In this document: positions 1 through 37,222 of the stretch, one piece after another | Numbering within the stretch: position 1 is the stretch's first letter | Layout of the letters: each line of letters starts with the position of its first letter | NCBI GenBank assembly: GCA_016935885.1 | Contig: JAFGQA010000101.1 | Location: 1 to 37,222, forward strand | Origin: Phycisphaerae bacterium | GTDB lineage: Bacteria > Planctomycetota > Phycisphaerae > UBA1845 > UTPLA1 | Direction of reading: 5' to 3' | Length of the DNA stretch: 37,222 nt | The notes under the pieces: generated by a model | Told to the model about the DNA's origin: nothing | Seen by the model: only the letters and a program-made list of their open reading frames with translations | The model's database searches: none | Translations under genes and position numbers: made by a program

Positions 1-1134
1 GCCGGCCAGCTCGAAGTACTCGTCGTAGTCCGTCCCCGTTTGATCGGTGCGGATCTCGTTGATGGTGACGCTGCTGTAGTCGCCCGGGCAAAGATTCGGC
101 TCACAATTGGTGCCGCCGCCCTGGTACTCGTCGTCGCCGGTGCAGTCATCCTCCGTCGTCAGATTGCATTCGCCGGTCGGCGTGCAGCACGCGCCAACGC
201 ACGGGTTGGGATCGCACGTCGTGCCATCACCCTGGTACTCGTCGGGGGTGGTGCAGTCATCCTCCGTCGTCTCAGTGCATCCGCCAGCCGGCGTGCAACA
301 AGCGCCCTTGCACGGGTTGGGATCACAACCGGTCCCGTCGCCCTGATACTCGTTGGGGGCGACGCAGTTAATCTCCGTCGTCACACTGCAAACGCCGGTC
401 GGCGTGCAGCACGCGCCCGTGTCGATGTCCCCGGCCACCTCAGCGAAGGTCTCCCCGACCAAGAGGTTGTCAATCGTCTGCACGGAATCCCCGGTCGCTT
501 GGCGCAGGGCAAAGCCCTCGATCGCGTCTTCGGCATAGCCGTTCGTGGCCGTGATATGCGTATCGCCCTCCGCCGTCGCATTGACCCACAGTTCGCTCAC
601 GCCGGTGTCGTAGTCGTAAGAAACGACGACGCGGTACTTGATTCCGAAGGTCAGCCCGGTCGCCCACGTCGCGCTTCCTGTGTCGAGCGCGCTGGTATTG
701 CTGAACCCAAAGGTGTAATCGGCGCCGGTGAAGGCCGTGACAAACACCCGGCTTGCGTAGTACGTCCCGGAGGTCTTGAAGTGGGCGAAGTACACGGTGG
801 CATCCCCACCGGTTACCTTCACGTCGAAGCCCGCATAGTACTTGTCGCCAGCACCCATGGCCGTGAAGGTCGTGTTCGCGTCTTCAGACCCATTGGGTTG
901 ATCCACCACGGCCGCTCCACTTGTGACCTGGATCGGACCGACCCCCTCGCCGCTGTGGGCCGCCCACGTGCCGCCGGTCAGGGGCGTTTGCCCAACCAGG
1001 TTTCCGTCGGCATGCGTGAAGGGCTCGTCGACCAACACTGTGGCGTCGGCATTTGGCGCCAACGCCAAGGTACATGCAAACGCGCCACCCAGCGCGATTG
1101 CGAAAATCCATCCCCTGATTCGTTCTGTCATCAT
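1..1134 (-). CDS. Secreted Cys-rich repeat protein with lamin-tail-like domain (partial, runs off window)
   Basis: Reading the minus strand from an ATG at 1134 (a second ATG follows at 1131, better spaced from the AGGAGG ribosome site) gives 378 codons with no stop before the window edge, so the 3' end is missing. Residues 1-32 look like a Sec signal peptide (positive start, hydrophobic stretch IFAIALGGAFACTLALA). Residues about 33-238 form a Gly/Thr/Tyr-rich beta-sandwich-like region resembling LamG/concanavalin-type domains of planctomycete surface proteins. Residues 240-350 are three 37-residue repeats beginning GACCTP and ending CDPNPC or similar, six Cys each. The segment from about 352 (VTINEIRTD, then DYDEYFEL) matches the start of a lamin-tail domain. 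It is probably exported and disulphide-stabilised. The function is unknown. Whether the lost C-terminus carries a PEP-CTERM-type sorting signal for the exosortase at 36058 cannot be seen. Confidence 0.85.
   Translation of the reverse strand, partial: MMTERIRGWIFAIALGGAFACTLALAPNADATVLVDEPFTHADGNLVGQTPLTGGTWAAHSGEGVGPIQVTSGAAVVDQPNGSEDANTTFTAMGAGDKYYAGFDVKVTGGDATVYFAHFKTSGTYYASRVFVTAFTGADYTFGFSNTSALDTGSATWATGLTFGIKYRVVVSYDYDTGVSELWVNATAEGDTHITATNGYAEDAIEGFALRQATGDSVQTIDNLLVGETFAEVAGDIDTGACCTPTGVCSVTTEINCVAPNEYQGDGTGCDPNPCKGACCTPAGGCTETTEDDCTTPDEYQGDGTTCDPNPCVGACCTPTGECNLTTEDDCTGDDEYQGGGTNCEPNLCPGDYSSVTINEIRTDQTGTDYDEYFELAG
85..417 (-). repeat. Three tandem 111-bp units encoding 37-residue Cys-rich repeats
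   Basis: In-frame units occupy 417-307, 306-196 and 195-85 on the minus strand. Each encodes the pattern GACCTPxG-x-C-x7-C-x12-C-x4-C, with EYQG conserved in the middle. DNA similarity between units is high, consistent with duplication within the gene. Confidence 0.85.
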
Positions 1135-1454
1135 GGTCCTCCTGCTGGTTTACGCTAACCTATTCCTCGTTCTCTCGGATAAAGAAAACACTCGTTCGAG
1201 ACGCTCAATACTCCCAGGGGGTCTACTTCGACCCCTCTTCCTCGTCCGCGGCGCCAGGCCAACATAGCAGCGCGATGTTAACCGCTCATTGAGAACGGGA
1301 GAAGAATGCGCTAAGACTTCGCACCGATCCCGCCGTTTGACGGGATGCACCTGGTCTACCTCCGCGTCCCACAGGTGGGTGTGTGATCGCATGAAGCCGC
1401 TTTCTCTCGCCCTCGATCCCCCCTGAGTCGAGGCTGTCTGTCTTCAACGAATCC

Positions 1455-1483
1455 AGTATAGCACATCGTCGACCGGATTTGAA
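1455..1483 (-). promoter_or_regulatory. Candidate sigma70-type promoter for the Cys-rich secreted protein
   Basis: On the minus strand TTCAAA (1483-1478) is followed after exactly 17 bp by TATACT (1460-1455), a good match to -35/-10 elements. It faces the gene starting at 1134, giving a leader of about 320 nt. Confidence 0.45.
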
Positions 1484-1923
1484 GGGCAATCCAGCTCTTA
1501 TCGGTTGCTCCTTCCGCCCACGAGCTTGCCGCCCTGTGAAATCCCTGTTGGCTGTCGGGCCGCGTCGTGCAGCCTACCGCGGCCCGAAACGCCCACACGC
1601 CCCATCGCACTGGGAGGTCGTCGAACCAGAACGTCGAACGCCGCATGAATGACCACGTCTTGACGCCCTGCGATCTGGCAGGCGGATCGCGTACCCTTCG
1701 CGGTTGGCCGCATGGTTGGCCACGGGCAGTCAAGTGTGGTCGGCCGCGTGTGATAAGGATGCACGTCGGCCGGATTCTCGGAAGGTCGCACGTCCGATAA
1801 TAACGCGCGTCCCATAAACCATTCGCCCCTCGCCTGTTCGTGCTGTTCCTGTATGGTCCCTGTACCGCAGGTAAACACCCTGTTGAATTCTGCGTCCGTT
1901 GGGTGTACAAATGGAGTGTTTGA

Positions 1924-1948
1924 CAGCCTCCCTGGTTTGTGGAGGCTG
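1924..1948 (+). promoter_or_regulatory. Leader hairpin upstream of the nusG-like gene
   Basis: CAGCCTCC (1924-1931) and GGAGGCTG (1941-1948) are perfect 8-bp arms around a 9-nt loop. There is no U-run after it, so it is not a classical terminator. It may be a leader structure in the EPS operon transcript, about 270 bp before the nusG-like start. Confidence 0.3.
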
Positions 1949-2218
1949 AGGACTCCCAGACCAGTCCAGACTCGATGAGTTTCCTCGCATAATTCTTCGG
2001 GCAGTCTTGAGATACAGGAGCATCGGCGGCGGGGCTGACGCGTGAACGCGTGCCTGAAGCGGGGCGGTGGGCTGCAAGCACTCTCAGGCCAACGGCGACG
2101 ACCGCGGATACATAAGGCGTGGACGCCGAGCATGTCTGCTGAGAAGCACGGGCGTTGCACGAATCGTGGTACCTGTCACTCGGAGTTAAGGAAGGAGCAT
2201 CGGGCACAAGGAACGCAC

Positions 2219-2794
2219 ATGGTGCAGGCTCATAACATCCACACGCAGACGCCGCGCCAGGCGCCGCCCATCATGCGCAGGTCCGGTTTGGCGATTGGGC
2301 AACTCGATGGCCTTTGGTGGCTGTTGCACACCAGGGCCCGGAACGAGAAGGCCTTGGCCTGGGATTTGAATGATCGCGGCATTGACTACTTCTTGCCATT
2401 GGTGCGGTCCTCTCGTCGTTACGGCAGACGCCGCGTGGACGTGGTCCTGCCGCTCTTCTCCGGGTACGTCTTCGTGTCGTGCACCTCTAGCGACGATCGC
2501 TATCGAGTCCTCGCAACGAACAGGGTGGCGAGCATGATAGAGGTCGAAGATCAGACCCGTCTGAAGGCCGAGTTGGAGCGGGTGCGGCGCGCTGTTAGCT
2601 CGCCGCACAAGGTGAGTCTTTATCCTGGCATCAAGCAGGGACGCCGGTGCCGTGTCACAGACGGAACCCTCAAGGGACTTGAAGGGGTGGTCGTCAGGCG
2701 AACAGGCACTGGTCGGGTGTTCCTCGACGTGACCATGCTCGGGCAGTCCGCGGTCGTTGAGATTGACGTGACCGTGCTCGAGCTGACCGACTAG
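2219..2794 (+). CDS. Specialised NusG-family antiterminator (RfaH/LoaP/UpxY-like)
   Basis: 191 residues, the usual NusG size. The NGN domain spans about residues 32-125, starting WWLLHTRARNEKA and containing PLFSGYVFV (residues 78-86), typical of the NGN core. A KOW motif lies at about 138-165 (GRRCRVTDGTLKGLEGVVV). NusG proteins bind RNA polymerase and raise processivity; paralogues at the head of polysaccharide loci (RfaH, LoaP, UpxY) act mostly on their own long operons. Its place as the first gene of a roughly 28-kb EPS locus fits that role (inference from context). The ATG at 2219 was chosen for the AAGGAA site six bases upstream. The frame is open further upstream, but that part has no NusG similarity. 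A core housekeeping NusG would instead sit beside secE and rplK, which are absent. Confidence 0.9.
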   Translation: MVQAHNIHTQTPRQAPPIMRRSGLAIGQLDGLWWLLHTRARNEKALAWDLNDRGIDYFLPLVRSSRRYGRRRVDVVLPLFSGYVFVSCTSSDDRYRVLATNRVASMIEVEDQTRLKAELERVRRAVSSPHKVSLYPGIKQGRRCRVTDGTLKGLEGVVVRRTGTGRVFLDVTMLGQSAVVEIDVTVLELTD

Positions 2795-2954
2795 CCTCTT
2801 TCGCCATAACGTCTTGACAGAAGGTAACTTGCGCTCGGAGCTCGAGTGTAGGCGACGGGGACGGAGTCCATCCGGACACGGCCCATTGCGTGTGTTGCGT
2901 TGCGGCACTTGCCGGTCGCTCCCGCCGGTTGGAGAGCTTGGCTAACGGATCAAC

Positions 2955-4979
2955 ATGCAGTCATTAGCCTGGTACAAGCATCGTCTCGGCGCTATGTCGC
3001 CGCCTGAAGTAGCCTGGCGTGCCAGGAGCAGGCTGCGCGACTCATTCGATCGCTTGCTCTGCCCACTTCGACGCCGGCCCGTGCCGGTTGCCCGAATCCT
3101 GAACGGCAACGGGCACGCTGCCCCGGTCTGTGCGGCCGCGGTCGGCGATCATCTACCACCTACCGGCGCGCTGGGCTCGTCGATCACGGAACCGTGGCAC
3201 GACGCAGCCGTTGCGAAGGCGCGTGCGCTTCTGCGGCACCAGATCAACCTGTTCGACGCCGAAGACCTATATCTGGGCGCCGAAATCGATTGGAATTACG
3301 AGTACAAGGCCGAGAAGCAAGCCCCGACGGGTTTTGCGCCGGCGATCGACTACCGTGACTACGATCTCACTGGCGACGCGAAATGGGTGTGGGAGCTCAG
3401 CCGCCACCATCACCTGGTCGCCTTCGGACGTGCCTATCGCTTGACAGGCGACGAACGATACGCACGCGAGGCAGCGGCTCAGCTTCAGGGGTGGATGGAA
3501 CAATGCCCGTTTGGAATGGGCATGAATTGGCGCAGCCCCCTGGAATTGGCGATCCGGCTGATCAATTGGGTGTGGACACTTGAGCTGATCCGGCCGGCGA
3601 CCGTCGTGTCTGATGGGCTGTTTGAGCGTGTCCTCGGGGCCGCATACCGCCATCTGTGGGAAATCTCTCGAAAGTACTCGCGGTTCTCCTCTGCGAACAA
3701 TCATCTCGTAGGCGAAGCGGCCGGTGTGTTCATCGGGAGCAGCTACTTCGCGTGTCTCAAGGACGCACCACGATGGCGCTCGCGCAGCCGCGACATTCTG
3801 CTTCAACAGATGATCGAACAGAGCAACAGCGACGGCGGGCATCGCGAGATGGCCATGGGCTACCATTTGTTCGTGCTGCAGTTCTTCCTACTGGCCGGTC
3901 TTTGCGCCCGCAACACGGGCGAGGATTTTCCAGCGGAGTACTGGTCCAGGCTGGAGAAGATGTTCGAGTTCGCTGGGGCGTTTGCCGAGGGCGGCGGGGC
4001 CGCGCCGATGTTCGGCGACTGCGACGACGGATACGTGCTCGATCTGGGGGAACCGCTCAGTGATGTCCATCCGTTGATGGCGATCGCGGCGGTGCTGTTC
4101 AACCGGCCCGATTTCAAAGCGCTGTCCCGCGGACTCAGTGAACCGGTGTTCTGGCTGTTTGGTCGCAGGGGATGCGAGCGGATCAGGCAGGTCGATGCGG
4201 GCACGGCCCGCACAACGATCCACTCACGGGCCTTTCCGGAATCCGGGTTCTATCTTCTGCAGTGTGGACATCGTGACGAACCGGATCGAATCAGCGTGGC
4301 GTTTGATTGCGGCCCGCTCGGATTCGAGTCGATCGCGGCACACGGCCACGCTGACGCGTTGAGTTTCACGCTACGCGCCTTTGGGAAGGACCTCATCGTA
4401 GACGCTGGGACGTATGACTACTTCACGCATCCCGCCTGGCGGGACTACTTCAGAAGCACACGGGCGCACAACACAATCGTCATCGACGGGGAGGAGCAGT
4501 CGGAGATCCTCGGCCCTTTTCTTTGGGGTCGTCGGGCCCGGGCCCGCTGTCTTCGGTGGGAATCCTCGAACGATGCAGACGTGGTCGTCGGGGAACACGA
4601 TGGGTACACGCGCTTGGATGATCCCGTCGTTCACCGACGAACGATCCGGCTCAATAAGCGTGAGCGTGAAGTGTTGATCGGCGACGAGATTCTCGCGCGT
4701 GCGCATCACGATCTGAGCATGTACTGGCATCTGGCGGAAGACTGCCACGTGACGCCGTTAGGTGAGAACCGCTTCCGCATTGATTGCGGATCGGGGACGG
4801 TCGACTTGGCGTTCGACACCCGGCTGACCATCTCAACCGCGGTCGGCGGTACAGACCCAATAGCGGGATGGGTGAGTCGAGGGTACCACCACAAGATGCC
4901 TACAACGACGTTCGTCGGTCGCTTGGCAGCGAAGGGCGCCGAGATGATCACGACGCGAATCTCGCTGCCGCCCGCCTGA
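2955..4979 (+). CDS. Heparinase II/III family protein (putative polysaccharide lyase)
   Basis: 674 residues. The N-terminal half (about 75-400) is an alpha/alpha-toroid like the heparinase II/III N-terminal domain, with WRSPLELAIRLINWVW and NNHLVGEAAG (near residue 249). Then come SNSDGGHREM (near 290) and MGYHLF. The C-terminal half is a beta-sandwich of the heparinase II/III C-terminal family, with HGHADALSF (near 462) and RAHNTIVIDG (near 503). The conserved Asn-Asn-His, Tyr-His and His-x-His-x-Asp positions suggest an intact lyase active site. I see no clear signal peptide, so its compartment is uncertain; such proteins are common in exosortase-linked EPS clusters. It may trim or edit the polymer made here. 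It lies 160 bp after the nusG-like gene. The start is the ATG at 2955; its ribosome site is weak. Confidence 0.85.
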   Translation: MQSLAWYKHRLGAMSPPEVAWRARSRLRDSFDRLLCPLRRRPVPVARILNGNGHAAPVCAAAVGDHLPPTGALGSSITEPWHDAAVAKARALLRHQINLFDAEDLYLGAEIDWNYEYKAEKQAPTGFAPAIDYRDYDLTGDAKWVWELSRHHHLVAFGRAYRLTGDERYAREAAAQLQGWMEQCPFGMGMNWRSPLELAIRLINWVWTLELIRPATVVSDGLFERVLGAAYRHLWEISRKYSRFSSANNHLVGEAAGVFIGSSYFACLKDAPRWRSRSRDILLQQMIEQSNSDGGHREMAMGYHLFVLQFFLLAGLCARNTGEDFPAEYWSRLEKMFEFAGAFAEGGGAAPMFGDCDDGYVLDLGEPLSDVHPLMAIAAVLFNRPDFKALSRGLSEPVFWLFGRRGCERIRQVDAGTARTTIHSRAFPESGFYLLQCGHRDEPDRISVAFDCGPLGFESIAAHGHADALSFTLRAFGKDLIVDAGTYDYFTHPAWRDYFRSTRAHNTIVIDGEEQSEILGPFLWGRRARARCLRWESSNDADVVVGEHDGYTRLDDPVVHRRTIRLNKREREVLIGDEILARAHHDLSMYWHLAEDCHVTPLGENRFRIDCGSGTVDLAFDTRLTISTAVGGTDPIAGWVSRGYHHKMPTTTFVGRLAAKGAEMITTRISLPPA

Positions 4980-5005
4980 TGAGCGGTTGGCAAGATGGAG
5001 AAAGT

Positions 5006-5332
5006 ATGACGATTGTTTCGATTGCCGCCGGAAACACATGTGTGTTGCGGGACACTGTCATGCACCGGTTCTTGCAAACAACGGTCGTGGCGCTGGTTAT
5101 CCGGACGTTCCTCGGGCGTCTCGGTTCGACAAGAGTTGGACATGGCGATGTTAGAGTCGCGTATCGCTCGCTTGGGCGTGTAAACAAAGGGAACGCCCCG
5201 ATTACCGGTCCCGAAAGCGCAGTCGTTTTGGCTCGCAGCGCACCTGGGACCAGACACCCGAGACGACTCGGGGACACAGCAGGACAATACGATGAGGCGT
5301 GCTTACGTCGGGTAGCAATGGCGCGGTTTTAG
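5006..5332 (+). CDS. Doubtful small ORF (108 aa) in the 436-bp gap after the heparinase-like gene
   Basis: An ATG at 5006 with GGAGAAAG just upstream opens a 108-codon frame ending at TAG 5330-5332. The product begins MTIVSIAAGNTCVLRD and is Arg-rich after about residue 35, with no domain I recognise and no clear membrane segment. Codon use is less GC-biased at third positions than in the neighbours. It may be chance. Apart from this frame I see nothing definite in 4980-5415: no terminator, and only a weak promoter-like TTGCAA near 5076. Confidence 0.2.
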   Translation: MTIVSIAAGNTCVLRDTVMHRFLQTTVVALVIRTFLGRLGSTRVGHGDVRVAYRSLGRVNKGNAPITGPESAVVLARSAPGTRHPRRLGDTAGQYDEACLRRVAMARF

Positions 5333-5415
5333 GCGTAGAATGTCCAAGCGGGGGAATGGGCCAGCAGCAAGGTCTGATACATTTCGCCGAGTGGGTTTCG
5401 TGGAGGAAGGCGGGC

Positions 5416-6420
5416 ATGTCCGAGCCGGGAGAAGCAGCGGTTCCAGAGCAGAGTGACCCGCGCGCAAGTTTGAGAGGCGTCATCCTTGCGGGCGTTTTGC
5501 GGTGGCGCGATTCTGCGTTGGAGAGGGCGGCACCAAGGTCCTTGGTGCCAATCGCGAACCGGCCACTGATCACGTATACACTGGGCTGGCTCAACGAGGG
5601 TGGAGTCAGGAGTGTCAGTGTGTGTGCCAACAGCGACACGAAGGTCCTTCGTCGTTGTCTGGGAGCCGGTGAACCGCGGGAGCTGGCGATTCGCTATTAC
5701 GAAGACCACATGCCGCGCGGACCGGCTGGGTGCATCAGGGATGCGGCACTTGAAACTGCCTGCGACACGCTCATCGTCGTGGATGGAACGATCATGCCGC
5801 AGGCAATGGATCTGGAACACCTGCTCCTAGCACACGCGCGATCGAACGCAACGATGACGATCGTTGTGGAAGCCGCACATCATGGCGGAGCGGAAAGCGG
5901 TGGACCGACCGTACCCGTGGGGATCTACGTTCTCGCCAAGCGGGCACTGGGCTACATCGGGTCCAGCGGTTACCAGGACATCAAGGAGACACTGGTTCCG
6001 AGGCTCCGTGAAGCTGGCGAGAGCATTGTCCCATACGTTGTCAAGGTGCCGGTCCCTCGGGTCATGGATGAAGAGTCGTGTCTGGCGGCAAACTCATGGA
6101 TGTTGGAGCAGATCCTTCAAAGCGCTCACGTGCCGGAGGGTTATCGACGTGTCGGCGAGGCCCTGATCCACGAGTCGGCACGAGTGGACAAGAAGGCTCG
6201 GCTGATAGGTCCAGTACTCATCGGGCCTGACACCACGGTTGAAGGCGCGGTGACGCTTATTGGGCCGACCACGGTCGGTGCTGGTTGTACGCTCTGTGAG
6301 GGGGCGGTGATCTCGAGATCGCTTTTCTGGGACGGCGTGAGAGTTGGACGGAATCGCGCCCTTGATCGCTGCATTCTCACGCGTAATGTAGAAGTGAAGG
6401 CGGCAAGGCCAACTCTCTAG
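5416..6420 (+). CDS. Degenerate nucleotidyltransferase with C-terminal left-handed beta-helix
   Basis: 334 residues with the layout of NDP-sugar pyrophosphorylases (GlmU, GCD1 and ManC-like): an N-terminal Rossmann-like nucleotidyltransferase domain (about 20-235) and hexapeptide repeats forming a left-handed beta-helix (about 247-331, for example LIGPVLIGPDTTVEG). The fold-defining opening is recognisable (VILAGVLRW then SLVPIANRPLI), but the nucleotide-binding GxGTRL signature is absent: the residues after the first beta-strand read GVLRWRDS. The metal-binding Asp region survives only as VVDGTIMP (near 121). It may therefore be a non-catalytic, regulatory or sugar-nucleotide-sensing protein rather than an active pyrophosphorylase; this is inference. 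The start at ATG 5416 is supported by GGAGGAAGG upstream; an earlier GTG at 5299 has none. Its N-terminal domain resembles that of the protein at 8840-10609. Confidence 0.75.
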   Translation: MSEPGEAAVPEQSDPRASLRGVILAGVLRWRDSALERAAPRSLVPIANRPLITYTLGWLNEGGVRSVSVCANSDTKVLRRCLGAGEPRELAIRYYEDHMPRGPAGCIRDAALETACDTLIVVDGTIMPQAMDLEHLLLAHARSNATMTIVVEAAHHGGAESGGPTVPVGIYVLAKRALGYIGSSGYQDIKETLVPRLREAGESIVPYVVKVPVPRVMDEESCLAANSWMLEQILQSAHVPEGYRRVGEALIHESARVDKKARLIGPVLIGPDTTVEGAVTLIGPTTVGAGCTLCEGAVISRSLFWDGVRVGRNRALDRCILTRNVEVKAARPTL

Positions 6421-6490
6421 CTCGTCGCGAGGCGTCGTCCGTGCGTGAAGCGATAGCGCGGCGCGTGAATCCATGAAAGAGGGAAACGAG

Positions 6491-8809
6491 ATGTCGGAAG
6501 ACAGCAGACAGGAGCTGAACAACTCCGAACGCAGCAGAAGAGACATGATCGTGCCTCACGGCCATTCAGATCTTGACTGCTGCGAGTTTCCGGAAGTGAT
6601 GCGGGCCCCTGGTCCGTTCGTGGAGCAGTCAAGCCAACATCTCCCCGAGTTCGGAGGAGTGACCGCAGTGGGACTTCTGCGGCGAAAATGGATGATGCTG
6701 GCCGTCTTTGTACTGGTGGCCGGTTCGGCGATTCCTCTGATCTGGAAGTCGGTTCAGCCGGAATTCAGCTCGACCGCCACAATCCGAGTCGCCCCTCTCG
6801 CACCTCGGGTTCTCTATAAGACCGAGAGCAACAGCATGATTCCGCTTTACCAGAACTACCTTAACACACAGGTATCCATCATTCGGAACCCCTCCGTGTT
6901 GCAGCGTGTCTTGGATCAGAAAGAAATCCAAGAAACGTCATGGTACAAAGAGAAGCCATTCGCGCTGCTCGGCAACCCTCCGACACACATGGAGAGGCTG
7001 GCGGAAGATCTTGTCGTGCGGCCACGTCAGAACACGGAACTGATCGACGTCACAATGACCACGAAGATGCCGAAGGAAGCCAAGCGAATCGTGGATGCGG
7101 TCGTGCAGCAGTATAGAGAGAGTTCAGATGGCATTCTACGAGAGACGGAGCTGCAACGGTTCGAGACGTTGAGGAACGAACTCCGAAGCGCCCAGAACGA
7201 AATCAACGGGTTGATCGATGAGAGATTCAATATCGCTGATCGGCTTGGCAGCAGTCTGCCTGAGGAGCTCAGGGCCCAGTTGACCGCACAGCTCAACACC
7301 ATGAGATCTGAACTGACGAGGCTCTGGATAGACCAGAATATCCGTGAGTTCCAGATTGAAATGCTGAGCGCCCCGGCGGAGGAAGGCGCTGCTTCGGAGA
7401 ATGTTGATTCCTCAGATGAAGGCGAGGGCAGGGTAGCGCCTGTTACTGCGCGCTATGTGCAGGATCCCACTTGGTCTCGGCGTGCCGAAGGGCTGGAAGA
7501 GGCCCGCCACAGGTTGAAGTTGGCGCGTCAGAGGTATGGCGAGGAGCACCCGACGATCCAGAGGCTGATTGCGGATGCATCCCATGCCGAGAACCTTCTT
7601 CAGGCAAGAGAGAGGGAACTGGATGAGAATCCCGATGATGGTCCTGCGCAAGCCGCGCCATCCGACGAGAGCCCAGGGGCTCGCAACCTGGCTGCGTTGC
7701 GATACGCTCACCAAGTGGAGGAGCAACGTGCGCGGGAGCTTGAGAAGGCGATCAGCAAGTTGGCGACGGAAGTTGGTGAGACCGGCACACTCGCGCGGGA
7801 GCTTGCCCGAAATGAAGAGCAGCTCGCCGCAACGCGCACTTTGCGTGACGAGGTCCACGGGCGGCTTCAAGCACTGGAAATGGAAAGCAAAGCTCCGGGC
7901 AGAATAAGCATCGCATCCGAGGGGCTCATGACCACGCAACCCTCGCGAGATCGGCGCCCCATCTTGAGCGGCCTGGCCTTGTTCGGAGCGTTCATGGCTG
8001 CCATCGGCGTTGGATACCTTCGCAGCAGCACGGATTCCACCATTTACGAGGTGGGTGACATTGCCAACGTGAGCCGCTCGCCGTTCCTGGGACGACTGCC
8101 CAGGATCGAGGGCGAGCTGGACCTGTCCCAGGATACGGCGATAGACGTCGCTCTCGAAGAGAGCATTCGGATGGTGCGCACCACCCTATTGCGACGAGTG
8201 GCCGGCGCAGGTGGTCCTGTGGTTGCGATAACCAGTCCGGGCCCGAACGCCGGGAAGACGACGTTGGCAATCCTCATGGCAAAGAGCCTCCGGCAATTGG
8301 GAAAGAAGGTGTTGCTCGTGGACGCGGATCTCCGCCAAGCCTCTCTTACGCGGGTGTTGGGCGCGGAGGACTACGGCGGACTTGTCCAACTGTTGACCGG
8401 CAAAGCCTCCCATGAGGACGTGGTGATGTGTCCCGATGGAGGCAAGTTCCATCTGCTGCCTGTCGGCCAGCGGCATGCATACAAGGATCCCGAACTGCTG
8501 GCCAATGGTGTGATGTCAGCGCACGTTGCGCGATGGAAGAAGGCTTACGACTTCGTGATCTTGGATGGTCCGCCCGTCTTGTCCACTGCGGACGGCCGCA
8601 TCCTTGCGGGGCAGGCCGACGGCGCGATCATGGTCTTGAGATCGTCCCACTGCTCGCGGACGGATGCGGTGGAGGCGTACGCCGGGCTGAGCGCCGCCGG
8701 GGCGACCCTGCTGGGAACAGTCCTGACAGGCACGCGGCACAGATCGTCGTACTACGCGTACGACTACTACATGGGCGATCGCGAGACACCGGACGAGGTG
8801 GCGTCATAG
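6491..8809 (+). CDS. Wzc/GumC-type polysaccharide co-polymerase with BY-kinase domain
   Basis: 772 residues. A cytoplasmic N-terminal tail is followed by TM1 (about 67-86), a Wzz-type chain-length domain, long Glu/Arg-rich coiled coils (about 200-290 and 330-480), TM2 (about 490-510) and a C-terminal bacterial tyrosine kinase. The kinase shows Walker A SPGPNAGKTTLA (near 582), Walker A' VLLVDADLR (near 607) and Walker B FVILDGPP (near 687). The C-terminus ends in a tyrosine cluster (SSYYAYDYYMGD, five Tyr), the site of autophosphorylation in this family. It controls EPS chain length together with the Wzy polymerase and the Wza exporter. An acidic insert (EEGAASENVDSSDEGEGR) interrupts the periplasmic coiled coil. 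The ATG at 6491 has GAGGG seven bases upstream; the ATG at 6473 lacks a site. The next gene follows after 30 bp. Confidence 0.93.
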   Translation: MSEDSRQELNNSERSRRDMIVPHGHSDLDCCEFPEVMRAPGPFVEQSSQHLPEFGGVTAVGLLRRKWMMLAVFVLVAGSAIPLIWKSVQPEFSSTATIRVAPLAPRVLYKTESNSMIPLYQNYLNTQVSIIRNPSVLQRVLDQKEIQETSWYKEKPFALLGNPPTHMERLAEDLVVRPRQNTELIDVTMTTKMPKEAKRIVDAVVQQYRESSDGILRETELQRFETLRNELRSAQNEINGLIDERFNIADRLGSSLPEELRAQLTAQLNTMRSELTRLWIDQNIREFQIEMLSAPAEEGAASENVDSSDEGEGRVAPVTARYVQDPTWSRRAEGLEEARHRLKLARQRYGEEHPTIQRLIADASHAENLLQARERELDENPDDGPAQAAPSDESPGARNLAALRYAHQVEEQRARELEKAISKLATEVGETGTLARELARNEEQLAATRTLRDEVHGRLQALEMESKAPGRISIASEGLMTTQPSRDRRPILSGLALFGAFMAAIGVGYLRSSTDSTIYEVGDIANVSRSPFLGRLPRIEGELDLSQDTAIDVALEESIRMVRTTLLRRVAGAGGPVVAITSPGPNAGKTTLAILMAKSLRQLGKKVLLVDADLRQASLTRVLGAEDYGGLVQLLTGKASHEDVVMCPDGGKFHLLPVGQRHAYKDPELLANGVMSAHVARWKKAYDFVILDGPPVLSTADGRILAGQADGAIMVLRSSHCSRTDAVEAYAGLSAAGATLLGTVLTGTRHRSSYYAYDYYMGDRETPDEVAS

Positions 8810-8839
8810 ACGGATGAAGCGGTTAGGCGGGGGCTTGCT

Positions 8840-10609
8840 GTGATCATTCCAATCATTCTCGATTCTCCTGTTGGTTATCCGCACGCGGGCGCGGGTGCAG
8901 CTTCGTTGCTATCGATGCCTTTGGGACCAGGAACGGTCCTGGAGTACTTGGCCCGACTTGCCTCACGCGTCGGGGGCGACCGGCTGTTCGTTTTGAGGGA
9001 CTTCGAGGCGGGAGGCGACGGCCGAATGGCCGCTCAGAATCTCGCTGGCATGGAGCCTACCGTAGTAGGATCTGAGGGGCTGCCCGCCTTGCTACGGGGG
9101 CTTGAACCCTCGGACTGGCTGCTCATCGTCGATGCGCGTTATTGGCCATCCGGTGGTCTTGATTTCTCTGCCGTGCTGCGTGCCGGCGTCTTCCTGGGCG
9201 CGACGCACGTCGTGGCCGTGGGGTCCGGCGACGATGGCACGGTGGAGCACGTGTGTTGCGATGAGCAGGGTCAAGTGCAGTACATCCGTCGTTTGTACCA
9301 CGGCGTGACGCAAGTCGCCACGCAGCGCGGGATCATCCCCTGCTCGTTTGTGCCGGTTTCTGCGGCAACGGACATTCGCTTCACGTCTCTGAGTGAAATG
9401 AGAGTGCTGATGGCAGCCAAGAGCGTGCTGAGCCGCGATGTGTCGATCGCATCGGACATCATCGATCTGACCACGGAGCACGGGTTGCTGGCTGCCAACG
9501 AAGAGATCCTCGCCGCAACGGTCGACGGCGAGCTTGGGCCTGACTATTCAAAGCTGTCCCGCGGCGTCCTGCTGGGACGGGGGGGGCTGATCGACGAGTC
9601 TGTTGAAATCATACCGCCGGTCATTATCCAACGTGGCGCGCTGATTGAGGGAGACGTCAAGGTGGTCGGCCCTGCGTTGATCGGGGCACACAGCACCATC
9701 CAGCGTGGGGCCGTGATCGCTCAGGCGTTGGTGCTGCCAAGGACTACGGTCCCGGCCGGTGCCGTGGTGTGCCATCGTGTGGCCTCTCAAGCAAGTGTGA
9801 AGCCGGCATCCAACGAACTTCGGTCTGACGGCGAGGTTCGTGCCGCGCGGGAGAATGTGTCGAACGGCTTGGCCGCTGCCCGTATCTCGTCGTCCGCGGT
9901 CCAGAACAGGCGCATTGGCCACGTAGCCTACCGGGCGATGAAGCGTGCCACGGATTGTCTTGTGGCGGCATCTGTGCTTCTTCTATCACTGCCGGTGTCC
10001 TTGATCGTGGCGATTCTGATCAAGCTCGAATCTCGAGGGCCGGTCCTGTTTGTTCATAATCGCGAGGGCGTGGGAGGCAAAGTATTCGGGTGCTACAAGT
10101 TTCGGACGATGCACCAGGATGCGCATCGGCAGCAGCGGAAGCTGTACGGGCAGAACGAGTTGGATGGGCCGCAGTTCAAGCTGCGCGACGATCCGCGGGT
10201 CACACGAAACGGTCGCCTGCTGCGGGCAACAAACATCGATGAGTTGCCTCAGTTGATTAATGTGTTGCTCGGCCACATGAGTCTCGTTGGGCCCAGGCCG
10301 TCGCCGTTTCGTGAAAACCAGATCTGCGTGCCGTGGCGGCGGGCGAGGCTCTCGGTGCGACCGGGAATCACCGGTCTTTGGCAGATTTGCAGATCAGAAC
10401 GGTCTTCCGATGATTTCCAACAGTGGATCTTCTATGACACGTTGTACGTGCGAAAGATGTCGGCCTGGCTCGACTTGAAGATCTTGCTCGCGACGGTCCT
10501 GTCATTGGCGGGAAGGTGGAACGTCCCGTTGTCCTACGTCCTTCCTGACGAGGGCACGCAAGCGGAGGCTGTCGAGCCTGTTGGGCCTGCTATCGCTACG
10601 ACTTCGTGA
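8840..10609 (+). CDS. Fusion: pseudo-nucleotidyltransferase + LbH + initiating phosphoglycosyltransferase
   Basis: 589 residues in three parts. Residues 1-230 resemble a sugar nucleotidyltransferase (MIIPIILDSPVGYPHAGAG, then SLLSMPLGPGTVLEYLARL), without the GxGTRL signature. Residues about 253-313 are hexapeptide repeats of a left-handed beta-helix (PPVIIQRGALIEGDVKVVG). Residues about 365-570 are a bacterial sugar transferase (WbaP/PglC superfamily) domain with a membrane segment at 373-398, KFRTM (near 420), DELPQLINVLLGHMSLVG (near 467) and VGPRP. This domain transfers a sugar phosphate to undecaprenyl phosphate, the first step of EPS unit assembly. The usual N-terminal partner of long enzymes of this type is a CoA-binding-like Rossmann domain with several membrane helices, so a nucleotidyltransferase-LbH partner is unusual. 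The start is GTG 8840 with GGCGGGGG upstream. There is no in-frame break between the parts, and the linker (about 315-360) is Ala/Ser/Arg-rich. Confidence 0.9.
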   Translation: MIIPIILDSPVGYPHAGAGAASLLSMPLGPGTVLEYLARLASRVGGDRLFVLRDFEAGGDGRMAAQNLAGMEPTVVGSEGLPALLRGLEPSDWLLIVDARYWPSGGLDFSAVLRAGVFLGATHVVAVGSGDDGTVEHVCCDEQGQVQYIRRLYHGVTQVATQRGIIPCSFVPVSAATDIRFTSLSEMRVLMAAKSVLSRDVSIASDIIDLTTEHGLLAANEEILAATVDGELGPDYSKLSRGVLLGRGGLIDESVEIIPPVIIQRGALIEGDVKVVGPALIGAHSTIQRGAVIAQALVLPRTTVPAGAVVCHRVASQASVKPASNELRSDGEVRAARENVSNGLAAARISSSAVQNRRIGHVAYRAMKRATDCLVAASVLLLSLPVSLIVAILIKLESRGPVLFVHNREGVGGKVFGCYKFRTMHQDAHRQQRKLYGQNELDGPQFKLRDDPRVTRNGRLLRATNIDELPQLINVLLGHMSLVGPRPSPFRENQICVPWRRARLSVRPGITGLWQICRSERSSDDFQQWIFYDTLYVRKMSAWLDLKILLATVLSLAGRWNVPLSYVLPDEGTQAEAVEPVGPAIATTS

Positions 10610-10984
10610 GCCCACATTATTGCCGGAATGACCCTTCACCTGTGCACGGTGTCACGCATGTTAGGCTTCCGGAATTGGAGGTCCGAGACTCGTCCGATAA
10701 ACTACGAAGTCTGGCATATCGGCACCCGAGCGTTCTGTTTCCGTCCAACCCCGCCCCGCGCATGGCCGATAGAGCGTAAAGAGACAGTTGATCTCGGCGG
10801 GCAGTGCTGGGGCCGATAACTAGCTGGTCACGGATTGGCTTGGCAGCGCTGATTGCAGGCCTTGCAAGACCCTAATATGCTCGTGATGTGAACGGCAGTT
10901 GAGGATCTCGCGGCACCTTGCCGCCGCGATGGCCTCCCGAGCGAAAGGGATAACTGCCTCGGATTCTTTACTGGAGATTCCGGC
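10610..10984. other. 375-bp intergenic region with promoter
   Basis: There is no convincing gene here; a 63-codon frame at 10628-10819 has no ribosome site or motif. The one clear element is the promoter at 10853-10881 driving the wza-like gene. This suggests that export genes can be transcribed separately from the upstream block. Confidence 0.6.
10853..10881 (+). promoter_or_regulatory. Sigma70-type promoter with overlapping palindrome, upstream of wza-like gene
   Basis: TTGCAG (10853-10858), a 17-bp spacer, then TATGCT (10876-10881). The -35 hexamer begins an inverted repeat TTGCA-N5-TGCAA (10853-10867), a plausible operator that would put a regulator on the -35 element. The promoter at 37057-37085 has the same arrangement. 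The leader to the ATG at 10985 is about 95 nt. Confidence 0.55.
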
Positions 10985-12181
10985 ATGAGCGACAGTCTCC
11001 GAAGGCCTGACACGGACCGGCGAGCAAGACCGTGGCGCCACGATGCATGGGTTCCGATGCTAACCTTCGCCTTTGCTAGTCTCATCGCGGCAGGTTGCGC
11101 CGATCCGCGGATCAGCATTCACGAGTTCGTCGAGATGCAGCAGGATGCGGCGGCGCAGCCAACGACGCAGCCAAGCGATCGGACATTTGACGTGTGGGCC
11201 AAGCACGCTTTCGTTCCATACCGTGCCGGACCTTCCGACGTGCTCGGCGTGGCCCTGACGGGCCTGAATGAGCCCACCGAGACGATCGTTCTCCAGGCGC
11301 GGGTGAATCGCGATGGCGAGATCTCCCTTCCGATGGTGGGGACGGTCAACGTGGGTGATAGGGAGTTGGAGGACGTCGAACGCGCGATTGAAGCCGCTTA
11401 CGTCCCGGCCATCGTGAAAGCCGTTTCGGTCAACGTGGAGGTTGTGAGCTACCACACGACGGACGTCCTCGTTACCGGTGCCGTGACGACGCCGGGCCTG
11501 ATCCCGCTGCGGCGGACTCAACGCGACTTGCTCCACGCCGTCGCAAATGCGGGCGGTGTATCCTATGACGCGTCTGGGCAAATCACGCTGAAGCGCGTTC
11601 GAAGACCAGCGGAAGGAATCACGCTGAACGTGCTCGATCCGATCGAGCTGGAGGCAGCATTCTCCTTGGAGCCGCTGGAGTCGGGCGACGTTATTCTGGT
11701 CGAGGCGGCCACGCCGAACCAGGTGTTCGTCGGCGGGCTGGTCAGGGCCCCGGGGCCAAAGCTGTTTCCACGAGGCACGCAGGTCAATTTGTTACAGGTG
11801 CTCGCTTCCTCGGGGGGTGTGGCCACGGAAGTCGCCCCCAGTGAGGCGACGCTCATCCGGCGAATGCCGGATGGCAGGGATGTTCAGGTCAAGCTTGACC
11901 TGGACCGTCTCCAGAGGGGAGAAGACCCGAACATCATGCTGGCGGCAGGAGACATCCTTTGGGTCCCCGAGACAATTGGGACCAGGACCGTGGACTTCTT
12001 CAACCGCAATATCTTCTTCCGGGCCGGCTTCACGGCGAGCTACAACGTGACCGGCAACGCCACCGGGATCGAATGGCTGAATCGCAGATCGCGACAGAGT
12101 GGCGCGTTCAGCCAGGGGGCGACCAACGGCGGCAACACCATACAGAACATGGTTGACCCGTTCGGGTTCCTGTTCCCGTGA
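10985..12181 (+). CDS. Wza-type polysaccharide export outer-membrane lipoprotein
   Basis: 398 residues. A charged 23-residue N-region precedes a hydrophobic stretch and the lipobox LIAAGC, making Cys38 the likely lipidated residue. A polysaccharide-export (Poly_export) domain covers about 78-155 (YRAGPSDVLGVALTGLNEP). Two SLBB domains follow, at about 158-215 (VLVTGAVTTPGLIPL) and 243-295 (VFVGGLVRAPGPKLFPRG). The family forms the periplasmic and outer-membrane channel that works with Wzc. The tail (about 335-398) is Asn/Gly-rich and ends DPFGFLFP; I do not see an obvious amphipathic helix like that of E. coli Wza, so the outer-membrane part may differ. A GGAG site lies nine bases before the ATG. 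It has its own promoter at 10853-10881. Confidence 0.92.
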   Translation: MSDSLRRPDTDRRARPWRHDAWVPMLTFAFASLIAAGCADPRISIHEFVEMQQDAAAQPTTQPSDRTFDVWAKHAFVPYRAGPSDVLGVALTGLNEPTETIVLQARVNRDGEISLPMVGTVNVGDRELEDVERAIEAAYVPAIVKAVSVNVEVVSYHTTDVLVTGAVTTPGLIPLRRTQRDLLHAVANAGGVSYDASGQITLKRVRRPAEGITLNVLDPIELEAAFSLEPLESGDVILVEAATPNQVFVGGLVRAPGPKLFPRGTQVNLLQVLASSGGVATEVAPSEATLIRRMPDGRDVQVKLDLDRLQRGEDPNIMLAAGDILWVPETIGTRTVDFFNRNIFFRAGFTASYNVTGNATGIEWLNRRSRQSGAFSQGATNGGNTIQNMVDPFGFLFP

Positions 12182-12215
12182 CAACGCCACGCGCTGTCAT
12201 CTGAACCAGAGTGGA

Positions 12216-12302
12216 TCCCAAGACCTTTGTGGCACGGACGCCGAGGTCCGCTATGAAACACCGGCGAGACGCCGGTGCCACAGTTCTGCCACAGGGGCTT
12301 CA
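12216..12302. repeat. Palindromic intergenic repeat, family A copy 1 (in 300-bp gap 12182-12481)
   Basis: Outer arms related to AGAACCTCCTGTGGCACGG and its complement flank a perfect inner hairpin CACCGGCG-AGA-CGCCGGTG (12259-12277). The element runs from GTGGCAC (12229) to GTGCCACAGTTCTGCC. Related copies lie at 14528, 17517, 27799 and 35945. The rest of the gap (12303-12481) has no gene; the frame open through it from 12275 is not supported as coding. Confidence 0.7.
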
Positions 12303-12481
12303 GAGTGCAGTTCAGCTCTACAACCCCAGATCGCCGCGATGGAGCCAGAAGGGCTCCCGACCTTGCTCGGCGGGCGTCTGTACGTTCCGTGCAAACGTAC
12401 CCCTGCCACGCAAGTCGGGGGTTCTTGGACGCTGCCACCGCCCACGATCATGATTCGCTCCAGTCAGGCGGGGTTTCCGAA

Positions 12482-13606
12482 GTGAGAACACTGATCAGCG
12501 AAATGCGCTTGTTGGCCTTGGCGGCCCTCAAGCGAATGTATCGCCCGAATGAGGGCGTCTTTGCGTTCCGGCTGCGCCGGCGATCTGATGGCGACGACCT
12601 GGAGGGTTCCAGCATCCGCTACACCGCGATGGCACTGATCGGTCTGGCAGGGGAAACGGAGGATACGTCGGCGGACGTTCTCGGCGGCCGGACCACCCAA
12701 CAGGTCTGTGCTCCGCTCCTCGCGGCGGTCACGGGGATCGGCAACCTCGGTGACGTCGCAGTCATCCTGTGGGCCGCGCGGGCCCTTGGCCATGCGGACG
12801 TGTCAAGAGCACTAACGCGCCTCAGGGCGCTGGATCCGTGTGCCGGCCGGCACGCCACCGTCGAACTCGCGTGGGCGCTGGCGGCACTGACAGCCACTGG
12901 AGACGCGTCGCCAGATGAGAAACTGGCGAGGCACGTCGCGCAGAGGCTGCTGAAGTCGTACCGGCAGCACGCTGGGATGTTCCCGCACTGGCCGAACGGC
13001 GCAAAGCCATCTTCGCTGCGGTCACACGTTGCCTGTTTCGCTGATCTTGTCTATCCAACACAGGCGCTGTCATACTACGGGGCCGCGATGGAGGACTCCG
13101 AGGCGCTGGGCGTGGCACGTGCCTGTGCCGAACGGATGTGCGCAGCGCAGGGCCCGGAGGGCCAATGGTGGTGGCACTACGACGCGCGGACCGGTCGCGT
13201 GCTGGAACGATATCCGGTTTACGCGGTTCACCAGGATGCGATGGCGCCGATGGCGCTGTTTGCCGTGCAGGAGGCGTGCGGGGCCGATTACAGCGCCGCC
13301 ATCGAGCGCGGTCTGAATTGGCTGGTCGAACCACCCGAGATCGACGGCTCGTTGATCGACACGGAGGCTCGCCTGATCTGGCGCAAGGTCGGTCGACGAG
13401 AACCCGGCAAGCTGTCTCGCAGTCTTCAGGCGATCGCGAGCGGCGTACATTCGGCATTGAGAGTGCCCGGTCTGGATTGGGTTTTCAGGCCCGGGCGGAT
13501 TGATTTCGAGTCCAGGCCGTACCACATGGGATGGCTGCTATACGCATGGTCGGGCGAGCGCGTGTCTCGCTTGCCGACCAAGCCGACGGGAGGGAGACAA
13601 TGTTAG
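12482..13606 (+). CDS. Alpha/alpha-toroid protein of unknown function (prenyltransferase/squalene-cyclase-like repeats)
   Basis: 374 residues, almost all helical, with repeated helix pairs such as SSIRYTAMALIGLAG (near 41), ATVELAWALAALTATG (near 125) and a conserved-looking core GQWWWHYDARTGRVLERYP followed by YAVHQDAMAPMALF. The pattern suits an alpha/alpha-barrel like those of prenyltransferase/squalene-cyclase repeats or six-hairpin glycosidases. There is no signal peptide and no DxDD cyclase motif that I can see. Its place between wza-like and wecG-like genes implies a role in EPS assembly or modification, but the activity is unknown. The start is taken as GTG 12482, with GGCGGGG about nine bases upstream; the alternative is ATG 12503. 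Upstream open codons lie in repeat DNA and are unlikely to be translated. Its stop overlaps the next start. Confidence 0.7.
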   Translation: MRTLISEMRLLALAALKRMYRPNEGVFAFRLRRRSDGDDLEGSSIRYTAMALIGLAGETEDTSADVLGGRTTQQVCAPLLAAVTGIGNLGDVAVILWAARALGHADVSRALTRLRALDPCAGRHATVELAWALAALTATGDASPDEKLARHVAQRLLKSYRQHAGMFPHWPNGAKPSSLRSHVACFADLVYPTQALSYYGAAMEDSEALGVARACAERMCAAQGPEGQWWWHYDARTGRVLERYPVYAVHQDAMAPMALFAVQEACGADYSAAIERGLNWLVEPPEIDGSLIDTEARLIWRKVGRREPGKLSRSLQAIASGVHSALRVPGLDWVFRPGRIDFESRPYHMGWLLYAWSGERVSRLPTKPTGGRQC

Positions 13607-14421
13607 CGAATCAGGAGACGTGGCCCGTTCGACATCTATTCGACGTACGCATCGACGCCATGAGCACAAACGATGTGCTGGCCGCCGTTGATGAGGCGAT
13701 CAGTGCTCGTCGTCGTTTGCTGATTGGCGTCGTCAACGCGGCCAAGCTCGTAAGGATGAACCGTGATGAGGCGCTGCGCCGGGCAGTCCTTGGTGCCGAT
13801 CTCATTGTTGCTGACGGCATATCCGTTGTATGGGCCTCGCGTCTGTTGCTTCGGCGTTTGCCGGAGCGGGTCGCCGGGATCGACCTGATGACGCGTATGC
13901 TGCGTCAGGCCGACGACCGCGGCTATCGGGTCTATTGCCTGGGGGCAAGCGAGGAGGTGCTGTTGAAGGTGACGGAGCGGATCCGGAAGGAGTATCCGAG
14001 GGCGGTGCTTGTCGGCGCGCGAAGCGGCTACTACGCCGCTGAGGAAGAAGAAGACATCGCGAAGGAGATAGCGGCGGCTCGGCCGGACCTGCTGTTTGTC
14101 GGCATGACATCACCAAAGAAGGAGAAGTTCCTCGCCACCTGGGCATCGGTCATGAATGTCCCGGTCTGCCACGGTGTCGGCGGCGCGTTCGACGTGATGG
14201 CTGGAAAGGTCAAGCGGGCACCACGCCTGTGGCAGCGCTTGGGCCTGGAGTGGCTGTACCGCGCTATACAGGAACCCAACCGCCTCGGGCGCCGCTATCT
14301 CGTGACCAACACGCTGTTCCTGTGGATGCTGGCCCGAGAGGCCGCCCGCGGCTTGCGACGCGCCGTTTCCGTCCCCGGCGTGTCCGGCCAAGTGGCTTGG
14401 AGCCGGGCCTGGGGCAGCTAG
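13600..14421 (+). CDS. WecG/TagA/CpsF-family glycosyltransferase
   Basis: 273 residues. It has the conserved family blocks: INAAKL-like VVNAAKLVRMN (near 44), LIVADGISVVWAS with the catalytic-type Asp72, YCLGASEEV, LLFVGMTSPKKEKF (near 166) and GVGGAFDVMAGKVKRAP followed by WQRLGLEWLYRA. GT26 enzymes transfer a sugar (ManNAc(A) in WecG and TagA) from UDP-sugar to the lipid-linked first sugar at the inner membrane, so this is probably the second glycosyl transfer after the phosphoglycosyltransferase at 8840. The ATG at 13600 has GGGAGGGAGA just upstream and overlaps the previous stop by 7 bp, indicating translational coupling. Its TAG stop (14419-14421) is also the first bases of a family B repeat, so the repeat may set the C-terminus. 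Confidence 0.92.
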   Translation: MLANQETWPVRHLFDVRIDAMSTNDVLAAVDEAISARRRLLIGVVNAAKLVRMNRDEALRRAVLGADLIVADGISVVWASRLLLRRLPERVAGIDLMTRMLRQADDRGYRVYCLGASEEVLLKVTERIRKEYPRAVLVGARSGYYAAEEEEDIAKEIAAARPDLLFVGMTSPKKEKFLATWASVMNVPVCHGVGGAFDVMAGKVKRAPRLWQRLGLEWLYRAIQEPNRLGRRYLVTNTLFLWMLAREAARGLRRAVSVPGVSGQVAWSRAWGS

Positions 14422-14513
14422 TGCTGCATTCTGCAAGTAGCTACGACTGTGTGTCGTGTCGTGTACGCTCTCTCGGCACAGAGCCAGAACCGAGAGGCGA
14501 TTCTAGGCTCAAC
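14419..14513. repeat. Intergenic repeat family B copy 1
   Basis: It shares ordered blocks with 37116-37206: TAGT, ACGACTGT, GTACGCTCT, CTCGGCAC, ACCGAGA and GATTCT. The latter half contains inverted CTCGG/CCGAG arms. It begins at the stop codon of the WecG-like gene. Confidence 0.6.
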
Positions 14514-14527
14514 GAGGAGCCCTCACA

Positions 14528-14572
14528 GAAGCCCATCTCAGAACCTCCTGTGGCACGGGCCTCCGGCCCGGT
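14528..14572. repeat. Family A repeat, left half only
   Basis: It matches the left arm of the other family A copies (GAAGCCCATCTCAGAACCTC, then TGTGGCACGGGC and GGCCCG). The right arm with the CACCGGCG hairpin is missing. It lies within the 462-bp gap 14422-14883, which has no gene that I can support. Confidence 0.6.
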
Positions 14573-14660
14573 ACGTGTTTAGCGAGGTGGCGTGCGTAAG
14601 CGGAGCCGCCAGCAGTAGCGGGGCTTACCCGTGGGCACCTGTTACACCCTGCTTTCACGT

Positions 14661-14700
14661 GTAATGAACGACCCGCCCCTGTGGGCGTGTCGTTCGTTAC
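14661..14700. repeat. 40-bp inverted repeat (strong hairpin)
   Basis: Two 18-nt arms (14661-14678 and 14683-14700) pair at 16 of 18 positions around the 4-nt loop CTGT. No U-run follows, so it is not a typical terminator. It may be a repeat remnant or a transcript-stabilising structure. Confidence 0.7.
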
Positions 14701-14741
14701 CGACGCCACACCATCTGAACGCTAAACACGTACCCGGCTCG

Positions 14742-14779
14742 CGATGACACACCGGCTCCGGCGCCGGTGTCATCGTTTT
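14742..14779 (+). terminator. Candidate intrinsic terminator between the two EPS transcription blocks
   Basis: CGATGACAC-AC-CGGC pairs with GCCGGTGTCATCG (13 bp with a 2-nt bulge) and is followed by TTTT (14776-14779). It lies 320 bp after the WecG-like gene and about 105 bp before the sulfotransferase. The U-run is short, so termination may be partial or dependent on the NusG-like factor. Confidence 0.45.
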
Positions 14780-14883
14780 GGCGCAGGCTGTGAAGCCACG
14801 TGCCTTGCCGGTGATCGAGTGCCTTGTAACCGATTAGGAGGAGAGCTGGCCTCGCCCGCCACCGGGTTGAGGGCAGCCAACCG

Positions 14884-15909
14884 ATGACGCATCCCGAGCA
14901 GTCACCGAAAGCCAGGGTGGTTTACATCCTGGCTGCGAGTCATTCCGGCTCGACGCTGCTTGCCATGCTGCTTGGCTCGCATCCGGAAACGTGTACCGTG
15001 GGGGAGCTGAAGGCCACCGCGCTGGGTGACCCGGATCGCTACGTTTGTTCGTGCGGCGCCCGTATCAAGGAGTGCGCGTTTTGGCAGCGGGTGAGTGCGG
15101 AGATGGGTCAGCGCGGCGTCCCGTTCGAGATCACGAACGCCGGCACAGACATCCGGACCGGCGCAAGCCGCTATACGCGTCGCGTGTTGCGGCCCCTGTG
15201 CCGTGGTGCGATCCTTGAGCGGCTGCGGAATGCGGCTCTATGGCTCTCTCCAACGTGGCGCGCCAAGCTACCGGAGATTCAACACCGAAACCGGCTGCTC
15301 GTCGAAGCGCTTTGCGAAGTGCACGGCGTTCGGGTCCTCGTCGATTCGTCGAAGATCGGCCTGCGTCTCAAGTACCTCCTGAGAGACCCGACCCTGGACG
15401 TCAAGGTGGTGCGACTGATCCGAGATGGACGGGCTGTTGCCCTGACGTACTCCAACCCTCACGAATTCGCCGATGCGCGAGACCCACGATTGCGCGGCGG
15501 CGGTAACAGGAACCAACACGTAGAGCAACCTCGTTCTGTTCGGGCGGCCGCCCGGGAGTGGCGCCGCAGCAACGAGGAAGCTGAATGCATCCTGAGGGGC
15601 TTGCCCAAGTCGCAGTGGACCGAGGTCCGCTACGAGGACGTCTGCACCGACCCGGATCGGACGCTCGATCGCCTCTTTCGGTTCCTCGGCCTCGACCCAC
15701 AACAACGACTCCGCGATTTCCGTTCACGCACGCGACACGTGGTGGGTAACGGCATGCGCCTTGATTCAACCACCGAAATCCGCCTTGACGACCGCTGGCG
15801 ATCTGTCTTGACGCCTTCGGACCTGCGCGTGTTCGACAGCGTGGCGGGCGAGATGAACCGGCGATACGGATATACCGATACCGGTACATATAGAGACAGC
15901 CAAACGTGA
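14884..15909 (+). CDS. PAPS-dependent sulfotransferase
   Basis: 341 residues. The PAPS 5'-phosphosulfate loop is AASHSGSTLLAMLLGSHP (near 18-35). The 3'-phosphate block is VRLIRDGRAVALTYSN (near 176-191). A typical late block reads VRYEDVCTDPDRTLDRLF, then FLGL. These are hallmarks of the Sulfotransfer_1/3 fold, which moves sulfate from PAPS to a hydroxyl or amine, commonly on carbohydrates. Among Wzx, glycosyltransferase and Wzy genes the likely acceptor is the EPS repeat unit, giving a sulfated polymer (inference). PAPS-forming genes are not in the window. The ATG at 14884 has GAGGG about ten bases upstream. It is the first gene after the terminator-like hairpin and overlaps the flippase gene by 4 bp (GTGA). 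Confidence 0.88.
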   Translation: MTHPEQSPKARVVYILAASHSGSTLLAMLLGSHPETCTVGELKATALGDPDRYVCSCGARIKECAFWQRVSAEMGQRGVPFEITNAGTDIRTGASRYTRRVLRPLCRGAILERLRNAALWLSPTWRAKLPEIQHRNRLLVEALCEVHGVRVLVDSSKIGLRLKYLLRDPTLDVKVVRLIRDGRAVALTYSNPHEFADARDPRLRGGGNRNQHVEQPRSVRAAAREWRRSNEEAECILRGLPKSQWTEVRYEDVCTDPDRTLDRLFRFLGLDPQQRLRDFRSRTRHVVGNGMRLDSTTEIRLDDRWRSVLTPSDLRVFDSVAGEMNRRYGYTDTGTYRDSQT

Positions 15910-17510
15910 GTGACAGACCGAACGAGTTGAGCCCAGTGGTAGCCGAATCAGCCTCGGGCGCAGACGCAGACCTGACTGGCCAGCGCCGCATGGTCCAGAA
16001 TGTCCTGGCCAGTTGGGGCGGGCATTTGGCCTTCATCGTTGCCGGCTTCATCCTCCCGCGGTTCATGGACCGCCACCTTGGCCAAGATGCCCTGGGTGTG
16101 TGGGACTTCGGCTGGTCAGTGGTGGGATACCTGGGCCTGGTCCAAATGGGCATCAGTTCCTCGGTGAACCGTTACGTGGCAAAACACCGCGCAGCCGGCG
16201 ACGCGGAGGGTCTGCGCTGCGCCATGTCCTCCGTCTACTGGGCCCTGCTTGTCGCGGCGACCCTCATCGCAGCCCTGTCCATCACGGCAAGTTACCTGGT
16301 TCCGTGGTTGGCGGGCAGCCGCCTGGGCGCCTTCACTGCTGACGCGCGGTGGGTCGTGTTATGGCTCGGTTCGGCCCTTGCCATCCAAGTGGCGTTCGTT
16401 GTATACGACGGCGTCATAACGGGTTGCCACCGTTGGGGCCTTCACAACGGGATCAACGCCGGCTTCCACGCGGCCATCGTTTCCGGCATGATCGTGGCGC
16501 TGGTGATGGGTAGGGCTCTGCCGACGTTGGCGCTGGTCTACTGTTGCGGCGTGGCAGTGACCGAGGTGACCCGTGCCGTGGTGGCATACCACGTTTGCCC
16601 CGATCTGCGTGTCCACTTCAGGTTCGCCCGTTGGTCCTCCGCGCGGCGGATGATCACGTTCGGCGGAAAGACGTTTGTTCCCCGCATTGCCGAACTCCTA
16701 CTGGATCAGACAACGAGCATCTTGATTCTCGCCTATCTCGGCCCGGCCACGCTGGCCCTCTATTCGCGACCGCGTGCCTTGGTCCGACACGTGCGCACGC
16801 TTGTTGGCAAGCTCGCGTTTGTCTTGACTCCCGTCGCCAGTTCGTTGCAGGCGACGCAGGACAAGGAACGCGTCCGCGACCTGCTCATCAACTCCACGAG
16901 GTACGCCGCGTACATCGCCCTGCCGTTGATCCTGCTGCTGACGATCCTCGGCGATTCGATCCTCCTCGTTTGGATGGGACCTCAGTATGCCGCGGGTTTG
17001 GTCCTGGCAATCCTGGCCGTGGGCTTCCTGGCGACCGTGACCCATCAGACCGTTCTCAGCATCCTGACAGGCCTGAACGCCCACGGCAAGCCCGGCATCG
17101 CCAAGCTGGGAGCCGCTATCTGCTCGGTCGTGCTGGTCGTGCTAACGCTCGGTCCTTTGCATTGGGGGCTCGCGGGAGCGGCGATTGCCGTCACGCTGCC
17201 GCTGGCGATCGTAGATGGCATCTACGTGCCGCTCTGCGCTTGTCGCCGCCTGGGCCTATCGCTCAGGGCTTATCTGTTGCGTGCCTATCGCGGCCCCGTC
17301 GCTTGCGCGCTTCCATTCTCAGCGTGCCTGCTTTTGGCCCGTGCGCTGTTTGCGGATCGGCCGTCTGTCGGCCTGGCGTGTGGTCTGGCGACTGGCGGAC
17401 TGATCTTGTTGCTGGCTTACTGGAAGTACGCCCTCCCGGCACGCGCACGCTCCGGGATCGCAACGCTCGTGAACGCCGTTGCGGGCCGCTTCGCCCGGGC
17501 TCGACTTTAG
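15906..17510 (+). CDS. Wzx-type flippase (MOP superfamily polysaccharide transporter)
   Basis: 534 residues with about 12-14 hydrophobic segments in the pattern of PST/Wzx proteins. The start contains SWGGHLAFIVAGFILPRFMD, followed by GVWDFGWSVVGYLGLVQMG and VNRYVAKHRA, typical of the first helices of this family. These proteins flip the undecaprenyl-linked repeat unit from the cytoplasmic to the periplasmic face. The GTG start at 15906 overlaps the sulfotransferase stop by 4 bp, so the two are translationally coupled; sulfation before flipping would be consistent with that arrangement. The first 25 residues are hydrophilic and acidic. Confidence 0.9.
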   Translation: MSDRPNELSPVVAESASGADADLTGQRRMVQNVLASWGGHLAFIVAGFILPRFMDRHLGQDALGVWDFGWSVVGYLGLVQMGISSSVNRYVAKHRAAGDAEGLRCAMSSVYWALLVAATLIAALSITASYLVPWLAGSRLGAFTADARWVVLWLGSALAIQVAFVVYDGVITGCHRWGLHNGINAGFHAAIVSGMIVALVMGRALPTLALVYCCGVAVTEVTRAVVAYHVCPDLRVHFRFARWSSARRMITFGGKTFVPRIAELLLDQTTSILILAYLGPATLALYSRPRALVRHVRTLVGKLAFVLTPVASSLQATQDKERVRDLLINSTRYAAYIALPLILLLTILGDSILLVWMGPQYAAGLVLAILAVGFLATVTHQTVLSILTGLNAHGKPGIAKLGAAICSVVLVVLTLGPLHWGLAGAAIAVTLPLAIVDGIYVPLCACRRLGLSLRAYLLRAYRGPVACALPFSACLLLARALFADRPSVGLACGLATGGLILLLAYWKYALPARARSGIATLVNAVAGRFARARL

Positions 17511-17516
17511 ACCTTG

Positions 17517-17600
17517 GAGTCTATCCCGGAACCTCTCGCGGCACGGGCGCCAGGCCCGTAGCGGAACACCGGCGAGCCGCCGGTGCCACATAGGCTTCTG
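17517..17600. repeat. Palindromic intergenic repeat, family A copy 3
   Basis: It has a left arm CTATCCCGGAACCTC..GGCACGGGC, an ACGGGC/GCCCGT stem, and the inner hairpin CACCGGCG-AGC-CGCCGGTG (17567-17585), then GTGCCACATAGGCTTCTG. It fills almost the whole gap between the flippase and the next glycosyltransferase. Confidence 0.75.
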
Positions 17601-17625
17601 AAACAGCTTCTTAGCAGGCTGGCCG

Positions 17626-18822
17626 ATGCGTATCACTCTGATCCGGTATTGGGGCAGCCATCTCAAGCGGCCCGATCACGGTGGCCTCTTTGCCGAGGTG
17701 TTTGCTCGTGCCGCGGTGAAAGGGTGGAAGACCTGCCTCGTTTGCAGTCACCCGCCGGATGATCGCGGTTGGCTGTCGCCGTTGCTCGATGTCGGGACCC
17801 GGATCGAGTACCTGCCGCGCCCGCGCGGCAACTTCGACGCGAGGTGCGTGCAGCGTGTATTCAACCTCTGTCGCCGGTTACGCTGCGGCGTGTTCCACTG
17901 TGACAACATGCACACCAGCCCGCTTGTCGGAAGCGCGTTGGCAGGCGTTCCCGTCCGCCTGTGGTCCAAGCGATCCATGGAGCCAGCATTCGAGGCGGGA
18001 CGCACGCCCTCAATCCGCGACCGTCTGGTTGTTAGCGTGCGCTTGTCCTGTTGTCTGGCGACCCGAACGCTCGCCGTCTCGCGGGCCGTCAAAGACCAGC
18101 TCGTGAGGATGCGAATCCCCGCGACGAAGCTCGTCGTGTTTCCGAACCCGGTCAATGTGGAACGAGCAGGGAAGCCGGACCGCGACGAAGCCCGAACGCA
18201 GTTGGGGTACAACAGCCGTGAACTGGTGATCGCCACGGTAGGCCACGCGGTGCCAGTGAAGGGGTGGGATATCCTCCTCGAGAGCTTCGGGCGAATCGCT
18301 TCAAACGTTCCAGATGCGCGATTGCTGTTCGTCGGCAGCGCGACCGGCGCAGACGAGCGTGATTTCGCCAACGGGTTGAAGCGAAGGGCCGAGCAACTTG
18401 GCCTTGCCGAACGCGTGCGGTTCGCAGGCCATGTGCAAGACGTATTCGTACCGCTCGCCGCCTCTGACATCTTCGTCTTTCCGTCGCGTAGCGAGGGCAA
18501 CTCGAATGCCCTGCTGGAAGCCCTTGCCGTCGGTTTGCCCTGCGTCGCCACACAAGTCGGCGCGGCGCCGGACATCATCCGACACGGTTACAACGGCTTT
18601 CTGGTGGACCGTGAGGACGGCGCGGCATTGGCCGACCTGATGTTGGCGTTGGCCCGTGACTCCGACCTGCGCGAGCAGGTGTCTCGATCAGCCCGATCAA
18701 CGGGGGTCGCACCCAGTCCGGAGGAGTACGCGGAGCGGCTCGTGTCCTTGTATGAGTCATTGCTGACTCGAGCGGACAGATGGAGCCCGCCGCGTCGGCG
18801 CCGTCGAGTGCAGGGGCCGTGA
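17626..18822 (+). CDS. GT4-family glycosyltransferase
   Basis: 398 residues with two Rossmann domains of the GT-B fold. The N-terminal donor-free domain (about 1-185) starts MRITLIRYWGSHLKRPDHGG; the C-terminal GT4 domain (about 195-380) shows VIATVGHAVPVKGWDILL, LLFVGSATGADE and the EX7E-type block SEGNSNALLEALAVGLP (near 288). It is predicted to add a sugar from an NDP-sugar to the lipid-linked EPS intermediate at the cytoplasmic membrane; donor and acceptor cannot be read from sequence. The start is ATG 17626, just after a family A repeat, with only a weak ribosome site. Confidence 0.9.
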   Translation: MRITLIRYWGSHLKRPDHGGLFAEVFARAAVKGWKTCLVCSHPPDDRGWLSPLLDVGTRIEYLPRPRGNFDARCVQRVFNLCRRLRCGVFHCDNMHTSPLVGSALAGVPVRLWSKRSMEPAFEAGRTPSIRDRLVVSVRLSCCLATRTLAVSRAVKDQLVRMRIPATKLVVFPNPVNVERAGKPDRDEARTQLGYNSRELVIATVGHAVPVKGWDILLESFGRIASNVPDARLLFVGSATGADERDFANGLKRRAEQLGLAERVRFAGHVQDVFVPLAASDIFVFPSRSEGNSNALLEALAVGLPCVATQVGAAPDIIRHGYNGFLVDREDGAALADLMLALARDSDLREQVSRSARSTGVAPSPEEYAERLVSLYESLLTRADRWSPPRRRRRVQGP

Positions 18823-18846
18823 TTGTGGCCCAGGTGTCAAGCTTCC

Positions 18847-18871
18847 CTCGGAGGTAACGATCTCCTCCGAG
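18847..18871 (+). promoter_or_regulatory. Hairpin enclosing GGAGG upstream of the methyltransferase
   Basis: CTCGGAGG (18847-18854) and CCTCCGAG (18864-18871) are perfect 8-bp arms with a 9-nt loop. The 5' arm holds the only strong ribosome-site-like sequence, and the ATG follows 12 nt after the hairpin, so folding could limit translation. There is no U-run. Confidence 0.5.
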
Positions 18872-18883
18872 CGTGTCACCACG

Positions 18884-19657
18884 ATGCCATACGCACAGCA
18901 TGATTATCATTCCGCGAGAGGCACACTCGGGACGGACCCCATGGTAGGATGGTGGTCCGACCATTGGCATGGCGGCAGCGGGCCGAAGGCTGACCCGACC
19001 CACGAGCCGGTTTGGCGCACGATCGCGGACGCGGTCAGTGAGCCCGGGCTCCTGCTGGAAGCCGGGTGTGGCACCGGCCAGTGGGTGAGCTTTCTCGACG
19101 GTCGAGGCCATACGGCGATCGGTATCGACTATGCCGTGTCAGGACTGCGTGTCGGGAAAGCCGCGGTTCCGGGCATGCGCGTCTGCCACACAGACTTCAG
19201 AACGCTGCCATTCCAGGACAACACGTTCGATTACATCGTGTCATTCGGCGCGATCGAGCACGATATCGCCGGTCCTGAGCAGGCCCTGAAGGAGTTCTAC
19301 CGCGTACTGAAGCCGCAAGGCTGGCTCATGTGCTCCGTCCCTTGCCTGAACACCGAGCGACGAATCCTGTTGCCGGGGTTGGTGTTGCGAGATTGGCTCA
19401 GGCGACGCAAGACGCTTCGCAAGCTCTTTGGCAAGACCGAGCCATACGAATTCTATCAGTACGTCTACTCGCCCGGGGAGTATCGAAGGCTGCTGGCGAC
19501 GTGCGGATTCAGCACAGTGACACTGCGGACCTATGGCGAGGAACGTGGCAGGGCGATCATGTGCCTGGCACGGCGCCTGCTGCGCCGCAGTTCCCCTTTC
19601 TACTGTGCTCACATGATGATGGCGATATGCCGAAAGCGTCTACCGGGTAACCGCTGA
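18884..19657 (+). CDS. SAM-dependent methyltransferase (class I)
   Basis: 257 residues. Motif I LEAGCGTGQW (near 58-67), motif II acidic IGIDYA, and a Methyltransf_11-type block LPFQDNTFDYIVSFGAIEH followed by FYRVLKPQGWLMCSVP. These place it in the class I SAM-binding methyltransferases. The C-terminal part (PYEFYQYVYSPGEYRRLL) resembles EPS and O-antigen-associated methyltransferases that modify sugars. The substrate is unknown; in this context it is probably a sugar of the repeat unit or a nucleotide-sugar precursor. The start is ATG 18884; see the hairpin at 18847-18871. Confidence 0.88.
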   Translation: MPYAQHDYHSARGTLGTDPMVGWWSDHWHGGSGPKADPTHEPVWRTIADAVSEPGLLLEAGCGTGQWVSFLDGRGHTAIGIDYAVSGLRVGKAAVPGMRVCHTDFRTLPFQDNTFDYIVSFGAIEHDIAGPEQALKEFYRVLKPQGWLMCSVPCLNTERRILLPGLVLRDWLRRRKTLRKLFGKTEPYEFYQYVYSPGEYRRLLATCGFSTVTLRTYGEERGRAIMCLARRLLRRSSPFYCAHMMMAICRKRLPGNR

Positions 19658-19682
19658 TTCTCAGTCGTGCTTGTTGGCGAGA

Positions 19683-20900
19683 ATGGCCATGTGCACCGTC
19701 GAGCAAACCCGAAGACCTGCCAGTGACGCCCCAGGGTCTATCCCCGACGATCTTATGAGACCGAGGCTATGTTTCGTTTCCCACAACGCCTACGGGGCCA
19801 TGTGTGGCGGCGGGTGTGGGCACATCGGCGGCGTGGAGTGGCAAACGAGCCTGATGGCCAAGTGGTTTGCGGCACGCGGTTATCGCGTGGGCATGGTGAC
19901 ATGGCACGAGGGGCAAGACGATGACGAGGTCATCATCGACGGCGTCCGAGTCATCAAGATGTGCCGACGGGATCAGGGGTTTCCGGGCGTACGCTTCTTC
20001 CATCCCCGCTGGAGCAGTCTGATGCGCGCGATGCGGCGTGCCGACGCCGATGTGTATTACCAGAACTGCGCCGAATACGTGACCGGGCAGGTAGCGATAT
20101 GGTGCCGCCGACATCGCAAGCGGTTTGTTTACTCGGTTGCCAGTGACATGGACTGCGATTCGCGGCTTCCGGAACTTCGTTCGTTGCGGGAGAGAATCCT
20201 GTACAGTTACGGCCTGCGCCACGCGGACCACGTCGTCGTTCAGACACGCACACAACAAGCGATGCTGCGGACCGGTTTCGATCGGGATTCCGTCGTCATT
20301 CCCATGCCGTGCTCGGGCCCGTTGAACGGCGATTATCAGCCGCCCGCCCCGCCGATATCCGGCCCGGCCCGCATCTTGTGGGTCGGGCGGATCGCTCCCG
20401 TCAAGCGTCTGGAGCTACTCTTGGACGTTGCGGAGGCGATGCCCAACGTGACCTTCAACGTCGTCGGTCCATTGGAACAGGAAACGGGTTACGCGCGCAC
20501 GCACCAGGAGCGAGCGCGGAACCTAGCGAACGTCGTGTTCCAAGGGCGCGTGCCACGGGAGCAGATGCCAAGCCTGTACCAAAACGCAGCCTGCTTGTGT
20601 TGTACATCGCGATTTGAGGGCTTTCCGAATACCTTCCTGGAGGCCTGGAGTCACGGCCTTCCGGTGGTCTCGATGTTTGACCCCGACGACCTGATCATGG
20701 AGAGGGGCCTGGGCGCAGCCGCCACGGATGTTCCCGGTTTGATCGCCGGGATCCGATCGTTGCTTGCCTCACCCGACCGTTGGCGCCAGGCGTCGGATAA
20801 TGCCCGGCGCTATTATGTGGAGAACCATACGGTCGAAGCGGTATTGCCGCGCTTCGAGCAGCTTCTCCTGAACTGTGTTGACGCAGGGACGCGAACTTGA
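19683..20900 (+). CDS. GT4-family glycosyltransferase
   Basis: About 405 residues. The recognisable fold begins at RPRLCFVSHNAYGAMCGG, with a Gly-rich loop GGGCGHIGGVEWQ that resembles the N-terminal phosphate-contacting loop of GT4 enzymes. The C-terminal domain has ILWVGRIAPVKRLELLLDV, FNVVGPLEQE and the block CTSRFEGFPNTFLEAW (near 307). It is probably one of the chain-extending transferases. The start is uncertain: ATGs at 19683 and 19689 and a later one at 19755 are possible. The earlier ones have a weak GGCGAGA site and give a roughly 20-residue extension. The last bases lie 16 bp before the next start. Confidence 0.88.
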   Translation: MAMCTVEQTRRPASDAPGSIPDDLMRPRLCFVSHNAYGAMCGGGCGHIGGVEWQTSLMAKWFAARGYRVGMVTWHEGQDDDEVIIDGVRVIKMCRRDQGFPGVRFFHPRWSSLMRAMRRADADVYYQNCAEYVTGQVAIWCRRHRKRFVYSVASDMDCDSRLPELRSLRERILYSYGLRHADHVVVQTRTQQAMLRTGFDRDSVVIPMPCSGPLNGDYQPPAPPISGPARILWVGRIAPVKRLELLLDVAEAMPNVTFNVVGPLEQETGYARTHQERARNLANVVFQGRVPREQMPSLYQNAACLCCTSRFEGFPNTFLEAWSHGLPVVSMFDPDDLIMERGLGAAATDVPGLIAGIRSLLASPDRWRQASDNARRYYVENHTVEAVLPRFEQLLLNCVDAGTRT

Positions 20901-20916
20901 AAGGCCGGACTCACCC

Positions 20917-22068
20917 GTGAAGGTTGTCGTTGCCACATCATTTCCGCAAGATCCCACACAGCCACACGGCGGAGTGGAGTCGGTCAGCGTGAACCTGGTG
21001 CGTGGCCTGGCGAAGCTGGACGGCCTCGAGATCGACGTCGTGACAACCAGTCGGGCTTGCGAATCCGCGGCGCGATCTGAGTGGTCGGGGGCGACGATCC
21101 ACCGGTTGCCGTGGGAAGGGCGTAACGTCCTGACACATGTCCTCGGTCCAGGGCGGCGTCGCGTGCGAGAGTACGTGACCGCGCTGGAGCCGGATGTCAT
21201 TCACGCCCACGACATCTACGGGCTCATGCTCAAGCAGATGTCGATCCCGCGGGTCTTCACGATCCACGGTTTCATCCATGCCGACACGCTTGAGGCCGGG
21301 GAGCGGTTTGCCTGGATTCGATCACGAATCTGGCGGCGGGTGGAGCACGCCGCGTGGGCCGACCAGCCGCATATCATCTCGATCAGCCCATACGTTCGGG
21401 AGCGGCTCTCCGGAATCGCGAGAGGGTCGATACACGACATCGACAACCCGATCGCTGAAGCGTTCTTCGACGTTTCGCGTAGCGAGCAAAGGGGGACCAT
21501 CTTCAGCGCCGCGCTGATCTGCCCTCGGAAGAACCAGTTGGGGCTCGTCGAGGCCCTTGGGCGCCTGCGGGACAGCGGCATCGACGCCAGGTTGCGGCTT
21601 GCCGGCGCCGTCAGTGACCAGGCTTACGCGGGACGGGTAATGGATCGGATCACTGCGCTGGGTGTTCAAGAACACGTCGCCTTGCTTGGCTCGATAAGCA
21701 GTCAGCAGGTGTCCGACGAACTCGCCGCCGCCAGTGCGTTCGCCCTGGTTTCGTTTGAGGAGGGGTCGCCAATGGGTATCGAGGAGGCGATGGCGGCCGG
21801 CGTTCCGATCGTCACGTCCAATCGCTGCGGGATGCCCTACATGGTGCGCGATGGCGAGTCCGGCTTCTTGGTCGATCCGCACGACCCGGAGGACGTCGCG
21901 CGGCGGCTGGGCCAGGTCTTGGAGGACGACGCGCTGAGCGCTGCGATGAGCGAGAAATGCCGCCGAATCGCGGAGGACCGCTTTCATCCCGCCGTGGTCG
22001 CCCGGCGGACACGGGAAGTCTATCTCCAGGCATGTGGGGATCGAATGCGGAGCGGCCGGCGTGACTGA
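20917..22068 (+). CDS. GT4-family glycosyltransferase
   Basis: 383 residues. It starts VKVVVATSFPQDPTQPHGG, with a typical GT4 N-terminal Gly-rich loop (HGGVESVSVNL). DVIHAHDIYG and TIHGFIHADT mark the acceptor side. The C-terminal domain has ALICPRKNQLGLVEAL, LRLAGAVSD and the EX7E block SFEEGSPMGIEEAMAAGVP (near 281). It is predicted to act in repeat-unit assembly; the donor is unknown. GTG 20917 was chosen because the fold begins there; a GTG at 20875 would add 14 unlikely residues overlapping the previous gene. It ends overlapping the deacetylase-like gene by 8 bp. Confidence 0.88.
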   Translation: MKVVVATSFPQDPTQPHGGVESVSVNLVRGLAKLDGLEIDVVTTSRACESAARSEWSGATIHRLPWEGRNVLTHVLGPGRRRVREYVTALEPDVIHAHDIYGLMLKQMSIPRVFTIHGFIHADTLEAGERFAWIRSRIWRRVEHAAWADQPHIISISPYVRERLSGIARGSIHDIDNPIAEAFFDVSRSEQRGTIFSAALICPRKNQLGLVEALGRLRDSGIDARLRLAGAVSDQAYAGRVMDRITALGVQEHVALLGSISSQQVSDELAAASAFALVSFEEGSPMGIEEAMAAGVPIVTSNRCGMPYMVRDGESGFLVDPHDPEDVARRLGQVLEDDALSAAMSEKCRRIAEDRFHPAVVARRTREVYLQACGDRMRSGRRD

Positions 22069-23308
22069 AGCCACCCACGGCATCAAGGTGCGGCGCGTGC
22101 CGTACCCGTATCGGGCCATGCTGGCGGTTTGCAGCGACCTCGACGAGACCCCGAACCGGCACGTGTACCGCGAAATCGCGCGGTTTCTTAATACAACGGA
22201 AGCGACATCGATGGGGCAGGGTGTCGGCCTGGAGGTTGGCAATACGATCTACTTCGACATGCCGTCGGACCAGTTCGCTTACTGGAACACGGACGATGCC
22301 GGACGCGAGATGGTCCGTTCATTGATTCGAAGCGGCCACCTGGATTGCCTCCACTCCTACGGCGATCTGGGAACCACGCGCGGGCACGCCGGCCGTGCGC
22401 TGGACGAATTGGCTCGCCATGATTGCCATGTGGAGGTGTGGATCGATCACGGTGCCGTGCCCACGAACTTCGGGACGGACATCATGCAGGGGCACGGCGA
22501 TGAGCCCGGCCACGAGGCCTACCACGCCGACCTGACGTGTGGCTTCGGCGTGAAATACGTCTGGCGTGGCCGCGTAACCAGCGTCATCGGGCAGGAGGTT
22601 CGTCCAAGCCTGGGCACGCTGCTAAGCGCCGACCACCCCATCGCATCAGCGCAGACGGCCGCGAAGGAAATGACGAAGCATGTGCTGGGCCGACTGGGCC
22701 ATTCCAAGTATCGGATGCACGGCTCGAACCGGGTTCTGCGGCCGTCGCGTCTGCGCGATGGAACGTCCGTGTACGAGTTCCTCCGCTCCAACCCCCATTG
22801 GGCTGGCGTGAGTTCGTGTGAGACAGGCCGAGGCATCGGGCAGGTGTTGACCGACAAGATGCTGAATTGTCTGGCCCAGCGCGAAGGTGTGTGCATCCTA
22901 TACACTCACCTCGGGAAGATTCAGAATCCTCGCGTGCCCCTGGGTGATACCGCCGTGGCTGGGTTTCGGCGCTTGGCGGATGCGTACCGCGAAGGCAAGA
23001 TCCTGGTCACGACAACGCGCCGCGTCCTGGCGTTCCATAGGGCGATTCGTAACGTGCGGTGGAGCGTTTCCGCCAACGGCAGCGGCGTGTGCATCGATGT
23101 GGCCCTCGACTCCCACGAGGCCGGCCGCTTCGGCGGATTGGCCGAGCCTGATCTCGCCGGCCTGACCTTCTACGTGCGCGACCCGGAGTCGGCCCGTCTA
23201 ACGCTCAACGGTCGCGAGGTGGAAAGAGTCTGTCGCAACGGCCCCGATCACACGGGGCAGCGCAGCATTTCGCTGTCCTGGCCGCGGCTGGAGTTCCCAG
23301 ATGTATGA
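22061..23308 (+). CDS. Polysaccharide deacetylase-like protein with atypical motifs
   Basis: 415 residues. Parts resemble carbohydrate esterase 4/polysaccharide-deacetylase-like proteins: an early acidic strand VCSDLDETPN (Asp26, Asp28, Glu29), LHSYGDLGTT (His98) and VWIDHG (Asp129, His130). It lacks the classic NodB TFDD and HxxxH signatures, so metal chemistry, if any, must use other residues. Residues about 330-400 look like a small beta-domain (WSVSANGSGVCIDV). There is no signal peptide, so a cytoplasmic role on sugar precursors or lipid-linked units is possible. The GTG start at 22061 overlaps the GT4 stop by 8 bp, and the end overlaps the DUF362 gene by 8 bp, so this set is translationally coupled. 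The exact activity is unknown. Confidence 0.6.
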   Translation: MTEATHGIKVRRVPYPYRAMLAVCSDLDETPNRHVYREIARFLNTTEATSMGQGVGLEVGNTIYFDMPSDQFAYWNTDDAGREMVRSLIRSGHLDCLHSYGDLGTTRGHAGRALDELARHDCHVEVWIDHGAVPTNFGTDIMQGHGDEPGHEAYHADLTCGFGVKYVWRGRVTSVIGQEVRPSLGTLLSADHPIASAQTAAKEMTKHVLGRLGHSKYRMHGSNRVLRPSRLRDGTSVYEFLRSNPHWAGVSSCETGRGIGQVLTDKMLNCLAQREGVCILYTHLGKIQNPRVPLGDTAVAGFRRLADAYREGKILVTTTRRVLAFHRAIRNVRWSVSANGSGVCIDVALDSHEAGRFGGLAEPDLAGLTFYVRDPESARLTLNGREVERVCRNGPDHTGQRSISLSWPRLEFPDV

Positions 23309-24866
23309 GGGCGAGAACTCGGATCAGATGATATCGGATCCACACGTCGCCATCTTCCGCGGCGAGGCGCGCTACCCGCACGCGCCCCCATTCCACCCGG
23401 GCGAGGCGTTTCCGGAGTATCCGTTCGGCGATGCGATTGACGCATCGGAAGCCAATCACACCTACCTCGCCGTTCGTGGGTCATTGCAGTTGCTCGGACT
23501 GGACGCGGCGGCATTTGGCACGTCGCGCTGGAACCCCCTCGGCCGGATCATCCACCCTGGCCACACGGTGGTACTCAAACCGAACTTCGTAAGGGATTTC
23601 CGCGAGGCCGACCCGGATCACGGGGATTGTCTCATCACCCACGGTTCGATCATCCGCGCGGTGCTTGACTACGTTTACATCGCCACCGCCGGCCGTGGCC
23701 GCGTCATCATCGCCGACGCCCCCCAGAACGACGCCGACTTTCAAGCCATCCGTCGAATCGCCGGGCTGGAGGAGATTCAGGGATTCTATCGACGGCACGC
23801 GGGCTTTGAAGTGGAGGTCTACGACCTCCGGCCCGAGCGGGCAAAGAAGGTCGACGGCGTGATCACCGGACACGAACGGCTGGCGGGCGACCCAGCCGGC
23901 TACGTGAAGGTCAACCTCGGCACGAAGTCGATGTTTGTGGAAGTCAATCACCTGTGCCACCTGCTCTATGGAGCCGAGTACGACATGGGGGAGTTGCGCT
24001 GCCATCACCACGACGATGTGCACGAGTACCTCGTTTCCAGGACCATTCTCGACGCCGACGTGGTCATCAGCCTTCCGAAGCTCAAGACCCACAAGAAGGT
24101 CGGCGTGACACTGAATCTCAAGAACCTGGTGGGAATCAACGGAAACAAGAACTGGCTGCCGCATCACCGCGAGGGCACGCCGGCTCGGGGCGGCGACCAG
24201 TTCCCCGATGATCGGCTCAAGAACCGCATCGAGCGCGTGACGGTCGATCGGTTCAAGAGGCTGTTTCCTTTGCTGGGTCCTGTCCGTCCGGCCGTGGCCG
24301 CGTTGATCAAGCCGGTCGGCAAGCGGATCTTCGGCGACACCAACGTGGACACCGTCCGGTCAGGGAACTGGCACGGCAACGACACGACGTGGCGAATGGT
24401 GATCGACCTCAATCGCATCTTGCACCATGCCGATACGGGAGGAGTCTTGCGCGATCGACCGGTTCGCGGATTCTTCAGCGTCGTCGACGGAATCGTCGCC
24501 GGCGAGGGAAACGGACCGCTGGATCCGACCGCCAAGGCGGTCGGTGTCGTGCTTGCTGGGATGAACCCGGTCGCCGTGGATGTGGTTTGCGCCCGGTTGA
24601 TGGGTTTCGATTACCGGCGGCTGCCGATGTTGTATCGGTCGTTCGAGGACCACCCCCTGCCGGTGGTCTCTTTCTCGCCCGATGAGATCACGGCGCGTTC
24701 GAACGATCCCGACTTCGACGGATTCGTGCACGAGTTGCGTTCACGAGGGTTTGGCTTCAAACCACATTTCGGCTGGAAAGGCCACGTGGAATTGGCCCGC
24801 CCCGCCGCGTCTGACAGCGAGGGCCTTAGAGCGCCTGACGCCACGGAAGGTACGGAGAGTGCTTGA
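23301..24866 (+). CDS. DUF362-domain protein
   Basis: 521 residues. DUF362 features are VVLKPNFVRDF (near 91), VIIADAPQNDADF, DADVVISLPKLKTHKKVG (near 250-267), and then LNLKNLVGINGNKNWLPHH and a late AVDVVCARLMGFD. The domain occurs in uncharacterised and redox-associated proteins. Here there is no CxxCxxC ferredoxin cluster, so an iron-sulfur role is not supported. It lies between the deacetylase-like and a GT4 gene with 8-bp overlaps on both sides, which suggests a shared task in EPS modification. The function is unknown. A His-rich run (RCHHHDDVHEY) could bind metal, but that is speculation. Confidence 0.8.
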   Translation: MYEGENSDQMISDPHVAIFRGEARYPHAPPFHPGEAFPEYPFGDAIDASEANHTYLAVRGSLQLLGLDAAAFGTSRWNPLGRIIHPGHTVVLKPNFVRDFREADPDHGDCLITHGSIIRAVLDYVYIATAGRGRVIIADAPQNDADFQAIRRIAGLEEIQGFYRRHAGFEVEVYDLRPERAKKVDGVITGHERLAGDPAGYVKVNLGTKSMFVEVNHLCHLLYGAEYDMGELRCHHHDDVHEYLVSRTILDADVVISLPKLKTHKKVGVTLNLKNLVGINGNKNWLPHHREGTPARGGDQFPDDRLKNRIERVTVDRFKRLFPLLGPVRPAVAALIKPVGKRIFGDTNVDTVRSGNWHGNDTTWRMVIDLNRILHHADTGGVLRDRPVRGFFSVVDGIVAGEGNGPLDPTAKAVGVVLAGMNPVAVDVVCARLMGFDYRRLPMLYRSFEDHPLPVVSFSPDEITARSNDPDFDGFVHELRSRGFGFKPHFGWKGHVELARPAASDSEGLRAPDATEGTESA

Positions 24867-26241
24867 GGATTCACCGCCACTCCACGAAGTGAGCGAACAT
24901 TCCTGGCTGGTCCGCAAGTCGGCTCTCCTCACCGGCCGGGCAATGCTCCTTGTGCTGCGACTGGCGGTTGATCTTGCCGCCGCCGCGGGGCAGGCCCTGC
25001 GGACCAGACGGGCGAACCGCAAGGCGCGCGTGGTCCTGACGGGCATGTTCGTGTCGGACGGATGGATCGAGGCGCACGTGCGTCCGATGGCGTTGTCGGA
25101 GCGGTGTGAGCACATCTGGGTCGTGACGGACCGCCCCATGGTCCGGATTCCCAAGACGACCTACGTGTGCGCCCCCCGTTGGCTACAGCGGCTGATCGGG
25201 CTTGTGCCTTCGCGATCGATCTGGTGCCTGTGGACTGCGTTGCGGCACCGGCCGGATGCGGTCGGCGGGTTTCACATGCTGCTCAACGGGATCGTGGCGC
25301 TGATCGCCGCACGATTGGTCGGTGGCCGATCGCTGTATTTCTGTGTCGGCGGCTGGGCGGAGATATGGGGAGGTGGGGCACGGTCCGAGAACCGCTTCTT
25401 CAGCCGCATCGGCGAGGACGACTGCCACCTGGAACGTCAGATCCTGTGGTTTGTGGGGCAAACGGACCTGACGCTGACGATGGGGACTCGCGCCCTCCAG
25501 TATCTCCGACAACGCGGGATCTCGAACCCAATAGAGGTGGTGTCTGGCGGTATCGATCCATCGAGCTTCGCCGCTGCAACCCAGCCTGGGCGCCGTCCGC
25601 ACGATCTGATCTTCGTGGGACGCTTGGTGCCGATCAAGCGCCCAGATGTGTTGTTGGCTGTCATCGCCAAGGTGGTGCCGAAGCGACCGGACCTGCGGGT
25701 GGTCGTCGTTGGCGATGGACCGCTGCGTCCGGAACTGGAGGCACGGGCCGTCGAGCTTGGCATTGCCGAGAACGTCTCCTTTGTCGGCCATCGGTCGGAC
25801 GTTAAGTCGTGGTACAGCCAGGCGCGGATCTTCGTCTTGACCTCGGATTCCGAAGGCTTGCCACTGTCGGCTACGGAGGCCATGACGGCGGGGTTGCCCG
25901 TTGTGGTGTCAGACGTCGGCGATTTGGGCGATCTTGTGCGCGATGGCGTCAACGGCTATCGGCCACGGCGGCGTGATGTTGAAGGCTTCGCCTCGCGGAT
26001 CGTCGAGCTACTCGCGGACGAGAAGAAACAGCAGGCCTTCTCCGAACAGGCGCGGCGGTCGGCGACGGCGTATTCTGTTGATTCGATGCGCCGCAGATGG
26101 GATCGTTTGTTGGGAGACCTGACTCGTCCACGCGCGAGGCCGAGAGCCAGGAGAGCGCACCGGGGGCTTCACCCACGCGCCGATCGAAGTGGACATGGGA
26201 GAACCATGGTTCGGACTGATGAAGCGAGCCTTGTCACGTAA
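24859..26241 (+). CDS. GT4-family glycosyltransferase
   Basis: 460 residues. An atypical N-terminal segment (about 1-60) includes a hydrophobic Ala/Leu-rich stretch (AMLLVLRLAVDLAAAAG) that may contact the membrane. The GT-B fold follows, with FHMLLNGIVALIAARLVGG and FCVGGWAEIWGGG, then the GT4 C-terminal domain: LIFVGRLVPIKRPDVLL, VVVVGDGPLRPELE, VSFVGHRSDV and the EX7E block SDSEGLPLSATEAM (near 329). The GTG at 24859 has GGAAGG upstream and overlaps the DUF362 stop by 8 bp. The last 28 residues are Arg/His-rich and overlap the next gene by 47 bp. Confidence 0.87.
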   Translation: MLEDSPPLHEVSEHSWLVRKSALLTGRAMLLVLRLAVDLAAAAGQALRTRRANRKARVVLTGMFVSDGWIEAHVRPMALSERCEHIWVVTDRPMVRIPKTTYVCAPRWLQRLIGLVPSRSIWCLWTALRHRPDAVGGFHMLLNGIVALIAARLVGGRSLYFCVGGWAEIWGGGARSENRFFSRIGEDDCHLERQILWFVGQTDLTLTMGTRALQYLRQRGISNPIEVVSGGIDPSSFAAATQPGRRPHDLIFVGRLVPIKRPDVLLAVIAKVVPKRPDLRVVVVGDGPLRPELEARAVELGIAENVSFVGHRSDVKSWYSQARIFVLTSDSEGLPLSATEAMTAGLPVVVSDVGDLGDLVRDGVNGYRPRRRDVEGFASRIVELLADEKKQQAFSEQARRSATAYSVDSMRRRWDRLLGDLTRPRARPRARRAHRGLHPRADRSGHGRTMVRTDEASLVT

Positions 26242-27697
26242 GAACCTCTGGGACGCGATCCCGCGCCCGTTGAAAGCGACGCTTGGCCTGGCCGCCGGTC
26301 TGCTTCCGCTTGCGTACGTCCTGGGGGGGCGTTTCCGGCGTGCCCTTCAGTTCGTACGCCGGGCCGATCGCTGGAGCGCCGAGGAGTCACGCGCCTATCA
26401 GTTGCAGCAGCTTCGGAGAATGTGCGAGCTCGCCTATGAGCAGACGCCGTTCTACCGGCGCGTCTTCGATGAGCACGGTTTCGATCCGCACGGAATGAAA
26501 CGGCCGGAAGATCTTCGTGCCTTGCCCACGATTGATAAGGACGTCGTTCGCCGTCACGTGGGGGAGATGTGCGCTGTTTCGCCGAATTCACCCGGCGTGG
26601 ATTTCGTTTCCACCGGAGGGACCGGTGGCGAGCCGTTGCATTTCTACATCGGCAGCGATCGGTCCGCCGTGGAGTATGCGCACCTGGTCGCTGGTTGGGA
26701 GCGGGCGGGCTTCCGCCTGGGCTCGCCGATGGCTGTCTTCCGCGGCCGTGTGGTCGACGAGCGCCGCACACGGTTGCGACACGACTACGACCCCCTCCTC
26801 CGCTGCCACTATTACAGCAACTTCCACATGACCGACATGGACATGCGGCGTTACCTCGCGCACCTTCGCGGGATCGGCCCGTGCTTCCTGCACGTTTATC
26901 CGTCGTCCGTCGCCAACTTGGCCCGCTTCCTAGTACGCTCCGGCCTGACGCCGCCAACGAACATCGACGGGATCATCGCGGAATCGGAGATCGTCTACCC
27001 GGACCAGCGCCAACTGGTCGAACAGGTCTTCAAATGCCGATATTTCTCCTGCTATGGCCATTCGGAGAAGCTGGTTGCCGCTGCCGAGTGCGAACACTCG
27101 GCGGACTACCACGTCTGGCCGACCTACGGGTACTTCGAGCTCCTTGACGACAACGGCCGGCCCGTGACAACGCCCGGCCAGCGAGGTGAGATCGCCGGGA
27201 CAGGGTTCATCAACACCGTGATGCCGTTCATTCGCTATCGCACCGGCGATTACGCCACTTATGTGGGCGACCATTGCGAGGCTTGCGGTCGGGCACACAC
27301 GGTCATCACCGACATTCGCGGCCATCGAACACAGGAGTTCCTCATTGCCTCGGATGGCTCGGAAATCTCCTGGACGGCGCTCAACATGCACGACGACACA
27401 TTCACGCGCGTCCAGCAGTTCCAGTTTCATCAAGACACGCCCGGCCGGGCCGTGTTGCGCCTCGTCCCCGCGGAGGGCTTTGGAGACGAGAACCGTCAAC
27501 GGATAGACCGCAACCTCGGCCGCAAGTTCGCCGGGCGGCTTGACTTCGCCATCGAACTGGTCGACGGCATAACCCTATCGGCTAGCGGGAAGGCCATCTA
27601 CATCGACCAGCGTATTACATCCACGGATGTTCCCGGCGCGGCCTTCGGCCACGGCCAAAGGAACCTAAGCGGGACTGGGCAATGTTCAAACAGTTGA
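26195..27697 (+). CDS. CapK/phenylacetate-CoA-ligase-like adenylate-forming enzyme
   Basis: 500 residues. The ATP-binding loop is STGGTGGEPLHFYIG (near 139). The adenylate-forming motifs include IIAESEIVY, CYGHSEKL (near 287), GTGFINTVMPFIRYRTGDY (near 341) and ITDIRGHRTQEFL. A CxxCG pair (DHCEACGR) may bind zinc. This family activates carboxylates as AMP esters; CapK/PaaK-like members occur in capsule and EPS loci. Here it may activate an organic acid or amino acid for amide or ester decoration of the sugar units (inference), which would fit the deacetylase-like protein nearby exposing an amine. The start is placed at ATG 26195; ATG 26219 is possible. It overlaps the upstream GT4 by 47 bp. 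Confidence 0.82.
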   Translation: MGEPWFGLMKRALSRKNLWDAIPRPLKATLGLAAGLLPLAYVLGGRFRRALQFVRRADRWSAEESRAYQLQQLRRMCELAYEQTPFYRRVFDEHGFDPHGMKRPEDLRALPTIDKDVVRRHVGEMCAVSPNSPGVDFVSTGGTGGEPLHFYIGSDRSAVEYAHLVAGWERAGFRLGSPMAVFRGRVVDERRTRLRHDYDPLLRCHYYSNFHMTDMDMRRYLAHLRGIGPCFLHVYPSSVANLARFLVRSGLTPPTNIDGIIAESEIVYPDQRQLVEQVFKCRYFSCYGHSEKLVAAAECEHSADYHVWPTYGYFELLDDNGRPVTTPGQRGEIAGTGFINTVMPFIRYRTGDYATYVGDHCEACGRAHTVITDIRGHRTQEFLIASDGSEISWTALNMHDDTFTRVQQFQFHQDTPGRAVLRLVPAEGFGDENRQRIDRNLGRKFAGRLDFAIELVDGITLSASGKAIYIDQRITSTDVPGAAFGHGQRNLSGTGQCSNS

Positions 27698-27797
27698 CAG
27701 CCACGGGTCCCACTGGCGGCTCGCCTGCCCGTGCGTCCATCACGTGTGCTCGCACTGAGGGAGAAGCCGCCATTGGCACCCACCTCGTTCGAACATT
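27681..27797. repeat. 117-bp imperfect palindrome overlapping the capK-like 3' end
   Basis: AATGTTC (27681-27687) pairs with GAACATT (27791-27797), and TGGCGGCT (27714-27721) pairs with AGCCGCCA (27765-27772). The CapK stop codon lies inside the left arm. It looks like a hairpin-forming intergenic element. Confidence 0.55.
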
Positions 27798-27798
27798 A

Positions 27799-27860
27799 GC
27801 AGAACCTCTGGTGTGAACCTCCGGCTCGTGCCGTCAGCACCTTTGGCGGCAGTGCCACAA
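27799..27860. repeat. Degenerate family A repeat
   Basis: Blocks AGAACCTC, ACCTCCGGC and GCAGTGCCACAA correspond in order to family A copies, but both arms have diverged. It lies directly after the 27681 palindrome and before the Wzy-like gene. Confidence 0.4.
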
Positions 27861-27906
27861 CGTGTTTCGTTGGAATCCTCGCTGGAACAGAGGGCGAGTC
27901 GCACGA

Positions 27907-29295
27907 ATGCGCGTATATGTTCTTTACATGCTCGTCGCCTTCCTGTCCATCTACGCATACCGCCACTGGTACCGCTCCCTCTGCGGCCTGATCCTCCTCA
28001 TGGCGGTCATTGAGCACCCCGACATGCCCAAGAACATGATGGACATCCAGGGATTAAACCCCTGGAACGTCCTGCTGGCCAACGTTCTCGTCGGGTGGTT
28101 CATCAGCCGGCGTCGCGAGGGACTACGATGGGACATGCCCCGCTCGATCAGCCTGCTGCTGATCCTGTATTTCCTCGTCGTGCTGATCAGTTCGCTCCGT
28201 ATGTTGGCCGACCCCACCAACCTGGAGGAATTCACGACGGCTCAATTGATCAGCGAGAACTTGGTCAACACATTCAAGTGGGTCATCCCCGGATTGCTCT
28301 TGTTCGATGGTTGCCGATCTCGCCGACGTTTTCTCATAGCGATTGCGTGTATACTGGGCGTATACGTGCTCCTCGCCCTCCAGATCGCTCGTTGGATGCC
28401 ACCAAGCGCAGCCATCACTGGAGGAGAGCTTGCGCAGCGAAGCCGCAAGATCATCCTCAACGAGATTGGCTATCATCCAGTAAACGCATCGATGATGCTC
28501 GCGGGCGGCGCATGGGCCATCCTTGGCACGTGGCCGTTAGTGAAGCGCCGCCGAGATAAAGCGATCATCGTCGCTTCCGCTCTCTTGGTTTCATACGCTC
28601 AGGCGCTGACCGGCGGCCGGATGGGTTACGTAACATGGGGCACCGTAGGGCTGGTGTTGTGTTCGTTGCGTTGGCCGAAGCTAATCCTCATTATCCCAGT
28701 CCTGTCAATCACCATCGTGTCCCTCCTGCCGGGTGTACGCGAGCGGATGTTCTCGGGCTTCGGAGAAGTTGACATTGCTGGTCAGACGTACGTGGATGAT
28801 TATAAGATCACATCGGGTCGAACACTGGCATGGCCACACGTTGTCGCTCGAATTGGCGAATCGCCAATCATCGGCCACGGGCGCCTGGCGATGGTCCGCA
28901 CTGGATTGAAGGATTTCCTCTGGGATGAATACCGGGAGGGCTTTGCGCATCCTCATAATGCATACCTTGAGTGGCTTCTGGACAACGGCATCTTGGGCCT
29001 ATTGCTCATCACTCCATTCTACATGCTCATCGTGGTGCGCGCCGCGCGTCTATTGCGCAACTCACGTGACTCCCTGTCCGTGGCTGTCGGCGCTACGGCT
29101 CTTGCTCTGGTCCTTTCGTTGCTGATAGCCTCCCTTGGCAGTCAGACCTTCTATCCAAGAGAAGGATCAGTTGGAATGTGGTGTGCCATCTGTTTGATGC
29201 TGCGAATATGGACGGAACGTTCAAGGAGACCAATACTCAGTATGGCGTTTTCGTCAGGACTGCGTGTGGGGCGAACAGCTCGCCCGCGGTTCTGA
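27907..29295 (+). CDS. Wzy-like polymerase / O-antigen ligase family membrane protein
   Basis: 462 residues with about 10-12 hydrophobic helices. It has the large periplasmic loop and downstream block of the O-antigen ligase/Wzy_C family: GESPIIGHGRLAMVRTG and FAHPHNAYLEWLLDNGILG, then LLLITPFYMLIVVRAARLL. Such proteins polymerise or transfer undecaprenyl-linked glycans in the periplasm. With Wzx, Wzc and Wza in the same locus, a polymerase role is more likely than a ligase role (inference). The ATG at 27907 places the first helix (VYVLYMLVAFLSIYAYR) at the N-terminus; an earlier GTG/ATG-frame start at 27862 would add 15 basic residues. Confidence 0.85.
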   Translation: MRVYVLYMLVAFLSIYAYRHWYRSLCGLILLMAVIEHPDMPKNMMDIQGLNPWNVLLANVLVGWFISRRREGLRWDMPRSISLLLILYFLVVLISSLRMLADPTNLEEFTTAQLISENLVNTFKWVIPGLLLFDGCRSRRRFLIAIACILGVYVLLALQIARWMPPSAAITGGELAQRSRKIILNEIGYHPVNASMMLAGGAWAILGTWPLVKRRRDKAIIVASALLVSYAQALTGGRMGYVTWGTVGLVLCSLRWPKLILIIPVLSITIVSLLPGVRERMFSGFGEVDIAGQTYVDDYKITSGRTLAWPHVVARIGESPIIGHGRLAMVRTGLKDFLWDEYREGFAHPHNAYLEWLLDNGILGLLLITPFYMLIVVRAARLLRNSRDSLSVAVGATALALVLSLLIASLGSQTFYPREGSVGMWCAICLMLRIWTERSRRPILSMAFSSGLRVGRTARPRF

Positions 29296-29358
29296 CTCCG
29301 CTCCAAAGCGAAGTTGCGAAGCCGCGAATCAGGCGACATCTCAGGGTTGGTCAGTTCA

Positions 29359-30699
29359 ATGGACTACGAACACATACAGGAGTGCGGGACCAGTCAGCCC
29401 AATTCGCGAGGAACCTTCGTTCGCAGACGAGGACTGCTGGTGACGATTGTGTTTGTGGCGCTCGTCGGTCGGTGCGCCGTTGCCCTATGGCTGCCACCCA
29501 CCGCCACCTTTCCAGACGGACATCGATACAACCGGATTGCGAGCAACATACTGGCGAACGGCGTGTACCCGGAGAGCGAAGAGGAATCAGCTCCACTTCA
29601 CCCGTTGTTGTTGGCTGTGCTGTACTCAGCGGCAGGCGAGAATGTCCCCGCGGCCAGGCTCATGATCGCGGTGCTGGGATCGCTGACTTGCTACGTGATG
29701 TTCAAACTGGGGAAGGTGCTTTTCGACCCCGTAGTCGGGCTCGTTGCAGCGGCCTTGTTGGCGGTCTATCCCCTCCACGTCTTCACGAGTGCCCTCTTTG
29801 AGTATCCCACGTGCCTGTTCATCCTACTTCTCAACTGCACCATCTTGCTGGCACTCGGTGTGCGGTCGAACCCCAGGAGTTGGGCGCGATGGATCTTGAC
29901 AGGTATGGTATTAGGCTTGGCGGCCCTTGCCGTGCCAACCGCGCTCACAGCGGCGCCGTTCATCGCCCTCTGGCTGTTGCGAAGCTGTCCGATCAAGTAC
30001 AAAGCCCGCCTCACCGGCGTAACGCTGCTCATCCTTGGCTGTCTCTCCACCGTTTTGCCGTGGAGTCTCTATTGGTACGCCCTGACCGGTCACGCCCAAC
30101 TGATCACCGGCGGCACCGCCGAGAACTTCTTCAAAGGCAACTGTCCGCTCGCTTGGGACTTGGGCAAGGCAGACATCGCCGATGTATACGCGGAAGAGGG
30201 GGCGCCTCCCGAACAACGCGCGGCCTACAACGACTATCTCCAGGTTGAGAGCAGGGCTCGCGCTTGGCCCGCCGGGCCCAGGCGCGACAAGGTATACTAC
30301 GATGCCGTGAAGGCGTATTACACGGCCCGACCGAGGGAGGCGCTTGGTTTGCTGGCGAGGAAAGCCGCGATGTACTGGCTTCCTTACGCCAAACCGGTTA
30401 CGAAACACCGCACGGACAACAACTACACGAAAATCCTCCAGTTCATTACATTCGTTCCCGTTGCCCTGCTGGCCCTCGTCGGCATCTGGTTTGCAAGAGC
30501 TCGATGGCGAGAACTCGCGATCATCTACCTCGTTGTCATCACCCAATGGCTGACATACAGCGTGTTCCTGGTGACCGCGCGCTATCGTTCACAAATCGAT
30601 CCGCTTCTCATTCTCCTCGCGTCATCCGTTCTGGTCACGTGGGGCCGCCAACTGACTCGCCGCCGCGGCTCGTCCACCTCCCCATCGAAAACACCTTAG
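29359..30699 (+). CDS. GT39/ArnT-like membrane glycosyltransferase
   Basis: 446 residues with about 10 membrane segments. After the first helix (LLVTIVFVALVGRCAVALWL) comes the first periplasmic loop with DGHRYNRIASNILANG and HPLLLAVLYS, the pattern of PMT/ArnT-type GT-C transferases, with an acidic residue early in the loop. Such enzymes use polyprenyl-phosphate sugars on the outer face of the membrane, so this may add a side sugar to the EPS or glycosylate a protein. A C-terminal loop contains Tyr-rich KVYYDAVKAYYTARP. The ATG at 29359 is preferred over a TTG at 29314. Its TAG stop overlaps the TAA stop of the convergent beta-helix gene. Confidence 0.82.
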   Translation: MDYEHIQECGTSQPNSRGTFVRRRGLLVTIVFVALVGRCAVALWLPPTATFPDGHRYNRIASNILANGVYPESEEESAPLHPLLLAVLYSAAGENVPAARLMIAVLGSLTCYVMFKLGKVLFDPVVGLVAAALLAVYPLHVFTSALFEYPTCLFILLLNCTILLALGVRSNPRSWARWILTGMVLGLAALAVPTALTAAPFIALWLLRSCPIKYKARLTGVTLLILGCLSTVLPWSLYWYALTGHAQLITGGTAENFFKGNCPLAWDLGKADIADVYAEEGAPPEQRAAYNDYLQVESRARAWPAGPRRDKVYYDAVKAYYTARPREALGLLARKAAMYWLPYAKPVTKHRTDNNYTKILQFITFVPVALLALVGIWFARARWRELAIIYLVVITQWLTYSVFLVTARYRSQIDPLLILLASSVLVTWGRQLTRRRGSSTSPSKTP

Positions 30700-33600
30700 T
30701 CAGTGCCCGCGTACTCGAATGCCCCTACATCCCATTTCGACGTTCCATCCGCGTCCCCGTCTTGCGGACGGCCGCCACCATCCGCATCCACATCGATGTT
30801 CAGGCCATAGAGGCTCGTAAACATCGAGTACACGTTCTCCTCGGCGTCCAGGGCCGTTCCCACATCGATCGCCGCCATGCTGCTCGCTTGCAGACGCAAG
30901 TTGCCGCTCGACGGAGCCACGAACTCCGGCTCGCCGTATACACTGCCATCCGCCACGCTGGCAAAGGCAGCCTCCAGGCTGCCGTAGACCGTGTTGTACA
31001 CTCGTACGCGGACGATGCCCTCGAGCAAGTTGTGACTAACCGTCTGGACGGGCCCGGGCCAACTCGCAAACACATGATTCCCCGTGGCCTCACCCTGCGA
31101 ATCCACAACTTTGGCTATGATGTTGTTTGCCACGTGCAGCAGCCCCCCCGATTGCGAGCAGTGGATGCCAGCGTCAACATCATACAGGCTATTGTTAATG
31201 ATGAACCGATTGACACCCCCTCGAACGAGAATCGCGGCAGGACCATCTGCGTTGTCTGGATCGAAGAATGGTGAATGTATGTTGTGGATGACGTTTCCAA
31301 CTATGTACACATCTTCGCCCACGCCGCCGCTATTGGAGTGAAGAACAATCCCTGCAGCACAGTCATAGATGTGGTTGTACAGGAACCAGACGTTTTCCGG
31401 CGCATACTGTAGGCCCATACCGTGCCCGTATGAGGAGGGGTGCTGGCCGATGGGATAGTGTGCGTGGGAATCGTTTTGCGAGAAGATGACGTCTTTGGCC
31501 TGCTTGGACCAAAGCCCGCCCTGCTTGTTGTGGTGGAGATCGTTCCGGCCGAAATAGATGTGGTGACTGGTATGGGCACCGTCGATGTAGGAGTATCCCA
31601 CACCACATGCATCAGCACTGGTGTAACTCACCTCGTTGTCTAGGATCCACACGTACCGTGCATACTTGTTAAGCTGTATTCCGCCGTAATCCTGATCCTC
31701 CTCAGCCTGCCAGTCTCCTATATCGTGGACGTTGTTATTGAGGAAGACGATATTTTCGGCCACACTGTCTGCGTTCGTACCAAAGCACATAACGGCCGTG
31801 CCCCATCTGTGGTGAACTTCGCTGTTACGAAGGACCACGTGGTTGCAGGGCCCAATCGTTTCGAACCCTGCATAGTTATTGACCGTGCCGTCGATTTCGA
31901 GATTCTCGAAGACCATATAGCTGGCGTTGTTCGATACGGATAACTTCCAGCCGAACCTGGGTGGGTGGGCGGAGTTGCCACGGATGAAGACAGGGTCGCC
32001 AGCCGTTCCTGATGCACTGAAGGACCTGTAGCCGCCGTTGCCGTAGGTGCCGGCATTCAAGTAAATGAGCGTTCCGGCAAGGAGATTGGTCGTCGTGGGA
32101 AGAGTTGCCCGAGGGCAACTGGGAGACCCGTTGGGATTGCCACTGTCAGTAGCGTTGGGATGCGTGTTGTCGACGTAATAGTGTAGCGGGTTGTTGGAAT
32201 CATACGCTGGGGCAACCTCGCGGACGCCAAACTGCGGAGCCGGGACGCCGATCGGAGGGACCCACGCCGTGAAGTCTTCGTCGAGAAGAGGCTCGTTGAC
32301 GGGGTCGTTGTAGGACCGGCTGAGCGGCGTCAGGAAACAACTGTCGGGCTCGGCCGAGGCGAGTTGGCCGGTCCAGCCTTCGGGGACGACCTGGGTGTAG
32401 TTGCCATCCACGTCGGTGGTGGTAGTGAAGTCGACGCCGCTGTACGCGCCAGAGCCGGTGAAGGCGAGGCTCAGTTGGCCGATCTTGGGCCGAGCGCCTA
32501 CGGTGTCAGTGAGGCTAACCGTGCCGGTAATCACGGGGCCGGTGAACACCGATACGACGAACGTGTCTTCGGCAAAGGCGCCAGCCATGTCGGTTGCCCG
32601 AATCGTGAGGTTGGCTGCGCCGGTCTGGTTGGGCTGGTAGTCAAGCGTCAACGTCGTGCCTGACACGGTGGCGGCAACGAGCGAAGCGTTGTCGTTGGCT
32701 GAGACGCCGAACGTCAGGCTGTCGTCACCGGCAGCAACGTCCACGTCGTCAAAGACGTTCGACAGGTTGATGACCGTGTCGGCGGCATCCTCCTCAACGA
32801 TCACGTCATCGATCGGATGAACGACCGTCGGCGCGTGGTTGTCAACAGAGCTTGATGCCGTGGCAACGTAGTTTCCGTTCAATATGGCGCTCGTTACGTT
32901 GGCGTACACGCGGCTCGCAGGTTCGAACACGTAGCCATCGTGCTCCGGCCAAACCGTGCCTGACCACCCAGAGGGAACAGTGAGCGTGTAAGTGCCGTCC
33001 GCACGGGTCACGGTGGTGGGCCCGTCGTTGTCGGTGACAACGGAGAAGCCAGCGACGGCGGCGCCGTCCTGGTCGCGAATGATACCGGAGATGGTCGGTT
33101 TGACTTGGGCAGCCGGCGGACCGTCAGGGATCGGCTGATCGCCGACGGAATTGACCGTGACCCGGAACGTGTCCTCGGCGAAGGCGCCGGCCATGTCGGT
33201 TGCCCGAACGGTGATATTGGCGAGTCCAATCTGGCTGACTTGGTAGTCCAGCGTCAACGTCGTGCCAGATATGCTGGCGCTAAGAAGCGCGGGGTTGGTG
33301 TTGCCGGAAACGGCTAGGCGCAGGCTGTCTCCGCCGGTGGCGATATCCGGGTCATCAAAGACCATCGACACGTCGATCTCCGTGTCGGCGACACCTCCGT
33401 GAACCGTCACGTCGTCGATTGGATTGACGACTTCGGGTGGATTGTTCTTGCTGTTTGGGCTCGATGCCGGGGTGACGTAATCCTCATTCTCAGCGTTGGC
33501 CGTCAGGCAGGTGTACGACCGGCTCAGTGGGTAGAACGTGTAGTCCACGTGCTCCGGCCTGACCGTGCCTGACCAACCGGAGGGCACGGTCAGCGCGTAG

Positions 33601-34640
33601 TGACCGTTTCCGTCGGTCACGGCGGTGGGCCCGTTGTTGGTGGAGACGATGGTCACGCCAGCGATGCGAATGCCGCTCTGATCGGAGACCACGCCGGAGA
33701 TGGTTGGCAGCGCGCTGACATAAGCGACCTCCGAACCCGAATCCTGATGCACACAAGCTACTGGGGCAAACGTCCCGACCAGCGTCACCGACAGGGCAAC
33801 AGCGTAGGTACCCGCGGATTCGAACACGTGTGATCGCATGGCGTGCGTTTCCTTTGGACCGGATTCGGTTTCTTCGCCGAAGGTCCAAGCGAAGGTGCAT
33901 TCTGGCAACGGATCATCATTCACCGTACGAGCAGTTGCGGTGAGGGTCAACGGTGACGAGCCGATCGCAGGATCCAGGTTGAAGACTACCTCTGGATAGA
34001 CCGTGACAACGACAAGTCCGGTGGCCGACCGCACGCGGTTGGCGGTGGCGCGAAAAAGGAAGCTGTCCGTGCCATCGAATCCGTCTTCCGGCGTGTAGGT
34101 CACCGTGGCCGTTCTGAGGCCGGTGTTGTCGATCACGCCCAATACGCCGTGGAGGGGCTGCTCGACCATCTCGAAGGTCAGATCACTGTTATTGGGACTG
34201 CTCCCCGAGAGCGTGATGCTGATTGCCTTGTGGATCGTGGCCACTGCAATGGAGTTGACCGATGGCGCGTTCGGATCCACTTTGCCAGCGGAGGACTCTG
34301 GGTCAACGCCACCGGCGAGAGAATGCGTATCGCCGTCCTCCTGTTTCTGATTGTCGCCGGAGTCGCCGCTACCGTCGGGGAGATCAGGAGTCACGCCGCC
34401 AGGCAGAACAGCACCGGTAAAAGGGTTGGCTCCTTCTTCGCAGCCAAACGAGATGGCTAGCGCGAGGATACCCAAGGCGAGAGCAAGTCGGCAGTAGCCT
34501 GGCCAGCTCCGATAACCACACCGGGACTCGACGGCATGGACGGCAGACGGATGTGATTGTGGTTCCTGCTCGGCTTCGCTCCCCAGTACGTCCACTTGCC
34601 GGTTACTGCTGCTGGTGCTGGTGCTGTCTGAAATGTGCAT
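30696..34640 (-). CDS. Large lipoprotein with PKD, cadherin-like and parallel beta-helix domains
   Basis: 1314 residues. A 50-residue hydrophilic start precedes the signal LALALGILALAISFGC, with Cys67 as the lipobox residue. In order come a Big/cadherin-like segment (about 157-197, YTPEDGFDGTDSFLF), a PKD-like domain (218-287), and three carboxypeptidase-regulatory-like repeats (312-387, 514-590 and 699-790; the first two share TVPSGWSGTV) alternating with two cadherin-like domains (400-497 and 603-698, sharing RATDMAGAFAEDTF). A right-handed parallel beta-helix follows (818-1226, with Asn-rich NNNVHDIG and FGRNDLHHN). The C-terminus ends KWDVGAFEY, as in choice-of-anchor beta-helix proteins. 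Beta-helix proteins often bind or cleave acidic polysaccharides; a surface role on the EPS is plausible but unproven. The ATG at 34640 has GGGGAGA five bases upstream. Its stop overlaps that of the GT39 gene, so transcripts converge. Confidence 0.88.
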   Translation of the reverse strand: MHISDSTSTSSSNRQVDVLGSEAEQEPQSHPSAVHAVESRCGYRSWPGYCRLALALGILALAISFGCEEGANPFTGAVLPGGVTPDLPDGSGDSGDNQKQEDGDTHSLAGGVDPESSAGKVDPNAPSVNSIAVATIHKAISITLSGSSPNNSDLTFEMVEQPLHGVLGVIDNTGLRTATVTYTPEDGFDGTDSFLFRATANRVRSATGLVVVTVYPEVVFNLDPAIGSSPLTLTATARTVNDDPLPECTFAWTFGEETESGPKETHAMRSHVFESAGTYAVALSVTLVGTFAPVACVHQDSGSEVAYVSALPTISGVVSDQSGIRIAGVTIVSTNNGPTAVTDGNGHYALTVPSGWSGTVRPEHVDYTFYPLSRSYTCLTANAENEDYVTPASSPNSKNNPPEVVNPIDDVTVHGGVADTEIDVSMVFDDPDIATGGDSLRLAVSGNTNPALLSASISGTTLTLDYQVSQIGLANITVRATDMAGAFAEDTFRVTVNSVGDQPIPDGPPAAQVKPTISGIIRDQDGAAVAGFSVVTDNDGPTTVTRADGTYTLTVPSGWSGTVWPEHDGYVFEPASRVYANVTSAILNGNYVATASSSVDNHAPTVVHPIDDVIVEEDAADTVINLSNVFDDVDVAAGDDSLTFGVSANDNASLVAATVSGTTLTLDYQPNQTGAANLTIRATDMAGAFAEDTFVVSVFTGPVITGTVSLTDTVGARPKIGQLSLAFTGSGAYSGVDFTTTTDVDGNYTQVVPEGWTGQLASAEPDSCFLTPLSRSYNDPVNEPLLDEDFTAWVPPIGVPAPQFGVREVAPAYDSNNPLHYYVDNTHPNATDSGNPNGSPSCPRATLPTTTNLLAGTLIYLNAGTYGNGGYRSFSASGTAGDPVFIRGNSAHPPRFGWKLSVSNNASYMVFENLEIDGTVNNYAGFETIGPCNHVVLRNSEVHHRWGTAVMCFGTNADSVAENIVFLNNNVHDIGDWQAEEDQDYGGIQLNKYARYVWILDNEVSYTSADACGVGYSYIDGAHTSHHIYFGRNDLHHNKQGGLWSKQAKDVIFSQNDSHAHYPIGQHPSSYGHGMGLQYAPENVWFLYNHIYDCAAGIVLHSNSGGVGEDVYIVGNVIHNIHSPFFDPDNADGPAAILVRGGVNRFIINNSLYDVDAGIHCSQSGGLLHVANNIIAKVVDSQGEATGNHVFASWPGPVQTVSHNLLEGIVRVRVYNTVYGSLEAAFASVADGSVYGEPEFVAPSSGNLRLQASSMAAIDVGTALDAEENVYSMFTSLYGLNIDVDADGGGRPQDGDADGTSKWDVGAFEYAGTD

Positions 34641-35050
34641 GAATCTCTCCCCTTGCGTTTGCGCCCCCTGCTGGAATGCTACCAAGCACGTCGAGTATTC
34701 TGACTCGCCGATGGAGATCCCCCGTCCCACTGGCCTCAGTGAGTTGACCGAGAGCCTACGCGAGTGCGACTCGCGGGTCAAACATCTTGGAATGGGCCTG
34801 TCTGACAGAATCAACGTTCCCCCGAGCGGCGGCGAGCATGGGCTTTGCAGTGCCTCCCATCCAGCTAATGCTGAGATACAATCGCCATCTTGTCAAACAG
34901 AAGGGCTGATGCGACAATTTAGGGGGAATGTGGCGTGTGGGCAGACTCGACGGCTGCGGCTGGTAATAGAGCTGCTGAAGGTCGAACGGGAGGGGCAAGC
35001 CACGGGGCAGGGTCGCCTTTCCCGGTTCCCGAGCGTGTCAAGCCGATTGA

Positions 35051-35120
35051 AATCGGTCTGTACCACGGGCGTGCGGCGTACATGCACAATCGGTCTGTAC
35101 CGCGGGCGTGCGGGGTACAT
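35051..35120. repeat. Twin 33-bp direct repeats, operator-like, upstream of epsI
   Basis: Copies at 35051-35083 and 35088-35120 differ at two positions and are separated by four bases (37-bp periodicity). Each contains inverted TGTAC/GTACA arms (TGTACC/GGTACA in copy 2). They sit about 35-105 bp upstream of the -10 candidate, as expected for paired binding sites of an activator or repressor. Confidence 0.6.
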
Positions 35121-35153
35121 AAAGGAGGCGCCACGCGCACACCCTTGTGGGGG

Positions 35154-35159
35154 TACAAT
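35154..35159 (+). promoter_or_regulatory. Candidate -10 element of the epsI-exosortase operon
   Basis: TACAAT at 35154-35159, but the sequence 17 bp upstream (CCACGC) is a poor -35. A regulator bound to the twin repeats could compensate. The leader to the epsI ATG is about 60 nt. Confidence 0.35.
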
Positions 35160-35224
35160 GACGGGCGGCGAGCGTTTCGTGGATGGGGAAGGCGGATGGC
35201 ACCAGGAAGTGAGGGAGTCCTCAA

Positions 35225-35914
35225 ATGGCTCACAGATTCTGGCTTGCTGTGGTTCTGGCCACAACCTTGCTCATCGGTGGGGGCATCGTTTATCGGGTGG
35301 TGGCAAGTCGGTACGCGCGTTCGGTGGACAGCGAACCCCTGCCCCCCGGCACGCTGGCACAGTTGCCGTTCGAAATACAGGACTGGCGCGGACGCGACGT
35401 CCCTCTTGAAGAGGCCGTCATCCGAGCGACGGATACGGACCAACACCTGAACCGTATATATACGCGAGACACGCACAGGGAGGCCGTCTCGGTCTTCGTT
35501 GCCTATGGCGTTCGTTTACGGGACCTGATGCCCCACCGCCCGGAAGTCTGCTACCCGGGTACAGGATGGACCTTTCAAGACAGTCGGGATGTCGATCTTC
35601 GGCTGGACGATGGTTCGACACTGCCTTGCCGGATTCTTCACTTCAATCGTGGCGGCTTGATGAATCAACACGTCACCGTGTTGAACTACTACGTTGTGGA
35701 CGGGGTGTTCTCCCCCGATGTCGAGCTGCTTCGGTCAAGGATCTGGAAGCCGTCGGGCGGGGCGGACTATGTTGCACAGGTGCAGATCACTTGCGCAAGT
35801 GATGCATTCGGGCCATTGACTGATGAGGCTGTGCGGGCGTTTGGCTCAGCTTCCGCGATTCCGATCCGCTGTCTCTTTCCGAGCAAGGGACCCGAGTCGG
35901 ACAGGCAGAGCTGA
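35225..35914 (+). CDS. epsI: Exosortase-associated protein EpsI (DUF3485)
   Basis: 229 residues. One N-terminal membrane segment (about 4-24, WLAVVLATTLLIGGGIVY) is followed by a periplasmic DUF3485/EpsI domain with the signature HRPEVCYPGTGW (104-115, Cys109). A downstream core reads RILHFNRGGLMNQHVTVLNY. EpsI proteins accompany exosortases, often fused to them, in EPS/PEP-CTERM systems; their exact role is unsettled. The ATG at 35225 has GGGAG seven bases upstream. The exosortase gene follows after 143 bp, most of which is a family A repeat. Confidence 0.92.
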   Translation: MAHRFWLAVVLATTLLIGGGIVYRVVASRYARSVDSEPLPPGTLAQLPFEIQDWRGRDVPLEEAVIRATDTDQHLNRIYTRDTHREAVSVFVAYGVRLRDLMPHRPEVCYPGTGWTFQDSRDVDLRLDDGSTLPCRILHFNRGGLMNQHVTVLNYYVVDGVFSPDVELLRSRIWKPSGGADYVAQVQITCASDAFGPLTDEAVRAFGSASAIPIRCLFPSKGPESDRQS

Positions 35915-35944
35915 TAACGGATGATGTCCTTGTCTGGTAGTCCT

Positions 35945-36035
35945 GAAGCCTATCCCATGACCTCCTGTCGTGTGGTCCTCTGGTCCGCTGCGCAACCTTG
36001 GCGGGACGCCGTTGCCACAGTTCTGGGATGGGCTC
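35945..36035. repeat. Palindromic intergenic repeat, family A, between epsI and exosortase
   Basis: The left arm GAAGCCTATCCCATGACCTC pairs imperfectly with the right arm GCCACAGTTCTGGGATGGGC. Here the inner hairpin has decayed (GGCGGGACGCCGTTGCCAC). The exosortase start lies 22 bp beyond, so the repeat is in the operon's untranslated spacer. Confidence 0.65.
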
Positions 36036-36057
36036 CTACAGCTATAGGAAGACGATC

Positions 36058-36990
36058 GTGACCAGAGCGAAGCCCGAGTTGAGACATCGGCACAGCCGAC
36101 GTTCAGTGGAGCAGACCGAAGGCGGTGGAAGGCGTGGCCTCGTGACACCGTGGCTTGCCATTGGATTGATCTCGGCGACCCTGTTGTGGGCATACTGGCC
36201 TACCATCGTGCTGCTCGTCAAGGAATGGCACGACAACGATGACTACTCGGTCGGGCAGTTGGTGCCTCTTGTCGCACTCTACTTGGTGTGGCAGGAGCGT
36301 CGCGGGCTGCGCGAGTGCGTCGTCCAGCCCTGCTGGTGGGGTCTTGTGCTGATCTTCCTGGCGGAGTTCGGCCGCGCATACGGGCTGGTCTTCATGTACG
36401 AATCCGCTGAGAGGTACGCCCTCGTGCTGATGATCGTTGGCCTGACGTTGCTTCTGTCGGGCTGGCAGGTCTTCTACAGGGCCCGCTGGATTCTCCTGTT
36501 CCTGTTCCTTATGGTCCCGCTTCCCGGTCGCATCCACAATCTGGTTTCCGGCCCCTTACAGAATCTTGCAACGGTGTGCGCGGGATTCACGCTTGAGCTG
36601 CTCGGCGTAACGGCCGTTCGCGAAGGCAACGTCCTTGTGCTCAATGGCGAAGTGCCGTTGGCGGTTGCCGAGGCGTGCAGCGGGTTGCGGATGCTCACCG
36701 CGTTCGTTGTCGTGGCTTCAACACTCGCCTTCGTGATCAAGCGCCCGCGTTGGCAGAAAGCAACGTTGGTGGTATCCAGCGTTCCGGTGGCGATCGTGTG
36801 CAACCTGGCGCGGCTCGTCACAACCGCCCTGCTGTACCTTTGGGCGAGCAGCGAGACGGCCGAGCGGTTCTTCCACGACTTCGCCGGCCTGACGATGATG
36901 CCGCTGGCCGTCTTCATTCTCGTCTTCGAGCTGTGGCTCATGTCGCGCCTGGTGGTCGAGGAAAGCCATCCCAAGACTGCCAGCCGATAA
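36058..36990 (+). CDS. xrt: Exosortase (membrane transpeptidase-like sorting enzyme)
   Basis: 310 residues with about eight membrane helices. The three exosortase active-site blocks are all present: AEACSGLRML with Cys207, NLARLVTTALL with Arg252, and HDFAGLTMM with His273. Exosortases recognise C-terminal PEP-CTERM-like signals on exported proteins and are thought to cleave and attach or release them at the cell surface, in step with EPS production. The first roughly 40 residues are basic and cytoplasmic. GTG 36058 was chosen because AGGAAG lies six bases upstream; an ATG at 36028 falls in repeat DNA without a site. No substrate with a visible PEP-CTERM tail is encoded in full in the window. 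The exact subtype (XrtA, B and so on) cannot be assigned. Confidence 0.93.
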   Translation: MTRAKPELRHRHSRRSVEQTEGGGRRGLVTPWLAIGLISATLLWAYWPTIVLLVKEWHDNDDYSVGQLVPLVALYLVWQERRGLRECVVQPCWWGLVLIFLAEFGRAYGLVFMYESAERYALVLMIVGLTLLLSGWQVFYRARWILLFLFLMVPLPGRIHNLVSGPLQNLATVCAGFTLELLGVTAVREGNVLVLNGEVPLAVAEACSGLRMLTAFVVVASTLAFVIKRPRWQKATLVVSSVPVAIVCNLARLVTTALLYLWASSETAERFFHDFAGLTMMPLAVFILVFELWLMSRLVVEESHPKTASR

Positions 36991-37056
36991 TGTCGCCTCC
37001 AACAGGCCAGTGTCCGCCACGGGCAGAGACGAAAGACGCAGAATCCCGCGGTGATC

Positions 37057-37085
37057 TTGCACATTCGTGCAAACTCGGCTATGAT
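37057..37085 (+). promoter_or_regulatory. Strong sigma70-type promoter with overlapping palindrome, facing out of the window
   Basis: TTGCAC (37057-37062), a 17-bp spacer, then TATGAT (37080-37085). The -35 is part of a perfect inverted repeat TTGCAC-ATTC-GTGCAA (37057-37072). The design matches the promoter at 10853-10881. No start codon follows before the family B repeat, so its gene would lie beyond 37222, or it makes a short RNA. Confidence 0.55.
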
Positions 37086-37115
37086 GTGGATTTGGTGGCG
37101 AAGGGGTTTTGGGGC

Positions 37116-37206
37116 TAGTACGGCGTTTCACCAATAGAACGACTGTACGCTCTGCCGAGAATCCTTTCTCGGCACCGGCTTCAGGACCGAGAAGGGATTC
37201 TCGGTC
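37116..37206. repeat. Intergenic repeat family B copy 2 (may continue past the window)
   Basis: It has the same block order as 14419-14513. Arms 37155-37172 and 37187-37204 are complementary at 17 of 18 positions around a 14-nt loop, and each arm is itself a CCGAGAA/TTCTCGG hairpin, so two alternative folds exist. Confidence 0.65.
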
Positions 37207-37222
37207 AAGCAATCGTAGTCGC

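Follow-up and report, generated by a model that had tools for sequence, protein, structure and literature searches.

A catalytically dead-looking nucleotidyltransferase and beta-helix module fused to an initiating phosphoglycosyltransferase, and its paralogous partner, in exopolysaccharide loci of Phycisphaerae

The window, by which we mean the whole stretch of 37,222 nucleotides of Phycisphaerae DNA analysed here, holds a Wzx/Wzy-type exopolysaccharide (EPS) locus. Genes on its forward strand encode a stand-alone degenerate nucleotidyltransferase (NTase) with a left-handed beta-helix (LbH), hereafter the partner (5299..6420), a Wzz/BY-kinase-type chain-length protein (6473..8809), the fused protein that is the subject of this report (8840..10609), a Wza-type polysaccharide export protein with Poly_export and SLBB domains (10985..12181), a WecG/TagA/CpsF glycosyltransferase (13531..14421), a Wzx-type flippase (Polysacc_synt; 15906..17510), a Wzy_C/O-antigen ligase-type polymerase (27862..29295), an EpsI-type DUF3485 protein (35225..35914) and the exosortase EpsH (35998..36990). 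The fused gene opens with a GTG codon 30 bases 3′ of the kinase gene, and its 589 codons join a predicted pseudo-nucleotidyltransferase, an LbH and a monotopic phosphoglycosyltransferase (PGT) in one frame. On the minus strand inside the EPS/exosortase cluster, a 1372-aa ORF (30696-34814) carries Ig-like, PKD, carboxypeptidase-regulatory and beta-helix domains and has no obvious PEP-CTERM tail.

Monotopic PGTs are recognised by an Asp-Glu dyad and a single re-entrant hydrophobic segment. The PF02397 PGT domain of the fused protein spans residues 366-556 (9935..10507, forward strand) and matches Pfam at 368-555 with 204.3 bits against a cut-off of 27 (E 1.5e-60). K420, R422, D467-E468 and R486 are each present in all 90 aligned fused sequences, a set that includes the window's own protein and is not fully independent, P0017 and L054, whose contigs share a length of 42,987, being probably one protein. 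We take D467-E468 to be the catalytic dyad, the meaning of which is known from PglC. The only strong hydrophobic segment is at residues 370-399, with P385 kept in 88 of the 90. Judged by its sequence, the PGT half carries those residues that a functional enzyme would be expected to have. The initial annotation had set this protein apart from WbaP-type enzymes for want of their membrane helices and CoA-binding-like domain, and this stands: Pfam gave no PF13727 match at E ≤ 1, helix-bundle-like hydrophobic segments are absent from residues 1-345 (highest 19-residue mean 1.65), and the contrast agrees with the portions of PMC10942596 that describe WbaP.

In front of the PGT lie an NTase-like Rossmann domain devoid of a G-loop (residues 1-234; 8840..9541), assigned on conservation and fold, and an LbH hexapeptide domain (residues 236-313; 9545..9778), assigned on weak Pfam hexapeptide signals within 237-313 and on fold; both are on the forward strand. 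An active acyltransferase role for the LbH was considered from the fold only. A deeper structure model of the N-domain, used in place of an earlier one with a pLDDT of 69 and poor residues 144-162, predicts an NTase Rossmann fold for residues 1-234 and bears out the NTase-like fold with a short LbH that had been proposed for this N-terminus. PF00483 (NTP_transferase) found no match in the fused protein at E ≤ 1 in Pfam, and the module matched a canonical NTase profile at an hhalign probability of 44, a weak score of little weight since that profile had five members.

Sugar nucleotidyltransferases carry a GxGTRL-type loop with a following Lys, and an E-K-P hairpin. The loop had been noted as missing from the window's protein, and indeed the pattern G.G[TS][RK] occurs in the first 60 residues of 0/90 fused sequences, the window's included. 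The position of the loop Lys is Ser in 78/90, E[KR]P occurs in 1/90, and R151, present in 90/90, stands where a canonical relative has the Glu of E-K-P; by profile alignment the fused domain keeps the hairpin and lacks the G-loop. Among control NTase ORFs from five fusion-holding genomes the loop pattern was found in 7/14 and related variants in four of the other seven, a control that is imperfect, recovery by ORF length having missed two of the 16 loci. These motifs indicate that the N-terminal module is probably catalytically dead as an NTase, and the N-domain as an active NTase was set aside on motif loss.

The loss of motifs is accompanied by a distinct pattern of conservation in the NTase-like domain, at D8, S22, P27, E89, D92, D98, E136, R151, Y153 and D200. 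E136 is present in 89/90 fused sequences, D209 in 74, D98 in 70 and Y153 in 75, with Phe replacing the latter in 13; of the 81 core members, all have P27 and D200 and 78 have D8. The sequence is otherwise divergent, mean column identity of alignment A7 being 39%. This pattern looks like remodelling under constraint and not free decay, and E136, R151 and similar invariant residues may have a structural role only. D98 is Asn in seven of the eight members of one clade, the exosortase-fusion clade described below, so that any ligand site would differ between clades.

The fusion recurs in many genomes. A search with residues 1-345 gave eight relatives and a profile search eight more, with the PGT present in 13 of the 16; these 13 were aligned with the window's protein, two of them starting about 26 residues late. 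P0011, P0015 and P0018 resemble the N-domain without a PGT, and are stand-alone, truncated or frameshifted. A scan of one genome per species found 179 relatives, and among the best 80 of these both halves are present in 77 and three are cut, which confirms the uninterrupted single-frame architecture that had been reported. A private oddity or frameshift artefact was rejected on the same ground, relatives with both halves occurring in many genomes. The best 80 of the 179 come mainly from records named Phycisphaerae, Phycisphaerales, Sedimentisphaerales or other Planctomycetota, with seven named Acidobacteria or Vicinamibacteria and two Gemmatimonadaceae, the named records being mostly metagenome-assembled genomes. 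One record named Alphaproteobacteria (L019) nests in a tight Phycisphaerae clade of the tree and is probably mis-binned. Since the species scan ran on the full-length alignment and its patterns derive from the PGT half, the N-domain was later searched alone; it matched in 65 of 248 genomes, all of one class, that of G001 (a record named Phycisphaerales).

Eight regions with weaker matches were read. In seven of them a further PGT of 474-539 aa was found, its N-domain being both reduced in length and more degenerate; L120, the eighth, has a form of 567 aa. The alignment of the reduced forms to the N-domain profile covers mainly the part beyond about position 70, and the front of their N-domain is lost or unrecognisable, which argues against a conserved ligand pocket in these distant forms and not against a scaffold. 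A PGT-domain tree of 93 rows unites all 85 fused and reduced forms in one group (100/99), with the eight remaining rows, other PGTs from these genomes, outside it. Five such coexisting PGTs are WbaP-like as judged by size and eye only; the fusion is therefore no simple replacement of the WbaP type, and the idea that the fused PGT replaces all others was rejected, other PGTs coexisting in the five genomes checked. Other PF00483 proteins were likewise present in 5/5 fusion-holding genomes checked. At L138:8347-9796 (minus strand), N-domain and PGT occupy two overlapping ORFs of 291 and 289 aa, either a natural split or a sequencing frameshift.

The initial annotation omitted the partner gene and its fusions, and this gene is the strongest clue at the locus. 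The window's partner matches PF00483 at E 1e-6 (above cut-off) and LbH_EIF2B at E 5e-10 (below cut-off). Its homology starts near codon 58, a TTG at about 5470; P0072 (291 aa), listed for the same contig, is a shorter form of this protein with a start that is probably too late. Compared by hhalign, partners and N-domain modules align with a probability of 99.8 (E 6e-30) over 267 columns. The partners also appear degenerate: G.G[TS][RK] is found in 1/67 and E[KR]P in 2/67, and in the window's partner, whose loop is degenerate, profile alignment shows the stretch with E-K-P and the Asp of 'NGD' to be gone and a GPAG-like loop to be kept. Relatives of the partner are named NDP-sugar synthase or mannose-1-phosphate guanylyltransferase in databases, likely misannotations, given that the loci examined are without the catalytic motifs.

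Partner and fused PGT are almost strictly paired. Counting matches of at least 200 aa in 76 loci, 62 of which have more than 4.8 kb upstream, a partner homologue lies 5′ of the fused PGT in 61 of these 62; L065 has none despite its upstream sequence. The gap between the two is below 600 bp in 16/66 loci and at least 2 kb in 48/66, usually with a BY-kinase gene in between. In 18 distant regions, picked out of the weaker N-domain matches and not comprising all of them, a partner lies upstream of the reduced PGT in 17/17 testable cases, L136 being too short, and five of the distant partners share a G(F/Y)(V/I/M)D(L/M)(K/N)EQ stretch. Seen from the other side, 58 partner matches at E ≤ 1e-35 in the 248 genomes have an N-domain within 8 kb in 47 cases and PF02397 in seven more; neither an N-domain nor a PGT was found within this distance for the other four (G145:C24, G022, G161 and G092:C16), some of which may be explained by contig breaks. 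No strong partner match was found in G252, the genome of L056; the match of L056 begins 248 bases from the end of that locus. Ten neighbourhoods of ordinary PGTs, a small control drawn from four genomes with two neighbourhoods cut short on one side, held partner, N-domain or exosortase HMM matches in 0/10 at E ≤ 1e-3.

The partner is in turn fused to other enzymes. In the exosortase-fusion clade, eight loci (L072-L076 and L078-L080) of which two are named Sedimentisphaerales, the partner ORF reaches 655-665 aa in six of the seven loci that hold a partner; that of L074 is 367 aa, and L076 has too little upstream sequence. The C-terminal part of these long partners is an exosortase, matched by PF09721 at E 1e-56 in L080 and by exosortase models in L075, and found in the other four by an HMM built with those four included. 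In the distant loci a WecG/TagA/CpsF glycosyltransferase opens the long partner ORF in 8/8 scanned; there the partner part is recognised by a custom HMM and not by Pfam's NTase model, and the L134 partner has no Pfam match at E ≤ 0.01. An exosortase match by custom HMM lies directly 3′ of the partner in 15 of the 18 distant regions. With flanks of at most 10 kb, WecG homologues occur in 35 of the best 80 loci and an unfused exosortase in five, besides six fused. In the window itself WecG and exosortase each have a gene of their own, at distances of about 3 and 25 kb.

PGTs with added domains are already known, and the pair of a PGT and an NTase-LbH is without description in the literature searched. 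This literature contained no characterised enzyme of this architecture, in keeping with what had been supposed, and no description of a PGT-NTase-LbH fusion; an earlier mention in the survey of PGT fusions by O'Toole et al. 2021, which reportedly includes fusions to sugar-modifying enzymes, is possible. The fused protein shares with WbaP/WcaJ (PF13727 + PF02397) the catalytic core, an accessory domain in front of it and the pathway step, whereas the four-helix bundle and PF13727 are missing and an NTase-LbH module stands in their place. Like the small and bifunctional monotopic PGTs (PglC and its fused forms), it has the catalytic core alone in the membrane with a soluble domain added; the domains of the bifunctional enzymes are, in the parts of PMC10942596 and PMC12802240 consulted, functional, sugar-modifying or regulatory, in contrast to the apparently dead NTase here. 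In the manner of a GMPPA-like regulatory pseudo-NTase, the fused NTase-LbH, inactive as judged by its motifs, is encoded together with a second NTase-LbH; in human GMPP the contacts between GMPPA, which is inactive, and GMPPB, which is active, are mainly or solely those of the LbH domains, according to sections of PMC9168903. The present pair, a genomic one, differs from GMPPA-GMPPB and from VTC1-KJC2 in that both chains look inactive and that one carries a membrane PGT. The gamma and epsilon subunits of eIF2B were compared by fold only.

The reading that we favour, by a slight balance of probability, is that the fused protein is an initiating EPS PGT whose dead NTase-LbH module forms a hetero-oligomer with the partner, tethers the PGT and may gate it. 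The WbaP-type helix bundle and PF13727 would have been replaced by this module, and the two NTase-LbH chains would hetero-oligomerise through their LbH domains at the cytoplasmic face, a tether proposed from the LbH pairing of GMPPA and GMPPB. The lipid-linked first sugar is a common substrate of WecG-family enzymes. The assembly would place the PGT (step 1) beside the WecG-type glycosyltransferase (probably step 2) and the exosortase, and the lipid-linked first sugar would be handed on within it. Physical assembly is the best explanation for the fusion of the two paralogues to exosortase and to enzymes of the first and, probably, the second step. Against this it must be said that gene pairing is no proof of contact and that the partner often is not adjacent. 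In addition, the PGT may be gated by binding of a nucleotide sugar, nucleotide or sugar phosphate in the remodelled NTase pocket. Such gating is a plausible second layer, because the front domain of WbaP, a DUF of another fold, is reported in the consulted part of PMC10942596 to act as a sensor of uridine nucleotides, inhibition of WbaP by UMP having an apparent IC50 of 4.1 µM, a precedent for nucleotide sensing by a PGT front domain.

The same precedent could be carried further, to an N-terminal module that solely binds nucleotide, nucleotide sugar or sugar phosphate and switches the PGT allosterically, the partner being a second sensor subunit and the proximity of WecG and exosortase operon logic only. 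The near-invariance of several residues of the NTase-like domain accords with this, as does the finding, reported in PMC11228364, that non-catalytic GMPPA binds GDP-mannose and regulates GMPPB. It leaves unexplained the partner's fusions to WecG-type glycosyltransferase and exosortase, which speak for scaffolding no less than for sensing, and the lost or unrecognisable front of the domain in distant forms counts against it; we consider it unlikely. The latter point also weighs on a bifunctional enzyme that would make NDP-sugar via an unusual loop and channel it to the PGT. Fusions of sugar-modifying enzymes to PGTs are known (PMC12802240, in part), and the fold and the acidic D98 and D209 are partly kept; set against the absent G-loop pattern, the Ser in place of the loop Lys, the Arg at the E-K-P Glu and the other PF00483 proteins of the same genomes, this makes for a very improbable account. 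A passive N-terminal remnant that aids only folding or membrane positioning of the PGT would fit the overall divergence and the shortening in distant clades. It is hard to reconcile with residues that hardly vary among diverse sequences and with a partner that is almost always co-conserved, and is in our view quite improbable. Scaffolding is more likely than sensing, and the two together are quite possible.

A more far-reaching version of the tethered assembly is offered tentatively, as one that we would sooner expect to fail than to hold. An EPS initiation complex spread within one class of the Planctomycetota would consist of two paralogous dead NTase-LbH chains, derived from a sugar-nucleotide-making ancestor, that form an obligate heteromer and physically join the PGT to the exosortase and to the WecG-type second glycosyltransferase. 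Remodelled, complementary half-pockets, the sugar hairpin in one chain and the GPAG loop in the other, would read nucleotide-sugar supply and license the commitment of undecaprenyl phosphate.

Undecaprenyl phosphate is scarce and is tied up at the committed step. Few cellular controls of that step are named in the literature consulted, those in PMC10942596 and PMC12802240 being the action of UMP on WbaP, that of a response regulator on EpsZ and tyrosine phosphorylation of CapM. The fused family would represent a different solution to the control of initiation, built from dead metabolic enzymes, and through gene fusion it links the exosortase to EPS initiation. The data suggest that in certain bacteria that have been little studied the start of polymer synthesis is organised or gated by dead enzymes working as a pair.

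Two further genes of the window recur at these loci. A heparinase II/III-type lyase (2955-4979) near the 5′ edge of the cluster has homologues in 32 of the best 80 loci. A 443-aa protein (12275-13606), with no Pfam match at E ≤ 0.01, has homologues in 36 of the best 80 loci and is possibly another member of the same assembly. At L011:10628-13612 (51% identity) and L023:9995-13009 its homologue lies inside the PGT's own ORF, C-terminal to the PGT, in proteins of 995 and 1005 aa, respectively.
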